Positions 1 through 56,220 of a stretch of 56,220 nucleotides of DNA are shown piece after piece; the stretch's first letter is position 1; the number at the start of each line of letters is the position of its first letter. This DNA comes from Actinomycetota bacterium (GTDB lineage Bacteria; Actinomycetota; Acidimicrobiia; Spongiisociales; UBA5794): positions 1 through 56,220 of the forward strand of contig JAADIG010000092.1 of NCBI GenBank assembly GCA_013151445.1, read 5' to 3'. The notes beneath the pieces were generated by a model, which saw nothing but the letters and a program-made list of their open reading frames with translations, was not told the origin of the DNA and did not search any database. A program made the position numbers and the translations under genes.

Positions 1-2
1 GC

Positions 3-143
3 GACAACATCACGATGACCTACTACGAAGCCGGCCACATGATGTATGTGCATCTGCCCTCGCTCGAGCAACTCGCCACCGACATGAGAACATTCATAAC
101 CGACGCCACAGACGTGAGTTCGAGGCCCGATAGCCACATCTGA
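3..143 (+). CDS. S10 serine carboxypeptidase, C-terminal end (partial)
   Basis: Only the last 46 codons are in the window; the gene begins upstream of base 1. The frame reads DNITMTYYEAGHMMYVH and continues to a TGA at 141-143. The YYEAGHMMY segment is the conserved catalytic-histidine block near the end of bacterial peptidase S10 (carboxypeptidase C) proteins, which are usually secreted or periplasmic exopeptidases. A second, broken copy of the same block lies at about 3330-3629 on the same strand, so this looks like the intact partner of a duplicated or disrupted locus at an island edge. The rest of the protein, its signal peptide and the catalytic serine cannot be seen. Confidence 0.75.
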   Translation, partial: DNITMTYYEAGHMMYVHLPSLEQLATDMRTFITDATDVSSRPDSHI

Positions 144-532
144 CTACGGATCAAAAGGTCCGGGCACGAACTCGGAGAGTTCGCCGGGTCCCTCCAGACG
201 TGCTTCTGAAACCCTGTTACGGCGGAGGTTCTGTCACGTAGGGGGTGGTGCGACTGGCCAGTGGGTAGGTCTGGGGAGCCATCCGTTCGCTCGATCTACG
301 ATGCAGGCGGCCAACGTGTGACTCCGCGGGGACTCAGTGACACTCCGAAATGGACCCGATCGACGATTCGGTGACCAATCGTATGAACGGTCAACCCCCG
401 ATGGCGTCCGGTATCAGCCGTCGAGCCGCATGCGTGTGCCCGTAGCCCGAAAAATGGCGAGGCCCCCAGATACCTCGGCGAAGAACCGGACGACCCGGCT
501 CTTCACTTCGTAGTGTGGAGCCACAGATTGCA
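144..532. other. Intergenic, no supported gene
   Basis: No open frame here looks like a protein. The one frame crossing the right part (391-654, minus) lies antisense to the next gene and has no recognisable motif. I see no tRNA, no strong hairpin and no clear promoter. It is probably worn sequence at the island edge. Confidence 0.4.
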
Positions 533-1267
533 TCACTGCTGCGCACCAAGTGTCGCTTGGATTGTCTCCTTGAGCGCTTTTTCGAAACGTTCCATTCCTG
601 GCGGCGTGTATTGATACTGGATATATCTGACATGCCGAAGATCGAAGGGCACATCGTTTGAATCCTGAGTGATGAGGACGACGGGTTTGCCCACAGTGTG
701 TGCTATGCCAATCTCGTAGAAGACGTTCGGATTTCGATCGGTGCAGTCTGCAATGACCACCTTCGCATTACAGATGCCATCCCATATGTCCTTCATGATG
801 TCGTGTGTTGTGAAGAAATCGTCAGCCCGCTTCATGCTTAAGTCAAGCCTGTCGGCAACTTTCTTCAGATGGTTGTCATATACGGGCGTCAACTCGTCGC
901 GAAAAGGCATCAATACGAATAGCTCAGCGACTTTAGCTTTCGGGAGATCGACTGGGCGGCCGAAGAAGGGGGTGAACGTTGCCGACTTGCCGGTTTGCCG
1001 TTCAACTAGCTCGATTATGCTCAGACCCAGGACTTGAGCTAAGTCCCCCACAGAGGGAGACAAGCCAATTGTTGCATCGGACTCCCACTCACCGAAGTCC
1101 GCCGTGTCCGTGGTGATTAAACCTTGATTGTGCAGTCCCCGGAGAACGTGAATAAGGTCTCCTTGAGCAGTAAGACCTTGAACACCGAGATGGGAACAAA
1201 GCGTATCGAACTGCATCTCTCCGTACTCGCGCAATACGGCCAAGACGGCCGGTCCCAAGTTAGTCAT
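533..1267 (-). CDS. Winged-helix + nucleoside 2-deoxyribosyltransferase-like protein
   Basis: This is a 244-aa protein. Residues 1-60 look like a winged helix-turn-helix. Residues 114-243 form a Rossmann-like NDT/TIR-like domain with FVLMPF (117-122), IADCTDRNPNVFYEIGIAH (172-190) and a late DLRHVRYIQY strand. In this family the Asp and Glu of the IADCT...NPNVFYE block act on the glycosidic bond of nucleosides or NAD-like ligands, and members are frequent in defence islands. The ATG at 1267 was chosen because AGGAGG lies 8 nt upstream; the 11-residue longer frame lacks such a site. Base composition by eye is lower in GC than the housekeeping genes, which suggests transfer. It neighbours a dead integrase. 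A stress-signalling role is equally possible, and the substrate is unknown. Confidence 0.7.
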   Translation of the reverse strand: MTNLGPAVLAVLREYGEMQFDTLCSHLGVQGLTAQGDLIHVLRGLHNQGLITTDTADFGEWESDATIGLSPSVGDLAQVLGLSIIELVERQTGKSATFTPFFGRPVDLPKAKVAELFVLMPFRDELTPVYDNHLKKVADRLDLSMKRADDFFTTHDIMKDIWDGICNAKVVIADCTDRNPNVFYEIGIAHTVGKPVVLITQDSNDVPFDLRHVRYIQYQYTPPGMERFEKALKETIQATLGAQQ

Positions 1268-1420
1268 CGGATTATCCTCCTTGGCGGCTAGCTGCCTCAC
1301 TCGCCATTCGACGTCGATCCCTTCTACTCACATGGGTCGTACTGTGTAGCGTTGAATTCACTACTCCGCGATAGATCCTAGTCTCACCGTCGATCGCGCT
1401 CATGGGGTCAAGCTCCCTGA

Positions 1421-2200
1421 TCACGAGTGTGTCTGTCTTCCGAGGTGCGGGTTGTCGAAAAGCACATCCGTGATCGCTTCGGTCGCCTCCTGCTTCTCAC
1501 TGCCAATGAGATGCCCACAGATGTCCGCGACCGAGGCGTGTCTGAGCACCTCTCGGGCACAACCCATAGCGGGGCGCCCTGGGCGAGCATGATCGAAGCG
1601 GCGGAGTGGCGAAGCTCATGAGGCGTCCAATGCCCGAGGTCGGCGCGGGCACGCAGGCAGTGGAAGTAGCGGGCGGAGTTGTCGGGGTCGATGGGTGTGC
1701 CCTTGCAGGTCGTGAACACGAGACGCGATTCCGCCCATTCCGGTCCCGCTGCGCAGCGTTCTCAAGCCTGCCGTGCGCGGTGGGATCGGGGCAGCCCGTC
1801 GAGCGCCAGAGCGAGGTGGAGCGTTCTCCTCGACTTCTTCGTCTTCAGGTCCCGGAGGACGGGTTGGGTCTTCCTGCCGTCTCGTTCTGCTGGTCCACTG
1901 GCAGTCGTTCCCGGTGTAGCTGCCGTCATACATGCACGAGACCTGTGTCGAGATGGATGTCCGACCAGGAGAGGCCGAGCGCCTCGCCGCGGCGGATCCC
2001 GAACGTCACTCTTGTCGCATAAGGCGCTTCCAAGCGGTCGCTGCGCGCTGTATCGAGCAAGCGTCTCGCTTCGGCAACGGTGAGAGAGCGACCATCGGAC
2101 TGTCCGATCCGGTGAGGATCGGACAACACGGCAACGTTCCGTACTAACAGGCCTTCGCTTGCTTTCCCGCTGCGCAATCCACTCGGAAAGCGCTGACTTC
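1421..2200 (-). pseudogene. Tyrosine recombinase/integrase, frameshifted
   Basis: Pieces of one actinobacterial phage-type integrase appear in order in different minus-strand frames. About 2150-1926 carries SLTVAEARRLLDTARSD and RRGEALGLSWSDI. About 1860-1762 carries LKTKKSRRTLHLAL and HRARQA. About 1716-1555 carries TPIDPDN and the catalytic HELRHSAASIML box. The C-terminus, CGHLIGSEKQEAT to NPHLGRQTHS, ends at the TGA at 1421-1423. The usual catalytic motif reads VYGHL; here it reads ICGHL, so the Tyr codon has become TGT (1517-1519). With at least two frameshifts, the lost nucleophile and no visible SAM-like N-terminus, the enzyme should be inactive. It marks an old integration event and an immobilised island. 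Confidence 0.85.
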
Positions 2201-2384
2201 ATGCGGGTCTTGGGGTCGAGAACCGGGTTCAGATGGAGACCGACAGTGTCGGCGTGGTCCACCGCCGCTGAACACAGCTACGGAGATGGCCGCACCCCGA
2301 CGTTGTGTCTACTTGTGAGGGTTGAACCGTCACGCTGTGCGATGAAGTGTGGAGGCCATCGCCCATATGTCGTAGGCTGGCGGC

Positions 2385-3203
2385 ATGACCAGCCGACTCG
2401 ATCTAGACGAGACAGTACGGGACCACGCATCGGAGCAAATGCGGACCGTGCCGAAGCTTATCGTTCCGAGCATCAGCGCACTCGGAGCCATCGTGAGCGA
2501 GCTGTTCCTGCGGGTCAACCCGTCTCTCGGTCCGTGGCGATGGTGGTTCTTACCGCTCTCTGGCCTTGGGGCAGGATTCCTGGCGTATTCAGGACCGCGA
2601 TTGTGGTTCATGCTCGGAGCCGCGCGGCACCAGAGAGACGCAGCGCGTACGCGACTTCGTGAGATCAAGAGGGCGGCGAGTGAACTCTCCATCGTCGCAA
2701 CCGAGGCTCGTTCTATTCCCGATGGCCCCGGAGCCATTGTCCAGGTTCAGGTCAGGAACGAAGGTCGAGGCGCATTGTTCGCCGTGGTCATCGAGTCAAT
2801 CGTGGGAAGCGAGGAAGGGCTGATCGACCCGTTCGCGCCTTTGTATTGGATGGGAAGGCCGAACGTCTTGGACGAAGAGATTCCGCCAAGGGAGAGTCGA
2901 GTGGTCGGACTTGGTTGGCTCTCTGGGGGCGGATCACGCGGTCTGGAGTTCACGCCAATGTCGCCAGACGGCACCAGTCATCGCAGGAAATACAAGCTGC
3001 TCAAGGGCACAACGACTGTCCGCTTCCTGGTGTCTGCCCGGGGCGTACCCGAGTTCGACTACACGAGGCCAATCAGCGTGTCGATCCGGTGGGAGGGACC
3101 AGGCAATGACCCGCACATTGGAGACCCTACATCGGAGGATGCGATGATTTGTAGGTTTTCGCCGCCCGTCACCAAGTTGCTGGATTTCGGACCCCGAAGG
3201 TAG
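2385..3203 (+). CDS. Membrane-anchored hypothetical protein (two TM + beta-rich domain)
   Basis: The 272-aa product is not recognised. Two hydrophobic segments at about 24-45 and 50-76 are followed by a charged, probably coiled stretch (QRDAARTRLREIKRAASEL, about 83-103). A beta-rich domain with VQVRNEGRGALFAVVIES follows; this resembles the immunoglobulin-like sensor part of small anchored proteins. The start is the ATG after a weak GGCGG. The same layout (two TM, QRDEAL coil, VINHGPKG beta domain) recurs in the 10956-11693 protein, so the two may be paralogues bracketing the island. Cytosolic or external placement of the beta domain cannot be decided from sequence. Confidence 0.55.
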   Translation: MTSRLDLDETVRDHASEQMRTVPKLIVPSISALGAIVSELFLRVNPSLGPWRWWFLPLSGLGAGFLAYSGPRLWFMLGAARHQRDAARTRLREIKRAASELSIVATEARSIPDGPGAIVQVQVRNEGRGALFAVVIESIVGSEEGLIDPFAPLYWMGRPNVLDEEIPPRESRVVGLGWLSGGGSRGLEFTPMSPDGTSHRRKYKLLKGTTTVRFLVSARGVPEFDYTRPISVSIRWEGPGNDPHIGDPTSEDAMICRFSPPVTKLLDFGPRR

Positions 3204-3241
3204 CTCCAATTGCCATTCGACAAGCTGAGGGGATTGGGGAC

Positions 3242-3266
3242 CATAGGCCTATGCCCGGGACCCGGG
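3242..3266. repeat. Two adjacent short palindromes
   Basis: CATAGGCCTATG (3242-3253) is a perfect 12-bp palindrome and is followed directly by CCCGGGACCCGGG (3254-3266). They lie 38 bp after the membrane-protein stop and before the S10 remnant. They could be part of a terminator or a recombination scar; there is no T-run. Confidence 0.35.
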
Positions 3267-3329
3267 AGGTGATCCGGTGTCGCGTGGAGAGTCACCGAGA
3301 TGGCGGGCATGATCCTAATGGGCGTGGAC

Positions 3330-3629
3330 AATTGTCCGACCGGTTTCATCCACCGGACTGCGCGGACTTCCAGAACTCGTATGTTGACATGTCCCGGACG
3401 TGGCGTCACGCGGCTGGCACGTGAAAGTCCTGGTGCCAACCGATACCCCGACCTGGCGGTTACGTACTCTGCAACCGAGTACGCGTTCAACCAGTATGGG
3501 TCTTGACCCGAAATCTGAAACAACGTCACCATGACCTACTACGAGACCGGGCACATGATGTATGTGCGCTCTCCCTGGGTGAAGGGACGCGACACCGCGA
3601 TGAGTTCCTTCACTGCCAACGCTATATGA
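3330..3629 (+). pseudogene. S10 carboxypeptidase C-terminal remnant
   Basis: Fragments of the S10 C-terminus are readable in order: PPDCADFQNSYVDMSRTWRH, then HVKVLV, then a shift to NRYPDLAVTYSATEYAFNQY, then stops or shifts around TCTTGACCCGAAATCTGA, and finally NNVTMTYYETGHMMYV ending in TGA at 3627-3629. Intact family members read approximately HLKVLVANGYYDLATPFFATEYAF, then LDPELRDNITMTYYEAGHMMY. At least two frameshifts and two in-frame stops make it a pseudogene. It is about 80 percent identical by eye to the intact end at 3-143 over the shared block and has the same orientation. Confidence 0.85.
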
Positions 3630-3779
3630 CCTGATACCCGGCACCGACTCCGGAAGAACGTTGGGCGTTCGTTACGCGGGTGGCGCTCCCGTTGACCAAC
3701 TCCGGGTGAGACAGCCATCGCCCAGGCAGTCGGCGCGACCTACTCTTCTGTCAGGCTGCAGTGGCGGGACAACAATGGG

Positions 3780-4200
3780 CACGGCCGGGACTTGCGTCGC
3801 CGAAAAGATGTGTAGCTCGTCGGAGCGGTAGCCCCTTTCGGCGATGAGGATCTGGTCCGGTCGGGCCAGGTTGGAGTCCATAGCAATCCTATCGGCGAAG
3901 ACTTCTCGTTCGTCGTGTTCGGCGCCGGTGCGACCGAGCGCTACGGGAGGTCCTGACGGTGTGGCGATGATGTGGTGCCGGAGTCCCCAGAAATAACTCG
4001 ACGGCGACGCGGAGTGACCGTAGATGGCCCAACCATCCAGGTCGGAGCGTTGGGCTGTCTCGCGGCTGCGGCCACATTCGACGGGTGTGGAATCAACGAG
4101 CGGATGACATCGATGTAGCCGGGGCAGCTGCGAGCCAGTATTGCGACAATGTGGCGCGTGGTGATTGCAGCGCCGCGTAGATACTTGTTGCAACCGGACG
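3780..4200 (-). pseudogene. IS982-family transposase remnant
   Basis: Two frames together give an IS982-type transposase core. One reads GCNKYLRGAAITTRHIVAIL. The other reads VDSTPVECGRSRETAQRSDL, then SSYFWGLRHHIIATPSGPPV, then AERGYRSDE. DSTPVECG contains the first catalytic Asp of the DDE triad. A frameshift near 4097 joins the parts; the N-terminus and the last third are missing. No terminal inverted repeats were identified. It sits between the S10 remnant and the promoter of the defence locus. Confidence 0.8.
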
Positions 4201-4538
4201 GACTTGAGGGGTCGGGCCACCCTCGGCTACCAATTCCCGGACCATATGCCAAATCGTAGCAGTGTTCCGGATCCGCAGCGCGGATCCTATCTCGGGATCC
4301 ACACTGCGGACCTTGCCGTCGCGGCCCCCAATACGGCGAGCCCTTTCGTTCACGAAGGGCGGCGGAGCAACCAAGTTCAACCTGTCGGCCGGCTTGAAGG
4401 CACCTCGCGACGTTTGTGAGCCCGCCTGAGCTTCACCGAGGCACATTCTGGGTGTGGCAATCACTATGTAGATTCCGTATTATACGCAATGTATCATGAG
4501 TACATCGCTGCGTCCGTCGATACAGCGGCTATATTGGG

Positions 4539-4567
4539 TTGCGTTCTCTTATTACCTGCTATATACT
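4539..4567 (+). promoter_or_regulatory. Sigma70-type promoter of the RHH-ATPase operon
   Basis: TTGCGT (4539-4544) and TATACT (4562-4567) are separated by exactly 17 bp. They lie in an unusually AT-rich stretch (about 4470-4600) and would start transcription near 4574, 25 nt before the ATG at 4599. Base composition differs sharply from both flanks, typical of mobile defence loci. Confidence 0.6.
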
Positions 4568-4598
4568 CTGATTAGATCCACTACACGAGGTGTACGAG

Positions 4599-5675
4599 AT
4601 GATCGACAAACAAAGGCGAATTATGCGAATCCCGCTTCCGGTTCCTCTGATCCGGGAAATGGACGCCATCATCCTTCAGGAAGTTGGAGGCTACGTCACC
4701 CGCGCCGAGTTCATTGTCGATGCGATCCAGGAGCGGATCTTGGAGCTGACGATTGGAGATGAGGAGGATGCCGGTGCACCTCGTCCTGTCAATCAAGCGG
4801 TCGAGCAAGCCGAACAAGATGAGGTGGTCGCTAGCGGTGTATCGGCGATGGCCTCCGGTGCAATGACGCCTATGCACCCTCTGCTCGCGCAGACACGCAT
4901 CCAGGTCCCGGCCAGGGGTTTCGCTATTGAAGACCATCCGGTTCGCCCTGATGGAGTGGCCCTCTTTGGGCTCCACAACCGCGACTACCCGTCCTTGTGG
5001 GCGCTCGCACGCTTGGCCGTTGCCGCTGGTGACCAACCGGTCCCAATCGAGTCCTACTACACACAGGTGTTGCTGGATGCGTGGAAGTTCGGTGCCCTCT
5101 TGCTGGCTCTGGAGAAGCAGAGCGGTCCCAAGCGCACCGCTCTTTTCCCTACGAACATCCAGAAGGAGAAGGCTGCCGAGGCGGCCTTCCGTACGTTCGC
5201 GATTGGCGACTACAGGACCGATAGCGGGCAGGTACCCGCCACGCATGGCCCGCTCTTCGAATGGCGGGTGGCGGCTGTCAAAGAAACTTCCGATGGTCTG
5301 CAGATCGGTGTAACAAGCGAGGGATGGGATCTTCTCGGAGCAATCGACGGGATCTCCGTAGACGAACCACACCCGCCATCGATTGCGCGCTCGTTCTTCG
5401 ACCACCTCGCAAGAAACTCGGGAGCTGACTGGGAAGGCTTTGTCGAGATCTTCAACGCCATAGGGAGTGAGGGAGCAAACCGTCAACAGGTACTCAAACA
5501 CTTCGCCGAAGTTTGGTCGGACTGGACGGAGAACGAAGTCTCCACCAACGCAGCTGGATATGTCGCCCGAGCCCGCGAGTGGGGCCTTTTGGAACCCAAG
5601 CAGACTGAGGGTCGTTACCAACTCACTCAACTCGGTCTCGAGCAACTCACTACAAACATGACTGGAGCGATCTGA
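4599..5675 (+). CDS. Ribbon-helix-helix-like N-terminus, unknown partner of GHKL ATPase
   Basis: The 358-aa product has residues 9-50 (MRIPLPVPLIREMDAII, then YVTRAEFIVDAIQERILEL) that fit a CopG/Arc-type ribbon-helix-helix: a short basic strand followed by two helices. The remainder, about 100-358, is not recognised; its last 90 residues (HFAEVWSDW, then RAREWGLLE, then YQLTQLGLEQL) look like a winged helix. ATG 4599 is preferred over GTG 4590 because GAGGTG lies 6 nt upstream. Its TGA overlaps the ATG of the ATPase (TGATG), so the two are translationally coupled. Likely roles are DNA-binding subunit or specificity factor of the ATPase and/or autoregulator of the locus; both are inference. 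Confidence 0.6.
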   Translation: MIDKQRRIMRIPLPVPLIREMDAIILQEVGGYVTRAEFIVDAIQERILELTIGDEEDAGAPRPVNQAVEQAEQDEVVASGVSAMASGAMTPMHPLLAQTRIQVPARGFAIEDHPVRPDGVALFGLHNRDYPSLWALARLAVAAGDQPVPIESYYTQVLLDAWKFGALLLALEKQSGPKRTALFPTNIQKEKAAEAAFRTFAIGDYRTDSGQVPATHGPLFEWRVAAVKETSDGLQIGVTSEGWDLLGAIDGISVDEPHPPSIARSFFDHLARNSGADWEGFVEIFNAIGSEGANRQQVLKHFAEVWSDWTENEVSTNAAGYVARAREWGLLEPKQTEGRYQLTQLGLEQLTTNMTGAI

Positions 5676-7984
5676 TGTCCAGGCACAGGATCGTCGAGGC
5701 AGCGCTCGCAGCCCGAACCACCGAAGAGGCGGCCAAAGTCCAAGACCTTATCGAGGTGGCCATTGGCGCCCGGTACCAACGTCCGATCGGGGACCGCTGG
5801 AACAACCAGGGGTTGCTCACAGCCAGCGGGAGCAACTACAACCACAAGGCACTCGAGGTCGTCACCAACATGCAGGATGCCATTCTTGAGCTACACGCGC
5901 TGCAAGAGTATGGGCGTCACGAGAATGTCCCCTTCAAGACCCCCTACGAGGCTGCCACAGTACTGCTTGCCAGACTCGACAGGAAGGAACGAGCCGCGCT
6001 GGCAACTGTGACTATCGACCAGTCGTCGACGGAAGCTAACAGGAGGCACATCACGCTCCTGATGCGAGACCACGGGTGCGGCATCCGGCCCAATCAGGTG
6101 CCCCGTACGATCTTCCAGATAGGTACAAGCCACAAGGACGGCGTTGACTGGCAGCAGGGCACCTTCGGGCTCGGCGGTGCCACAACCTATCGAAATTCTG
6201 ATGCTGTCGTTCTTGTGACTCGTCGTCATCCCGACCTGCTCCAACCCGGCGATGAAGACCGTATCACCGTTGCCGTAGTGCAATGGGAACGCGTCAGAAC
6301 TACCACCAATGCCTTCTACCTTGTCGCATCGCCGTGGGAACAGCCTGGTGACGAGGCAGCCCCCATTTCGGTCCTGGCCGCGGAGTACCCGGACTTCCAG
6401 CCGGGTACTCATCTCGCTCTCATAGCGTACGCGACCGAGGGCCTCGGCCGGCGTTCAGGAGATGAGCGATCCTTCGACACGGTCTTCAACACACGGCTCT
6501 ACCGGCCGGTTGTCCCGATCAGCTACCGCAACAACATCGTCCGCGCCGAACGGGTTGAGACCCTCGACGGACTCGAACGCCGCTTCGATGACAACCCAGG
6601 TGATCCGGGAACCGAAGGACTCGACACTCTCCCCTTCACGCATGCCGGAGGGACCTATCACCTGCCGATGCGATTCCGGCTCTTCGCCAAGCCGGGGCAG
6701 AAAGGCCAGCGCCGGAACTTCGTCGCCCACGGTCACGCTCTCGTCATTACGTCCAACGGCCAGGTGCACTCGCACTGGCAACCGCAGGAATTCAAGTTCC
6801 GCACGAAACTCAACAAGCTCTACGACCGCATCCTCGTCGTTGTGGAAAGCGATGCGTTGCCAATCGAGGTGCGTACTGAGCTATTCACGGCGGACCGCGC
6901 ACAGCTTGTCCGAAACGCCGCGGCCATCCGGCTGGAACATGAGATCGCCGCCTTCCTTGACGACTGGGCCGCCCTCCAGGATGCGAACAGCGCCCTCATC
7001 AAGGAGGCCATCACGGGTGACAACAACGATCGACCAACTATCGAGGTTGCACGCAAGATCGCGCGCGCTCTCAAGGTCAAAGGGTTCTCCGCAGGCGGCA
7101 CCGGAACCGGCGGCAGTCGACCCAAGCCCCCCGACCCCGTGCCACCCGAGGATCTCTACGACAATCCAACGCATTTCGAGGGCCCAGACGAGGTTGTGGC
7201 ACCCGTTGGCAAGGCCAAAGGCATCTACTTCAAGCTCAATGCCAAGGATGGATTCCTCGGACCCGACGAGAGGGGGAATCTCCACGTCACCTGCGACCAT
7301 CCGGACATTGGTCTCGATGAGATCACCGTCGGTGACCTTCGCTCCGGGCGTGTTCGGGTTAGCATCGCCGTTCCAGAGACTGAGGACCTCGGCCCGTACC
7401 AACTTCACGCAGTCATTCTTCCGTGGCCCAAGTCGTCGGGCGGTTTGGGTCCACAGTTTGAGTGGACAACCAAGCTTGAACTCGTCAGTGAGACGAAGCC
7501 CAAGCCCGGAGGCAAGGGCTCCGGCAAGGACAAGGGCAGCAAGGCGGTTGGCCAGGGGAATCTGGTTGCTCTGATCTGGCGCAGCGACGAGGACAAGGAT
7601 GATTGGAATCCCTCCAGTGTCGGGGACATCGAAATGGTCACAGGGAAGGATCTCGCCGCGCAGAGGGACGAATACGAGGATCTTGCCAAGATTACGGACG
7701 AGATCCCCACGATTGTGCTGAACCGGACCCATTCCCCGCTCAAGAAGTACGTGCAGGCGCGCGCTGTTGAACTCACGGACGACGGTAAGGAGCAGGCCCG
7801 CGAACGTTACGCGGTCGGCGTCGGCGTCGCACTCCTGATACTCAACCAGCAACGTGACAAAGATGTGAAGAACAAGAAGATCCCCGATGAGGAAACATTC
7901 GCCGCTGCCGCGCGAGCCTCCGCGCGAGCGGTTCTTAGCGTTCTACCTGACTATGATCGTCTCGCCAAAGAGCTGGAGGACTAG
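5675..7984 (+). CDS. GHKL (MutL/MORC-like, paraMORC-type) ATPase
   Basis: This 769-aa protein has a clear Bergerat-fold ATP site. The N-box is E61-VVT-N65-MQ-D68-A69; the G1 box is D132-H-G-C-G136; the G2 box GTFGLGG is at 162-168, inside FQIGTSHKDG...QQGTFGLGGA. The region after it (about 190-330) would correspond to the S5-like transducer. A proline/glycine-rich linker (about 475-495) leads to a beta-rich domain (LNAKDGFLGPDERG) and a second GK-rich linker near 610-625. Comparative genomics has placed MORC-like GHKL ATPases in restriction-modification operons, where ATP-driven clamp closure on DNA is proposed. Here it is coupled to the RHH-like gene and lies next to vsr, HNH and a cytosine methyltransferase. 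No SF2 helicase is present. It is not a canonical MutL or Hsp90. Confidence 0.75.
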   Translation: MSRHRIVEAALAARTTEEAAKVQDLIEVAIGARYQRPIGDRWNNQGLLTASGSNYNHKALEVVTNMQDAILELHALQEYGRHENVPFKTPYEAATVLLARLDRKERAALATVTIDQSSTEANRRHITLLMRDHGCGIRPNQVPRTIFQIGTSHKDGVDWQQGTFGLGGATTYRNSDAVVLVTRRHPDLLQPGDEDRITVAVVQWERVRTTTNAFYLVASPWEQPGDEAAPISVLAAEYPDFQPGTHLALIAYATEGLGRRSGDERSFDTVFNTRLYRPVVPISYRNNIVRAERVETLDGLERRFDDNPGDPGTEGLDTLPFTHAGGTYHLPMRFRLFAKPGQKGQRRNFVAHGHALVITSNGQVHSHWQPQEFKFRTKLNKLYDRILVVVESDALPIEVRTELFTADRAQLVRNAAAIRLEHEIAAFLDDWAALQDANSALIKEAITGDNNDRPTIEVARKIARALKVKGFSAGGTGTGGSRPKPPDPVPPEDLYDNPTHFEGPDEVVAPVGKAKGIYFKLNAKDGFLGPDERGNLHVTCDHPDIGLDEITVGDLRSGRVRVSIAVPETEDLGPYQLHAVILPWPKSSGGLGPQFEWTTKLELVSETKPKPGGKGSGKDKGSKAVGQGNLVALIWRSDEDKDDWNPSSVGDIEMVTGKDLAAQRDEYEDLAKITDEIPTIVLNRTHSPLKKYVQARAVELTDDGKEQARERYAVGVGVALLILNQQRDKDVKNKKIPDEETFAAAARASARAVLSVLPDYDRLAKELED

Positions 7985-8137
7985 GTGTGGCAACGAGTCA
8001 GGGTGGAGCCGCGAGCCCGACGGCGCGGTGATGGTTGACGGTGCCATCCGCTGCGTCACGTACTCGGCTGTGTCTCGCGAGACCTTTCCCCCCGTGACTG
8101 GACGTTGCCCCAGACTGCTTCCCCCGCTCGCGTCTGA

Positions 8138-8587
8138 TCACGCTTCCTCTGACCCGTCGATCCGACCGCGTGGGTAGCCGAGGTCGCGCAGGCACTGTTT
8201 CACTCGATCTGCCGCTTCTCGAGGGTCCTTCAGGACCTCGAAATCCCATAGCCTGATCACAGTCCACGCGAATGCGGCCAGCTCGGTGTTTGATCGGCTA
8301 TCTCTGGCCACGTTCTCCGCAATCTTGCGATCCCAGAACTCGCCGCTCTGGCCAGCCTTGTACTTCGAAGGGTGACCGTGCCAGAAGGCACCGTCGACGA
8401 AGACGGCGAGCTTGGCCGGGCCGAATGCGATATCAGGCCGCCCTGGAAGATCGCGACGATGACACCGCCAACCGCGAACCCCGAGCGCCCACAGGGCGCG
8501 ACGTAGAGCGAGTTCGGGCTGCGTATCACTGCTCTTGATCCGGCCCATTATCCGGCTTCGTTCTTCTTTGGTGAACACGTCGGGCAC
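8138..8587 (-). CDS. vsr: Very short patch repair (Vsr) endonuclease
   Basis: The start is GTG 8587, with GGGAG 6 nt upstream; this gives 149 aa, the normal family length, whereas the longer frame adds 27 poorly conserved residues. It opens with the family signature FTKEERSRIMGRIKSSDTQP, followed by LPGRPDIAF and AVFVDGAFWHGHP. These carry the catalytic Asp and the zinc/phosphate-contacting His residues, and the protein ends with VIRLWDFEV. Vsr nicks 5' of T in T:G mismatches that arise when 5-methylcytosine deaminates, so it fits the C5-methyltransferase at 9452-10582. It lies convergent to the ATPase gene and head-to-head with the HNH gene (47 bp between starts), a compact divergent promoter region. 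Confidence 0.9.
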   Translation of the reverse strand: MPDVFTKEERSRIMGRIKSSDTQPELALRRALWALGVRGWRCHRRDLPGRPDIAFGPAKLAVFVDGAFWHGHPSKYKAGQSGEFWDRKIAENVARDSRSNTELAAFAWTVIRLWDFEVLKDPREAADRVKQCLRDLGYPRGRIDGSEEA

Positions 8588-8634
8588 GGTCTGCTCCCGG
8601 GTTTGGCGCGAGTCTTTACGGTACCATCCAGCTA

Positions 8635-9459
8635 ATGACACCCGCCGAGCCCCCAGACGACCTTTCACTCGCCGAACTCGCTACTAAGGCGATTGCGGCA
8701 CTTGGACTCGTTAGTGGAACTGATTCGGTGCTCAGAAACCAACAGAGGGTGGTCGAGGCCGCTATCGCCACCGAGGAGCTGGCGCGTCGGCTGAGGCACG
8801 GCAGGTCGGGACGAGACGTCATCTTGGAAATTCTGAAGGCCGCCTCTCCCGGCGAAATCTCCGCTGATTTCCTGCGCCACACCTCCGGAATCCAGGAGTT
8901 CGCTCGCCGAATTCGCGAACTGCGGGTGGAGTTCGGCTATGACGTGGAGACAACTAGGTCGGGCTACCGGCTTCTTTCGACCAATCCTGACTCGGCGGTG
9001 GCGGAGAAATGGGCCTTGATGAATGAGATCAGGCGGCGCAGCACATCGGCGATGCAGAGGATTGAGGCCCTCTTCCACGCACGGCTTGGTGAGATCATCA
9101 CTACAAGGGATATCGAGTACGTGTCCAAGATCAGTTCCGGCCCGAGACGGGTACGAGAGATGCGGACAGAGAACGGCCTCCGGATCGAATCCCATAAGGA
9201 CAATCCGGACCTGCGTCCCGGGGAATACGTGCTGTTGGACCCCGAACCGATACCCGCTTCGGAGCGCACCGTCGACGCGAGTCAGCGTGAGCGGATACTC
9301 GAACGCGATGGACACGCGTGTGTGCTTTGCGGCCGAGGGCCCGACCGCAAGAACCGTATCTGGCTGGAGGTGGACCATATCACCCCACTCGCTGACGGGG
9401 GCGGGAACGACGACGCCAACCTACGGACCCTCTGCAACGAGTGTCACCGGGCTAGATGA
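8635..9459 (+). CDS. HNH endonuclease with duplicated winged-helix-like N-terminus
   Basis: The 274-aa protein ends in a zinc-stabilised HNH module: C229-x2-C232, LEVDHITPL (D247-H248), GGGNDDANL with the central Asn, and C267-x2-C270-H271. Two similar segments precede it: about 76-114 (FARRIRELRVEF to SGYRLL) and about 149-202 (RRVREMRTENG to PGEYVLL). Each has a recognition-helix-like R-x2-R-E-x-R core followed by a wing, so they read as tandem winged helices. It is probably the restriction nuclease of the island, with Dcm as the protecting methylase. Its end overlaps the end of the methyltransferase gene by 8 bp (convergent), which leaves no room for an intergenic terminator. Confidence 0.85.
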   Translation: MTPAEPPDDLSLAELATKAIAALGLVSGTDSVLRNQQRVVEAAIATEELARRLRHGRSGRDVILEILKAASPGEISADFLRHTSGIQEFARRIRELRVEFGYDVETTRSGYRLLSTNPDSAVAEKWALMNEIRRRSTSAMQRIEALFHARLGEIITTRDIEYVSKISSGPRRVREMRTENGLRIESHKDNPDLRPGEYVLLDPEPIPASERTVDASQRERILERDGHACVLCGRGPDRKNRIWLEVDHITPLADGGGNDDANLRTLCNECHRAR

Positions 9460-10582
9460 CCATCGGGATAGGGGCCTCGAGTTGGTCCAGGACACTGCCG
9501 GCAATCGCCTCTGCGAGACCCACAGGGACGGCGTTGCCGATCTGGCGTGCGATCTCGATTTTCTTCCCGCACCACGAGAAGTCGTCCGGGAACCCTTGAA
9601 GGCGAGCAGCCTCCCAGTGCGTGATCGGTCTGTTGACACGGGACTCCGGGTTGTCCACCGTCCATTCGGGATGCAGATACTGCCCCTTCTCCGGTTTGAA
9701 GAACTCGGTACGAATCGTGAGCGATGGGGCGTCCCAGCGCATCCGTCCCATCACATCGGTAGTTCCGGACGGCTTGTTACGCCAGCAGTCCGGGAGTAGC
9801 TCGTAGGGGAGGTCGAAACGACCCCCTCCCGGGGGAACGTAGTCGTACCGTTCGAGCGAAAGGGGTCTCGGATTTCTGCCGAGATGTAGGTCCGCAGCCT
9901 TGAAGATCCCGGGAAGCATCTGTCCGAAGAACTCTACCCTGCTGTCGGGAAGGATCGATGAGCCGGTTTCGTAGGGGATGTCGACGAACGCCTCCCGTAC
10001 GGTACGCCAGGCCAGTTCACCGTTCCCGTGCTTAGCGTGGCGAGGGACAGGCAGCTCCGGTCGACCGATTCGCGACCCGACAACAACAGTCCTCCGTCGG
10101 CGCTGCGAAACACCGAAGTCCGCCGCGTTGAGAATGGCCACCTCGATGGAGTAGTCCCGCAGCACACCCGAGCGGATCTCCTCCTCCAGAAGCCCAAACT
10201 CGTGGGACGACCGGAACCGGTCCACATTCTCAATCACGAACATCTTGGGGCGTGCGTGGGTAACCACGCGCACGTACTCCCGCCACAACCGGTTGCGCGG
10301 ATCCGCGGGATCACGCGTCCCGAGGTTCGAGAACCCCTGACACGGCGGACCGCCGATAACGACGTCAACTTCCGGCACAGAAGCGTCCGACAAATCGCCT
10401 ATGTCTCCGCAGAAGATGTGGTCCTCCCCGAAGTTTGCCGCGTAGGTGGCGGCTGCCGACAGGTCCCATTCAACAGCCAACGTCGGACGAAACCCCAGGT
10501 TCACGAACCCTCGAGTCATACCGCCACATCCCGCGAAAAGATCGATAACGGTGGGACCGTCAGGTCTATATTCGTAACTCAT
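9452..10582 (-). CDS. DNA (cytosine-5-)-methyltransferase
   Basis: The 376-aa protein has the standard C5-MTase motifs in order: motif I DLFAGCGG (14-21), motif IV GGPPCQGFS with nucleophile Cys81, motif VI ENV (118-120), motif VIII QRRRR (160-164) and motif X QIGNAVP near residue 350. The target-recognition region lies between VIII and X and does not reveal the recognised site. I place the start at the ATG of MSYEYRPDGP because family members begin about ten residues before motif I; a 15-residue longer frame starts at 10627, and neither has a strong ribosome-binding site. With Vsr next door it makes 5-methylcytosine that needs T:G repair, and it probably protects against the HNH nuclease. 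Confidence 0.9.
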   Translation of the reverse strand: MSYEYRPDGPTVIDLFAGCGGMTRGFVNLGFRPTLAVEWDLSAAATYAANFGEDHIFCGDIGDLSDASVPEVDVVIGGPPCQGFSNLGTRDPADPRNRLWREYVRVVTHARPKMFVIENVDRFRSSHEFGLLEEEIRSGVLRDYSIEVAILNAADFGVSQRRRRTVVVGSRIGRPELPVPRHAKHGNGELAWRTVREAFVDIPYETGSSILPDSRVEFFGQMLPGIFKAADLHLGRNPRPLSLERYDYVPPGGGRFDLPYELLPDCWRNKPSGTTDVMGRMRWDAPSLTIRTEFFKPEKGQYLHPEWTVDNPESRVNRPITHWEAARLQGFPDDFSWCGKKIEIARQIGNAVPVGLAEAIAGSVLDQLEAPIPMVI

Positions 10583-10955
10583 GTGGAAATCGCACGCATG
10601 TAGTTCATAGGCCGAACGATACAACATGTGTCGGACAGATTCTTGTTACATGGGAGAGTCTTCTCAGTCGAGTCGGCGACAGGTGGGTGCTCCGACACTC
10701 CTCGCTTTCTTGTCCCCCCGGCACAAGGGTTGGTCGTTCGGTCTGTTAGTTGCCACGTGAGACAAACCGCGCATTGCGCAAAGACTGCACTTCGGCATCA
10801 CATGGGCGAGGCGCGAACCGGACCCACCGACTGCCCACATGCTCGCGCCGGCACGGGGCCGCAACACGAGCGACCAAATGGATCCGAGTGGGTAACGTTC
10901 ATGAAGGGATTCCCTACGTCCGGCTCTAGTAACCTCGAAAGTCGTGGGAGAGCGA
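10583..10955. other. Divergent intergenic region, no supported gene
   Basis: This stretch separates the methyltransferase start from the next plus-strand gene. It should hold the promoters for both. A short TTGCGCAA palindrome near 10775 is the only repeat I noticed. Frames at 10628-10963 (plus) and 10664-10867 (minus) have no protein-like pattern. Confidence 0.4.
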
Positions 10956-11693
10956 ATGTCTGAAGGTATTTGGAGCCGAGCGTTTCGGGACGCTCGCGGT
11001 CACTGGTTCACGAGTGCAGTGGGCCCGCTCGGCCTGGCGTTCCTTGAGGCGACGGTCGCGGAGATCGCTCTTCCGGCTGAACCGACGTTTGCTGACCGAG
11101 CGCTGGCATTCCTCACCGTTGCCGGTGTCTTCGCTGTTGCCGTCTACATCTTCCACCTGTGGCGCGCCCCGTTCAGCCAGCGCGATGAAGCCCTGCAGTT
11201 GAACCGGGAGCTAGCGGATGCTCGTACCCGACCTCCGTTCAGATTGGAGTTCAGAGATACACCTCCCGAGGATGGTGGTGGACCCCGCCTAATTGTCCGA
11301 CACAACGTGATCAACCACGGACCGAAGGGGAAGTTCCGGGCCGAGTTCGAAAGAGTCGACGGATCCAGGAGTACAACCGCTCGCATTCCCCTTGAGTGGA
11401 CGAATCGGAGAGGCGACCGTGAGATCGCGATCGAGGGCAGCGGTACCGAGGCCCAACTCACTCTCGGCGAAATGGCGGTCAGCGATGATCACGCACGTTT
11501 CTTCTACTTTGTGGCGCGGACCCCCGACGGTCCGGGGACGGATCAGATACGACCATCGGCGGGTGTGGGCTGGATACGCGTAACTGTGAGAGTTGTCAAC
11601 GTCGATACAGAACAAGATGCCAGCGTCCAATTGATCATCGGAGCCGACGCGAATGGGCCGTTCGCGAAAGCGGCACGCTCCTCGGCTGACTGA
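10956..11693 (+). CDS. Membrane-anchored hypothetical protein (two TM + beta-rich domain)
   Basis: The start is ATG 10956 with GGGAG 5 nt upstream rather than GTG 10944; this gives 245 aa. Hydrophobic stretches at about 22-38 (VGPLGLAFLEATVAEI) and 46-66 (ALAFLTVAGVFAVAVYIFHL) form two membrane segments. A QRDEALQLNRELADA coil and a beta-rich domain with RHNVINHGPKGKFRAEFE and WIRVTVRVVNV follow. No catalytic motif is seen. The same layout in the 2385-3203 protein on the other side of the island suggests a shared family. Function unknown; anchoring or a membrane-linked role in the defence locus is conceivable but untested. Confidence 0.55.
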   Translation: MSEGIWSRAFRDARGHWFTSAVGPLGLAFLEATVAEIALPAEPTFADRALAFLTVAGVFAVAVYIFHLWRAPFSQRDEALQLNRELADARTRPPFRLEFRDTPPEDGGGPRLIVRHNVINHGPKGKFRAEFERVDGSRSTTARIPLEWTNRRGDREIAIEGSGTEAQLTLGEMAVSDDHARFFYFVARTPDGPGTDQIRPSAGVGWIRVTVRVVNVDTEQDASVQLIIGADANGPFAKAARSSAD

Positions 11694-11815
11694 CTCCGCG
11701 CACCGGCGCCTCGCCAGATCCACACGGCGCGTGATCGTCTGCTTGCAATACCCGAAGGATACTCAACCCGAGTCCGCGACACAGCTGCTCGGATTCGCTG
11801 GACTCCGGGTGCGCT

Positions 11816-13177
11816 CTAGTCGACGATGGGTAGGTGTTCGAGGGCGGCGGCTACCTTTTCTGCGGGGTAGTCGAAGTCAACGAGGTCACCGGAGAGGTAC
11901 TTGTCATAGGACGCCAAATCGAAGTGACCGTGACCACACACCGCAGTGAGAATCACCTTCTCCTCGCCCGTCTCCTTGCACGCCAACGCCTCACGGATTG
12001 TTGCTGCAATCGCATGCGTGGGCTCCGGCGCCGGGATGATGCCTTCGTTGCGAGCGAACTTGATCGCGGCCTCGAAACACTCCGTCTGCCCAATCGCTTC
12101 AGCCTCGATCAACCCCAGCTCGTAGATGTGCGACAACAGCGGCGACATGCCGTGATACCGCAACCCACCGGCGTGGATCGGGTCGGGAATAAAGTCGTGA
12201 CCCAGGGTGTGCATCTTCACCAGCGGTGTCATGCCAGCCGTGTCACCCGAGTCGTAGGCGTACACACCCTTGGTGAACGAAGGGCATGCCGTCGGCTCAA
12301 CCGCGCGAATAGTCGGATTGATCTTCCCCGCAAGTTTCTCGCGCAGGAACGGGAACGTGAGACCCGCAAAGTTCGAGCCGCCCCCCGTGCAACCAATCAG
12401 AATATCCGGAGAATCGCCCGCCTTCTCCATCTGCAGCAGGGCTTCCTCACCGATAATCGTCTGATGCAGCAACACATGGTTCAGCACACTGCCAAGCGCA
12501 TAGCGTGTCTCGGGATCCTGAGCCGCCATCTCGACCGCCTCGGAGATCGCAATCCCCAAGGACCCCGGACTATCGGGGTCCTGTGCGAGAATCGCACGCC
12601 CCGCCTCGGTGAGCGACGACGGGCTGGAATGCACGGTGGCGCCCCAGGTCTCCATCATTGATTTGCGATACGGCTTTTGCTCGAATGAGGCGGCAACCTG
12701 CCAGACCTCGCAGTTGAGCCCGAATAGGCCGCAGGCGAAGGCGAGCGCACTCCCCCACTGGCCGGCACCCGTCTCGGTCGTGAGGTTCTTCACACCCTCC
12801 TGAGCGTTGTAGTACGCCTGGGGAACCGCGGTATTGGGCTTGTGTGACCCGGCCGGACTCACACCCTCGTACTTGTAGTAGATCTTCGCCGGTGTATCGA
12901 GGGCCTTCTCCAGACGGCGGGCACGGTACAGCGGTGATGGGCGCCACAGGCGGTAGATGTCGAGAACCTCACCGGGGATATCGATGTAACTGTCGGTGCT
13001 GACCTCCTGCATGATCAACGCCATTGGGAACAGCGGTGCGAGGTCGTCGGGTCCGATCGGCTCATGGGTCCCGGGATGCAACGGAGGCGGAGGCGGTGCG
13101 GGCAGGTCCGGAATGATGTTGTACCACTGGGTCGGCATTTCGGACTCGTCCAGCAGATATTTGACCGTATCACCCAT
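11816..13177 (-). CDS. trpB2: Tryptophan synthase beta-like protein, TrpB2 type
   Basis: This 453-aa PLP enzyme of the TrpB2 class is longer than classical TrpB. It has the N-terminal extension with [12 protein letters not shown] (79-90), the PLP lysine K113 in GSHKPNTA, the phosphate-binding [10 protein letters not shown] and a C-terminal [15 protein letters not shown]. TrpB2 condenses indole (or a related acceptor) with L-serine or O-phosphoserine, often without a TrpA partner; no trpA lies near. The gene stands alone on the minus strand. A strong inverted repeat (13215-13244) lies 38 bp upstream of its start and could be its operator. Codon use matches the core genome. Confidence 0.92.
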
Positions 13178-13214
13178 GGCAATTCCTCAGTTCGTGTCGA
13201 GCGATCATACCGGA

Positions 13215-13244
13215 ATCGATTCAAGGATGGGTCCTCGAATCGAT
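13215..13244. repeat. Inverted repeat upstream of trpB2
   Basis: ATCGATTC-A-AGGA, loop TGGG, TCCT-C-GAATCGAT: 12 paired bases with one internal mismatch and a 4-nt loop. No T-run follows on either strand. It is placed 38 bp before the trpB2 start on the minus strand. It is either an operator or leader hairpin for trpB2 or the end signal of the small minus-strand gene at 13277-13444. Confidence 0.6.
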
Positions 13245-13256
13245 CACCCCGGTATT

Positions 13257-13272
13257 ACCCGGTCGACCGGGT
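13257..13272. repeat. Perfect 16-bp palindrome
   Basis: ACCCGGTCGACCGGGT is self-complementary over all 16 bases. It lies 12 bp from the previous inverted repeat and just past the stop of the small minus-strand frame, so it may be a dimeric-protein binding site or part of a bipartite terminator. Confidence 0.5.
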
Positions 13273-13276
13273 GCCG

Positions 13277-13444
13277 CTACGCAGCGTGAGCGATGCTTCC
13301 CGCATCGCACATCGGGCAGATGCCCGAGCACCGTGCAACGACCTCGAATGAGAATGCCGCGCAAAGCAGGGCTTCGGCTCGGTCGAGCGTGTTGCCCGTG
13401 CCTGGGTTAGTTGCTGGGATTGGGGTGACGTTGTTCGTATCCAT
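13277..13444 (-). CDS. Possible small Cys-containing protein (55 aa)
   Basis: The frame from ATG 13444 reads MDTNNVTPIPATNPGTGNTL followed by DRAEALLCAAFSFEVV and ends with RCSGICPMCDAGSIAHAA. Third codon positions are about two-thirds G or C, as in neighbouring genes, and the clustered Cys (CSGICPMC) suggest metal binding or a modified peptide. No good ribosome-binding site is seen, and a longer frame from 13579 exists. It sits between the divergent trpB2 and ridA genes. It may be a genuine small gene, a peptide precursor or chance; treat as tentative. Confidence 0.35.
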   Translation of the reverse strand: MDTNNVTPIPATNPGTGNTLDRAEALLCAAFSFEVVARCSGICPMCDAGSIAHAA

Positions 13445-13558
13445 GGCCGTAACATATCTCGTGGGTGTGACAAGAAACCCCGACCCGACCGCAGCGAGAT
13501 CCAGCCCCCGTCGCACGTCACTATTGTCATCAACAGAGCCGAGCGCGAGGACGCCCCC

Positions 13559-13915
13559 ATGAGCCACGGAATCGATCATATTGATGTCAACGGTTGGCTA
13601 CCAACCGCAACCGTGCACAACGGCATCGCCTATCTGTCTGGCGTCGTTCCGAACGGGGGAACATCCGTTGCCGAGCAAACCAGGTCCGTACTTGACCAGA
13701 TCGACGACCGTCTGTCTCGGTGCGGAACGTCCAAAACGCACCTCCTGGAAGTCACGATATGGCTTGCTGACATCGGGACCTTCGCCGAGATGAATCCCGT
13801 GTACATCGAGTGGCTCACCGGTATTGCACCACCCGCCCGCGCCTGCGTCGAGGCAGCACTCGCCAAACCCGAATGGGCCGTCGAAATCCGCGTCAGCGCG
13901 GTTGTCCCAAAGTAG
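13559..13915 (+). CDS. RidA/YjgF family enamine-imine deaminase
   Basis: This 118-aa protein has typical RidA length. The strand GIAYLSGVVP and the end PPARACVEAALA carry the conserved Arg that binds the carboxylate of imine/enamine substrates, and EIRVSAVVPK closes the fold. RidA proteins form trimers and hydrolyse reactive 2-iminoacids to ketoacids. The next gene, five bases downstream, is a D-amino-acid dehydrogenase-type enzyme whose product is exactly such an iminoacid, so the pair likely works in sequence. The start is ATG 13559. Confidence 0.85.
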   Translation: MSHGIDHIDVNGWLPTATVHNGIAYLSGVVPNGGTSVAEQTRSVLDQIDDRLSRCGTSKTHLLEVTIWLADIGTFAEMNPVYIEWLTGIAPPARACVEAALAKPEWAVEIRVSAVVPK

Positions 13916-13920
13916 GCATT

Positions 13921-15174
13921 ATGCGCGTTGCAGTACTTGGTGGCGGTGTGGTCGGGATCACGACCGCGCACACCCTGATCGGGGCCGGTCTCGATGTCAC
14001 AGTGTTCGAACAGGGTCCGACGGTTGCCGGTCAGGCATCTGCCGCCAATGCCAGCCTGGTGACGCCGGGCCACGCCGTTGTATGGAACGCACCAGACGCA
14101 CCATTTCGATATGCGACGACACTGTTCAAGCCGAGGTCCCCCGTCGGCTTCAACCCCGCAGTGTTCATCCGATCAGTTCCCTGGGTGGCCAGCTTCTTGC
14201 GCAATAGCACTCCCGGTCGGTCGAAGGCGGCGACGACTGCTATCACCCGTCTCGCAATCTCCAGCGCACACCAACTCAGGGAGTTGCTTGACGACACCAG
14301 CTACGACATCAACGTCGGCACCCGGGGGGTCCTCTACTGGCACAACTCAGAGAAGGACCTCGCCAACGAGCGCCACCATTGCGAGTTCCTGGTCTCCCAA
14401 GGGATCGACGCCGCAATCCTCGACCGTGACGCACTGCTCGCCCTGGAACCCGCTTTCGGACGATCCGAGACCCCACCGGTCGGTGCTCTCCACGTTCGCG
14501 ACGATTTCACCGGCGACTGTCGCCTCCTCACCGAACACCTCGCCGCATCCATCAACACCTCCCCGAGCGGTCGTATCATCCTCAATACCACCGTGACCGG
14601 AGTCTCCGTCACCGACGCCGGCCCTGGCGTGTCTACCGACGAGGGTGTCCAGTCCTTTGACCATGTCGTTGTGTGCCTCGGCGCAGCAACCGGAACGTTC
14701 CTCAAGAAACACGACGTGCGGCTCCCCATCGCTCCCGCCAAGGGTTACTCGATCACCGCGACAGTCACCGACCGTGCCCTCCTCCCGCGGATCGGAGGTG
14801 TCGATTTTGCAGAGTTCTGTGCCATCACACCGCTCGGCGAACGGCTCCGTGTCACGGCCATCGCCAGGTTCGAGGGACCCGACACGACGTTCGGGCCAGC
14901 CGATTTCGCGACGCATCGGCGGGTCGCCGACAGCGTCTTCCCCGGACTCGTCGATTGGGAGAGCCCGCTCAATGAGTGGGCGGGGCTACGGCCTATCTCC
15001 TCGGATGGGAAGCCGACGATCGATGCGGTGCCGAACACGCCCGGACTGTGGGTCAACGCTGGGCACGGCTATCTCGGCTGGACGCTCTCGATGGCATCGG
15101 CCGACATCATCACAACGAAGATACTCGGCCAACCAATTCCCCCCGGAGCGGAAGCCTTTTCCTATCGCTGGTAA
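13921..15174 (+). CDS. dadA: FAD-dependent D-amino-acid dehydrogenase (DadA-like)
   Basis: The 417-aa protein begins MRVAVLGGGVVGITTAHTL, a dinucleotide-binding GxGxxG site (7-12), followed by the acidic end of beta-2 (VTVFEQ). The DAO-family C-terminus includes LRPISSDGKPTID and NAGHGYLGWTLSM. DadA enzymes oxidise D-amino (or sometimes L-imino) acids at the membrane, passing electrons to quinone. The frame continues upstream to 13810, but ATG 13921 follows the RidA stop by 5 nt and gives the correct N-terminus. The last about 105 bp recur in degenerate form at 21764-21868, flanking the operon that follows. Confidence 0.85.
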   Translation: MRVAVLGGGVVGITTAHTLIGAGLDVTVFEQGPTVAGQASAANASLVTPGHAVVWNAPDAPFRYATTLFKPRSPVGFNPAVFIRSVPWVASFLRNSTPGRSKAATTAITRLAISSAHQLRELLDDTSYDINVGTRGVLYWHNSEKDLANERHHCEFLVSQGIDAAILDRDALLALEPAFGRSETPPVGALHVRDDFTGDCRLLTEHLAASINTSPSGRIILNTTVTGVSVTDAGPGVSTDEGVQSFDHVVVCLGAATGTFLKKHDVRLPIAPAKGYSITATVTDRALLPRIGGVDFAEFCAITPLGERLRVTAIARFEGPDTTFGPADFATHRRVADSVFPGLVDWESPLNEWAGLRPISSDGKPTIDAVPNTPGLWVNAGHGYLGWTLSMASADIITTKILGQPIPPGAEAFSYRW

Positions 15175-15297
15175 CCGAGACACATCGTCATCGAAACGGT
15201 GAACCAGCGAGGAGCGCTAAAGACGCACCGCCCGCGCCCAGGCACGGGCCACACAGATGTACCCCGACGGATGCCGACTATCCATGATTGGATCTAG

Positions 15298-16335
15298 TTA
15301 CGCGTGGCCTGCCACGTAGACGTCGAGTTCGCTGATCCAGCCTGCCCTGTCTTCCCAAGAAGCAAAAGTCGCCTCCAACGAATGACGAGCAAGCTGCGCC
15401 AAGTCGGATCGAGAAAGATCGAGCGCCTCCGCGACGGCCACATAGTTGTCGGCAATGTACCCCCCGAAGTATGCGGGATCGTCCGAGTTGACCGTCACCT
15501 TCACGCCACGATCCATGAGCCGCTTCAGGTTATGGTCTTGGAGGCGATCGAGAACGCCGAGGGCGAGGTTCGATAGCGGGCACATCGTCAACGGCACCTC
15601 CGATTCGACTAGTCGGCCTACAAGAACCTCGTCTTCCTCGCTTCTAACTCCGTGGTCGATTCGTTCAACCCCGAGGTGATCGAGGGCAGCCGTCACATAC
15701 GCCGGGGGGCCCTCCTCGCCAGCGTGCGCGACCGCCCGCAGACCGGCGACTCGAGCGAGCTCAAACGCGTCGGCGAATAGTTGGGGTGGGTTGGGAACCT
15801 CCGAACTGTCGAGGCCCACACCAAGCAATCGGTGGTGATAGGCGGAGGCTTCTCGGAACGTCTCGCATGCGGCTTCACCAGACAGATGCCTCAGGTAACA
15901 CAGGATGAGGCCTGCCGAAATCCCGACCTCACCTTCGAGATCGTCAATGGCTCTCAGGAAGCCGGGCATGAAGATGTCGTAGCCCACCCCCCTCCCGGTG
16001 TGCGTTTGGGGGTCGAAGAAGATCTCCGCCCTTCGTACACCGTCAGCAGCGGCGCGGCGCAAATATGCAGCCATCAAGTCATAGAAGTCCTGTTCGGTCA
16101 CAAGGACCGATGCTGCCTCGTAGTAGATGTCGAGAAACGATTGAAGATCCACAAACGAATATGCGGCCGCAACATCATCGACCGTTGAGTACGGGATCTC
16201 GACACTATTGCGTTTCGCGAGTTCGAACATGAGATCCGGTTCCAACGTGCCTTCGATATGTACGTGCAGTTCTGCCTTCGGAAGACCCTTGACATACGAC
16301 TCAAGTGAAACAGTCACTTTCTCTTCACTCTCCAA
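15298..16335 (-). CDS. Adenine deaminase (adenosine deaminase superfamily)
   Basis: The 345-aa protein has zinc ligands H24-x-H26 in PKAELHVHIEGT, then HAGEEGPP and ERIDHGVRS blocks and the terminal SDDPAYFGGYI. The last motif is the mark of the adenine-deaminase branch of the Add family; true adenosine deaminases read SDN or TDN here (compare 50514-51551). The reaction would be adenine to hypoxanthine plus ammonia. It is the last gene of a minus-strand run with an ABC importer (45 bp after the permease), so the imported compound or a breakdown product may be purine-like. The exact substrate is uncertain. Confidence 0.75.
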   Translation of the reverse strand: MESEEKVTVSLESYVKGLPKAELHVHIEGTLEPDLMFELAKRNSVEIPYSTVDDVAAAYSFVDLQSFLDIYYEAASVLVTEQDFYDLMAAYLRRAAADGVRRAEIFFDPQTHTGRGVGYDIFMPGFLRAIDDLEGEVGISAGLILCYLRHLSGEAACETFREASAYHHRLLGVGLDSSEVPNPPQLFADAFELARVAGLRAVAHAGEEGPPAYVTAALDHLGVERIDHGVRSEEDEVLVGRLVESEVPLTMCPLSNLALGVLDRLQDHNLKRLMDRGVKVTVNSDDPAYFGGYIADNYVAVAEALDLSRSDLAQLARHSLEATFASWEDRAGWISELDVYVAGHA

Positions 16336-16380
16336 ATTGATCAGAAGTCATTCATCGGAAGTCCCGAATTCGTGCATTCC

Positions 16381-17964
16381 CTAGTTCGCATATCGTCGGG
16401 CCACGGAGCGTTCCACGAGGCCGATACCCGCATAGAACCCCGCAGCGATAAACACCGATATCGCCGCGACAGCCCAGATCATGCCGTAGTCCAAAAGTCC
16501 GCGTGATTCATTCAGCAGCTGCCCAAGACCCTTTCCGGTGGCGAGCCACTCAGCAATCATCACTCCCAAGAGTGCTCGTGGTGCGGCGAGCCGAGCCGCC
16601 GAGATCAGGTAGGGAACGGCCGTCGGTACCTGGACGAGCCGCAACACCTGCAGGTCGGATCCGTTGTATGTCTTGACAACATCAATTGTGCCGCTGTGAG
16701 CCTGTGACAGTCCCTGAGCGGTCGCAACGAACGCGGGAAAGAACGTCACAGAGATCGTGATCACCATCGTTGTTGTCACTCCGCGCCCGAATATGAGCAC
16801 GATCAGCGGAGTCAAGGCCACGAGCGGCATAGTCTGGGAAATGAGGGCGAAGGGCATTACGCCCTGAGCTATCAAGGGCCTCAGGCTGAGAAATGTTGCA
16901 AGGACGAAGGCGAACAAGAGTCCAATCGCGAGCCCTACAAACGTGAGGGGAACAGTTTCGCCGAGTGCCTCAAGAAGCCTTCGACGCGATGCCGCAGCCT
17001 GCGGACTCGAGACGAGGTAGCGTACGAAATCGATAGGTCCGCGCGCGATGATCGGGGACAGGCCAACGCCGGAAACAAACAATTGCCAGGCGCCGAGCGT
17101 GGCCGCAAACGAAGCTATCGCAAACAGGGCTCGCGTCGACCTACTCTGGTTGTCGGTACCACCAAGTGTGGCTGGCGTGACAGTCATCACGCTCGCCGAC
17201 GTCGTCTTCCCCGCAAGTCTGCGTTCAAGGTATCCGAGAAGAACGTAGGCGCCCGCCGAGATCGCGGTAGCGACGAACCCGATACCCCACAGCCGAGCCG
17301 GATCGCCCTGCCCAAGAGAACCGAGCAAGAACGTGCCAAGCCCCGTGCGGGTACCGCTCCCGTACTCGGCGAGGATGGCCCCGAGCACGGCAGCGGGGGC
17401 ACCGACGCGCAGACCGGCAACAATCCCGGGGACGGAGTTGCGGAGCCGGATCCTCCGCAGGACATCCGACCGGCTACCGCCAGAGACCATCACGAAGTCC
17501 TCGAGGCGCGGATCGATATCTCGTAGACCAATCAACGTTGATGCCATCGTTGTGAAGTAGACAGCGACCGCCGCCAGGATGATCCTCGGTGTTGACCCCG
17601 TAAAGGCGAGCACCAGGATCGGAACAACCGCGATCAGCGGCACACTAAAGAGCGCAATACCTATGCCGCGCATGAGCCGTTCCAGCCGAGGAGACACCAT
17701 GAACGCTACTGCCGCGCCGATAGCGATCACGTTACCGATGACATACCCGATGAATGCCGACGAGGTCGTCGCGAGAGTGTGAGCCGGATACAGTGATCGC
17801 TCGGTCCACAACGTGGAGAGAATATCCGACAACGCGGGGAACGCTCCTCCCCCAATGAGCTCTAGTCTCCCAACGATCTCCCACAGAATCGCTACAACTA
17901 CGTACACACCGATAGATCGTGCAGCGTGTGATCGAAGGAACCGCGATGCGGGCGGCCACGTCAT
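16381..17964 (-). CDS. ABC importer permease, duplicated (two BPD_transp_1 halves)
   Basis: This 527-aa membrane protein holds two homologous importer permease modules. The first half has an EAA-like loop around [18 protein letters not shown] with [13 protein letters not shown]. The second has [20 protein letters not shown] with [13 protein letters not shown]. Each half has about six hydrophobic helices; such fused dimers occur in SsuC/TauC/ThiX-type systems. I start at ATG 17964, which overlaps the TGA of the ATPase gene (ATGA) and removes 14 poor residues. It works with the ATPase and the NMT1/THI5-like binding protein upstream. Confidence 0.88.
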
Positions 17965-18764
17965 TCCTGTCCGCCGCCGTGGAGGCTCTGTGCAAGCGAA
18001 TCCCACATCGTGTGGAACGCTTCCGTCTTAGTCATCGCGACATTGCGAGGTCTCCCGAAAGGAACATCGACCAATTGGGTAATCCTCCCCGGGTTCACAG
18101 CCATGACTGCGACACGATCGGCCAACAGCATCGCCTCATCAATGGAGTGTGTGACGAGGATTGTTGTAGGCCGGTACTCGTTCCAGATCCTCTGTAGCTC
18201 CATGTTCATGGTTCTTCGCAGGATCTCGTCGAGAGCGCCGAACGGCTCATCGAGCAGCAACACCTTCGGCTGGGTGATCAACGCCCGCGCGATGGCAACG
18301 CGTTGGCGCATACCTCCCGAGAGCTGTGCCGGATACGCCTCTTCAAAGCCATCCAGGCCAACTAAACGAAGCACCTCGGCCACGACGGTATCATCAACAG
18401 GTCGTTTCAGCACCTGAAACGGAAGAGTGATATTCGTCACAACCGTTCTCCACGGCAGAAGAGCCGGGTCCTGGAAAACCACCCCGAGCTCCCCTGAGCG
18501 CCGCACCTCATCGGGGGATCGACCCGCAATTGTCACCGATCCCTCGTCGGGTTGATCCAGACCGGCGATTAGCCGCAGCAGGGTCGACTTTCCGCATCCG
18601 GACGGGCCAATGAGGGCAGTGAAGGAACCCAGCGGGGCCTCGAGGGAAACACCCTCAAGGGCCCGAACTTTGCTACCTCCTTTGAGCAGGAACGTGCGGG
18701 AGATTCCGTCGATGGATAGACCAGCAGGTTCTGCAGAAACGGGTTCACTTGTTGACGGCTCCAA
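17961..18764 (-). CDS. ABC importer ATP-binding protein (NitT/SsuB/ThiZ type)
   Basis: The 267-aa protein has Walker [10 protein letters not shown] (53-61), signature LSGGMRQR, Walker [13 protein letters not shown] and a switch His in VTHSIDEA. The FGALDE form is typical of ATPases for aliphatic sulfonate, nitrate, taurine and thiamine-precursor importers. It starts 8 bp after the binding-protein gene and overlaps the permease gene by 4 bp, so the three subunits are made in series. Confidence 0.92.
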
Positions 18765-18772
18765 CGACCCGC

Positions 18773-19792
18773 CTAGATCTCTTCAAGCAGCGTGGTGTCG
18801 AACATACTCCTGTCCGCCATCACTCCTACCTCCGCCAGAGCGCTGATATTGGCGGCGATGGCGTCCTCACTCATTGCAAAGATCCCATCGGGATGTTCTA
18901 TCAGAGACTGTTGCGCATCGTTGAAGAAGAGTTCGTTTTCGATACTGCGCCCCGTTCCAGCGAACCAGGTCTCCTCGAACAACGTCGGATACTTCGTCAC
19001 ATCCTTGAAGTTCTCGTCCCATCCCTTACGGCTCGCCCGCAACCAACCGACAAGCATGTCGCGCTGGTTGTTCAACGTCTCCTCTGTCACCACGATCGTG
19101 TCATTGAACACGGTAAACCCAAAGTCATAAAGGAGGAAGGACGATGCTTGCGCTCCGAGCTCCCTGATCGTGTACGGCACGTTCACAACAAAGTCGATAG
19201 TCGCATCGACCTCGCCGGCGATCAGCGGTGTCGGGTCGTACTGGTACGGCACGATGTTGATGTCGTTGATGTCGATATCGCTCAACCGGAACATCGCCCG
19301 GACAGCGAGCGTATTCACCGGTGGAACGGCAAGTGTCTTCCCTACGAGATCGGCTGGCGAGTTGATCCCCGACGCGGCCAGGCTGACGACGCCGATGGGG
19401 TTCTTCTGAAACTGCGCACCGATGATCTTGAACTTGGCGCCCTGTTCCGTGATTGCCTTGACGGTAGTTTCCGGTGTTGTCAGCGTCACCAGTGCAGTTC
19501 CACTCAGGAGTGTTGACTCCGGAATCACATCCGGGCCACCGGACGCATAGGCGAGGTCGATCCCTTCGCTGGTGTAGTACCCGTTGTCTATCGCAACGAA
19601 GTACCCGGCAAACTCGGCATCATTCACCCAGGATGCCTGGAATGGCAGAGGGGTGAGCTTGGGGGAACCCGGCGCGGTCGAAACCTCCGATTCCTTACCA
19701 CCGCAGGCCGCAAGAATCGTTGATCCGCCCAGAAGCACCGCACCTGCCGCCGTACCTCGTAGGAACTGTCTCCGGTTGATTTGCTGAGTCAT
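18773..19792 (-). CDS. Tat-exported lipoprotein, NMT1/THI5-like substrate-binding protein
   Basis: The 339-aa protein begins with NRRQFLRG, a twin-arginine signal, running into GGSTILAAC with a lipobox Cys at about 30, so it should fold in the cytoplasm and be anchored outside. The mature part has NMT1/THI5 features: FQASWVNDAEFAGYFVAID, GYYTSEGIDLAYASGG and VNTLAVRAMF. Relatives bind HMP-type pyrimidines, riboflavin-like or other heterocycles, as well as sulfonates. A Tat signal suggests a folded, perhaps cofactor- or ligand-bound protein. The context (5-FCL-like proteins, adenine deaminase) favours an N-heterocycle; this is inference. Confidence 0.88.
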   Translation of the reverse strand: MTQQINRRQFLRGTAAGAVLLGGSTILAACGGKESEVSTAPGSPKLTPLPFQASWVNDAEFAGYFVAIDNGYYTSEGIDLAYASGGPDVIPESTLLSGTALVTLTTPETTVKAITEQGAKFKIIGAQFQKNPIGVVSLAASGINSPADLVGKTLAVPPVNTLAVRAMFRLSDIDINDINIVPYQYDPTPLIAGEVDATIDFVVNVPYTIRELGAQASSFLLYDFGFTVFNDTIVVTEETLNNQRDMLVGWLRASRKGWDENFKDVTKYPTLFEETWFAGTGRSIENELFFNDAQQSLIEHPDGIFAMSEDAIAANISALAEVGVMADRSMFDTTLLEEI

Positions 19793-19820
19793 GGTTGCTC
19801 ATCCTTTGGCTGCATCATGG

Positions 19821-20645
19821 CTATTCCTTCTCTTCCTTGCGGAAACTATCCTGCCGTTCGGCGTCGATGGTCTTGTCGGCTCGCGGTGCTTTGTCCACGG
19901 TCTGGACAAGGCGTCGGAGCTCTGCGGTTACTTCAAGCCGCTCGAATTCAGTGCCGGGAATGAGATCCCAGAGGATCCGCCCGGGTTCTCTCCCGTCCCG
20001 GTGGACAGGAATTGTTCGAGTGGGGGTCACGATGTAGTCCATGACGACGTCGTGAGGCTCGCCATCGAGATGCTCATCGACGACCTGGCAGTCGTGGACC
20101 ATATCGATCAACACTGCGTCGGAGTCGACCAGGCCGAGTTCGCTGAGCGCGGCGTACTCGAAGTCGAAATACCCATGGCCCTTGCCGAAGCGCACCCCAC
20201 TCATGCTCACCGCTGTTCCACCGGTGACAAGCACTGCGAACGGGTCGCCTGCTTGGAGCTGGCCCAGCGATACCGGCACGGCATACCTGTCCATTCCATC
20301 CAGCGTTGCGGCGTAAGACTCCTCTCCAGGCGGCACCGTCGTCGAGTCGAGCTCGACGAAGCCCCGTTGGATTCCGTATGTCGTCATCACGAACGGCACG
20401 TTCTCTGCGATGAGCCGCTTGCGGAGTTCCTCGGTTGAGTTATCCGGCGTGATGAAGACACGGCGATTTCCTAGAGTTCGCCAGACGTCCAGGTCGAGTG
20501 TGCGATCGGTGCAGATATCGCTACCTTCGAAGTCCGCTATGAACGAGGACAGGTCCCAATGGAACCGGGAGTCGGGGCGTCCGACTTTCCTCAGGTCAGC
20601 CCAGATTCGCTCGCGATACTGAGTCGTGCGATCAACTGTTGCCAT
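19821..20645 (-). CDS. 5-formyltetrahydrofolate cyclo-ligase-like protein
   Basis: The 274-aa protein is longer than classic 5-FCL (about 190). It keeps the family's glycine-rich nucleotide/folate motif as RFGKGHGYFDFEYA (compare RLGRGGGYYDR) and a late VTPTRTIPV strand. PDSRFHWDLSSFIADF, PDNSTEELR and VHDCQVVDE are shared with the regulator encoded just upstream, showing common ancestry. 5-FCL paralogues have been tied by comparative genomics to thiamine metabolism and NMT1/THI5 transporters, so an activity on the transported compound is likelier than housekeeping folate recycling. Its start overlaps the regulator end by 14 bp. The binding-protein gene follows after 28 bp. Confidence 0.75.
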   Translation of the reverse strand: MATVDRTTQYRERIWADLRKVGRPDSRFHWDLSSFIADFEGSDICTDRTLDLDVWRTLGNRRVFITPDNSTEELRKRLIAENVPFVMTTYGIQRGFVELDSTTVPPGEESYAATLDGMDRYAVPVSLGQLQAGDPFAVLVTGGTAVSMSGVRFGKGHGYFDFEYAALSELGLVDSDAVLIDMVHDCQVVDEHLDGEPHDVVMDYIVTPTRTIPVHRDGREPGRILWDLIPGTEFERLEVTAELRRLVQTVDKAPRADKTIDAERQDSFRKEEKE

Positions 20646-21600
20646 TGGTGCCCCTCATCATTTCCCCGACCTTGGCGCCTACCCCGGCGATCGGTAGTTG
20701 TCCGATCGATCTTGTCGGGGTAATAACGACGAAGGGTGTACTTTCTGGCCGCTGCAACGCCACGGGTCCCTCAACGACCTGGCAATCGTGAACAACTATG
20801 ACCCGCGGGGTGCTCGCGTCGATGACGCCAGCTTCCTCCATCTCATGGATCTCGATGGACAAGAACCGATTCCCCGGTCCGATGTGCTGGCCGTCACTGC
20901 TCGCTGCTGTTGCTCCGGTGACCAGTAAGTCGATCCTCCCGAGACTTTCCACGGAGGGTGAATCGACGGTCGTTCCACACCGCTCCATCCCATCGAGCGT
21001 GGCTGCGAGCAGGATGTTTTCCTCCGGAATCACCGTCGGGTCCAGCACCACATATCCGCGGAGCAACCCGAAGGTCGGCACTACGAGCCTCTTGCCCTGG
21101 ACGAGAGCTTGCGCCCGCAGGTGCTCAAGACTGTTATCGGGGGCCGCAAACACAGTTTGTGCTGCCTCCCACTCCGGTCTCGCCATGATGGTTGCATCAC
21201 AGGTTTCGCGGTCCAGGAAGTCAGGAACGAATCGGTCAAAATCGAGATGAAATCTGGAATCAGGAAGCGCCACATCGACGAGGCGTTCCCGAACTATCAA
21301 CCGAACCTGAACGTCGTGGTTGACGAACGTCCCACGCCCCTGCTCGACGCGGAGAAGGCCTGTTCTGGCGAGCTCGTTGACTGCATGGCGAAGGGTTCCT
21401 CGGCTCACCCCCCAAAGATCGATCAGCTTCGGCTCGGACGGCAGTGGATCCGAATGATCCAGTGGAAGCGCGAGGACCATCCGCTCAAGTTCACGGCTCA
21501 CCTGTACATACAGAGGCGGTTCGCCGCTGACATGCTCCACCTGAAACTGCGGCTGATTTGGCGATATTTTCGGGTTTCGAAGACTGTTCGTAGGACGCAT
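20632..21600 (-). CDS. GntR-family regulator fused to degenerate 5-FCL-like sensor domain
   Basis: This is a 322-aa protein. Residues about 27-97 are a GntR winged helix: [46 protein letters not shown]. Instead of an FCD or UTRA domain, residues about 110-315 are 5-FCL-like and align with the adjacent gene ([52 protein letters not shown]). The catalytic glycine motif is ruined ([10 protein letters not shown] in place of GKGHGYFDFE), so the domain probably binds the ligand without turning it over. A promoter with an inverted repeat lies right at its start, suggesting autoregulation of the whole operon. The transcript may be almost leaderless. Confidence 0.82.
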
Positions 21601-21608
21601 AGTGATAG

Positions 21609-21639
21609 GTATAATCGTCTATACGTCTGGATGTGTCAA
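21609..21639 (-). promoter_or_regulatory. Promoter and operator of the GntR-5-FCL operon
   Basis: On the minus strand TTGACA (21639-21634) and GATTAT (21616-21611) are 17 bp apart. An inverted repeat GTATA-N6-TATAC (21609-21624) covers the -10 element and part of the spacer, the classic place for a GntR-type repressor. The predicted start of transcription is near 21604, only a few bases before the ATG at 21600, so the mRNA is leaderless or nearly so and leaves no room for a riboswitch. Confidence 0.65.
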
Positions 21640-21763
21640 CTGGAACGTTCCCAATCACCGGAAACGCGGCAACAACTGGCCATTGCCGTGGAGTTTGTCG
21701 CCACGCGACCTGGAACGCTCGACACCTCGCGTCGCAGCATGCGGAGTCCGCCACTGCTGTGGT

Positions 21764-21868
21764 ATCTCGGCGGGACGCCGTCGATGGCACCGGCCGACGT
21801 CATCACACCGAGGACACTCGGCCAACCATCTCTCCCAGAGCGGAAGCCTTTTCCTATCGCCGGTAACC
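21764..21868 (+). pseudogene. Degenerate copy of dadA 3' end
   Basis: The stretch ATCTCGGCGGGACGC to CCTATCGCCGGTAACC matches the end of dadA (about 15070-15176) at roughly 85 percent by eye. Shared blocks include TCGATGGCA, CGGCCGAC, ACTCGGCCAACCA and GCGGAAGCCTTTTCC. It is in the same orientation, has lost one base before GAGCGGAAGCC and so is out of frame. It forms a direct repeat with dadA around the 6.3-kb GntR/ABC/deaminase operon. Confidence 0.8.
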
Positions 21869-21931
21869 ACGCCTGACGCATGGGTGCGCTGCAATCTTGA
21901 GTGCGTTGGAGAACTTTCTCGAAGAAATCCC

Positions 21932-21963
21932 TTGACATTCCAGCGGGGTGGAGGGTCTACATT
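21932..21963 (+). promoter_or_regulatory. MerR/CueR-type promoter of the copper operon
   Basis: TTGACA (21932-21937) and TACATT (21958-21963) are 20 bp apart, longer than the sigma70 optimum. The spacer holds a dyad GAC-N2-TCCA-N6-TGGA-N2-GTC (21934-21957). Long spacers with a centred dyad are the hallmark of promoters activated by MerR-family metal sensors such as CueR. No merR-like gene is adjacent; the MerR gene at 55304 is of another type. The leader to the copA start would be about 75 nt. Confidence 0.7.
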
Positions 21964-22045
21964 AGGTTCCAAGCGAGGGAACGCCCTCGAATCGCTCGGC
22001 CTGGCACAGTCCGCGCCGTGTGTCCACAGAGGAACGGATTTAACA

Positions 22046-24520
22046 ATGCGAGACCCAGTTTGTGAAATGAAGGTGGGCGCCGAATCGCTCACCGTCGATG
22101 GGTACCCCGACGTCGGTTTCTGCTCGGAGCACTGTAGGAGTGCGTTCACCGCAGATCCTGGGCGATACATGGTGAACGCCGCTGCGGGCCAAGGTGTGAC
22201 CGCAGCCGTCAGCACAACAAAGGAACCGGCCCTCGTCGGCGCCCCGGCAGCAGGCTCCGTTGGCGGCGACACTGTCCACCTCGCGATTTCGGGTATGACC
22301 TGTTCGTCGTGTGTGGCCACCATCGAGAAAGTTCTGGCGGGAACGCCGGGCGTTCTCGACGCCCGCGTGAATTTCGCATCCGAAGAGGCCACGATAGAAG
22401 TCAGCACTGCTTCGCTCGATACGTTGACGGCCGCAGTCGCAAGCGCCGGCTACACGGCCCGCGAGGTGTCCGACGATGTCGATGCCGGTGACATAGAGGC
22501 CGAAGAACGGGACAAACTCTACCGGACGTTGATCCGCAAGTTCTGGTTTGCGACCATTGTTGGGTTGCCGGTCATGTACTTCTCCTACCCAGAGCTTTTC
22601 CCTGGCATCCCTGCAAAGGGAACGACAGCTCTTAACCTGATCTGGGCGGCGATGGCGCTCGTGACCCTTCCGGTGATGTTGTGGTCGGGATCGCAGTTCT
22701 ACACCGGTGCCTGGGCCGCCTTCAAACACCGTTCGGCGAATATGTACACACTGGTGGCAACTGGCATCAGCGCGGCGTGGCTCTATTCGACCACCGCACT
22801 GTTGTTCCCCGGGCTTTTCCCCGAGGAGCGCCTCCGCGACGTGTTCTTTGACGTGACCGCGGTCGTTACCGCTCTGGTCGTACTGGGTATGGCGCTCGAG
22901 ATTCGGGCCCGAGCCAAGACCTCCGAAGCGCTCAAGAAACTGATCGGCATGCAGGCCAAGACAGCCCGCGTCGTGCGCGGTGGCGAAGAGATCGATATAC
23001 CGATCGATGCCGTCGTCGTCGGCGACATTATCGTCGTTCGCCCCGGAGAGAAGATCCCTGTCGATGGCCAGGTCGTGAGCGGTGCATCCGCCGTGGACGA
23101 ATCCATGGTGACCGGCGAACCAATCCCGACCGAGAAAACCGAAGGCGACACAGTCATCGGTTCGACAATCAACAAAACCGGCAGCTTCCGGTTCGAAGCT
23201 ACGCGGGTCGGCAAAGACACCATGCTCTCCCAGATCATCCAAATGGTCCGTGACGCCCAGGGCTCCAAGGCCCCCATTCAGCGAACTGTTGATAAGGTCG
23301 CTGGATACTTCGTCCCAGCGGTAATGATCGTCGCGGTCCTGACCTTCATGACCTGGTACACCTTTGGCCCCAGTCCGGCCCTCCTCTACGCGGTGATCAC
23401 CACAGTCACGGTGCTCGTCATCGCTTGTCCTTGTGCCCTCGGTCTCGCAACTCCGACGTCGCTGATGGTCGGCATCGGGAAGGGTGCCGAGAACGGAATC
23501 CTCATCAAGTCCGGGGATGCACTCGAGACCGCTCACCGGATCACCACGGTGGTCCTCGACAAGACCGGAACCGTGACCATGGGCAAACCGTCGCTCACCG
23601 ACGTTATTGCCCTCGGCAGCGTTGATGAGGACACCCTTCTCGTCCTAGCTGCCTCCGCTGAGAAGGTGTCCGAACACCCTCTCGGAGAGGCCATCGTCGC
23701 GGGTGCCAAGGACAGGGGTCTCACCCTCAGCGAACCTGAGACGTTCCTCGCAACGCCGGGCCACGGCATCGAGGGGACCGTCAATGGGCGCATGGTCGTC
23801 CTCGGCAACTTGAAGTACATGAGCGAGAAGGGTGTCGCCGCTGGGGCTGCTGAATCGATCCTCGAACGCCTCGCCGACGAAGGCAAGACCGCCATGGTCA
23901 TTGGTGTCGACGGTGGGCTCGGCGGAGTGATTGCGGTCGCTGACACGATCAAGGCCGACTCCGTTGCCGCTATCCGCCGAATGCACGAACTGGGCCTCGA
24001 GGTCGCAATGTTGACGGGCGACAACGTCCGTACCGCACGAGCGATCGGAGCCAAGGTAGGCATCGACCGAATCCTCGCCGAAGTGCTTCCCGAAGATAAG
24101 GCCTCCGAGGTGACCAAACTGCAGGGCGAAGGCAAGGTTGTTGCCATGGTCGGTGATGGCATCAACGATGCACCGGCGTTGGCACAGTCCGACGTTGGCC
24201 TGGCGATGGGCACCGGCACCGACGTAGCCATGGAATCGGGCGACATCACCCTGGTAAAGGGCAGCCTGACCGGGGTCGTCACAGCAATCGAACTCTCTCA
24301 AGCAACAATGCGCAACATCCATCAGAACCTGGTTGGTGCGTTCGCATACAACACCCTTGGTATTCCCATCGCAGCGGGGGTCTTCTTCCCGTTCTTTGGG
24401 CTGCTATTGAGTCCTCTGCTGGCCGGTGCGGCCATGGCGTTCTCCTCGGTCACCGTCGTGACGAACGCCAACCGACTGCGCCGCTGGCAGCCATCCCTCG
24501 TGAAGGAGTCCGCACGATGA
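22046..24520 (+). CDS. copA: Cu(I)-exporting P1B-type ATPase with N-terminal YHS domain
   Basis: The 824-aa protein begins with a YHS/TRASH-like domain ([10 protein letters not shown], then [18 protein letters not shown], residues 1-42). An HMA domain with GMTCSSC near 82-88 follows, then membrane helices, TGEPIPTEK, the transport motif [11 protein letters not shown], the phosphorylation site DKTGTVT and the hinge [17 protein letters not shown]. It pumps Cu+ out of the cytoplasm. The open frame reaches 21602, but the part before MRDPVCEM runs through the dadA remnant and promoter, so ATG 22046 is chosen (GAGG about 13 nt upstream, a long spacing). Its end overlaps the cupredoxin gene (ATGA). 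Confidence 0.93.
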
Positions 24521-24888
24521 ACGTCCTGCTTGTCAACCTAGGTGGGCTTGGGCTCATCGCACTTATTGTCTGGTACTTCTGGCTCTCCTCGAGCTCCGCG
24601 GCGACGGCGGCGGTCACCGCCGGTGGTGTCCAGGAGACGCGGATCATCGTCAAGGGGGGCTACTCCCCCGACACGATCCGTGTCGAGGCTGGCCGGCCGG
24701 TCCGGCTGATCTTCGACCGTCAGGAGGCGAGTCCGTGCTCCGAGCGAGTGGTTCTCGATGCTTTTGGCCTGTCCGCTGAACTCCCAACAGGGAACGACGT
24801 ACCGATCGAGTTCACACCAACCGAACCCGGTGAATACGAGTTCGCGTGCCAGATGGGCATGCTGCGCGGGAAGGTGATCGTGTCATGA
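24517..24888 (+). CDS. Membrane-tethered cupredoxin-domain protein
   Basis: The 123-aa protein has an N-terminal membrane segment (about 4-23) and a cupredoxin fold: [20 protein letters not shown], then [11 protein letters not shown] and [13 protein letters not shown]74, C111, M113 and M115 are likely copper ligands; C-Q-M-G-M resembles the ligand loop of periplasmic copper carriers in this family. It lies between CopA and further transport genes with 4-bp overlaps on both sides, so it probably takes copper from CopA outside the membrane. The usual first His ligand is replaced by the CSER region, a noteworthy deviation. Confidence 0.85.
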
Positions 24889-25124
24889 GCCGGGTACCCC
24901 ACCAAACTCGACTGACGCCCGGATGGGAGATGGCCTTCGCCTGGTGTCCATCCGATGATTCCCCACCATCACGGGGTAGGGACGACGTCGTGAACGCTAC
25001 TCAATCGCCGGACGAGGGCCACCAGAGCCCAGGGAAACAAGTCCAACGTGCCGGTCCACCACGGAGGCGGATGTTTGGGTTCCTGACCCGCATCCACCCC
25101 GATTCATCGAAGGACCGACCATGA
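24885..25124 (+). CDS. Small translationally coupled protein (79 aa), unknown
   Basis: An ATG overlaps the cupredoxin TGA (ATGA), and the TGA of this frame overlaps the ATG of the ABC ATPase (again ATGA). Such double coupling is unlikely by chance and argues that the 79-residue product is made. The sequence is polar and proline-, arginine- and serine-rich ([20 protein letters not shown], then PPRRRMFGFLTRIHPDSSKD) with no domain and one Cys. It has no membrane segment. Its main role may be to keep translation running through the gap; a metal-chaperone role is speculative. Confidence 0.55.
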   Translation: MSRVPHQTRLTPGWEMAFAWCPSDDSPPSRGRDDVVNATQSPDEGHQSPGKQVQRAGPPRRRMFGFLTRIHPDSSKDRP

Positions 25125-25822
25125 CAAAGCCAGGCTACGTCCGGAGCGCCATTGCACCTTCCCTCGCGGGCGCTCCGGGCGGGCCGCCTCCTGAGCCTGC
25201 GATCGTGTTGCAAGCCGACGCGATCAGAAAGGCATACCGCAGGGGATGGCGCAGAACAGAGAGCCCGGTTCTCCTGGGCGCCGACCTATCTATCCGAGCT
25301 GGGGAGATCGTTGGTCTTGTCGGCGAGAACGGCGCCGGTAAGTCGACCCTCATGAAGATCCTCGTTGGTTCACTCGAGGGTGATTCCGGCCGGGTGTCCA
25401 TCAGCGGCACCTTCGGCTATTGCCCACAGGAGCCATTGCTCTACGAGCGACTAACCCCCGACGAACATTTCGAGCTCTTCGGAGAGGCCTATGGCCTCGA
25501 CAGGCCGACGATCGACGAAAACCGCGATCAGCTCTACGAGATCTTCAACTTTGCCCGGTATCGCGACATGCGTGTCGAGGAGCTCTCGGGTGGTACACGA
25601 GCCAAGCTCAACCTTGGAATCGCGCTCATACACGATCCCGATGTACTGCTACTCGACGAACCGTACGCTGGTTTTGACTGGGACACGTACCTACGGTTCT
25701 GGAATCTTGCGGCAGAGCGACGTGACGCTGGCCGTGCCGTCTTGATCATCAGCCACTTCGTTGCCGATGAAGAACGGTTCGACCGGGTCATCCACCTGCG
25801 CGACGGAAAGACCGTCGGATGA
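25121..25822 (+). CDS. ABC transporter ATP-binding protein
   Basis: The 233-aa protein has Walker A GENGAGKST, a Q-loop within FGYCPQEPLLYERLTP, a modified signature ELSGGTRAK, Walker B VLLLDEPYAGFDWD and the switch His in ISHFVADEE. The first 30 residues are a proline-rich extension. It overlaps the permease gene by 4 bp. ATPase plus ABC-2 permease next to copper proteins recalls the NosFY pair of copper-site maturation, though no nosD or nosZ is present here. Confidence 0.9.
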   Translation: MTKPGYVRSAIAPSLAGAPGGPPPEPAIVLQADAIRKAYRRGWRRTESPVLLGADLSIRAGEIVGLVGENGAGKSTLMKILVGSLEGDSGRVSISGTFGYCPQEPLLYERLTPDEHFELFGEAYGLDRPTIDENRDQLYEIFNFARYRDMRVEELSGGTRAKLNLGIALIHDPDVLLLDEPYAGFDWDTYLRFWNLAAERRDAGRAVLIISHFVADEERFDRVIHLRDGKTVG

Positions 25823-27324
25823 GAGCCACCGCCCGACTCACTGGCGGCTACCTCACCGAGTACGCACGCAGGCCCGTCAACCTGGCGCTGCTTGTGCTCG
25901 TGCCGCTCGTGTTCGTCATCCTCGCTGCCGGTTCACTCACCGACTTCGCGTCGATAGTGGGTGGGGTCGCGGACCCGGGCCAACTCGCCGCACCGACAGC
26001 GGGATGGGCAGCGGCGTTTCTCGCTGGTGTTGCTGGTTTCTTCCACGTCCTCGGCTCACGCGACACCGATCGTCGGCTTGCGAACGCGGGGATGGGGGCA
26101 TGGCGGGTCACCTTTGCCCGCCTCGTTTCTGGCCTCGGACTGGCGCTGCTCGCTGCGGCAGCGGCGATCGTCGCACTTGCCATCCGAACCGGCTTACCCG
26201 ATCCGACCCGGACCATCGTGGGCACAGTTCTGACGGCTGTTATCTATCTCGGGATCGGTATTGCCATCGGGGCAGTCGTACGCAACGAAGTGAACGGCTC
26301 GCTCATCGTGATATTCATCTGGATGCTCGACGTGTTCCTCGGCCCGGCCATGGCCGGTGGCACCGTTGCACTGAATCGGGTGTTCCCCTCGCACTTCGTG
26401 ACGCTGTACGTCCTCAACAAACCCTCCGGATACGCCGGGCCACTCGGGGACCTCGGTTGGGCGCTCGTGTGGACCTTCGGTGCGCTGATTGTCGCGACTT
26501 TGATCTTTGCGAGCGCCACCGCGACCCGACGCAAACTAACACGCGGGATTGGGGCACCAGGGAGTGTCCGCGGACGCGTCCGGGCCGGACTCCGCTACGG
26601 GTTGCGTGACAATCGTCGCAACATCGCCCTCTGGGTTCTGCTCGTGGTCCTGCCCGTGTTCTTCATATCGCTGAGTTTCTACATCACACCCGACGATCCC
26701 GCTCCTGTTGAACTCGTCATCCGCGGCATCACCCAGATCAAGGTGCTGTCCATGATCAATGTGCATGGAGCGATAATGGTGCCGATCACGATCGCGTTCC
26801 TGGCCGGACTCACCGGGATGTTCGTTGTCCAGGGTTCGCTTCAGGCCGACGCCAGGCTGGCACTCGCTGGTTTTCGTCCCCGCGAAATTCTTGCCTCGCG
26901 TCTCGGTGTCATCGCACTCGCCGGCCTGCTCACCACCGTCGTCTCCCTCGCCATCACAGCGATCGACTTCGCTCCGGAAAGCTGGCTGTGGTTCGCTGTC
27001 GGCAACGGCCTCGTCGCTGCGACATACGGCATGGTTGGCGTCGTAGTTGGCGCACTGTTCGGACGTGTCGGTGGTCTCTACCTGATGTTTCTGTTGCCAT
27101 TCATCGATGTGGGCATTGCCCAGAACATCATGTTCTCCGCGGCGCCTCCGGCGTGGGGTGCGGCACTACCGGCACGTGGTGCGGTGCAAGTGCTGATAGA
27201 CGGAGCATTCACTCCAACGTTTGATCGTTTCGGCGGTCTACTGCTTGCGGTCGGGTGGCTGATCGTGCTCACCGCGGTTGCTTCCGAAATCGTACGCCGG
27301 ATCGCCGAGCCAAAGAGAGCGTAA
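25819..27324 (+). CDS. ABC-2 type permease, two-module
   Basis: The 501-aa protein has about twelve hydrophobic helices arranged as two ABC-2-like halves separated by a basic loop around residues 235-262 (TATRRKLTRG, RAGLRYGLRDNRR). The first half includes NLALLVLVPLVFVIL and the RNEVNGSLIVIFIWMLD segment; the second includes FISLSFYI and GLYLMFLLPFIDVGIAQ. It is a partner of the preceding ATPase. Cargo is unknown; being in the CopA operon, copper ligand, lipid or assembly-factor export is possible. Confidence 0.87.
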   Translation: MRATARLTGGYLTEYARRPVNLALLVLVPLVFVILAAGSLTDFASIVGGVADPGQLAAPTAGWAAAFLAGVAGFFHVLGSRDTDRRLANAGMGAWRVTFARLVSGLGLALLAAAAAIVALAIRTGLPDPTRTIVGTVLTAVIYLGIGIAIGAVVRNEVNGSLIVIFIWMLDVFLGPAMAGGTVALNRVFPSHFVTLYVLNKPSGYAGPLGDLGWALVWTFGALIVATLIFASATATRRKLTRGIGAPGSVRGRVRAGLRYGLRDNRRNIALWVLLVVLPVFFISLSFYITPDDPAPVELVIRGITQIKVLSMINVHGAIMVPITIAFLAGLTGMFVVQGSLQADARLALAGFRPREILASRLGVIALAGLLTTVVSLAITAIDFAPESWLWFAVGNGLVAATYGMVGVVVGALFGRVGGLYLMFLLPFIDVGIAQNIMFSAAPPAWGAALPARGAVQVLIDGAFTPTFDRFGGLLLAVGWLIVLTAVASEIVRRIAEPKRA

Positions 27325-27378
27325 CTATGTGCGGTCGATCATCGAAACAGTTCCCTTCGATACCGGTCCCTGGCGCCA

Positions 27379-27398
27379 CCGTTTCCAAACGGAAACGG
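27379..27398. repeat. Hairpin before FAD oxidoreductase start
   Basis: CCGTTTCC-AAAC-GGAAACGG is a perfect 8-bp stem with a 4-base loop. It ends inside the GGGG that serves as ribosome-binding site for the ATG at 27407, so folding could lower translation, or it may be an intra-operon operator or weak terminator. Confidence 0.5.
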
Positions 27399-27406
27399 GG
27401 ATAACA

Positions 27407-28552
27407 ATGCCTGGCGAGGTGACAGTCATCGGTGCCGGGCCCGCTGGTCTCGTGGCCGCAGCGACCTTGGCCCGCCACGGCCGCAGAGTCCGCGTCTACG
27501 AGAAGGCCGCCACTGTCGGGCACCGCTTTGCTGGCGACTTCCAGGGCCTAGAGAACTGGTCGTCACCTGTCGGTGTCATCGAACGCCTGGCAAGAATCGA
27601 TGTGGCACCCACCTTCGAACAACACCCGTTCCACGAAGTGAACTTCTACGACCGTCGGCTCCGCAAGAGCGTCGCTCGCACGGACGACCCGTTGTTCCAC
27701 CTCGTTCGCCGCGGCCCGGATTCCGGTTCCCTAGACCGGGCGCTTCTCGACCAGGCACAGGCAGCAGGCGCCGAGGTCCTGCTCGGACAGGCCGCACCCC
27801 GCGCCCGCCGCGGCGACATCGTCGCCATAGGACCACGTTTCGCCGATGGCGTCGTCAGCGGTTATGTCTTTGAAACCGAGCTCCCCGACCAGGCTCACTG
27901 CATCATTTCCGAGGAACTGGCACCGGCGGGTTACGCGTATCTCTTGATCTGCGCCGGGCAAGCCACCCTGGCAACGTGTCTCTTCAGGGGGCAACAGGCC
28001 TGGAGTCATGCGCGGAGCGACACAGCGGACGCATTTCGGACGTTGGTACCGGGGCTTGAATTGGCCGATGCGAGGCCGTTCTCGGGTTACGGGTCGGTGT
28101 TCGGATCTGCCCGGTTTACTGACGAGGCCGGACGCCTCTACGTCGGTGAAGCAGCTGGTCTCCAGGACCCAGAGTGGGGTTTTGGCATGTGGTATGCCAT
28201 GGAATCTGGTGCACTTGCCGCGCAATCGTTGCTGAATGGGTTCGACTACAGGGCAACCGCGCAGAGAAGGTTCGAGCCGATGCGCAAGGCCGGTTTTGCC
28301 AACAGATTTGTCTATGAGCGCCTTCCACGACGCGTAGTGTCGCTGTTGCTGCGTCGTGTCGCACCGTCGCCCGGGTTGCTGCACCGCTTGCGACGGCATT
28401 GGGCGCCGTCGCTGCTCAAGAGTGCCCTCTCACGACTCGTCCTACCCGTGTTTACCCGCACTCGTCTGCGACACCGCGACCGCTCGTGTCATTCCCAAAC
28501 TTGTGACTGCGTGTGGTGCTCACACGGCGAGACAATGCAGTTCCTGGACTGA
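27407..28552 (+). CDS. FAD-dependent oxidoreductase (geranylgeranyl-reductase-like) with Cys-rich tail
   Basis: The start is ATG 27407, which begins the flavin-binding beta-alpha-beta unit MPGEVTVIGAGPAGLVAAAT with GxGxxG at 9-14; the open frame extends to 27278 without homology. It is 381 aa. GRLYVGEAAGLQDPEWGFGM is the second FAD motif, as in geranylgeranyl reductase-like and halogenase-like flavoproteins. The last 21 residues contain C361, C366, C368 and C371 plus H362 and H373 (CHSQTCDCVWCSHG), a probable metal site not typical of the family. Coming after the CopA-cupredoxin-ABC genes, a copper-linked redox role is suggested but unproven. Confidence 0.75.
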   Translation: MPGEVTVIGAGPAGLVAAATLARHGRRVRVYEKAATVGHRFAGDFQGLENWSSPVGVIERLARIDVAPTFEQHPFHEVNFYDRRLRKSVARTDDPLFHLVRRGPDSGSLDRALLDQAQAAGAEVLLGQAAPRARRGDIVAIGPRFADGVVSGYVFETELPDQAHCIISEELAPAGYAYLLICAGQATLATCLFRGQQAWSHARSDTADAFRTLVPGLELADARPFSGYGSVFGSARFTDEAGRLYVGEAAGLQDPEWGFGMWYAMESGALAAQSLLNGFDYRATAQRRFEPMRKAGFANRFVYERLPRRVVSLLLRRVAPSPGLLHRLRRHWAPSLLKSALSRLVLPVFTRTRLRHRDRSCHSQTCDCVWCSHGETMQFLD

Positions 28553-28566
28553 TCTGCGGAACAACG

Positions 28567-28638
28567 TGGCCCGGTGCTGCTCGGGCCAAGGGGTGGAACC
28601 GCACGGTTGGGTTTCGGTGCTCCATAACACCGAGACCC
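28567..28638 (+). terminator. Tandem hairpins ending the copper operon
   Basis: Hairpin 1 is TGGCCCG-N8-CGGGCCA (28567-28588). Hairpin 2 is GGGTTTCGGTG-N8-CACCGAGACCC (28609-28638), an 11-bp stem with one G-T pair. They lie 15-86 bp after the oxidoreductase stop. There is no long T-run, which is common in high-GC actinobacterial terminators. Confidence 0.6.
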
Positions 28639-29191
28639 AGCCGCTGCGCGGGTGTCCGTGAGGCCCGCAGCCGGATGTGGCATCACCGGGTTCCGTAGCC
28701 TCCGCGTCGCTGCGCAATGCATGCCCCCTGCGACATCTCTGCCACACTCCGGGTACCGACCACGCTTGAGGAGATCCCACGGAGCGCGGCGGGGTAGCTG
28801 ACAACGTCGACGGTCATCCGGAAGTTGTGCTCGGGTTCCCACTTTGGATGATCACCTGAAGCGGTGCCCGACAGTGCACGGGTTGAGACGACTCGATCTG
28901 TCAGTGAGACCATCCGTATCCCAACGGCCCGTGAGCCTTCTCCAGACAGCGACACGCCAGACAACACCCAGAAATGGCGCCTAGCCCACAACCGTCCACG
29001 AAGTTCTCCTCCCCATCCGGGACCCGTGGCTCACCACGGCTGGTTGTTCCTCGCTTTGCTCGAAGAGTTGTGGATCGGGGCAACTTCTCCCCGCAGATCG
29101 CGACACGGGATTCCTCGTGCGGTACCTGGTGACGAGACAAGCCATCGGCGACACACCCTGGCTTGGTAGGGTTCAGGTTTCAGGAGACAAC
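28639..29191. other. Long intergenic stretch, nothing firm
   Basis: I find no supported gene in this 553-bp stretch. A minus frame at 28683-28991 (103 codons; DHPKWEPEHNFRMTV near its middle) has some protein character but no start signal and no recognised family, so it may be decayed coding sequence. The right end should hold the promoter of the transporter gene. Confidence 0.4.
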
Positions 29192-30034
29192 GTGACGCCA
29201 ATACTCGCCCTGACCGGTGCGCTCATAGTTGGGTCGTCGGACTTCATCGGCGGGTTTCTCGCGCGTCGGACATCCGTGTACCGGGTTGCCTTTGGCGAAC
29301 AGGCGGCGAGTTGCCTCGCTTTCTTGGTCCTCGCTCTCCTTGTCCCGTTTTCGTCCATCACCGCTACCGACATCATCGGTGGCGCGGTAGCCGGGCTCGG
29401 CGTCGTGGTCGGGCTGCTCGCTCTCTATGTCGCCTTCTCGCTGGGTCCGATGAGTGCGCTCGCCCCCATCGCTGCCGTCGTTGGTGCTCTCGTTTCCGCC
29501 GCGGCTGGGTTGATTGGCGGGGAATCATTGACCGTGGCCCTCGCGAGCGGCGCAGTACTCGCGCTGTCTGGTGTGGTCCTAGTGACGCGTGATCGAAAAG
29601 GGGACGACACCGTTCTGCGTATCAGCTCGAGGGCTGTTTTGATGGCGGGCCTTGCCGGTCTCGCCTTTGCGGCGTTCTTTGTTGGCCTCGCCACGACATC
29701 CTCCACCGCTGGGGTCTGGCCCCTTGTCGCGGCACGCGGTGTCGGAGTTCCCATCATCGCCGTTGTCGCATGGCACAAGGAGAGAGGGTTCCTAGTACCG
29801 AAGGAGCACCGCCGACTAAATCTCGCAGGCGGCCTCATCGGGGCGTTTGCGACCGTCTTGACAATGATTGCGCTGCAACGCGGACCCGTCATTCAGGTCG
29901 TCGTCCTTGGTGCCCTGTACCCGTTCAGCACGGTAGCGTTGGCCCGGACTGTTCTGCACGAAAGCCTGCGCCCGGTCCAATGGGCGGGCGTGGCTTTTGC
30001 ACTCATCGGGATCCCACTGATCGCTGTAGGGTAG
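29192..30034 (+). CDS. EamA/DMT-family transporter
   Basis: The start is GTG 29192 with AGGAG 5 nt upstream; the frame from 29117 adds a non-hydrophobic leader and is rejected. The 280-aa product has ten hydrophobic helices in two EamA repeats: GSSDFIGGFLARR near the start, LGPMSALAPIAAVVGAL ending repeat one, and RGPVIQVVVLGALYPFSTVA to HESLRPVQWAGVAFALIGI ending repeat two. This is a drug/metabolite exporter or uptake carrier of unknown substrate. It stands alone and is followed 63 bp later by the dehydrogenase gene. Confidence 0.87.
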   Translation: MTPILALTGALIVGSSDFIGGFLARRTSVYRVAFGEQAASCLAFLVLALLVPFSSITATDIIGGAVAGLGVVVGLLALYVAFSLGPMSALAPIAAVVGALVSAAAGLIGGESLTVALASGAVLALSGVVLVTRDRKGDDTVLRISSRAVLMAGLAGLAFAAFFVGLATTSSTAGVWPLVAARGVGVPIIAVVAWHKERGFLVPKEHRRLNLAGGLIGAFATVLTMIALQRGPVIQVVVLGALYPFSTVALARTVLHESLRPVQWAGVAFALIGIPLIAVG

Positions 30035-30097
30035 GTCTACGCCCACGACTCGTGGCAGACGACACGCAATTCTGAGCCAACAACACTCGGAGCTTCC

Positions 30098-31462
30098 ATG
30101 ATACGTTCGATCAACCCGGCAACCGACGAGGTTATTGCTACCTACGAGGCCCACTCCCCTACTTTCGTGGAACGCGCAATTGCACGGGCACAAGAAGCAC
30201 AGGCCAGTTGGGTGTACACCTCGCTCGACACAAGGGCGACCCACCTGCAACGGCTCGCCAATACCCTCACGGAACGCCGCGACGCACTCGCCGAGTTGAT
30301 GGCGAGGGAAATGGGCAAGCCGATTCGTGAGGGCGTCGCCGAAATCGACAAGTGTGCCTGGGTTTGTCGCTACTACGCAGACAACGGTGCCACGATGCTC
30401 GCTGACCTACCGATCTCGACCGAGCGCACCAAGAGCTACGTTGCGTACCGACCACTTGGGGTCGTGCTTGCGGTCATGCCCTGGAACTTCCCCTTCTGGC
30501 AGGTATTCCGCTTTCTGGCGCCGGCCCTGATGGCCGGGAACGCCGGTGTGCTCAAACATGCATCGAACGTGACTGGGTGTGCGTTGGCGATCGACGACAT
30601 GGTCGCCGCATCCGGTTTCCCGGCAGGCCTCTTTCGTACGCTCATACTCCCCTCAACCCGTGTTGCGGAGGTGTTGACCAACCCCGGGGTAGCGGCCGCG
30701 ACTCTCACGGGATCGGATGTCGCCGGGCGTGCGGTCGCCAGCCGGGCGGGAGCCTCGTTGAAAAAGACCGTCTTGGAACTTGGCGGATCCGATCCCTACC
30801 TCGTCCTCGCGGACGCAGACCTGGACATCGCGGTGACAGCCTGCTCGGCGGGCCGCCTCCTCAACGCAGGCCAATCCTGCATAGCTGCGAAGCGGTTCAT
30901 TGTGCACACGTCGATCGTTGGTGAATTCACTACCCGGCTCGCCGAGCGCATGGCCGAGGCGGTCATGGGTGACCCGCTCGACCCTGGGGTCACGCTGGGT
31001 CCGCTCGCCCGGGCGGACCTCCGGGATGACCTTCACGACCAGGTCCGTCGGTCTCTTTCCGCCGGGGCCCGACTCGTCATCGGCGGTACCGTCCCGCCAG
31101 GTCCCGGGGCCTTCTATCCACCGACCGTCCTCGCCGATGTCGCCGCCGGAATGCCGGTTTACAGCGAGGAGACGTTTGGTCCTGTCGCAAGTGTCATGAG
31201 CTTCGATGACGAATCAGACGCCATCCGCATTGCCAACGACAGCGACTTCGGCCTCGGCGCCGCGGTGTTCACCCGCGACGTCGTGCGCGGCGAGCAGATT
31301 GCCCGTGAACGGCTCGAGGCCGGTGCGTGTTTCGTGAACTCGTTCGTCGCTTCTGACCCGAGGCTGCCCTTCGGAGGGATCAAGATGTCTGGTTACGGCC
31401 GCGAACTCGCTGCCAACGGCATGCACGAGTTCCTCAACATCAAGACCGTCGTCGTTGACTGA
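30098..31462 (+). CDS. gabD: NAD(P)-dependent succinate-semialdehyde dehydrogenase-like ALDH
   Basis: The 454-aa protein opens SINPATDEVI, typical of the succinate-semialdehyde branch. Cofactor and catalytic elements are VMPWNFPFWQ, general base Glu227 in LELGGSDPY and nucleophile Cys261 in NAGQSCIAAKR. YSEETFGPVASV and PFGGIKMSGYGRE close the domain. Oxidation of succinate semialdehyde (GABA or related catabolism) is the likely reaction, but the branch includes other short aldehyde substrates. Its stop abuts the stop of the convergent surface-protein gene. Confidence 0.87.
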   Translation: MIRSINPATDEVIATYEAHSPTFVERAIARAQEAQASWVYTSLDTRATHLQRLANTLTERRDALAELMAREMGKPIREGVAEIDKCAWVCRYYADNGATMLADLPISTERTKSYVAYRPLGVVLAVMPWNFPFWQVFRFLAPALMAGNAGVLKHASNVTGCALAIDDMVAASGFPAGLFRTLILPSTRVAEVLTNPGVAAATLTGSDVAGRAVASRAGASLKKTVLELGGSDPYLVLADADLDIAVTACSAGRLLNAGQSCIAAKRFIVHTSIVGEFTTRLAERMAEAVMGDPLDPGVTLGPLARADLRDDLHDQVRRSLSAGARLVIGGTVPPGPGAFYPPTVLADVAAGMPVYSEETFGPVASVMSFDDESDAIRIANDSDFGLGAAVFTRDVVRGEQIARERLEAGACFVNSFVASDPRLPFGGIKMSGYGRELAANGMHEFLNIKTVVVD

Positions 31463-33142
31463 TCACTCGATAATCGAGTTCACGATTGTTGGAGGGTTGG
31501 AAGCGAGGACGAAGATACCGGGCAGACCAGCAGTCTCGAAACGTTCACTGATATTGCGCCGCAACACCGAGTCGCGGATCGTCATCGTCCCGGTTCGATT
31601 GTTCGACACGAAGAAGATCGCACCGCCGCCCTCGCGGGCATTGCTGTCGTAGATGGCAGTGCCGTCAAGGACCAGATGAATGAGATTGCCGTCAAGGTAC
31701 ACCGACCCCCCGTTGCCGCCGCCCGGCGTACCCGCCCGTTGAGGATTCGCACCAATTCCGATGGCATCGTTGTCTGAGAACAGGCTGTTCGTCATCGTCC
31801 ACGACACACCAATGCTCGCGGTTCCGCCACCGTTACTACATTCGTTCCCGAACCCCGGGGCGCCACCAAAGGTGCTGCTGGTCACATATACGGGAAGGTT
31901 GTTGTACTGGCTGAAGACTCGAACCGCAGCCCCGGCCACATCCGGACCAAATTCCGTGCAGGTGTTGTTGAAGAACCCTGCGTTGACGATCTTGAAACGG
32001 CCGCCGCGCACCCAAACAGCTCCGCCACCGGCCGCGATGTCCTGGCCCGTCGTCATGCCCCGCACAAAATTGATGTTCTGGATAGTTAGGCGTGGCGTAG
32101 ATTGATTCTGGCACTGAGAACTTGTCCAGACCAACGCCGGGTCACAGGTGTTCATATAGAGAATGCGGCGTTGGCCCATTCCGGAGAGTGTCACCAGCCC
32201 TCCGCCGTCGATGACCACATCGGGATTGGCGTCGTTAAAGACCTGTGCGGTGGCTGTCATCTCGATCAAAACGGGATCGGGTCCGCAGTTGAAGGTGATC
32301 GTCCCGCCCTGGGCCACTGCCGCGACAACAGCCTCGGACGTGCAAGTCTGAGGTGTGCCACTGCCGATGACAGTGTCGGGGTTCGTCACCGGCTCGGCCC
32401 GCCCCTGTGTCGGCACCGCCGCAGTTCCGTTGGGGTTGCCGATCGGTGGGCAGATCGATGGGACCAGGGCACACTGCTCACCGAGAGTACCCGGCGGTCT
32501 CGGTGGCGGTGTGTTGGGTGTCAGCCCGAGCGCCCGCGTCAGGAACGTCGCCATTTGGCCTCGCGTGACGGGTGCCTCGGGACAGAACCGGTCATTATCC
32601 GGCGGGTTGCAGCCAGCCGTGATACCCGCCGCGGCCAATCGACGGATCGAGTCCTCGAAACCTGAAAAGTTGTCGTCGACGAAGGGATCCAATCCACTCG
32701 CCGGGGCAAGGTCGAGGGCCCGGTCAAGGAAGGCAGCCATTTGCCCGCGGGTCACCGGAGCGCCTGGACAGAACCGAGTATTCGCGGGAGGGTTACAGCC
32801 GATGGTGATCCCGGCCTCGGCAATGCTCTCGATCGAGGCCTCGAAAATCGACGTGTCGTCATCCGTGAAGCGGTCGCCGCCCACGGCCGACGTTAGGTCG
32901 AGCCCCCGAGAAAGAAAGGCTGCCATTTCGCCGCGGGTCACTGCTGCATTCGGGCAAAACGTGAGGGTCCCACACCCCGAGGTGATGCCCTCTGCGGCAA
33001 TGGCTTCGATGGAGCCTTCGTGCACCGATCCGTCATCGTCAACGTAGGTGCCTCCCGGTGGGAGATCGTTTGATGCGACCGCGAGCGCACCCATTAGTAG
33101 AACACTCCCCATCACGAGAACCACGAACAGAATTCTTCGCAT
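31463..33142 (-). CDS. Secreted surface protein: three SLH repeats plus beta-helix
   Basis: The 559-aa protein starts at the second of two ATGs behind AGGGG. A signal peptide (MRRILFVVLVMGSVLLMGAL) ends in ALAVAS. Three S-layer-homology-type repeats follow, each with IA..GIT.GC, FCP and VTRG(E/Q)MA(A/T)FL (about 45-215). After a proline linker comes a right-handed parallel beta-helix-like region with pectate-lyase-type repeats: DANPDVVIDGGGLVTLSG, RLTIQNINFVRG, FKIVNAGFFNNTC. Cys are frequent and probably disulfide-paired. SLH repeats attach proteins to the cell wall; the beta-helix may bind or cut polysaccharide, but no catalytic residues are evident. This repeat style is common in Acidimicrobiia. 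Confidence 0.87.
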   Translation of the reverse strand: MRRILFVVLVMGSVLLMGALAVASNDLPPGGTYVDDDGSVHEGSIEAIAAEGITSGCGTLTFCPNAAVTRGEMAAFLSRGLDLTSAVGGDRFTDDDTSIFEASIESIAEAGITIGCNPPANTRFCPGAPVTRGQMAAFLDRALDLAPASGLDPFVDDNFSGFEDSIRRLAAAGITAGCNPPDNDRFCPEAPVTRGQMATFLTRALGLTPNTPPPRPPGTLGEQCALVPSICPPIGNPNGTAAVPTQGRAEPVTNPDTVIGSGTPQTCTSEAVVAAVAQGGTITFNCGPDPVLIEMTATAQVFNDANPDVVIDGGGLVTLSGMGQRRILYMNTCDPALVWTSSQCQNQSTPRLTIQNINFVRGMTTGQDIAAGGGAVWVRGGRFKIVNAGFFNNTCTEFGPDVAGAAVRVFSQYNNLPVYVTSSTFGGAPGFGNECSNGGGTASIGVSWTMTNSLFSDNDAIGIGANPQRAGTPGGGNGGSVYLDGNLIHLVLDGTAIYDSNAREGGGAIFFVSNNRTGTMTIRDSVLRRNISERFETAGLPGIFVLASNPPTIVNSIIE

Positions 33143-33259
33143 CATTTTCCCCTGTTTGCCAGCATCCAGAATATCGGCAGATGGAGTACCAAAGTTGAGT
33201 CCGTATCGGCTGTACCGCAAACGCTACGCTTGCCAGGACACCGCCGAAGGAGACAAAAC

Positions 33260-34102
33260 GTGGACACGATCATTGCACGCAAGATGTGGGGAACACTCGA
33301 ACCGTTCCACGCCATGGTGTACTTCGCTCCGGAAGCAACGGACGAATACGCGGCCGTTGGACTCAATCGACGCGGGGCACACTATCTGGCGTCGCGGGCA
33401 GCACCGATGGGGCCCGTCGGTCCCGAGATCGTCTACGCAACGTTCTTTGGGTTCTCCGCGGCAGCGATTCGCCGCTATGTGCCCGAGTGTTGGGAGAACA
33501 CGACCCCCGAGGCCGTCGTCGCCGCACGGTTTCGCGTCGCCGACCGTGCCCTTCGGCGAATCCTCGACGCAGAGGTTGACAACCCGGAAATGGCGCGGGT
33601 CGCCGAGGTTGCGCTGGAGGCAGCTGCGGCATGCCCGACCGTGGGACGACCCCTCTTCGCCGCGCACGCGAGTGTGTCGCCTCCCCCTGAGCCGCACCTT
33701 GCGCTCTGGCACGCCATCACGCTGCTTCGGGAGTTTCGGGGCGACGGACACAATGCGGCTCTCGTGGTCCGCGCAATCGAGCCCGTCACCGCCCAGGCCT
33801 GGTATAGCGCCACTCCTGGAGGCGGAAACCGGGGTTTCTATTCCAAGTCACGGGGTCACACCGAGGACGCGTGGACCACGGCAGATGCCAGCCTGATCGA
33901 CCTCGGTTACATTGACGGCGCGGGTGAGCTCACGAAACTTGGCCTGGAGATGCGCGAGGACCTCGAACAGGACACAGACCGGGCTGCGATGGCACCATGG
34001 CTGGCCATTGGCGAGGAACGATGCGACTGGCTCCGTGCGGCCGTGCGTCCCTGGTCCCGCACCATCGTCGCCGCTGGAGGCCTCGGTCCCGTTCTTGGGT
34101 GA
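33260..34102 (+). CDS. SCO6745-family protein
   Basis: GTG 33260 is preceded by AAGGAG at 7 nt, giving 280 aa; the longer frame from 33230 is not needed. It is an all-alpha protein with ARKMWGTLEPFHAMVYFAPE and, in the middle, LALWHAITLLREFRGDGHNAAL. Towards the end are TTADASLIDLGYIDG and LTKLGLEMREDLEQDTDRAA, the pattern of the SCO6745 family found across actinobacteria (helix-turn-helix-like, function unknown). The start of the divergent SLH gene is 117 bp away, so both promoters share this gap. Confidence 0.75.
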   Translation: MDTIIARKMWGTLEPFHAMVYFAPEATDEYAAVGLNRRGAHYLASRAAPMGPVGPEIVYATFFGFSAAAIRRYVPECWENTTPEAVVAARFRVADRALRRILDAEVDNPEMARVAEVALEAAAACPTVGRPLFAAHASVSPPPEPHLALWHAITLLREFRGDGHNAALVVRAIEPVTAQAWYSATPGGGNRGFYSKSRGHTEDAWTTADASLIDLGYIDGAGELTKLGLEMREDLEQDTDRAAMAPWLAIGEERCDWLRAAVRPWSRTIVAAGGLGPVLG

Positions 34103-34106
34103 CCAG

Positions 34107-34463
34107 CTACGCGAACGCTAACCCAATCAGCGCGATCAACGGTGGAGCCCCCTGAACAGCGGCTCCTAACGCCGCTGAGCGCTTGCTCGCGACGAGCACG
34201 GCCGCTGCGCCGACCATGACTGACAACAGTGTCGCCACGACCGGTACCGAGTCCGTTGCGATGCCGTATGCAACACCGACGGCAAGGAACAGGTTATAAA
34301 AGCCCTGGTTCAACATTGCGAGACGTAGCGTCTCGACATCGGCGCGAGGTACGCCGAACACCTTCGTGACCGCCGGTTTGCCCCACAGGAGCGACTCTGC
34401 GGCGAAGAACATGACGTGGATTGCGGCAGCGATACCGGCGGCAACGAGAATGAGAGTTGACAT
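34107..34463 (-). CDS. DUF1304 small membrane protein
   Basis: The 118-aa protein has four hydrophobic helices and fits DUF1304: AAIHVMFFAAESLLWGKPAV followed by FGV and LNQGFYNLFLAVGVAYGI. Members are about 120 aa inner-membrane proteins of unknown function. It ends 4 bp from the end of the convergent SCO6745 gene. There is no obvious operon partner. Confidence 0.85.
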   Translation of the reverse strand: MSTLILVAAGIAAAIHVMFFAAESLLWGKPAVTKVFGVPRADVETLRLAMLNQGFYNLFLAVGVAYGIATDSVPVVATLLSVMVGAAAVLVASKRSAALGAAVQGAPPLIALIGLAFA

Positions 34464-34498
34464 GGATTGGAGTGTAGGTGACCGTCCGAAGAGATTCG

Positions 34499-35026
34499 TT
34501 ATTCAACGTACCCGTGACGAAGCAGGGCTTCCTTGAATACGGATCGATCCCGTGCTCCCGGTGGCGTGATCTCATGCTTGGACCCGTCGACGAAACTGAT
34601 CGCCCACCGCTTTATCAGAAAGCGACGCACGGTGGCGATGCTGGTGATGTCCGCGACGCGGCATCTTTCGGTGAGTTCGCCCACTTTGCCTCCTCCGGTC
34701 TGCCGCCACACGAGTAGATCACCACGAGACGTGACCGCCATGAACGCAAATACCGGGAACTGGCCTGCGATGGTCGAAGTCTCTGATCGCAACAGCCTCC
34801 TCCGCCGTCGCCACACAGCTATGCCGATTCCACCGCCACCGCCCACCACGGCACTGATACCTAGGGCCGCGATCGAGTCCGCGGCAAACAGCATGGAGAT
34901 CGCCAGCCCGGCAAACAACCCGCCGAAGTACCCTGACCACATGGCCACAATGGCGACTTCGATGGTTTCACCGTCGAGCAGATCGGCAGCCCCGCCCTGT
35001 GTCAAGCGGGTAATGAGCCGGCTCAT
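34499..35026 (-). CDS. Tandem-array member 4: membrane + PH-like protein
   Basis: The 175-aa protein starts MSRLITRLTQGGAADLLDGE (ATG 35026, 8 nt after the previous stop). After the DGETIEVAIV strand come two hydrophobic stretches separated by a Gly-rich turn (about 30-73) and a basic RRRRRLLRSE. A small beta domain follows with FMAVTSRGDLLVWRQTGG, RCRVADITSIATV, ISFVDGSKHEI and a closing helix FKEALLRHGY. The pattern resembles bacterial PH-like/GRAM-like domains. It is homologous to the next three genes upstream. Function unknown; membrane-linked stress sensing or scaffold is a guess. Confidence 0.7.
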   Translation of the reverse strand: MSRLITRLTQGGAADLLDGETIEVAIVAMWSGYFGGLFAGLAISMLFAADSIAALGISAVVGGGGGIGIAVWRRRRRLLRSETSTIAGQFPVFAFMAVTSRGDLLVWRQTGGGKVGELTERCRVADITSIATVRRFLIKRWAISFVDGSKHEITPPGARDRSVFKEALLRHGYVE

Positions 35027-35033
35027 CGCGTCG

Positions 35034-35516
35034 TTACGCCATCTCGCCAAAGATGCCGTGGCGTTGCAATGCGGTCGTAAAGTCCTTCATGCCGACGGAC
35101 ATTGCGACATCGCAGTGGTACGCCGAGCCGTCCTTGAAACTCATTGAAAATTTACCAACGAGTTTTGCCTTCTTGGCCTCGAAACCCGCCACGTCGCCTC
35201 TTGGGATCCGAATGGCAAGTTCTTTGACCTTGCCGGACATCGCCGCCTGGGTAAATGCGAGCACATCCCCGCCGGAGGAGATAGCCAGAATCGCAGTTCC
35301 GGGGATATCGTTGGCAACACCATCGACAGATTCGCCATCCGTCCGAGCCTCACGGTTCTTCTGGATCTTCTTGTGGATCGCGATACCCGCTAGACCACCA
35401 ACGCTTTGACCCATGACACGCCCCGGTGGCTGGACAAGGATTGCCTCCTCGACCATTTCCCCCGCGCTGAGGTGCTCAGACCCGGTCTTCATGATCTTCT
35501 TGACAAGCTTCGACAT
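35034..35516 (-). CDS. Tandem-array member 3: PH-like protein
   Basis: The 160-aa protein begins MSKLVKKIMKTGSEHLSAGE followed by EEAILVQPPG and a Gly-rich amphipathic stretch (VGGLAGIAIHKKIQKNRE) that is less hydrophobic than in the flanking paralogues. The beta domain has AILAISSGGDVLAFTQAA, RIPRGDVAGFEAKK and MSFKDGSAYHCDV. A GAGGG lies before the ATG. It aligns column by column with the other three, differing mainly in the membrane stretch, so it may be peripheral while the others are integral. Confidence 0.7.
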   Translation of the reverse strand: MSKLVKKIMKTGSEHLSAGEMVEEAILVQPPGRVMGQSVGGLAGIAIHKKIQKNREARTDGESVDGVANDIPGTAILAISSGGDVLAFTQAAMSGKVKELAIRIPRGDVAGFEAKKAKLVGKFSMSFKDGSAYHCDVAMSVGMKDFTTALQRHGIFGEMA

Positions 35517-35604
35517 GGCTATCCCTCACTCGGATCCGTTGTGGGTTGCATCGTACTGCGGGGATCGAACCCATCGGCGGACCGACCGCGACACTAACGG
35601 GGTA

Positions 35605-36093
35605 TCAGACGAGAATACTTTCGACGCCGTAACGCAGCAGTGAAGTCGCAAAGTCGTCGAAGACATCCTTGCCGGTCACGTTCACCCGCAGTGCTGATCC
35701 GTCCGAGAAGATGAAACGTACCTTTGTTTTGACTTTCCTCTTGTCGGACTCGATCGTCTGAATCGCACCCGCCGAAACGCGCGCTCGAATCCCGGTGAAC
35801 CTGCCCAGGGAGCTGCGCTTCCACACAATCAGGTCGCCACGAGAGGTCGTTGAGAGGAACATCTCGCCACCCGGGAAGAGCAGCGCGGTACCAGTCGGCT
35901 CGACAGATACACCGTCCACAACGGCGCCCCTGTTGGCTTGTATCCGTTTGTTGATCGAAGCGCCAACGAGACCGCCCGCAAGAAAGGCCGTGTAGTGGCC
36001 CGGGGCAAAGGTGAACACCGAGGCTTCGATCGTTTCACCAGGTTCGAGAAATTTTCTGCACTGTTTTGTGAGCTTCTTCGTAAGTTTGGACAT
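35605..36093 (-). CDS. Tandem-array member 2: PH-like protein
   Basis: The 162-aa protein begins MSKLTKKLTKQCRKFLEPGE, then IEASVFTFAPGHYTAFLAGG and INKRIQANRG. The beta domain includes MFLSTTSRGDLIVWKRSS, RVSAGAIQTIESDK and FIFSDGSALRVNV. The ribosome-binding site is strong (GGAGGGG before ATG 36093), and a perfect hairpin lies in its leader. It is closest in sequence to member 3 (both open MSKL-x-KK). No enzymatic motif seen. Confidence 0.7.
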   Translation of the reverse strand: MSKLTKKLTKQCRKFLEPGETIEASVFTFAPGHYTAFLAGGLVGASINKRIQANRGAVVDGVSVEPTGTALLFPGGEMFLSTTSRGDLIVWKRSSLGRFTGIRARVSAGAIQTIESDKRKVKTKVRFIFSDGSALRVNVTGKDVFDDFATSLLRYGVESILV

Positions 36094-36114
36094 CTGTCGT
36101 CCCCTCCAGGGTTC

Positions 36115-36134
36115 GCCGTTAGTTTTCTAACGGC
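36115..36134. repeat. Intercistronic hairpin
   Basis: GCCGTTAG-TTTT-CTAACGGC, a perfect 8-bp stem with a 4-base loop, lies between array members 1 and 2 and 21 bp upstream of the member 2 start. It could be an operator, an RNA-processing or attenuation hairpin, or the terminator of member 1. Confidence 0.55.
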
Positions 36135-36264
36135 ACACAACCCACATTTCCCCAGTACTTTTTCGAGGGAACCCGGTCCCCCGACACGACGGGTGAACCG
36201 TCGACGCCCCGCTGTCGTTCTACGCAACGGCACTCGAGGCCCCGAAACGCCCCAAGCCCGAGGC

Positions 36265-36786
36265 CTAGTTGTGGGCCAACAAGGAGACACCGAATTCTTC
36301 GAGATCGCCGCCGGCGGGCACTTGACAGCGGTAGGTTCTCCCATCCGCGAAATCGATACGCAGATGCAGGAAGATCCCAAGCGTTCTACCGATGGTCACG
36401 TCTGCCACACCTCTGGCGGGCAGCCGCAGGAACAGCGGCCCCGTGCGGCCCAACAAGGTCTGCCGCCAACCGACGAGGAACCCCGAGTCTGTGACGGCGA
36501 GATACACCGGGGACGGTGGCATCGCTGTTGATGTCAGGTCCGCGGGTTTGCTCACTGCCAGCCAGCGGCGCATGGCCGGGAGCCCGTACATGGCGACCGC
36601 GACGACCAATCCGACCATGAGACCCGCCGCGAGCGGACCCGCGTTGCTCATGATTGCCAGAACCACACCGACCGCGGCAAAAGCGAGGTACGGCGAAGGC
36701 ACGCAGGCTATCGCCACGTTGATCTCCTCGCCAGGTTCAAGGTCGACCGCGGCTCTCTTAGCTACCCGTGCGGCAATACTTCGCAT
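36265..36786 (-). CDS. Tandem-array member 1: membrane + PH-like protein
   Basis: ATG 36786 follows GGAGAG closely; the frame from 36840 is longer but lacks a site. The 173-aa product reads MRSIAARVAKRAAVDLEPGE followed by INVAIACVPSPYLAFA, two hydrophobic helices (about 31-75), then VYLAVTDSGFLVGWRQTLLG, RLPARGVADVTIG and IDFADGRTYRCQV. It has the same architecture as members 2-4 and is most like member 4 in being clearly membrane-spanning. It lies 54 bp downstream of the ABC exporter genes, so could be cotranscribed with them. Confidence 0.7.
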   Translation of the reverse strand: MRSIAARVAKRAAVDLEPGEEINVAIACVPSPYLAFAAVGVVLAIMSNAGPLAAGLMVGLVVAVAMYGLPAMRRWLAVSKPADLTSTAMPPSPVYLAVTDSGFLVGWRQTLLGRTGPLFLRLPARGVADVTIGRTLGIFLHLRIDFADGRTYRCQVPAGGDLEEFGVSLLAHN

Positions 36787-36840
36787 CAACTCTCCATTGC
36801 TGTGGTCATCGCCGGTTGACGCTACCAGAAGCCGCCGCAC

Positions 36841-38613
36841 CTACCCCGTCGTACCGCGGGCCCAGTCTTCGTGCATCAAGGCGTACACCCCTTGTTGCTC
36901 CAAGAGTGTCGTGTGGTCTCCGTCTTCAACCAGGACACCGTCTGCGAACACCAGGACACGATCTGCTGCCTCCGCAGTCGACAGGCGATGAGCGATCGTC
37001 ACCGACGTCCTAGACCGGGTAATCCGCTCCATGGCCTGGCGCAGCTGCACATCCAGGGCCGGATCGACTGCCGATGTCGCCTCGTCGAGAACAAGCAGGG
37101 ACGGTTGCGCAATCCATGCCCTGGTCAGGGCAACAAGCTGGCGTTCCCCGGCTGATAGTTGCGAGCCTCGTTCCCCAACCTCGGTTGCGAGACCATCCAC
37201 GAGACTATCGATCCAAGTTGTGAGACCAAGTTCGGCAAAGGCGTTACGAATCTCGTCCTGGGTCGCAGACAGTTTTCCGTAGCGGACGTTCGCCTCGATC
37301 GTTGTATCGAAGAGGAATCCCTCCTGCGGGACGTAGGCGATTCGCGATCGAAGATCGGCGAACTGGATTGCCCGCACGGGTACACCGCCGAGCCGCACGG
37401 AACCCGCACTCGTATCCATCAGGCGGGTCACAAGCTTCGCAAACGTCGTCTTGCCCGAGCCGGTTTCGCCGACGACGGCCACGTTCTCTCCCTTGGAGAT
37501 GCACACCGATACGTCGACAAGGACATCGGCTTCTCCGTCCGGGTAGCGGAAGCGGACACCGTCGAAAGAAACGTCAAGCATGTCCTCAGGCAGCACGATG
37601 GCGTCCCTGGGAGATACTTCGGGGACGTCGCTCGGGGTATCTAGAACACCGAGAATCCTCCGCAGACCGGACCCCGCGCTCTGTGCCTGGTCAATGACCT
37701 CGACAAGCATCTGGATCGGCTCGACAAACAGGTTGATAAGGAACAGAAACGCCACGAGTGTGCCGGCCGACAGGCTCCCCTGCGTTCCGAGAGCGACACC
37801 CACGACCACGACAAGTCCATTGATGGCCCCGGCGAACACCTCAGCAGATGAAAAGAGGAACGCACCGAGCCGCCCAGTTCGATACTCGGCGTCAAACTGT
37901 GCGTCGAGCGCCGTGCGGACTCGATCTGCCGTTTCGGCCTCTACGCCAAACGCCCTAATAACCGGCAATCCGGAAATGGACTCTCCAACAGCGGTGAGGC
38001 TCTTCCCGACCAGTACCCGAACTTTATCGTGGGCGCGCCGCAGTATGTCCTGGAACCACAGCAGCGCAACGGCATATATCCCGACACCGACAAGTACAAC
38101 CATCGTCAGACGCCAGTCGAACCACATCATCGCGCCGACCGCTAAAACAATCTGTGCCGATCCAACGATGAGTCCCGGACCACCCCACTCCATGAATCGT
38201 GCGATGGTTTCCGGGTCGCTCGTAATCCTTGCTACGAGCGCCCCGCGACGCTCCGATTCGGTGTGGAGTGCCGAGAGACCTTGCAAGTGAGCGAACGTCA
38301 TCACGCGGAGGTCCGATAGGCCCGCAGCGGCGCTTCGGGTGAGCCGAATTGTCGCTGCCCTGGCGGCGAGCGCCGATACGACCATGGCGATACCCGCGAT
38401 ACCGCCCTTGAGGAGGATCGCACCGCCGTCGATGGGCGCATCTTGGAAAAGCTGGCCGTCAAGAATCTGTTGGACGGCGAACGGGACAACAATTCGTAGG
38501 GCCGTGCCGATTGCGGTCAGCACCAGCGTGAGACCAAGACCCTTGCGTAGCGCCGGGGCCACGACAAAAGCTCGCCGCAGAGCCCCCCACGTCGCGCCTG
38601 ATTCCTGGCTCAC
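36841..38613 (-). CDS. ABC exporter half B (TM + NBD)
   Basis: The 590-aa protein has six membrane helices (residues about 20-310), then an NBD with Walker A GETGSGKTT, Walker B SLLVLDEATSAVD with the catalytic Glu, an unusual signature LSAGERQ instead of LSGGQ, and IAHRLSTAE. Its ATG overlaps the TGA of the upstream exporter gene (ATGA). A degenerate signature here with a Walker B change in the partner is the arrangement of heterodimeric exporters with one dead ATP site. Substrate unknown; lipid or drug export is typical. Confidence 0.9.
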   Translation of the reverse strand: MSQESGATWGALRRAFVVAPALRKGLGLTLVLTAIGTALRIVVPFAVQQILDGQLFQDAPIDGGAILLKGGIAGIAMVVSALAARAATIRLTRSAAAGLSDLRVMTFAHLQGLSALHTESERRGALVARITSDPETIARFMEWGGPGLIVGSAQIVLAVGAMMWFDWRLTMVVLVGVGIYAVALLWFQDILRRAHDKVRVLVGKSLTAVGESISGLPVIRAFGVEAETADRVRTALDAQFDAEYRTGRLGAFLFSSAEVFAGAINGLVVVVGVALGTQGSLSAGTLVAFLFLINLFVEPIQMLVEVIDQAQSAGSGLRRILGVLDTPSDVPEVSPRDAIVLPEDMLDVSFDGVRFRYPDGEADVLVDVSVCISKGENVAVVGETGSGKTTFAKLVTRLMDTSAGSVRLGGVPVRAIQFADLRSRIAYVPQEGFLFDTTIEANVRYGKLSATQDEIRNAFAELGLTTWIDSLVDGLATEVGERGSQLSAGERQLVALTRAWIAQPSLLVLDEATSAVDPALDVQLRQAMERITRSRTSVTIAHRLSTAEAADRVLVFADGVLVEDGDHTTLLEQQGVYALMHEDWARGTTG

Positions 38614-40424
38614 AGTGGCGCCCCCGACACATTTCCGGCCCGTCCCTCGGCGTCTCGTTCGTACGCAAGCATGAGCCGTGAGTATCCGGGTTGGGTCCGC
38701 ATCAGCTCATCGTGCGTGGCGTGTGCGACGATCCTGCCGTCCTCAACGTAGACGATGCTGTCAGCCAGGCGAATGGACGACGGCCGATATGCAACCAGGA
38801 CAACAGTCGCCGGCATGTTCGATGAGCTGAGCGCCGCCTGTATCCGCGACTCGACCGAGGGGTCGACCGCCGATGTCGCATCATCCAGGATCAACAACCG
38901 GGGGCGGCGCGCAAGGGCTCGCGCCAGTGCGATCCGTTGGCGTTGCCCACCCGAGAGCGACGCACCGCGTTCGCCTACCTTGGTAGCGAACCCGTTCGGG
39001 AGAAGATCAATGAACTCCGTCGCCGCCGCAAGATCCGCGGCCTCTTTGATGACCGCACCCTCGGTGATGATGCCGAGGCCGATATTGCCAGACACCGAGT
39101 CGTCGAAGAGGAAAGCCTCCTGGCCGACGAACGAGACCTCTGTCGGCAGCTCGGACGGTGCAAAGTCGCGTAGATCTCGCGCATCAAGGGTGATGACACC
39201 AGAGATTGGATCCCACAGTCGGGCTAGGAGCATCACGAGTGTCGACTTCCCCGAACCAGTTGGTCCCACAATCGCAATGGTCGTCCCGGGTTCGATGGTC
39301 AGGTCGATGTCGGACAGAATCTCCTGCCCGGGTTCGTATGAGAAGGCAACCGCGTCGGTCGATAGATCCGCACCTGAGCCGTCGGAGGTGCCCTCGAGGA
39401 TACCGTGTTGCTGCACCTCGTCACTGTCGAGCACGCCACCGACCCGCCGCCATGCGGCGACGGATGCGGCGATTTCCCACAGGACGAAACCAACGAGGCG
39501 TATCGGGAACATGAGCTGGGACAACAGGTAGGTGATCGCGACGAGGTCTCCGGGAGAGACCGCACCGGCGTCGTACCGAAACGCCCCGACGACGAGGACA
39601 ACAACAGAGGTGAGCGGCGGGAGTGTGTCCACGATGGCTCGCAGGTTGCCGCGGAGCACGCCAACGGTGACGAGTTCGTCACGCAGCGCCTGTGACTTCG
39701 CTTCCAAACGCGAAGTCTCGTAGTCCTCACGACCCAGCGCCTTCACGGTGAGGGCACCGTCGAACGATTCGTGGGCGGTGTCGCTGACGTCACCCCGGCG
39801 GGCCTGAATTCGTTCGTACGCCTGAAACATCTGCCATGAGCCCCAGAGGTTCACGGCGAGCACAACCACCAGCGAAAACAACACGATGATGCCGAGAGTG
39901 AGGTCGACGAAGAACACCATCACCATGGTTCCGAGCAGGAGGGCGGCCGCCGCCGCTCCGTAGGGCAACGGCGCAAGGACAAAGGTTGCACCCTGAGCAT
40001 CGGCGTCCGACACCGCCAGCAGATCACCCACCGAGCGTTGTTGGTACCAGGCCAGGGTCAGGCTCAGCTGCTTGTCGACAAGTCTCTGTCGCACATCCGC
40101 CTGGGTTCGATACTGCAGGTAGCCGGCAGCGGTGCGTCTCACGACGATGCCGGTCGCCTTCCACGTCGCGATACCCAACAATGCGAGACCGGCGACGATT
40201 GCGCGGTTGCCCGCTGGTTCACCTTCCTCGATGATCGGGCGCAGGACGGTGTCGGCGATGGAACCAACGAACAAGGCAGCACCGATGATGGCCGAGGCGA
40301 ACATCCCGGCACCGAGCACAGCGAGACCGAAGGCCACGGGGTGCCAGGAGATATAGCGGCCGACTAACCGGAATCCGGTAGCGAGGACCGCCCGCAGGGT
40401 TGGGTTGTCCGACGGATCAGCCAC
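38610..40424 (-). CDS. ABC exporter half A (TM + NBD, degenerate site)
   Basis: The 604-aa protein starts at GTG 40424 with GGAG 5 nt upstream. It has six TM helices, Walker A GPTGSGKST, a canonical signature LSGGQRQR, but Walker B LLILDDATSAVD in which Asp replaces the catalytic Glu, and VAYRPSSIR where the switch His normally lies. Together with the LSAGE of half B this forms one non-hydrolysing site, as in BmrCD/TmrAB-type heterodimers. A short palindrome AGCCACAGTGGCT (40419-40431) overlaps its start codon. Confidence 0.9.
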   Translation of the reverse strand: MADPSDNPTLRAVLATGFRLVGRYISWHPVAFGLAVLGAGMFASAIIGAALFVGSIADTVLRPIIEEGEPAGNRAIVAGLALLGIATWKATGIVVRRTAAGYLQYRTQADVRQRLVDKQLSLTLAWYQQRSVGDLLAVSDADAQGATFVLAPLPYGAAAAALLLGTMVMVFFVDLTLGIIVLFSLVVVLAVNLWGSWQMFQAYERIQARRGDVSDTAHESFDGALTVKALGREDYETSRLEAKSQALRDELVTVGVLRGNLRAIVDTLPPLTSVVVLVVGAFRYDAGAVSPGDLVAITYLLSQLMFPIRLVGFVLWEIAASVAAWRRVGGVLDSDEVQQHGILEGTSDGSGADLSTDAVAFSYEPGQEILSDIDLTIEPGTTIAIVGPTGSGKSTLVMLLARLWDPISGVITLDARDLRDFAPSELPTEVSFVGQEAFLFDDSVSGNIGLGIITEGAVIKEAADLAAATEFIDLLPNGFATKVGERGASLSGGQRQRIALARALARRPRLLILDDATSAVDPSVESRIQAALSSSNMPATVVLVAYRPSSIRLADSIVYVEDGRIVAHATHDELMRTQPGYSRLMLAYERDAEGRAGNVSGAPL

Positions 40425-40453
40425 AGTGGCTCCACAAGACGGGGTACCGGATT

Positions 40454-41581
40454 CTACCGGTCAGTGGACGAGGTCCGGACGACCTGGAGTCCGTCCGGGA
40501 CGAGGCGCCATTCTCCACGCCTGAGAATACCGACCGGGTGCTGGAGTTGGGTGACGTCGTTGTTTGGGTTGTGTGCGAATAACGTCACGTCTGCCGAGGA
40601 CCCGGGAACGAGAACGTCCCTGCCCAGGGCGCGATATCCCGCAGCGGTCAGAATGTCCGTAGCCTCACCGTCGGTCAGCCCGTACTCAACCAGTCGGGGG
40701 CCTTCTTGGGCGACTTCCCCGTGGGGAAGCACAATGTCGGTCCCAGCAAGCACATGAACACCCGCTGTGATCGCCGCTGGCAAAATCCCTGCAACATTCC
40801 CCAGACCGCGTCGGATGAGCCGTCCGCCGGATGAACTAGGACCGAGCTGGTCGACGATGCCCTCCATCGCAGCAATGGTTGGCACCCACATGCCCTTCCG
40901 TCTCCCGAGAGCGGTGATGTCCGAAGGTGTGAGAAACAGGCCGTGCTCGATCGAGTCGACCCCCGCACGCACAGCCATCGAGGGCACGTCGGGCGCCATC
41001 GTGTGGATCGCTACCCGCCTACCGTACCCATGTGCAATAGCCACCGCACCCGCCAACGCCTCTTCCGAGTAGTTCGGCATCGGACCAATTCCCCGGCGAG
41101 GCCAGTCGCCAACAATCTTGATCCACTGTGCTTGTGTGTTCGTGCACGCAGCAGTGACGCTACGTTCAAGGTCAGGCTCGTCCACGGCGACCGGAAAGTG
41201 CGGGAAGTAACCACCCGCGGGAGCGAAGATGCGACCCGCCATCTCCAATTCGGGTCGCTCTGCGGGTGCGATATCGAGCATGGCAAGGGTCGTATCGGTC
41301 TTCGAACCCTTGTCGATCATGAGGAGCACCCCACCATCGAGTTGCGCCTGTGCGTAACGACGCATCGTGTCGGTGTCCGCCCTGTCATGGTCCGTCGCGA
41401 GCATGTCGGGAGTGTTGTTGGCGATGAGATGCCCGTGGGCGTCGACGAGACCCGGTACCGCCCAAAGGTGGGTCAGGTCGACCTCGGTACCGATTGCCGA
41501 TGGTGCCGTGTAGAGCTCACCGGCAATGCCGAGCCTGCGCTCAGCACCATCTACGAGGCGAAGACGGATGGTTGTGTGCAT
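40454..41581 (-). CDS. Metal-dependent amidohydrolase family protein
   Basis: The 375-aa protein has the amidohydrolase ligands in order: H-x-H in VDAHGHLI, a carboxylatable Lys in WIKIVGDW, His in VAIHTMAPD, His in SIEHGLF and the terminal Asp in LAGTDIVLPHG. The C-terminal composite beta domain (SSADVTLFAHNPN) is present. The subgroup resembles prolidase-like/imidazolonepropionase-like enzymes acting on amide or cyclic C-N bonds. No neighbour reveals the substrate. It is transcribed away from the GMC oxidase gene, whose start is 60 bp away. Confidence 0.82.
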   Translation of the reverse strand: MHTTIRLRLVDGAERRLGIAGELYTAPSAIGTEVDLTHLWAVPGLVDAHGHLIANNTPDMLATDHDRADTDTMRRYAQAQLDGGVLLMIDKGSKTDTTLAMLDIAPAERPELEMAGRIFAPAGGYFPHFPVAVDEPDLERSVTAACTNTQAQWIKIVGDWPRRGIGPMPNYSEEALAGAVAIAHGYGRRVAIHTMAPDVPSMAVRAGVDSIEHGLFLTPSDITALGRRKGMWVPTIAAMEGIVDQLGPSSSGGRLIRRGLGNVAGILPAAITAGVHVLAGTDIVLPHGEVAQEGPRLVEYGLTDGEATDILTAAGYRALGRDVLVPGSSADVTLFAHNPNNDVTQLQHPVGILRRGEWRLVPDGLQVVRTSSTDR

Positions 41582-41641
41582 GCGACTAGGTTAGATGCAC
41601 CACCGCCCGGGGCGTGAATAGAGTGGTGGCCGGAGGTATGC

Positions 41642-43603
41642 ATGGACATTCGGGGTGAGGCGCTACTCGTCGATGTGCTGTCGACGTTCCTGGCCAGCTA
41701 CGGCGACGCTGAACATGAGCGCAATGTGATGCCCGACGGGACGTTACTGCGGATCAGCCAGGTCGTCGCTGCGCTACCGCACGACCGGGACCGGCGGGAC
41801 CTTGACCGTCTGCTCGGCCTTATCGACAACCCGCTCAGCTCTCGGTTCCTCCACCGCCAGGGTCGTTGGTCGCGTCTGTCTCATCCGCAGAAAATCCGTG
41901 CCCTCCATGCCATGTCGGCAAGCCCCTTCAACGACGTTCGGAAGGCATTCCGGTCCCTGAAAAGTATCGCCGGAATGGTCTATTCAACCGGCCCGCAGGG
42001 CGGTTCTGGTGCGTCCTGGGGACCGAGTTCCTACCCCGGTCCCGCCGCACTTGCCGGCGTGCAGCGGGTCGATAACCTGCCCCGCACCTACCGGGTCGAT
42101 GATGATGAGGAGGAGATGACGTGCGACGTGGTCATCGTGGGATCCGGTGCTGGTGGTGGAGTCGCGGCCGGGGTACTGGCTGATGCTGGTCTCGACGTTG
42201 TCATCCTCGAACGGGCCCGTCCGCCCCGCCCGAGTGGGTACACCTACTACGAGGATGCCGCGTATCGGCACCACTACGTCGATGGCGCCATGTCGACCAC
42301 ATCCGATGGTGCGATCGCGATGCTCGCAGGCTCATCACTCGGTGGTGGCACAACCATCAACTACTCGACGTCGTTCGCTCCGCCAGCATCGTTGTTGGCC
42401 GACTGGGATGCAGTGGCAGGGTTCGACGGCGTCTTCACGGGAAATGAGATGCAGAAGTCCATTTCTAGCGTGATCTCGCGTCTTGGCGTGACAACCGCGT
42501 ACTCACACCCGTCGAGGCGGGATACGATTCTTGAAACCGGTCTCCAGGCAAACGCGTGGAGCGTCGAAACAATCGCTCGCAACGTTCAGGGATGTGACGA
42601 GGCAGTCTGTGGTTTCTGCACGATGGGGTGCCCGATCGGTGCGAAGCAATCCACGGCGGTCACGTACCTCCGTGACGCTGCTCGCCACGGCGCCAGGATC
42701 GTGACAGGTGCCACCGTCAACAGCATCGAGTTCGACGGTGGGACCGCCGTCGGCGCCACCGCAACCGTCGATGGTGCTCAGCTGCGGGTTAGGGCCCGCC
42801 ACGTTGTCGTAGCTGCCGGCTCGCTCGCCACACCGACGCTGCTGCGACGCTCCGGAGTGAAACTCCCTGCCCTCGGCAGGCATCTCCGTCTGCATCCTGT
42901 CACGGTTGTTTGGGGACGGTTCTCCGAGCGGGTGAATCCCTGGGAGGGGACCATGCAGGCTCGTGTGTCGAAGGAGTTCGCCGACTTGGACGGTAACGGG
43001 AACGGATTTCTCCTGGAGACCGCACCGATCCATCCGATGCTCCCTGGACTGTTCCTCGGCTGGCATCCCGATGGTGTGTTTCGTCGCGACCTGCATGCCC
43101 TCGGCCATCTGAGTCCTGTCGGTATTTTGCTGCGCGACACCGGCGACGGTGGCCGCGTTCGTATCCGCCGCGATGGGTCTCCGCGTTGGGATTACACCAT
43201 CAATGCCCACGATCGGTCCCACATTCGGAAAGGGATCGAGGTGGCGGCGCAGGTTCTGATGAGCGCGGGTGCGACTGAGGTGCTGGGATCATCGAACCTG
43301 CGACAACAGTGGCGATCCGATACCGCATCAGGATCAGCGGCGTCGTTCGCCGACGATATCGCTGCTGCCGGTCTCGGGTCGAACCGCCATGGTTACGTGT
43401 CCTTTCACCAGATGGGTACGGCGCGTATGGGTAGCAATCCGAAGAGCTCCGCTGTCGACGGTTCGTGCAACGTCCACGGCCGCGACGGGGTATCAGTTAT
43501 GGACGCTTCGCTCTTCCCCACCGCCTCCGGGGTGAATCCGATGATCACTATCGCTGCGCTCGCACACCGTGGTGCGACCATCCTTGCGGACCGGCTCACA
43601 TAG
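41642..43603 (+). CDS. GMC-family long-chain alcohol oxidase
   Basis: The 653-aa protein has an N-terminal helical extension (1-150) including LSHPQKIRALHAMS, then an FAD site CDVVIVGSGAGGGVAAGVLA, the GMC loop GSSLGGGTTINYSTS, a Cys cluster CDEAVCGFCTMGCPIGAKQS characteristic of fatty-alcohol oxidases, and the C-terminal SFHQMGTARMGSNP and PTASGVNPMITIAALA with catalytic His and Asn. It oxidises long-chain alcohols or sterol-like substrates using FAD. Its end overlaps the convergent maf gene by 8 bp. Confidence 0.88.
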   Translation: MDIRGEALLVDVLSTFLASYGDAEHERNVMPDGTLLRISQVVAALPHDRDRRDLDRLLGLIDNPLSSRFLHRQGRWSRLSHPQKIRALHAMSASPFNDVRKAFRSLKSIAGMVYSTGPQGGSGASWGPSSYPGPAALAGVQRVDNLPRTYRVDDDEEEMTCDVVIVGSGAGGGVAAGVLADAGLDVVILERARPPRPSGYTYYEDAAYRHHYVDGAMSTTSDGAIAMLAGSSLGGGTTINYSTSFAPPASLLADWDAVAGFDGVFTGNEMQKSISSVISRLGVTTAYSHPSRRDTILETGLQANAWSVETIARNVQGCDEAVCGFCTMGCPIGAKQSTAVTYLRDAARHGARIVTGATVNSIEFDGGTAVGATATVDGAQLRVRARHVVVAAGSLATPTLLRRSGVKLPALGRHLRLHPVTVVWGRFSERVNPWEGTMQARVSKEFADLDGNGNGFLLETAPIHPMLPGLFLGWHPDGVFRRDLHALGHLSPVGILLRDTGDGGRVRIRRDGSPRWDYTINAHDRSHIRKGIEVAAQVLMSAGATEVLGSSNLRQQWRSDTASGSAASFADDIAAAGLGSNRHGYVSFHQMGTARMGSNPKSSAVDGSCNVHGRDGVSVMDASLFPTASGVNPMITIAALAHRGATILADRLT

Positions 43604-44171
43604 TGTTTCGGGGAATACCGAGCTCATCCAGGGCTGCGACAACGAGCGGAAGCGGTAACCCGATGACGGTCGACTTGAGACCGTCGATGCGGTCGATGAA
43701 GTTCCTCGCTTCGCCCTGAAGTGCGTACGCCCCGGCCTTGTCGAGACTTTCGCCGGTAGCGAGGTAGGCCTCGAGGTCGTCGTCGGACAAGGACGACATA
43801 TGCACCGTGCTGGAGTCAACAAACCCGGTCGAGGAGTCCCCCGTCACGACCGCTACCCCGGTCGCAACGACATGTGTTCGACCCATAAGCGAATGCAGCA
43901 TCCGACGGGCGTCATCGATGTCCACGGGTTTGCCCACGGACTTGCCGTCGAGCACGACCGTGGTGTCGGCGGCGAGCACCACGAGGCCGGGGTGTCGCCG
44001 GGCGACATGGCGCGCCTTCTCAAGTGCGAGGCGCTCGACCATGGTGAGCGGGTCCTCGCCGGGAAGCGGACTTTCGTCAACGTCGGGTGAGTCGACCGTG
44101 AAGGTGTACCCCGATGACTGGAGGAGCAGGGCCCGTCGCGCCGATCCGCTGGCGAGCACGAACTGTGTCAT
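43596..44171 (-). CDS. maf: Maf-family nucleoside triphosphate pyrophosphatase
   Basis: The 191-aa protein opens with the Maf signature FVLASGSARRALLL (4-17), followed by DVDESPLPGEDP, the catalytic AADTTVVLDG (67-76) with Asp69 and KAGAYALQGEA. Maf proteins hydrolyse non-canonical or selected NTPs to NMPs and are tied to division control and nucleotide-pool cleaning. Its ATG overlaps the TGA of the thioesterase gene (ATGA). Confidence 0.93.
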   Translation of the reverse strand: MTQFVLASGSARRALLLQSSGYTFTVDSPDVDESPLPGEDPLTMVERLALEKARHVARRHPGLVVLAADTTVVLDGKSVGKPVDIDDARRMLHSLMGRTHVVATGVAVVTGDSSTGFVDSSTVHMSSLSDDDLEAYLATGESLDKAGAYALQGEARNFIDRIDGLKSTVIGLPLPLVVAALDELGIPRNTM

Positions 44172-44620
44172 CCGACGATGTAGGTTGCCGTACCGACTGC
44201 GATTTCCAAACCCTCATCGTTGAGGAATTCCATCCGGACGACGGCGACCCGCCCGCCAGCTCGGATCACATGCCCGTGACAGAAGAACTTCTTGCCCACC
44301 CCGGGGCGCAGATAGTCGACACGCAGGTCAATGGTGCCCAGCTTTCGGAAACCAGCAAGGGCTCCTTCATGGTCTGCGATGCGGCCGAGCACGGCCACCA
44401 AGGCAGCCATGCCGCCCACCACGTCGATTGCTGCGGAGATCACTCCGCCGTGGAGACGGCTGTCGCCGAAGTTTCCGACGAGGTCGGGGCGCATCTCGAA
44501 GCTGAGTGTCACGTTCTCCTCGGTGACTTCTTCAAGATGGATCCCGAGAACCCGGTTGAACGGAATCGCCTGCTCAATGGTGTAGATGAGATCTTTGTAG
44601 GATTCGATGATGGAAGACAT
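44168..44620 (-). CDS. PaaI-type hotdog-fold thioesterase
   Basis: The 150-aa protein has a hotdog fold with FNRVLGIHLEEVTEENVTLS and the signature GDSRLHGGVISAAIDVVGGM carrying the HGG motif and catalytic acid. DYLRPGVGKKFFCHGHVIRA is the second half of the fold. It hydrolyses acyl-CoA thioesters, often phenylacetyl- or hydroxybenzoyl-type. Coupled to maf by a 4-bp overlap, which is more likely convenience than pathway. Divergent from the LLM oxidoreductase gene. Confidence 0.87.
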   Translation of the reverse strand: MSSIIESYKDLIYTIEQAIPFNRVLGIHLEEVTEENVTLSFEMRPDLVGNFGDSRLHGGVISAAIDVVGGMAALVAVLGRIADHEGALAGFRKLGTIDLRVDYLRPGVGKKFFCHGHVIRAGGRVAVVRMEFLNDEGLEIAVGTATYIVG

Positions 44621-44702
44621 CCGCCGAGTCTAAGCGGGTGCCGCATGCCCCAAAGTAGAGTGCCGCTCAAAGAGCTTCTCCCTTGCCAAATCACGAGGTC
44701 AC

Positions 44703-45575
44703 ATGAAATTCGGAATCGTCTTCGCTAACACCGGCCCGTACGCTGACCCCGAACCGGCGGTCGTGATGGCCCAGGCAGCCGAGGGCGCAGGTTTCGAATC
44801 TGTGTGGACGGTTGAGCACATCATTTGGCCCGAGGCGTACACGTCCACGTACCCGTATCACCCAAGCGGCAAGATGCAAGGGAACACCACGACAGCGATC
44901 CCTGACTCGCTCACGTGGTTGACTTGGATCGCGGCGCACACCACGACACTGCGGGTCGCGACCGGCATTCTGCTCGTCCCCGAGCGTAACCCCCTGGTGC
45001 TCGCCAAGGCAGTTGCGACGCTGGATCACCTTTCCGGTGGAAGGTTGGAGCTGGGCATTGGTGTGGGTTGGCTCAGAGAGGAATTCGAGGCACTGGGTGT
45101 CCCCTTCGAACAACGAGGCGCCCGTACGGACGAATATGTTGCGGCCATGCGTGCACTCTGGGCGAGCGACAACGTCTCGTTCCGGGGTGAGTTCACGGAT
45201 TTCGCCAACGTGACATCAAGACCCCACCCCGTTGCAGGTACCGTTCCCATCGTGGTCGGCGGCCACACCGACGCTGCCGCACGCCGTGCCGGTCGGCTTG
45301 GGGACGGGTTCTTCCCTGGCCGCGGCTCGATTGAGGACTTCGTCCGGCTCAAGGCCGTCATGACTGAGGCCGCGGAGAAGGCCGGCCGCGATCCGGCAGC
45401 GATCGAGTTGTCCTTGCCGATGCCCCGCTCCTCTGATCCGCGGGAAGAAATCGAGACACTCATTGATCTCGGTGTTGGGCGCCTTATGGTGCCTGCCTAC
45501 CTGTTCTGGGGCGATACGCCGGACCAGTCGGTTCCCGCTTTCGCCGCAAGGGCAATGACACCGTACCTCTCGTGA
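44703..45575 (+). CDS. LLM-class F420-dependent oxidoreductase
   Basis: The 290-aa TIM-barrel protein has GAGFESVWTVEHIIWPE, LRVATGILLVPERNPLVLAK with the following LDHLSGGRLELGIGVGW, and GTVPIVVGGHTDAAARRAGR, all diagnostic of luciferase-like monooxygenases of the actinobacterial F420 group. GAGG lies before the ATG. The substrate is unknown; F420 use is family inference, since F420 and FMN enzymes share this fold. Confidence 0.87.
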   Translation: MKFGIVFANTGPYADPEPAVVMAQAAEGAGFESVWTVEHIIWPEAYTSTYPYHPSGKMQGNTTTAIPDSLTWLTWIAAHTTTLRVATGILLVPERNPLVLAKAVATLDHLSGGRLELGIGVGWLREEFEALGVPFEQRGARTDEYVAAMRALWASDNVSFRGEFTDFANVTSRPHPVAGTVPIVVGGHTDAAARRAGRLGDGFFPGRGSIEDFVRLKAVMTEAAEKAGRDPAAIELSLPMPRSSDPREEIETLIDLGVGRLMVPAYLFWGDTPDQSVPAFAARAMTPYLS

Positions 45576-45612
45576 CCCGAGTGCCGGTGGGGCACGCTAA
45601 CCCGGACAGGCC

Positions 45613-45993
45613 CTAGACGCCCGCAACAGAGGCGATCTTGGCCACCAGCGACTTTACCGAGAGCATGCCGTAGTCAAAAGTGAAAACTTCGTCGTTTTTC
45701 ATCGTGATGACGGCACGCTTCATCAAACCCTTCTTGGTCGCGGCAACGCTGGCGATGTCGGCGGTCGGCAGTTCAACCACTGCTTCCTGGTCGTTGGAGT
45801 ATCGGTAGACCGTGTGACCACCGGCTGCGGCGAATGTTGTGACATCGAGGAAGATTGCCTTGACGACGGTTGCGTTGCTTGACTCGTAGAGTGAGCGGAA
45901 CGCCACCTGGTCGCCACTGACTCGCAGTTTGCCTGTATACCTGCCCCCTTCGTCGGGGAGGTAGTTGATCGTCCATTCCTGGTCTTCACCCAT
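45613..45993 (-). CDS. Small beta-rich PH/GRAM-like hypothetical protein
   Basis: The 126-aa protein has no signal or membrane helix. The strand pattern GRYTGKLRVSGDQVAFRSL, VVKAIFLDVTTFAAAGG, VVELPTADIASVAATKKG, MKRAVITMKNDEVFTFDYG and a final helix VKSLVAKIASV matches a seven-strand PH-like or GRAM-like fold. It may be a distant soluble cousin of the four PH-like array proteins at 34499-36786. It follows the acyl-CoA dehydrogenase gene by 27 bp and may be cotranscribed with it. Function unknown. Confidence 0.6.
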   Translation of the reverse strand: MGEDQEWTINYLPDEGGRYTGKLRVSGDQVAFRSLYESSNATVVKAIFLDVTTFAAAGGHTVYRYSNDQEAVVELPTADIASVAATKKGLMKRAVITMKNDEVFTFDYGMLSVKSLVAKIASVAGV

Positions 45994-46020
45994 GTGGTGC
46001 TCGTTTCTTCTTCAACGGAC

Positions 46021-47211
46021 CTACAGTCCGAAGGCTGAGATTCCGGTAATTGCCTGACCGAGAATCAGTGTATGAATCTCGTTGGTTCCCTCGTAGGTGT
46101 ATACCGATTCAAGGTTTGTCATATGTCGGATCACCGGATACTCGAGTGTGATTCCGTTTGCGCCGAGCATTCCCCGAGCCATGCGGGCAACATCGAGAGC
46201 CATGCGGACGTTGTCGAGCTTGCCGACCGAGATGTGTGCTGAGTTCAGCGTCCCGGCATCTTTCATTCGGCCGATGTGCATTGCGAGCAGCATGCCCCTG
46301 TTTACCGAGACCATCATCTCAACGAGCTTGCGCTGGGTCAGTTGGAAACTCGCAATGGGACGATTGAACTGTTCACGTTCAAGGGTATAGGCAAGTGCGG
46401 CTTCGTAACAGGCACGTGCCGCCCCCACGGCGCCGAACAGAATGCCGAAGCGGGCCTCGTTGAGACACGACAGCGGACCCTTCATGCCACGAACACCGGG
46501 AAGTGCGGCGGCTGCGGGAAGCCGAACGTCTTCGAGGATGAGCTCCGACGTGATCGAAGCTCGCAACGACATTTTCTTGTGGATGTCCTGCGTGGAGAAC
46601 CCGGGTGTGTCGGTAGGTACGACAAAACCTCGAATACCGTCGGAGGTTTGGGCCCAGACAACAGCGACGTCGGCGACCGATCCGTTTGTGATCCACATTT
46701 TCGTACCGTTGAGGATCCAGTCATCACCGTCGGGTTTGGCGGTGGTGCGCATGCTTGACGGGTCCGACCCGGAGTCCGGTTCCGTCAGGCCGAAACATCC
46801 GATGAGGTCGCCCGAGGCCATCCCAGGGAGCCATCGCTCCTTCTGCTCGTCGGAGCCAAATGCCCAGATTGGGAACATCGCAAGTGAACCCTGAACAGAG
46901 ACGAATGATCGTGCTCCCGAGTCCCCCGCCTCGAGTTCGACACAGGCCAGGCCGTAATCGACCGCACTCATCCCGGCGCACCCATATCCGTCGAGATGCA
47001 TGCCCAACAAACCGAGTTCCCCCATCTGGGTCGCCTTCTCACGCGGGAACGTGCCCTCCTCGAACCAGTCCGCCACGAACGGGGTGATCTCGTTCGCGAC
47101 GTACTCGCGAACCGTGTCCCGCAACAGGATCTCGTCCGGACTCAGGAGCGCATCAATGTTGAGGAAGTCCAGGGGATCTACGGCACCCGGCTTCACTGGT
47201 TCTTTACTCAT
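46021..47211 (-). CDS. Acyl-CoA dehydrogenase, glutaryl-CoA dehydrogenase-like
   Basis: The 396-aa protein has FGLTEPDSGSDPSSMRTTAK, WILNGTKMWITNGSVADV, FNRPIASFQLTQRKL and the terminal RHMTNLESVYTYEGTNEIH with the catalytic Glu. These are closest to glutaryl-CoA dehydrogenases, which oxidise and decarboxylate glutaryl-CoA to crotonyl-CoA in lysine/tryptophan breakdown. AAGGACG precedes the ATG. It lies 77 bp downstream of rnhB on the same strand. Confidence 0.87.
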   Translation of the reverse strand: MSKEPVKPGAVDPLDFLNIDALLSPDEILLRDTVREYVANEITPFVADWFEEGTFPREKATQMGELGLLGMHLDGYGCAGMSAVDYGLACVELEAGDSGARSFVSVQGSLAMFPIWAFGSDEQKERWLPGMASGDLIGCFGLTEPDSGSDPSSMRTTAKPDGDDWILNGTKMWITNGSVADVAVVWAQTSDGIRGFVVPTDTPGFSTQDIHKKMSLRASITSELILEDVRLPAAAALPGVRGMKGPLSCLNEARFGILFGAVGAARACYEAALAYTLEREQFNRPIASFQLTQRKLVEMMVSVNRGMLLAMHIGRMKDAGTLNSAHISVGKLDNVRMALDVARMARGMLGANGITLEYPVIRHMTNLESVYTYEGTNEIHTLILGQAITGISAFGL

Positions 47212-47288
47212 GAACGTCCTTCGAGTCTTGGTCGGCTTCGCTCAGTTTGGTACGTCCACGCCAACCCTGCCAAACCAGGACGGAACCA

Positions 47289-47975
47289 TCAGAACAGTCG
47301 CGGCTGAGTGTTTGGGCGTTCGACGCGTTCAACACCGGGATAGGCAAGGTCATCCATCCATGACCAGCTCTTGCGATGAATGATCGTCGGCCCGTAGGCG
47401 TGCAGCGCCCGACGGTGATTTGGACTCGGATATCCCTTGTTTGCTGCGAACTCGTAGTGAGGGAACTCGGCGTCGAGCGCCCGCAGCAGCCGGTCGCGGG
47501 TGACCTTTGCGACGATCGAAGCCGCCGCGATCGAGAGACACAGCGCATCGCCTCTCACCAGCAGATGTGTCTGCGGGCCGTCCACGAAATCCCAGTTGCC
47601 ATCGACGAGGGCATGGTCCGGGAGATGCGTGAGCTGTGCGAGCGCCCGCCGCGTCGCAAGGCGTTGCGCCTCGGCCATGCCGAGCGTGTCGCATTCGCTC
47701 GGTTCGGCGTGGCCGACTGCCCATTCGTCTACCCAATCCACGATACGCTCGTACGTCGACTCGCGTTCGGGTTCGGTCAGCATCTTTGAGTCCCGTACCT
47801 TGTAGAGACGGTTCGTGCGCGGGATGGCGACGACGCCGACACTGAGCGGACCAGCCCATGACCCGCGTCCCACTTCGTCGATACCCACAACGAATCGGGC
47901 ACCCCGCTCCCAGAGGCCATTCTCGTTGGCGCGTGACGGGGCTTTTGCCCGCAAAGTCTTACGAAGGGCCGTCAT
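47289..47975 (-). CDS. rnhB: Ribonuclease HII
   Basis: ATG 47975 lies 2 nt past the yqgE stop; this trims 16 residues from the open frame and leaves 228 aa. The active site is complete: VVGIDEVGRGSWAGPL (D33, E34), ALVDGNWDF with the third Asp, SIVAKVTRDR with the last acid, then GYPSPNHRRAL. RNase HII removes ribonucleotides misincorporated into DNA. It sits in a run with yqgE and the MBL-fold gene. Confidence 0.93.
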   Translation of the reverse strand: MTALRKTLRAKAPSRANENGLWERGARFVVGIDEVGRGSWAGPLSVGVVAIPRTNRLYKVRDSKMLTEPERESTYERIVDWVDEWAVGHAEPSECDTLGMAEAQRLATRRALAQLTHLPDHALVDGNWDFVDGPQTHLLVRGDALCLSIAAASIVAKVTRDRLLRALDAEFPHYEFAANKGYPSPNHRRALHAYGPTIIHRKSWSWMDDLAYPGVERVERPNTQPRLF

Positions 47976-47977
47976 CG

Positions 47978-48505
47978 TCAGTTGAGTAGCGGATCGGGCC
48001 CGGGCGACGGATCGTATCCACAACGTTCGGCGATCCGTTGATAGAGAGTCAGGGGTTGTTCCGTGAAGAAGTCGTCGGCAGCGGCCTCAACCACAAGCCA
48101 GGATTCCATACCAATCTCCCATTCGATCTGACCGGCGTCCCACCCGGAGTAACCGGCATACACGCGGAGTCGTGGTTCGGGGTCGCGCTCTGTCTTTCGC
48201 AGGTCCACGAGGGCGAGACCCGGGAGCGTTTCATCCTCCCCGTCGGTCACACCGATGGCGTGCTCGAGTTGCACGGGGCCACCGACAAACACCGGATCTG
48301 TGTTTCGGAGCGGCACGGGTACCGGGTCGAGCACATCACCAACGAGGACATCCGATGGTTTGTTGAGGATGAAGCCGACAGTGCCGTCGTCGGTGTGCTC
48401 AATGATTCCGATGACCGTTTCCTCGAAGAAACTATCGCGCAGCTGGTTTGAGGCAAGCAACAACTTGCCCTGAAGCCATCCCTGATGTTCCCGATCAGAA
48501 TTCAT
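47978..48505 (-). CDS. yqgE: YqgE/AlgH family protein (UPF0301)
   Basis: From MNSDREHQGW the protein is 175 aa. Family marks are GKLLLASNQLRDSFFEETVI, TVGFILNKPSDV, FVGGPVQLEHAIGV and YAGYSGWDAGQIEWEI. The biochemical role is unknown. The start could be five codons earlier (MVTG); both overlap the end of the MBL gene. It is frequently near rnhB-like or holliday-resolvase genes, so the context is ordinary. Confidence 0.88.
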   Translation of the reverse strand: MNSDREHQGWLQGKLLLASNQLRDSFFEETVIGIIEHTDDGTVGFILNKPSDVLVGDVLDPVPVPLRNTDPVFVGGPVQLEHAIGVTDGEDETLPGLALVDLRKTERDPEPRLRVYAGYSGWDAGQIEWEIGMESWLVVEAAADDFFTEQPLTLYQRIAERCGYDPSPGPDPLLN

Positions 48506-49319
48506 ACCTGTCACCATCGGCTGCGATGAGAAACCCGGCCCGGGCCGCCATGTCGGTGGCGTCCGCACCAACCGTACCGAGCGGGTTTGAATGGTTGATG
48601 TGTGTCAAGACTATCTGTCCTGGCGATGTATCGAATTGTGCGATGGTGTCCGAGACGAGTGGGTGAGGAAAATCGGCGATCTCCCGCCCCGGCAATTCCG
48701 CACCTGACGAGAACGACGCATCGAGGAACGCCAGGGTGGTCGAGTCAACAATGCGGCGGGCATCGGGCCATTGGTCCCACGCGTCTATGTCCGGCAGGTA
48801 CAACATCGACCCCTGGGTCTTCCGATTCGTGACGACATAACCAACAGTGTCGGTGAAGTCCGGACGATGTGGGACGAGGTGTGCGGTGATCGTGAGACTC
48901 TCGTCGAAGGGGACATCGACCCCCGGGACGAGAACACCAAATTCGAGATGGCGACGCGTGAATAGCGCCCGCCAGGGTTCGTTGCGTGTGAGGAAGGCAT
49001 GCATCGATGCGGTTCCGAAACAGCGCACCGATGCGGTCGCCGCTGCTTCGTTACCAAAGTGAGCGAGTCCGAGGTAATGCCCCATGTGGGCGTGGGTAAG
49101 GAACACACCGCCGAGTCGATGAGGGTCAAAGGTGTTGCGTTCTGATTGGGTCCTGATGTCGGGTGATGCGTCGAACAGGTAGCTCGTCCCGCTCGGTGAG
49201 GTGACCAGCAAGGACGACGCCGTCCGGGTGATTTCGACCGGCGGACCACCGAACTGTGGGGCTCCGGCGTCCTGGCCTGATCCAAGAACTACGACGTGCG
49301 CAACTTCGGTTTCAGACAT
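48495..49319 (-). CDS. MBL-fold hydrolase, PqqB-like
   Basis: The 274-aa protein, taken from MSETEVAHVVV, has a PqqB-type metallo-beta-lactamase fold: VLGSGQDAGAPQFGG, SYLFDASPDIRTQ, FLTHAHMGHYLGLAHFG with the H-x-H-x-G-H ligands, and QIVLTHINHSNPLG. No other pqq gene is near, so it probably acts on another small molecule or is an orphan PqqB homologue. Its start overlaps the end of the AI-2E-type permease gene by 8 bp. Confidence 0.82.
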   Translation of the reverse strand: MSETEVAHVVVLGSGQDAGAPQFGGPPVEITRTASSLLVTSPSGTSYLFDASPDIRTQSERNTFDPHRLGGVFLTHAHMGHYLGLAHFGNEAAATASVRCFGTASMHAFLTRNEPWRALFTRRHLEFGVLVPGVDVPFDESLTITAHLVPHRPDFTDTVGYVVTNRKTQGSMLYLPDIDAWDQWPDARRIVDSTTLAFLDASFSSGAELPGREIADFPHPLVSDTIAQFDTSPGQIVLTHINHSNPLGTVGADATDMAARAGFLIAADGDRYEF

Positions 49320-50442
49320 CCTCGGGTTCCGCGGAATCGTTGGCATCTCCACCCAGCAGGTCCGATTCGATTAGTTCGTGACGATCGAGGAAGGCAGCGA
49401 CGAACGCCTGGGTTGTCGCTGCTGCCGGAAGCGCGATGAACGCCCCTATTGCACCCATGAGGGAGGCACCGACGATCGCAGAGCCGAAGGCAACCGCGGG
49501 GTGCAACTCCATGGTGTGGGCCGTGATCTTCGGGGCGAGGAGATAGTTCTCGATCATCTGGTAGACGATCATGAATACGAGCACACCGAGGGCAGCGGAT
49601 GGGGACTCGAGCAACCCGATGAGGAGCGGCAGGATACCGCCAATATATGTGCCAACGACGGGAATGAACTGCGACAGCACACCGAACCAGAGGGCAAGGG
49701 CGAGCGAGAACGGGATGCCGAGGGCAGCAAAGACGGCCCATGCGATTCCGGCACCTACGAGTGCCAGCAGGGCTCGGGAGTAGAAGTAGGCACCGGTCTT
49801 GTCGATGGCAATCTCGAGGCCGCGCAGTACCTCCGCCTGGTGGCGCGGCGGGAGCAGGGACAACAACGCACGCCGGACCCTGGGTGCATCGGCAGTGAGA
49901 TAGAACGCAAACAAACCAATGGTGAGGGTCTGGAACAACGTGTTGACAAGTTTGCCACTGAGACCAACGAGGCTGCCTGCAATGCCACCAGCCAATGATG
50001 TAACGTTGGAACGCAAGGCGTCGAGGGCCGCGGTCGTACCGGAGGCGGCATCGAAGCCGAAACGTTCGGCGAACGTTCCTATCTGATCGACATAGGTGGG
50101 CGCCAGGTCAACCAGCGTTCCGGCCTGGTCGACAATGAGGGGGATCATCAGGGCAACGAATAGTGTCGAGCCCAGCACAATGAGTCCGAAAAGTGCACCG
50201 GTAGCTACGCCACGTCGCCAGCCTCGTTTTTCGAGGATCGTCACCCCCGGATCGAGTGCGATTGCGATAAAGACCGCGATCGCGATCTGGATGAAGAACC
50301 CCCGCAGTTGGCGCGAGACCTCGTACAGCGCGTATGCCGCGACGAGAACACCGAGCAGCTCCCACCCCGCCCGCTTCAGCCACGGCGGCGGACCGTCCCC
50401 CAATGGATGGGGTGCCGGAGATATGGGTGAAACGTCTGTCAT
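49312..50442 (-). CDS. AI-2E/PerM-family membrane permease
   Basis: The 376-aa protein has about seven to eight membrane helices. AIAVFIAIALDPGVTILEKR is the first conserved block, SQFIPVVGTYIGGILPLLIG the central one, and MIENYLLAPKITAHTMELHP the last, all typical of the family. Members export small molecules or act as Na+/H+ antiporters; AI-2 transport is shown for few. The 72-bp gap to the divergent adenosine deaminase gene holds both promoters. Confidence 0.88.
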   Translation of the reverse strand: MTDVSPISPAPHPLGDGPPPWLKRAGWELLGVLVAAYALYEVSRQLRGFFIQIAIAVFIAIALDPGVTILEKRGWRRGVATGALFGLIVLGSTLFVALMIPLIVDQAGTLVDLAPTYVDQIGTFAERFGFDAASGTTAALDALRSNVTSLAGGIAGSLVGLSGKLVNTLFQTLTIGLFAFYLTADAPRVRRALLSLLPPRHQAEVLRGLEIAIDKTGAYFYSRALLALVGAGIAWAVFAALGIPFSLALALWFGVLSQFIPVVGTYIGGILPLLIGLLESPSAALGVLVFMIVYQMIENYLLAPKITAHTMELHPAVAFGSAIVGASLMGAIGAFIALPAAATTQAFVAAFLDRHELIESDLLGGDANDSAEPEDV

Positions 50443-50513
50443 ACGTTCAGTACACTACCGCCCACACCAACGGCGTGTCGTGTCCTACATCTGCCAAACC
50501 GAGGAAGTATCCG

Positions 50514-51551
50514 GTGACCGAGTCCAACCTACATTCGTTGAAGAAGACCGTGTTGCACGAACATCTCGATGGCAGCCTGCGCGTGCCCACATTGCTCGAC
50601 CTCGCCGACGAGTACGGCTACGACGGTTTGCCGGCATCGGACGCCGCAGGGCTCGCGGCGAGCCTTCACATGGGGGACTCCGGGTCGCTGAGCAAATATC
50701 TTGAGGCGTTCGAGTACACAATCGCGGTCATGCAGCACGAGGATGCCATCGCACGCGTGGCCTATGAGAACCTCGAGGATCTCGCCAGCGAGGGAGTCGT
50801 CTACGCAGAGATCCGCTTCGGACCGTCGCTGCACACAGCTAAGGGTCTGGACCGCTCCGCCGTCATCGAAGCGGTGATCGACGGTTTCACACGCGCCCAG
50901 CGCGACCACGGCATCGTATGGGGAATCATTGTCGACGCGCTACGCCAGGACACCGATTCGGAGACGGTCGCCGACCTTGCCATTCGGTACGCTGACAGGG
51001 GGGTTGTTGCATTCGACCTTGCGGGTCCCGAGGCCGGGAATCCGGTCCGTAACTATCTGCCTGCGTTGCGCAGCGCCAAGGAACACGGTCTCGGTATCAC
51101 GATTCATGCAGGCGAGGGCGACGGCGTCCACTCGATCTGGCAGGCGGTTGCCCTGGGGGCCGCACAGAGGATCGGCCACGGTGTTCGGATCGTCGAGGAC
51201 TGCGTCGTCGAGGATGGCGAAATCGTCGAGGTCGGATCCGTCGCACGGCGGATACGCGACCACCGAATTCCACTTGAGGTCTGCCCGACATCAAACGCAA
51301 ACACTGCCATTGTTGCCACGCCCGATGATCACCCCCTGGGCATGCTGCATCGAGCCGGTTTCGCCGTCACGCTCAATACCGACAACCGGCTGATGTCAAA
51401 CATCACCCTTACCGACGAGTACGAACTCGCTACCCGGGCATTCGGGTTCGATGAGGCGATCTTCAACGAGATGAACCGTACCGCCCTCAACGGAGCGTTC
51501 GGCGATTGGTCCCAGCGCAAGACACTCATCGATGAGCACTTTCCGGCCTAG
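50514..51551 (+). CDS. add: Adenosine deaminase
   Basis: GTG 50514 has GAGGAAG about 6 nt upstream; the longer frame from 50334 runs antisense through the permease start. The 345-aa product has LHEHLDGSLR (H-x-H zinc ligands), GLGITIHAGEGDG, RIGHGVRIVED with the catalytic His and VTLNTDNRLMS, as in actinobacterial adenosine deaminases. It converts adenosine to inosine. The adenine-deaminase-like enzyme at 15298 is a separate branch, so the genome covers both base and nucleoside. Confidence 0.92.
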   Translation: MTESNLHSLKKTVLHEHLDGSLRVPTLLDLADEYGYDGLPASDAAGLAASLHMGDSGSLSKYLEAFEYTIAVMQHEDAIARVAYENLEDLASEGVVYAEIRFGPSLHTAKGLDRSAVIEAVIDGFTRAQRDHGIVWGIIVDALRQDTDSETVADLAIRYADRGVVAFDLAGPEAGNPVRNYLPALRSAKEHGLGITIHAGEGDGVHSIWQAVALGAAQRIGHGVRIVEDCVVEDGEIVEVGSVARRIRDHRIPLEVCPTSNANTAIVATPDDHPLGMLHRAGFAVTLNTDNRLMSNITLTDEYELATRAFGFDEAIFNEMNRTALNGAFGDWSQRKTLIDEHFPA

Positions 51552-51581
51552 AGCGGCACGCCGGTCTAGAAACTCGCGCTG

Positions 51582-52403
51582 TTAGGAAGCGTCCGCCACG
51601 AACTGTTTCGCAGCCGCCACGAGGTCGGCGATAACCCGTTCTTTGTCGACTTCGTTGTGAGTCTCGTGGGCCATCCCTGGGTAGACAACGCGGCGAACGT
51701 TGGGGCGAGACTCGAGAATTTCGCTGACTTCGGTCGGGATGAGTGTGTCGTCACCACCGTGGAAGACGTAGGTTGGGATGTCAAGGTCGTTGATACGCAA
51801 CCGAACGGCCTTCATGGCATCAAGAACTGCGACCCCCATACGGGCCGTTGACTTCGTGACGACCAAGGGGTCGGCGAAGTACGCCTCACCGACGGCCGGG
51901 TCACTGCTGAGCTGGGACCCTTTGACCGATGTCGGTAGCCGGAACTTTGGTGCGACCTTGGCAATCAACCTACCGACTGTTTCTAACCCCGGGGGAAGTT
52001 TCGCCCCGAGTGCCGGTGCACTGAGAATGAGGGCATCTGGGAGGTTGTTCCCCTCGACGACGTAGCTCAAGGAGATGAGCCCGCCGAGGGAGTGACCGTA
52101 CATGACGACCGGAATCTGCCGGGTACGTACGAGTGCCATCATCTCACCAACGTCGCCAACGAATGACCCGAAGTCTTCAACATCGATGCGCGGTCCCCCG
52201 GATTCGCCATGTCCGCGAAGGTCGAAGCCCACCATGGAAAGCCCAGCGGCGGTGATGGCGGCAGCGACATGGTTGTACCGTGAGGTGTGTTCCGATATTC
52301 CGTGGACGAGGAGAACGACTCCCTGGGGATTGTCGGCTTCCCAAGTCCGCACAACGAGCGACACCCCGTCCCGGGTGACGTGCGTGGTAGTCGTGCTAGT
52401 CAT
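51582..52403 (-). CDS. Alpha/beta hydrolase, monoacylglycerol-lipase-like
   Basis: From [15 protein letters not shown] (ATG 52403, overlapping the ppgK end by 8 bp, with GGGAG upstream) the protein is 273 aa. [20 protein letters not shown] is the oxyanion-hole HG block, [14 protein letters not shown] the nucleophile elbow (GxSxG), [10 protein letters not shown] the acid and GMAHETHNE the catalytic His. It cleaves monoacylglycerol or similar esters. Confidence 0.87.
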
Positions 52404-53154
52404 TGCTGTCTCTCCCGTATCGTTGGTTCGCAGTGTACGCAGCACCCACGATGCCTGCGTTGTTGAGTAGGGCGGCGGGTACTACTTCGGTGGCGACCGT
52501 CAGGAACGGTGCGATTTCGTCGAAACGTTTCGCGATTCCGCCACCGAAAATGATCCTCGATGGCGTGAAGAGATGCTCGACGTAGATGAGGAACTCGTTC
52601 ACTCTGGATGCCCACCAGTCGATGCGCATGTCCTCGCGCTCTACGAGACGTGCCGCGGCGTAATCCTCGGCCTCCATGCCACGAAATTCGAGATGACCGA
52701 GTTCGGTGTTGGGAATGAGCGTGTCGTTGTACAACAAGGCACTCCCGATGCCGGTTCCGAAGGTGAGAAGCAGGACCGTCCCATCGAGGCCGCGTCCCGC
52801 ACCAAACACTGTTTCGGCAACCCCGGCGGCGTCACCGTCGTTGAGCATCGCGACCCGCAGGCCGGTCGATGCTTCGATTGCGGCAGCCGCGTCCACGCCA
52901 ACCCACCCTGGATCCATATTGTCAGCGGTTGAGATCGTGTCGTTGACGGTCACCCCCGGGAACGTGCATCCGAAGGGACTCCCCCAAGCGAAGTGAGCCA
53001 CCACTTCCGCAACGACTGCGAGGACGGCTTTGGGTGTCGCGGGACGTGGTGTCGCGACCCGGAACCGCTCCGACACCACTTCGCCCGTTGTGACATCGAC
53101 AAGTGCCCCCTTCACACCCGAACCACCGATATCGATTCCAAGAAATACGCTCAT
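52396..53154 (-). CDS. ppgK: Polyphosphate glucokinase (ROK family)
   Basis: The 252-aa protein has [17 protein letters not shown] (phosphate loop), [16 protein letters not shown] with the catalytic Asp, [13 protein letters not shown] and [11 protein letters not shown] where ROK enzymes have the sugar-binding ELGH. The short length and absence of a zinc Cys cluster match actinobacterial PpgK, which phosphorylates glucose with polyphosphate or ATP. It overlaps both neighbours by 4-8 bp. Confidence 0.9.
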
Positions 53155-53762
53155 TGCAAACTTCCACCGCTACTCGTCGGGCGCCATTCGTGCACAAACT
53201 CTGCGAAGGAATCAGCGTAGTCGGCGACCAGCACACCCCGATCAGGGACGAGACGCACGATGCCGGGCAAGAAAACTGCGAGGGCAGGCGGGGGTACGTC
53301 GATACGCCCAGGGGAACGCCACTGCTCCCATGCCGCGGCGGGAATAGGGGTACGCACCGTGAACCACCCACCGACTGGCATCCCCCATGGCAGGACAACC
53401 TTACGGATCTGCCCCAGTGCTCCGGCGAGCCGGCGCAGGGAACGCATCGTCTCTTGCGTTGTTTCTCTGCATGGCCACAGGTCGCGCACGTCTGCTCGCG
53501 ACCCGCCGATGAGGTCTGCGACTGCGTCACCGTCCTCCAGGACGACGCTGTCGACACCACGAACGGTCTGATGGTCCGCAACACCGAACCAGTTCGGCGA
53601 GGTTGTCACGGCGTACGCAATGGGCGGTGCCGATGGCCAGACGCTGGCACCGCGCACGAGGAACGCATCTCGGGGGTCCCCAGCGTCTCCTAGACCGATA
53701 CCGAGACCGACTGCGGCCTCGCTCACCGACAGCCGTTCGGCAATGCGCTGGCGGAGTGTCAC
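53151..53762 (-). CDS. Conserved-looking hypothetical protein (203 aa)
   Basis: Not recognised. No membrane segment or signal. A possible N-terminal DNA- or cofactor-binding helix pair ([18 protein letters not shown]) is followed by a mixed alpha/beta protein with [20 protein letters not shown], a helical [12 protein letters not shown], and [18 protein letters not shown] at the end. It overlaps gcvT (ATGA) and ppgK (ATGA), so it is surely translated. The position between gcvT and ppgK gives no functional clue. Confidence 0.65.
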
Positions 53763-54805
53763 TTCTTCAGGAATGGTGGATCGACGACGGCCGCCGCGGT
53801 CCAGGTCCCCCGTATGTCAACTTCGAGGCCGGTGATTTCATCGGCGGAGTCGATATAGGCCAGGCCGATGCCGTGACCCAGCACGGGGCTGATGTTCCCC
53901 GAGGACACGACGCCCGAACCCTGGTCCGACCGCACCGCGTATCCATGACGTGGCGGACGTCTGCCCGGCGTCGTGAATCCGATGAGTTTGCGACCCAGGC
54001 CCTGCTCACGCTGACGGACCAGGGCGTCACGGCCGACGAACTCATGGTCCCAGTTGACGACCCAACCCAATCCGGCCTCGAGAGGTGTGGTCGTTTCGTC
54101 GAGGTCTTGTCCCCACAGCGGATATCCCATTTCGAGGCGCAACGTGTCACGCGCCCCCAGTCCGCACGGTACGACTCCGGCATCCATCAGGGCCTGCCAG
54201 AGGGCGGCACCGGCATCGTGGGTTACCGCGATTTCGGCTCCTCTTTCGCCGGTGTATCCGGTGCCACCGACCCACAGGTCTTGTCCCTCGAATGTTCCGC
54301 GGGCGACACGAAACCTCCCTGGACGCATCCCAATGACGCTCTCGATCGCGTCGAGCGCCTTCGGACCCTGCACCGCAAACAGTACGGTGTGGTCCCTGGG
54401 GGTATCGATCGTCACCGATGGCGGCGCGGCCTCGCGGAATCGCGCCAGAATCTCGTCGACGTTGGCGCCGTTCGGTAGGACCCAGTATGACTCTTCGTCG
54501 AACCGCCACACGATGATGTCATCCTCGACACCGCCGTTGACATTGAGTGCCATCGTATATTGCGCCCGTCCCGGGTTGACGGCGGCGATATCGTTGCACA
54601 GTTGTGATCGCAGGAGTGCCGTGGCACCCTCACCGTCCACCGAGAACCTACCGAGGTGGGAGACGTCGAATGCTCCGGCGGACTCACGAACCGCGGCGTG
54701 TTCGCTCAGCACGCCCGCGTACTGGAGCGGCATATCCCACCCGCCAAAGTCCGTGAAGCGAGCCCCGAGGGCCTCGTGTGCGTGACGAATATGGGTTGTG
54801 TGCAT
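53759..54805 (-). CDS. gcvT: Aminomethyltransferase, glycine cleavage T protein
   Basis: The 348-aa protein has THIRHAHEALGARFTDFGGW, AFDVSHLGRFSVDG, MALNVNGGVEDDIIVWR and GGTGYTGERGAEIAV with folate-contacting residues, then GLGARDTLRLEMGYPLWGQD and LIGFTTPGRR. It transfers the methylene group to tetrahydrofolate in glycine cleavage. GcvH and GcvP are not in the window. The PD-(D/E)XK-like gene ends 39 bp upstream; the 203-aa gene overlaps downstream. Confidence 0.92.
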   Translation of the reverse strand: MHTTHIRHAHEALGARFTDFGGWDMPLQYAGVLSEHAAVRESAGAFDVSHLGRFSVDGEGATALLRSQLCNDIAAVNPGRAQYTMALNVNGGVEDDIIVWRFDEESYWVLPNGANVDEILARFREAAPPSVTIDTPRDHTVLFAVQGPKALDAIESVIGMRPGRFRVARGTFEGQDLWVGGTGYTGERGAEIAVTHDAGAALWQALMDAGVVPCGLGARDTLRLEMGYPLWGQDLDETTTPLEAGLGWVVNWDHEFVGRDALVRQREQGLGRKLIGFTTPGRRPPRHGYAVRSDQGSGVVSSGNISPVLGHGIGLAYIDSADEITGLEVDIRGTWTAAAVVDPPFLKK

Positions 54806-54844
54806 GACAGCGAATTCCTTGCATCGAGCGATGACGGTGAAACG

Positions 54845-55300
54845 CTAGCCCACCGCGGCTCCGACTGCACCCGCATCGACGCTGCGCACGATTCGCGAAG
54901 GACCGGGGATTCTGCTGGGGATCGCCGGACCCGACATACCGGGCGGCTCCTCGAGACCGTATTTGAGCACGAGGTGCAGGTAGTCGCGCAGATAGAACAG
55001 CTTGATGTTCAGGTTCGGATACAGCGAGCGCAGCAAACGCATCTTGCGGTTCTTCTTCGTGACAAGCTTTTGGCTCATTGTGGTGATTTCGATGTAACGG
55101 TCGTCTTCGGGCAGATAGAAGTCGGGGCGGAAAAAGGCCGATGCCTTCCCGTCATCGTCGAAGTCTATGGCGAACTCACGGGGTTCGTACTCCCACGGTA
55201 TTCCGTAGAAATCGAGCAGGAGCGCAAACTGGCGCTCGCTTTCGTGGGCGAATTCTGTGAACGTGGCCGGACCTGGCAGATGCGTGAGGTCCGAGGCCAC
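54845..55300 (-). CDS. PD-(D/E)XK-like nuclease-fold protein
   Basis: The 151-aa protein has a central motif FRPDFYLPEDDRYIEITT followed by KLVTKKNRKMRLLRSLYP and LFYLRDYLHLVLKYG. The PDF...YIEIT arrangement matches the restriction-endonuclease-like fold with Asp and Glu in place, but the usual Lys after the Glu strand is Thr, so activity is uncertain. An N-terminal FAHESERQFALLLDFYGIPW helix is typical. Similar short proteins appear beside core genes in many bacteria. It begins 3 bp after the MerR-type gene, surely cotranscribed. Confidence 0.7.
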   Translation of the reverse strand: MASDLTHLPGPATFTEFAHESERQFALLLDFYGIPWEYEPREFAIDFDDDGKASAFFRPDFYLPEDDRYIEITTMSQKLVTKKNRKMRLLRSLYPNLNIKLFYLRDYLHLVLKYGLEEPPGMSGPAIPSRIPGPSRIVRSVDAGAVGAAVG

Positions 55301-55303
55301 CGG

Positions 55304-55795
55304 TTACGCCTCTTGCGCAGCGGTTGCGGCGTCGGCATCACCAGCGGGGAAAAGCTGGTGCATCTCGCCGATCAGTTCCCGTTCGACGGGTCCGACGGCG
55401 ATTCCGAAAACTCCCTGGCCACGCTGGAACACGTCGACGACCTCTTCGGCGCTTGCGGCGGCGTAGATCGTGGCGCCGTCGCTGAGCAGGGTCACGTCGG
55501 CGAGCGGGGAGTCGCTTTCAAGCTGGATGCGCAGGATTTCAATCGCCTGGCGAATCCGCTTGAGACTCATGCCGGCGTCGAGGAGACGCTTGACGACTTT
55601 CAACTGCACGATATCGGAGAACGAATACAGGCGTTGCGACCCGGAACCCGTCGCCGATTGGACGGATGGCCGTATCAGTTCGGTTCGGGCCCAGTAGTCG
55701 AGCTGCCGGTAGGTGATACCGACAAGCTTGCATACTTGTGGAGCACGGAATCCACCGTTCTCCCCGACACCGGGTCGTATTATTTGGTCGCTCAC
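55304..55795 (-). CDS. ftsR: MerR-family regulator, FtsR (Rv1828)-like
   Basis: GTG 55795 follows AAAGGAGG by 6 nt. The 163-aa product reads GFRAPQVCKLVGITYRQLDY and SGSQRLYSFSDIVQLKVVKR, then LLDAGMSLKRIRQAIEILR, TLLSDGATIYAAASAEEVVD and GQGVFGIAVGPVE, matching the Rv1828/FtsR group. In Corynebacterium this regulator activates ftsZ, and in mycobacteria it lies near gcvH and garA. Here gcvT is two genes downstream. It lacks the metal-sensing Cys of CueR-type members, so it is not the sensor for the copA promoter. Confidence 0.88.
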   Translation of the reverse strand: MSDQIIRPGVGENGGFRAPQVCKLVGITYRQLDYWARTELIRPSVQSATGSGSQRLYSFSDIVQLKVVKRLLDAGMSLKRIRQAIEILRIQLESDSPLADVTLLSDGATIYAAASAEEVVDVFQRGQGVFGIAVGPVERELIGEMHQLFPAGDADAATAAQEA

Positions 55796-55808
55796 AGGGA
55801 GCCTCCTT

Positions 55809-55826
55809 TAGGCTACACACAGCCTA
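55809..55826 (-). promoter_or_regulatory. Inverted repeat overlapping the ftsR -10 region
   Basis: TAGGCT-N6-AGCCTA is a perfect 6-bp inverted repeat directly upstream of the ribosome-binding site. On the minus strand one arm (TAGGCT) fits a TANNNT -10 element, with TTCGAC 19 bp before it. This spacing and the dyad make it a candidate autoregulatory operator. Confidence 0.5.
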
Positions 55827-56220
55827 CATCGACGTAATTCCGCCCGTCGAACTACGAACGTGAAGTTACTCGACTGTGATCAGATGTCAACGACCATTTC
55901 GAGTACCTTAAGATTCCCCGGCCGCACCCCTCCTCGACCCGAAGATTTCCACCGGTCACCACGGCTCACAAGCATCGATCCTCCGAGGCGACGGACGGCG
56001 CCACGAAGGCCAGAGAGGCGTCTGTGGCGGAACGCTGCAGCCCCAACTCGAATGCGCTGCCCCCAGATCCCCGCAGCGAAGCTGTCTACCCAAACGGGTC
56101 ACGCCCAGCATTCGAACACCCGCGAGACCTTCCAGTAGCGTCTTGCCGCCGCACCCTCACAGCCCATATCATCGCGTCATGTGAATCATCGACATCGGCC
56201 CTGCCTGCACCTCATGCGAC
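55827..56220. other. Upstream region of ftsR, no gene seen
   Basis: No protein-like frame. The plus frame 55860-56138 is low-complexity, Arg/Pro-rich and lacks a ribosome-binding site. The left end carries the ftsR promoter. No hairpin or tRNA noticed up to the window edge. Confidence 0.45.

Follow-up and report, generated by a model that had tools for sequence, protein, structure and literature searches.

An RHH protein and a GHKL ATPase as a co-inherited accessory pair exchanged among type II restriction cores

A ribbon-helix-helix (RHH) protein and a GHKL+S5 ATPase, encoded by coupled genes next to Dcm, HNH and Vsr genes, constitute a co-inherited accessory that is exchanged among restriction cores. 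The five genes had initially been annotated as a single unit; they are in fact two modules, namely this pair and a Dcm+HNH+Vsr core. The pair probably assists restriction systems in an ATP-driven action on foreign DNA that does not involve the usual helicase. In the textbook view, type II restriction enzymes require neither ATP nor partners. That a MutL/MORC-like ATPase and a DNA-binding adaptor of its own are swapped as a unit suggests that type II restriction has an accessory layer dependent on ATP.

Gene content and genomic setting

The window (the whole 56-kb stretch of DNA that was analyzed) belongs to a genome of 3.07 Mb in 159 contigs. All five open reading frames noted initially were confirmed, with the following coordinates:

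4599..5675, plus strand: RHH adaptor protein of 358 aa when started at ATG 4599; the open frame extends up to GTG 4590
5675..7984, plus strand: GHKL+S5 ATPase, 769 aa, with TGATG coupling to the RHH gene
8138..8587, minus strand: Vsr-type very-short-patch endonuclease; likely start GTG 8587, with the open frame reaching 8668
8635..9459, plus strand: HNH endonuclease with a wHTH-like N-terminal part; probable restriction partner of Dcm
9452..10627, minus strand: C5-cytosine DNA methyltransferase (Dcm)

The ORF list gave GTG 4590 as the start of the RHH gene; because a GAGGTG ribosome-binding site precedes ATG 4599, the latter is the likely start, as had been annotated. The RHH and ATPase genes had been described as fused; they are coupled via a common TGATG and are two separate genes. 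Shared or overlapping boundaries had also been described for the other three genes. The 3' ends of the HNH and Dcm genes do overlap, by 8 bp, and a 5' overlap of the Vsr and HNH genes is doubtful because the conserved N-terminal sequence of Vsr is matched more closely by a start at GTG 8587 than by one at 8668.

Vsr was assigned with 113 bits (NCBIfam cut-off, 97.85), and Pfam matches were obtained for the HNH endonuclease (E=4.8e-10) and the C5 methylase (E=4.4e-61). A Dcm with an adjacent HNH endonuclease has the composition of a type II restriction-modification system, and HNH homologues adjoin Dcm homologues, with no RHH-ATPase pair, on four plasmids (Sphingomonas, with Vsr; Pandoraea, with Vsr and HNH fused; Acidithiobacillus; Halorussus). 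A Mycobacterium paragordonae plasmid likewise carries a Vsr+Dcm+NgoMIV core without the pair. Since cores occur without the pair, the trio was regarded as a type II core of the ordinary kind, to which the pair is an accessory. Dcm+HNH+Vsr is a self-standing core in which Dcm would methylate, HNH would cut, and Vsr would repair deaminated methylcytosine. In the Pandoraea plasmid (L073, 4398-5756), it is the protein annotated as Vsr that ends in a C-terminal HNH domain, and this fusion adjoins Dcm.

The window Dcm is 58-68% identical to Dcms beside NgoMIV or NaeI enzymes in related loci. GCCGGC is a possible target, because the nearest Dcm relatives adjoin one of these two enzymes; the observed/expected ratio of this site in the 56-kb window was 0.67, a weak under-representation. 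NgoMIV had no match in the window's genome, in a search in which the control genomes were also silent. The best PADLOC match of Dcm was DruM2, but Helicase_C is absent from the contig, and no Dru match was obtained among the other neighbors tested; the locus was not assigned to Druantia type II.

Several features were observed around the locus. To its left (1411-2177 and 3675-4220, both minus strand), fragmented tyrosine integrase sequences (PF00589) together with what is left of a DDE transposase suggest an old mobile island. Two flanking proteins (2385-3203 and 10944-11693, both plus strand), neither of which had a match in Pfam, NCBIfam, or PADLOC, share 28% identity across 176 aa (pairwise E=3e-4). 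The 255-residue protein encoded at 533-1300 (minus strand) resembles nucleoside deoxyribosyltransferases weakly in its C-terminal part (PF05014, E=6.7e-4) and matched a TIR effector model of PADLOC (E=1.4e-8); it is a possible NAD- or nucleotide-cleaving effector. Adenosine deaminase genes lie both near the window locus (15298-16335) and near a relative described below (L042, 6062-7189), which may reflect either chance or a common integration neighborhood.

Co-inheritance of the pair and exchange of the core

The pair was found in six further independent loci (L004, L005, L006, L007, L009, and L020), i.e. in seven with the window; L008 (100% identical to L004) and L019 and L021 (on the same contigs as L006 and L009, respectively) were counted together with their counterparts. 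In an order-wide survey of 137-138 genomes, four had the RHH gene, and precisely these four also had the close ATPase. The identity matrices of the two proteins were correlated across the seven loci, a small sample with common ancestry (r=0.88, exact Mantel p=0.0012), and neither matrix tracked that of Dcm (r=-0.08 for RHH and -0.11 for the ATPase). Exchange of the core is evident between L004 and L005: their RHH proteins are 86% and their ATPases 89% identical, the Dcms are only 52% identical, and the restriction enzymes differ. The identical genome distribution and the correlated divergence bear out the proposal that the two proteins form a conserved pair.

The neighboring genes are more variable. 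Dcm was nearby in all seven loci and Vsr in six (it was not detected in L009); HNH was present only in the window and L020. NgoMIV was found in L007, L009, and L020, NaeI in L005, and an NgoMIV-like enzyme in L004 (hhalign probability 84%). Every close locus has a restriction enzyme except L006, in whose short contig none was seen. The Dcm/Vsr/HNH trio, which had been placed in one locus type with the pair, is therefore not specific to it, given these counts and the HNH-Dcm pairs that stand alone elsewhere. It had also been held that wide occurrence of the pair without the trio would speak against a distinct locus type; this holds in part, as remote homologues of the RHH protein and of the ATPase do occur without the trio, but the close pair was accompanied by Dcm wherever it was found.

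Several pair loci lie among known defense genes. Upstream of the pair in L004 are Gabija-like genes (a GajA fragment and GajB), and L005 contains QatA, QatC, QatD, AbiTii, and SduA. In the suggested screen of the coupled proteins themselves, neither PADLOC nor NCBIfam placed the RHH protein or the ATPase in a convincing family.

Three irregularities were noted in these loci and a remnant. A 7,788-bp stretch is identical between L004 and L008, which come from MAGs titled Acidobacteria and Microthrixaceae; this could stem from a common contig, from a binning error, or from very recent transfer, and the phylum labels should be treated with care. In L009, a frameshift at 5067-5208 splits the ATPase frame on a low-coverage contig and may be an error or decay. 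In the remnant L030 (1-760), the start of the RHH protein runs directly into an ATPase fragment beginning at residue 358, an apparent internal deletion.

Domain structure of the ATPase and the adaptor

The N (EVVTNMQDA, residue 61), G1 (DHGCGI, residue 132), and G2 (GTFGLGG, residue 162) boxes of the ATPase are all present, as had been noted, and they are conserved in the close family; the Pfam match to HATPase_c was weak (E=0.049). In an AlphaFold model of modest confidence (pLDDT 63), residues 39-464 adopt a GHKL+S5 fold similar to those of Hsp90 (Z 17.7), MORC3 (Z 14.8; 297 aa aligned, rmsd 3.9), TopoVI-B (Z 14.6), and MutL (Z 13.5). The GHKL/S5 region (ca. 5789-7066) is followed by an Ig-like domain (ca. 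7157-7489) and an alpha/beta C-terminal extension (ca. 7562-7981). These ca. 300 conserved residues after S5 form a C-terminal extension such as paraMORC1 has, and the ATPase may be paraMORC1-like. The label "paraMORC-type" used initially holds loosely, since the MORC motif GhXhhpXXRhl is absent from S5 in the window ATPase and its relatives and the paraMORC2 motif ExxxH does not occur between residues 250 and 480. Scans with Pfam and PADLOC gave no DUF4263 (RE-fold) match, and comparison of the ATPase profile to a HEF_HK protein (E=0.037, negative domain score) did not place it in that family, which is defined by HATPase_c_3 and HEF_HK domains. The ATPase had no match in the viral contigs or phage records searched.

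The annotation of the partner as an RHH-like protein was upheld: a profile built from nine family N-termini matched the RHH structures of NikR (E=2.4e-4) and EndoAI (E=1.5e-3). The RHH domain (ca. 4617-4763) is connected by a low-confidence linker to a C-terminal region (ca. 4950-5672) that, according to the model, probably comprises two winged-helix domains. The protein is conserved beyond the RHH domain, and model residues 127-361 resemble winged-helix proteins with Z up to 8.6, PadR/MarR-type regulators among them; the model is of modest confidence (pLDDT 62), and all fold matches have Z < 9. Residues 121-361 also align with the recognition domains of FokI, BpuJI, and PaqCI (Z 7.3-7.6, 172-192 residues, rmsd 4.5-4.8), which is only a hint of tandem winged helices because Z values below 8 may reflect no more than a common arrangement. 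The adaptor was not found in the plasmids or phage records searched, and Foldseek comparison to viral models returned nothing with E below 0.001.

RHH and winged-helix domains are frequent in repressors. This, together with NikR and EndoAI as the nearest RHH structures and the PadR/MarR-type fold matches, would suit an RHH protein that is mainly a transcriptional regulator of the operon (a control protein), with the ATPase as its ligand- or DNA-responsive modulator. Such a role is improbable, however: the RHH protein co-varies with the ATPase and not with the methyltransferase, and the search upstream of the RHH genes yielded no conserved palindrome resembling an operator, a clearly unusual one being present only in L005.

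Helicases at the locus and in relatives

As had been noted, no SF2 helicase is present at the locus: Helicase_C is absent from the window's contig, and all 8 matches in the genome are on other contigs. The Z1 helicase was absent from the window's genome, in a search that was positive for the Corynebacterium glutamicum control; of seven pair-bearing genomes searched, none had it. A relative with a helicase is L063, which contains Vsr, Dcm, an ATPase 39% identical to that of the window, a second GHKL protein with an exact MORC motif (GFYFYRHDRLL), an uncharacterized protein of 325 aa, and a Z1 helicase (PF10593, E=2.5e-51) in which the motif DTLMQMGRWFG reported in 2008 is found; the RHH gene is absent. 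L063 represents the operon type with a helicase that Iyer et al. described in 2008 (PMC2292703). The idea that the RHH adaptor replaces the helicase is compatible with this distribution (Z1 without RHH in L063, RHH without Z1 in seven genomes), which amounts to one contrast.

The wider ATPase clade

Among 395 genomes of the class searched with profiles, 12 contained ATPase relatives. On a Rhodococcus plasmid, an ATPase 47% identical to that of the window is preceded by a DndB-like gene at the RHH position and followed by NgoMIV, Dcm, and Vsr. In a FastTree tree, the L063 ATPase and then that of Rhodococcus fell outside the RHH-bearing group.

More distant subclades have other partners; their HARE, SeqA, and winged-helix assignments are below curated thresholds and are tentative. 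In L042 (7334-11045), an N4/N6-type methyltransferase is accompanied by a GHKL ATPase and a coiled-coil/HARE-like protein overlapping by 4 bp, and L022 (9943-13720) has a similar set. In L067 (6938-11286) and L069 (6887-11083), a SeqA-like RHH protein (the L067 protein gave no SeqA match and that of L069 a weak one, E=0.052) is coupled to the GHKL ATPase beside a convergent methyltransferase-like gene; the adaptor has a further conserved C-terminal region, probably winged-helix. No recognized restriction enzyme adjoins these four methyltransferase-adaptor-ATPase cassettes or, in part, that of L065, whose adaptor partner is cut off by the contig end. Other relatives (L003, L048, and L049; Ensifer, Devosia, and Hymenobacter) are near SspB/C/D genes. 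In L028 (10436-14862), an RHH homologue (36%) overlaps the gene for a different, 875-aa GHKL-like protein, recognized by motifs alone, and a third gene without an assigned function is present; no methyltransferase was recognized nearby. L020 (10738-16251) and L067 (11691-16879) occupy the same chromosomal site in two congeneric genomes, the flanks being 94% identical; the site holds different systems of the ATPase clade and looks like a defense hotspot.

These subclades bear on whether the pair could itself be an anti-phage unit that senses or clamps unmodified or modified DNA in a MORC-like way, with the methyltransferase for self-marking and the restriction enzyme dispensable. The cassettes without a recognized restriction enzyme, the SspBCD-associated relatives, the movement of the pair independently of the core, and the Gabija, QatA/C/D, AbiTii, and SduA neighbors in L004 and L005 are in its favor. 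We consider it unlikely, though a serious alternative, given that no nuclease or other effector domain was recognized in the adaptor or the ATPase (Pfam, PADLOC, NCBIfam) and that the close family has a restriction enzyme everywhere but in L006. More broadly, the ATPase clade with its coupled RHH/winged-helix adaptor could be a general ATP-dependent, helicase-free module that clamps unmodified DNA across chemically different modification defenses, i.e. m5C type II restriction, N4/N6 methyltransferases without restriction enzyme, and SspBCD phosphorothioation; this generalization is speculative and rather unlikely to hold.

The same subclades weigh against a repair function. The ATPase might substitute for MutL in Vsr-dependent T:G mismatch repair at methylated sites in bacteria without MutSL: MutL cooperates with Vsr in E. 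coli (PMC2292703), certain Actinobacteria are described as lacking MutSL in PMC12892979 and PMC12649562, and six of the seven close loci have Vsr. L009, however, has the ATPase and Dcm with no Vsr detected, no Vsr was seen near the ATPases of the N4/N6-methyltransferase and SspBCD subclades, and the plasmid cores have Vsr without the ATPase, making this the least probable of the readings considered.

Proposed mechanism

Our preferred reading, held tentatively and at somewhat less than even confidence, is that the accessory pair aids the type II core through an ATP-driven clamp or loop on unmodified DNA. The adaptor, with its RHH domain and probable tandem winged helices, would bind DNA and position the ATPase. 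ATP-driven closure of an ATPase dimer, as in MutL, MORC, and TopoVI-B, would then form the clamp or loop and help the partner nuclease in locating unmodified sites, bridging them, or staying on them. The analysis established what the genes are, their coupling, the joint inheritance of the pair, its exchange among restriction cores, and the lack of an SF2 helicase on the contig; that the two proteins form a complex, act as a clamp or loop-former, and enhance restriction is our inference.

In favor of this reading are the constant presence of a Dcm near the pair, the correlated divergence of its two proteins, the exchange seen between L004 and L005, the resemblance of the ATPase model to Hsp90, MORC3, TopoVI-B, and MutL, and the recurrence of translationally coupled DNA-binding-like partners beside a methyltransferase in distant subclades (L042, L022, L067, L069). 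Most of the partner enzymes found are NgoMIV (type IIF) or NaeI (type IIE), types that are described as looping DNA or requiring a pair of sites (PMC4081073), in line with loop formation; this argument is not directly applicable to the window, where the nuclease is an HNH enzyme and not a known two-site enzyme. Several observations stand against this reading. The complete cores without the pair on the Mycobacterium, Sphingomonas, Pandoraea, Halorussus, and Acidithiobacillus plasmids presumably work. Also to be counted are the RHH homologue of L028 with its unrelated GHKL-like protein, the DndB-like gene of Rhodococcus, and the modest confidence of the models. The role of bacterial MORC-like ATPases has been conjectural since 2008, and the locus would offer a compact setting for testing the adaptor, the ATPase, and the restriction core one by one.

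Comparison with known systems

The closest systems are the MORC/paraMORC operons (PMC2292703), in which Dcm, Vsr, and sometimes HNH are neighbors of a GHKL+S5 ATPase whose motifs are intact and which extends C-terminally beyond S5; the paraMORC1 family in particular has the C-terminal extension and may co-occur with HNH. In L063, an ATPase of the window type occurs together with MORC, Vsr, Dcm, and a Z1 helicase. The window differs in having neither the MORC motif nor a helicase, and in that its pair is exchanged between type II cores. The coupled RHH-winged-helix adaptor is not mentioned in the available portions of PMC2292703.

The HEF_HK/Response_reg_2 paraMORC-like pairs (PMC8011034), where GHKL proteins with C5 methylase and Vsr were described, also are type II loci with a partner gene beside the GHKL protein. 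There the partner is receiver-like, whereas here it is an RHH protein, and the HEF_HK protein that was compared had no meaningful match to the profile of the window ATPase. The ATP-dependent restriction endonuclease CglI (PMC5737866) is a functional analogy in that a separate ATPase subunit assists the restriction enzyme; in CglI this subunit is an SF2 helicase bearing a Z1 domain, whereas the window has a GHKL ATPase, in a genome without Z1. The NgoMIV and NaeI type II systems share with the window a Dcm of 58-68% identity and differ in the nuclease, which here is HNH. Shedu type I-D (paraMORC3, e.g. VcSduA; PMC12137116) similarly employs a GHKL ATPase in anti-phage defense; it has a DUF4263 nuclease domain of its own, and none was recognized here.

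The proposal of a distinct defense subtype stands in part. Helicase-free loci combining GHKL proteins and methylases are known (PMC2292703, PMC8011034), a minority of helicase-free GHKL restriction loci having been noted already in 2008 by Iyer, Abhiman & Aravind, so the absence of a helicase alone is not new; the conserved RHH-ATPase pair favors the proposal. In the open-licence papers searched, neither the RHH-winged-helix adaptor nor an exchange of the pair between restriction cores was described. Any novelty of the locus relative to these systems would lie in that adaptor and in the exchange of cores, not in the missing helicase.

Follow-up and report, generated by a model that had tools for sequence, protein, structure and literature searches.

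What does an operon import and process when its own regulator carries a degenerate copy of the enzyme encoded beside it? The question is raised by six genes on the minus strand (15298-21600) of the window, the whole 56,220-nucleotide stretch of Actinomycetota DNA that was analysed. The first encodes a GntR regulator with a degenerate 5-FCL-like second domain (REG; 20632-21600), assigned by Pfam, paralogy, tree and predicted model. The second encodes a stand-alone 5-FCL-like enzyme of the PDSRFHW/GKGHGYFD clade with its motif intact (FCL; 19821-20645), assigned by Pfam (PF01812, 59.4 bits), tree and model. They are followed by an NMT1/THI5-type substrate-binding protein that is a Tat-type lipoprotein (SBP; 18773-19792), an ABC transporter ATPase with a TTG start (17961-18764), an ABC permease with two PF00528 (BPD_transp_1) stretches within one gene (16381-17964), and an adenine-type deaminase of the A_deaminase family, also with a TTG start (15298-16335). 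REG overlaps FCL by 14 bp and the ATPase gene overlaps the permease gene by 4 bp; gaps of 28, 8 and 45 bp separate FCL from SBP, SBP from ATPase and permease from deaminase. Promoter-like sites within the operon numbered 0, with 2.3 expected by chance. With all six genes present on one strand, the preliminary description of a six-gene uptake operon with a GntR regulator stands.

REG matches GntR at residues 30-93 (PF00392, 54.1 bits, cut-off 27) and 5-FTHF_cyc-lig at residues 149-277 (PF01812, 25.8 bits, under the cut-off of 27; 27.2 bits taken together with its neighbours in frame). The winged helix covers about residues 28-95 and the 5-FCL-like domain about 98-300. By sequence, only GntR-type PDB chains and no convincing 5-FCL were found for REG. 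In the predicted model (AlphaFold; pLDDT 86, pTM 0.80), residues of about 25-98 resemble GntR chains, and the best PDB matches are 5-FCLs (1ydm, Z 13.6 over 172 residues, 3.1 A), so on the predicted structure the fold of the second domain is that of a 5-FCL and not another one. The domain is also a paralogue of the adjoining enzyme, as had been claimed (35% identity, E 2.9e-33). The best PDB match of the predicted FCL model is a 5-FCL as well (2jcb, Z 14.1 over 175 residues, 3.8 A); by sequence FCL found no convincing 5-FCL in the PDB, with 1ydm at E 0.69.

Fold and Pfam family would suit the uptake of a folate or pterin. FCL would then be a variant 5-FCL, REG would respond to a pterin or a reduced folate, and the deaminase would have a pterin as its substrate. 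However, FCL scores 32.1 bits against the 5-FCL NCBIfam equivalog TIGR02727, far under the cut-off of 84.9, and the host genome has another PF01812 protein (G000:C137, 78.5 bits) that is probably an ordinary 5-FCL. The deaminase, nearest to 3ou8 (352.6 bits) and 3rys (340.8 bits) with the next PDB chain at 115, argues the same way, and we consider a folate or pterin role very unlikely.

A contig scan with an FCL alignment gave 44 loci, and one with REG as query gave no relative. The FCL clade is marked by the motifs PDSRFHW, TPDN, ATLDG and GKGHG(Y/F)FD, and the tree separates it at 100/100 from 11 rows that we label COG0212-type by their motifs. L094, at 29% over 115 residues, probably lies outside the clade and was kept out of motif and tree work; the tree also omitted L055 and L074, which duplicate L035 and L037, as well as truncated or broken pieces from L045, L057, L061, L073, L081, L091 and L092. 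The tree groups REG second domains with the FCL enzymes in one clade. The GntR/5-FCL fusion forms one clade across Actinomycetota, and a Chloroflexota contig (L090) holds a fusion that arose independently; the tree singles out no FCL lineage as nearest to the REG clade. Carriers in culture include Georgenia thermotolerans, Georgenia ruanii and Amnibacterium flavum. The earlier idea that a catabolic enzyme had been turned into a regulator domain is borne out as to paralogy; the duplication is not local to the operon, the fusion being old and common to Actinomycetota. One of the two FCLs of L067 sits on a long branch, and its placement is unsure. Genome G020 has REG and importer with no FCL adjoining or elsewhere (E 1e-15), so FCL is dispensable there.

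Residue numbers below are those of the window FCL. Where FCL reads GKGHGYFD, REG reads GPGNRFLS, in agreement with the motif loss first described. R152, K155 and D161 are invariant in 52/52 enzyme rows (41/41 FCL and 11/11 COG0212-type), and the conserved basic and acidic residues of this G-rich loop are degenerate in the REG second domain: of 20 REG rows from Actinomycetota, 19 have lost K155, 19 have H in place of R152, and six keep D161. P24, D25, S26, D38, N69, R94, G95, L115 and D116 are retained in 20/20 of these rows, and the nine positions mostly differ in the COG0212-type rows. This pattern of kept and lost residues makes it likelier that the second domain binds a ligand, and perhaps the same one as the enzyme. 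A domain serving dimerisation or scaffolding without sensing, with another signal controlling REG, would also explain degenerate catalytic-loop residues and the longer branch of the window REG (1.25 vs 0.35 for the window FCL). Retention of the nine FCL-shared residues speaks against it, as do two fusions that still have the motif, namely the independent Chloroflexota L090 and the L091 REG, which branches off first among the regulators and keeps the lysine (its GntR part seen in part only, 24.0 bits, cut-off 27); we regard such a scaffold as quite unlikely. With the motif still in both, the path from enzyme to putative sensor is traceable. The division into kept pocket and lost catalytic residues is not clean; W15, E169, D199, D203 and P208 are partly lost in REG too, and the FCL-clade-specific H29, W30 and F32 are not retained.

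The operator (21616-21633, minus strand), identified by sequence pattern, consists of two GTMTAKAC-type palindromes that overlap, being offset by 8 bp; CGTATAGACG is an exact match and CATCCAGACG has one mismatch. This doubled site fills the 17-nt spacer between the -35 (TTGACA, 21639-21634) and -10 (GATTAT, 21616-21611) of the sole promoter-like site (21611-21639, minus strand; 1 found, 0.1 expected). An operator proposed earlier at 21609-21624, with 5-bp arms, was not the best, and gives way to the conserved palindrome at 21616-21633. We scanned 21 upstream regions (16 Actinomycetota REG operons, L090 and four loci without REG seen), with the start codons of several operons set by hand. The pattern lies upstream of 15/16 Actinomycetota REG operons (14 loci, L067 twice), and shuffles gave 0.84 expected for the 15, an optimistic chance figure because the pattern was derived from the same regions. 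Close copies with the operator are L052, L053, L055, L056 and L060, and L064, almost a copy of L063, was scored negative, its site appearing only when two mismatches are allowed. The pattern is absent near L091 (the one Actinomycetota negative), at L090, and in all four loci without REG seen (L051, L071, L072 and L037). When no more than one mismatch is allowed, the 16-base form occurs in G000 and G020 solely at REG, but its rarity is weak evidence because a reversed-pattern control also matched (G000 one, G657 one, G658 two). Recurrence at REG operons and absence from loci without REG point to REG as probably an autogenous repressor.

UTRA is the defining domain of HutC regulators, and no match to it (PF07702) was found in REG at E up to 1. 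The HutC operator consensus NyGTMTAKACNy is nevertheless of the same type as the REG operator, and half-sites next to palindromes are reported for HutC in the excerpted text of PMC4494728. On sequence alone, the REG site near its own promoter has the general GntR palindrome form NyGTNxACNy (PMC4494728). MocR/GabR regulators, like REG, join a GntR winged helix to an enzyme-fold domain, which is aminotransferase-like, unlike that of REG; according to the same excerpt, MocR regulators have no common palindrome of the GntR consensus (PMC4494728). NrtR, a Nudix-related regulator, likewise joins a DNA-binding domain to an enzyme domain, and MsNrtR has lost catalysis, yet ADP-ribose still frees it from DNA, by the portion of PMC6800001 that we cite. 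The order differs: Nudix first and helix-turn-helix last in NrtR, GntR first and then the 5-FCL fold in REG. Searches of open-access literature gave no paper for GntR with COG0212, nothing useful for GntR with 5-FCL and NMT1, and nothing relevant linking formamidopyrimidine, adenine deaminase and cycloligase; in keeping with the original claim, we found no description of the fusion there.

The importer is, as first proposed, a Tat lipoprotein NMT1/THI5-type system: SBP matches NMT1 (PF09084, 126.9 bits) and a Tat signal (TIGR01409, 19.4 bits, cut-off 16.7; PF10518, 20.6 bits, under 22.7), with a lipobox identified by eye, an ATPase and a fused permease. Its closest solved relative, at a modest 56.4 bits, is 3ix1, a binder of N-formyl-4-amino-5-aminomethyl-2-methylpyrimidine (formylaminopyrimidine, FAMP). 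The ThiXYZ-type importer with 3ix1 has the same binding protein, ATPase and permease components; the window importer differs by two permease domains in one gene, the Tat lipoprotein and the low score to 3ix1. FCL adjoins a transporter in 41/44 loci, with four transporter types. Thiamin-precursor transporters include NMT1-type ABC, NCS1, ECF and SSF types, and the COG0212 paralogue of 5-FCL (At1g76730), which we take to be MTHFSD-like, has its Pfam family and overall motif layout in common with FCL. Excerpts of the literature place NCS1/CytX among thiamin-precursor transporters (PMC5874261) and list the plant COG0212 paralogue as a non-5-FCL in thiamine salvage (PMC3223725, PMC4120688). These points and the FAMP binder would fit salvage of thiamin pyrimidines, with import of HMP or FAMP and FCL and REG acting on thiamin-derived pyrimidines. 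The host genome (98% complete), however, has no ThiE, TenA or ThiC family match, so the host could hardly use the pyrimidine, save perhaps through a ThiN-type bypass; a ThiD-family search gave two weak matches. No TPP riboswitch reached the gathering score in 44/44 loci, the window or L036, several loci being cut by contig ends, and no thiamin enzyme family is among the matches listed for 140 neighbour proteins (the 25 most frequent families per tally), a listing that could miss a thiamin gene present at one locus. FCL also lies in its own supported clade apart from the COG0212-type rows (so labelled by motif), two NCS1 neighbours tested were far under the CytX cut-off or unmatched, and adenine deaminases recur instead. 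Thiamin salvage, the main rival, has lost ground on the missing ThiC, ThiE and TenA and the missing riboswitch, and we consider it unlikely.

The sixth gene had been called adenine-deaminase-like, and its sequence agrees: it is nearest to 3ou8 and 3rys and has the HxHxEGT motif. Its closest solved relative, 3ou8, which we take to be Pa0148, reportedly acts on adenine, going by the title of a paper. Depositors named the 3ou8 and 3rys chains adenosine deaminase. Unlike Pa0148, the window deaminase sits in a regulator-controlled import operon, and the host has a second copy at G000:C45. Placement varies: last gene in the window, first behind the operator (L066), divergent across it (L070), upstream (L035, L060) or convergent (L058). 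The AdeC genes of L035, L060 and L058 have no operator of their own by pattern. Two adenine deaminase families recur, TIGR01178 (over cut-off in L035) and the A_deaminase type. AdeC occurs in 3/4 genomes of the class with REG or FCL vs 21/292 others (Fisher p 0.0018); the chance background is 0.29% per locus for the class, or 1.33% by a looser guess. By our own grouping, 10/16 REG lineages are without a nearby adenine deaminase, some being cut by contig ends.

The deaminase association would also suit import of a purine base, adenine or a relative, with FCL and REG at a step other than ring closure, for example on a formylated or phosphorylated derivative. FCL with an NCS1 permease lies inside a purine-biosynthesis cluster in L037/L074, a nucleoside-phosphorylase-like gene (by eye; one PNP_UDP_1 member) is near the ECF-FCL locus L076, and in L083 and L093 FCL has an IMPDH gene within a few kb. 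But adenine deamination requires no prior ATP-dependent cyclo-ligase, and these IMPDH genes may be nothing other than the housekeeping one; such import seems rather unlikely. The IMPDH beside REG in L058 was not counted, as it follows an apparent ATP synthase gene (by eye) and may be ordinary guaB.

Computation shows the architecture, the predicted fold, the paralogy and degeneration of the second domain, the conservation of the operator, and the type and association of the deaminase; repression, ligand, substrate and reaction are what we infer. We give about even chances to the operon being a self-regulated importer and salvage unit. Its substrate would most likely belong to the N-formyl-aminopyrimidines, ring-opened adenine being an example. 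Judging by site position and conservation, REG, presumably a dimer, would occupy the doubled GTMTAKAC operator and block the sole promoter-like site, and most likely leave DNA on binding the compound handled by FCL. Release by ligand is likely because catalytic-loop residues are lost but much of the FCL-shared signature is kept. The ABC transporter would import this compound, and FCL, with its motif intact, would activate it with ATP. By analogy with 5-FCL, such chemistry on ring-opened adenine would close the imidazole ring to give adenine. The deaminase may work on the FCL product, or on adenine made from it, which it would convert to hypoxanthine and ammonia.

Extending the analogy, the PDSRFHW/GKGHGYFD clade might consist of ATP-dependent formamidopyrimidine ring-closing ligases, with the GntR-fused dead copy a damaged-base sensor, a tentative idea to which we give a modest chance. 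If true, imported ring-opened purines such as FAPy-adenine would be turned back into purines, and a salvage route for opened purines would exist across Actinomycetota, Chloroflexota, Bacillota and archaea, with four transporter types. The GntR subfamilies listed in the excerpt of PMC4494728 (FadR, HutC, MocR, YtrA, AraR and PlmA) are without a 5-FCL fold, and REG would add a sensor fold to the family. The ligand of REG, if found, would indicate the substrate of a widespread FCL enzyme clade, and might bring to light a way in which ring-opened purines are salvaged.

Six tightly packed genes occupy 15298-21600 on the reverse strand in our ORF reading of the window. In the direction of transcription, the first pair overlaps by 14 bp, the next two pairs are separated by 28 and 8 bp, the fourth overlaps by 4 bp, and the last is separated by 45 bp. 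A promoter scan of the operon found no promoter-like site inside it. Pfam and NCBIfam matches bear out the preliminary description of an uptake operon headed by a GntR regulator with a 5-FCL-like domain: gene 1 (the regulator REG, 20632-21600) has GntR and a weak 5-FTHF_cyc-lig match, gene 2 (the stand-alone enzyme FCL, 19821-20645) a clear 5-FTHF_cyc-lig match, gene 3 NMT1, gene 4 an ABC ATPase, gene 5 a permease that carries two transport stretches, and gene 6 A_deaminase. The 5-FCL-like regions of REG and FCL share 35% identity (E 2.9e-33), which agrees with the earlier view that the second domain of REG is a paralogue of the adjoining enzyme. A third PF01812 protein elsewhere in the host genome is probably an ordinary 5-FCL.

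The end of a D-amino acid dehydrogenase gene (3′ end, 15070-15176) is repeated in the same orientation at 21763-21868 (106 aligned bases, 93 identical), and the operon is thus bracketed by a repeat. Another genome of this genus, in which REG has no match, encodes the same dehydrogenase next to genes that resemble (by eye) those for arginine biosynthesis. Together, these observations suggest that the operon was gained or lost at a variable site. Adjoining the operon, 11816-15174 encodes a TrpB-like enzyme, a Rid-family protein, and the dehydrogenase; the TrpB-like and dehydrogenase genes are retained in genome G121. ORFs resembling an HNH nuclease and a DNA cytosine methylase (8635-10627, by eye) and a large ATPase-like ORF (5675-7984) are perhaps a restriction or defence locus.

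Structures of REG (pLDDT 86, pTM 0.80) and FCL (pLDDT 89, pTM 0.86) were predicted from alignments of the window proteins and their relatives in fetched loci, and Foldseek was also used in comparing them. PDB search by sequence alone was weak for both proteins. The best PDB matches of both models were 5-FCL structures (REG: 1ydm, Z 13.6; 2jcb, 13.2; human MTHFS, 13.1; FCL: 2jcb, Z 14.1), and the N-terminal part of the REG model matches GntR DNA-binding domains. A best match of the second domain to some other fold, which would have counted against the preliminary description, was not seen; the predicted fold is that of 5-FCL.

R152, K155, and D161 (window FCL numbering) are identical in 41/41 FCL and 11/11 COG0212-type comparison sequences. 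Among 20 actinobacterial REG domains, 19 have H in place of R152, 19 lack K155, and 14 lack D161. The GKGHGYFD motif, described earlier as lost from the window regulator, is without its lysine in 19 of the 20 Actinomycetota REG rows (locus L091 is the exception). P24, D25, S26, D38, N69, R94, G95, L115, and D116 are retained in all 20, and COG0212-type rows have mostly other residues or gaps there. We read this residue pattern, in which the split between kept and lost positions is imperfect, as suggesting that catalysis was lost and the ligand site kept.

In a tree of 73 rows (21 REG, 41 FCL, 11 COG0212-type), FCL and REG are jointly separated from COG0212-type rows (100/100). The 20 Actinomycetota REG domains form a single clade (99/99), and the REG of a Chloroflexota contig, L090, which keeps GKGHGYFD, is placed apart, next to an archaeal FCL (96/90). 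This tree thus implies at least two fusions, the actinobacterial one being old. Within the actinobacterial REG clade L091 branches first; it keeps GKGHGYLD, and its GntR part is only partly seen.

REG matches occur in 9/296 class genomes (E 1e-15), three with the GntR fusion (G000, the host; G281; G020), and in 22/396 genomes of a phylum sample (1e-12), where the matches listed outside the host all begin no earlier than query residue 88 and so leave out most of the GntR domain. Querying named genome contigs with the FCL clade gave 44 loci: 19 have a GntR-fused copy, two more are cut within it, and none was seen in 23. Many relatives are from metagenome bins. Records carrying the fusion include ones named Georgenia, Amnibacterium, Microbacterium, and Glaciihabitans. 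It also occurs in L090 (2415-4212; GntR 70.8 bits, PF01812 44.3 bits), with another FCL and a fused ECF transporter adjoining it. Amnibacterium flavum has a second, very divergent FCL gene transcribed divergently from REG (L067:13016-13792). In G020 (C173, L036), no FCL adjoins REG and the importer genes, and AdeC lies on a different contig. Five plasmid records matched FCL, among them relatives (42-44% identity) on large plasmids from Halalkaliarchaeum, Rhizobium leguminosarum, and Roseinatronobacter.

A palindrome of the kind CGTCTAGACG or CGTATAGACG recurs in the regions upstream of the operons. CRTMTAKAYG (at most one mismatch, within 300 bp) is found in 15/16 upstream regions of Actinomycetota REG operons, a partly circular count, and shuffles gave 0.84 expected for the 15 regions with the operator. 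It was not found at L091 under the same settings (the start of this gene is unsure), at L090, or in 4/4 loci where no REG was seen (L051, L071, L072, L037). Double sites 8 bp apart occur in five of the 15 (window, L036, L062, L066, L068), and in the window the two together take up the 17-nt spacer of the sole promoter-like site (21611-21639). Among eight genomes searched, a 16-base form occurs only at REG in G000 and G020, once elsewhere than REG in G281, and nowhere in the other five, we think because their sites deviate; its reversed-pattern control gave four matches in all. Both the GTMTAKAC core and the half-sites that accompany it fit what PMC4494728 describes for the HutC subfamily.

A transporter adjoins FCL in 41/44 loci (exceptions L072, L091, L094): by our count NMT1-type ABC in 20, ECF in 10, sodium-solute symporter in six, and NCS1 permease in five, mostly assigned through homology to a representative that was scanned. 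The variety of transporters (four types) beside a single enzyme suggests that FCL acts on an imported solute. FCL and an NCS1 permease lie within a purine biosynthesis cluster in L037 (5511-14050), and in Arthrobacter (L072:3545-13701) FCL lies among a GntR-UTRA regulator, an ADP-ribosylglycohydrolase, and PfkB-type kinases.

An adenine deaminase is close by in the window and in 9/44 loci (AdeC type in eight, some near-identical; A_deaminase type in L070), and in 6/16 REG lineages by our count. By chance, a deaminase would be expected at about 0.3% of loci given the class background, or at 1.3% with a looser guess; once near relatives are discounted, about four independent cases remain. In L066 the operator precedes AdeC, and in L070 it separates the divergently transcribed deaminase and binding-protein genes, placing the deaminase in the predicted regulon of both. 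The window enzyme, described earlier as adenine-deaminase-like, indeed has 3ou8 (352.6 bits) and 3rys (340.8 bits) as its nearest chains, and the one after these scores 115; 3ou8 is presumably Pa0148, reportedly an adenine deaminase. G000 has another copy of the window deaminase at C45.

One N-formylated aminopyrimidine from which adenine can be made is FAPy-adenine, and in 5-FCL chemistry an ATP-activated formamide is attacked by a neighbouring amine. FCL might thus close the ring of imported FAPy-adenine to give adenine. Thiamin compounds are the rival substrate class: the solved protein nearest to the window binding protein is 3ix1, named for N-formyl-4-amino-5-aminomethyl-2-methylpyrimidine, and PMC3223725 and PMC4120688 link COG0212 proteins to thiamin. 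However, ThiC, ThiE, and TenA all gave no match in the host genome, and no TPP riboswitch at gathering score was found in any FCL/REG locus scanned. Ring closure of FAPy-adenine, argued by analogy with 5-FCL, is our favoured though rather doubtful reading of the exact chemistry. Functional claims on REG, FCL, the importer, and the deaminase are all computational. We give an even chance to the broader model, in which the genes would form an operator-controlled import and salvage operon with REG as the sensor.
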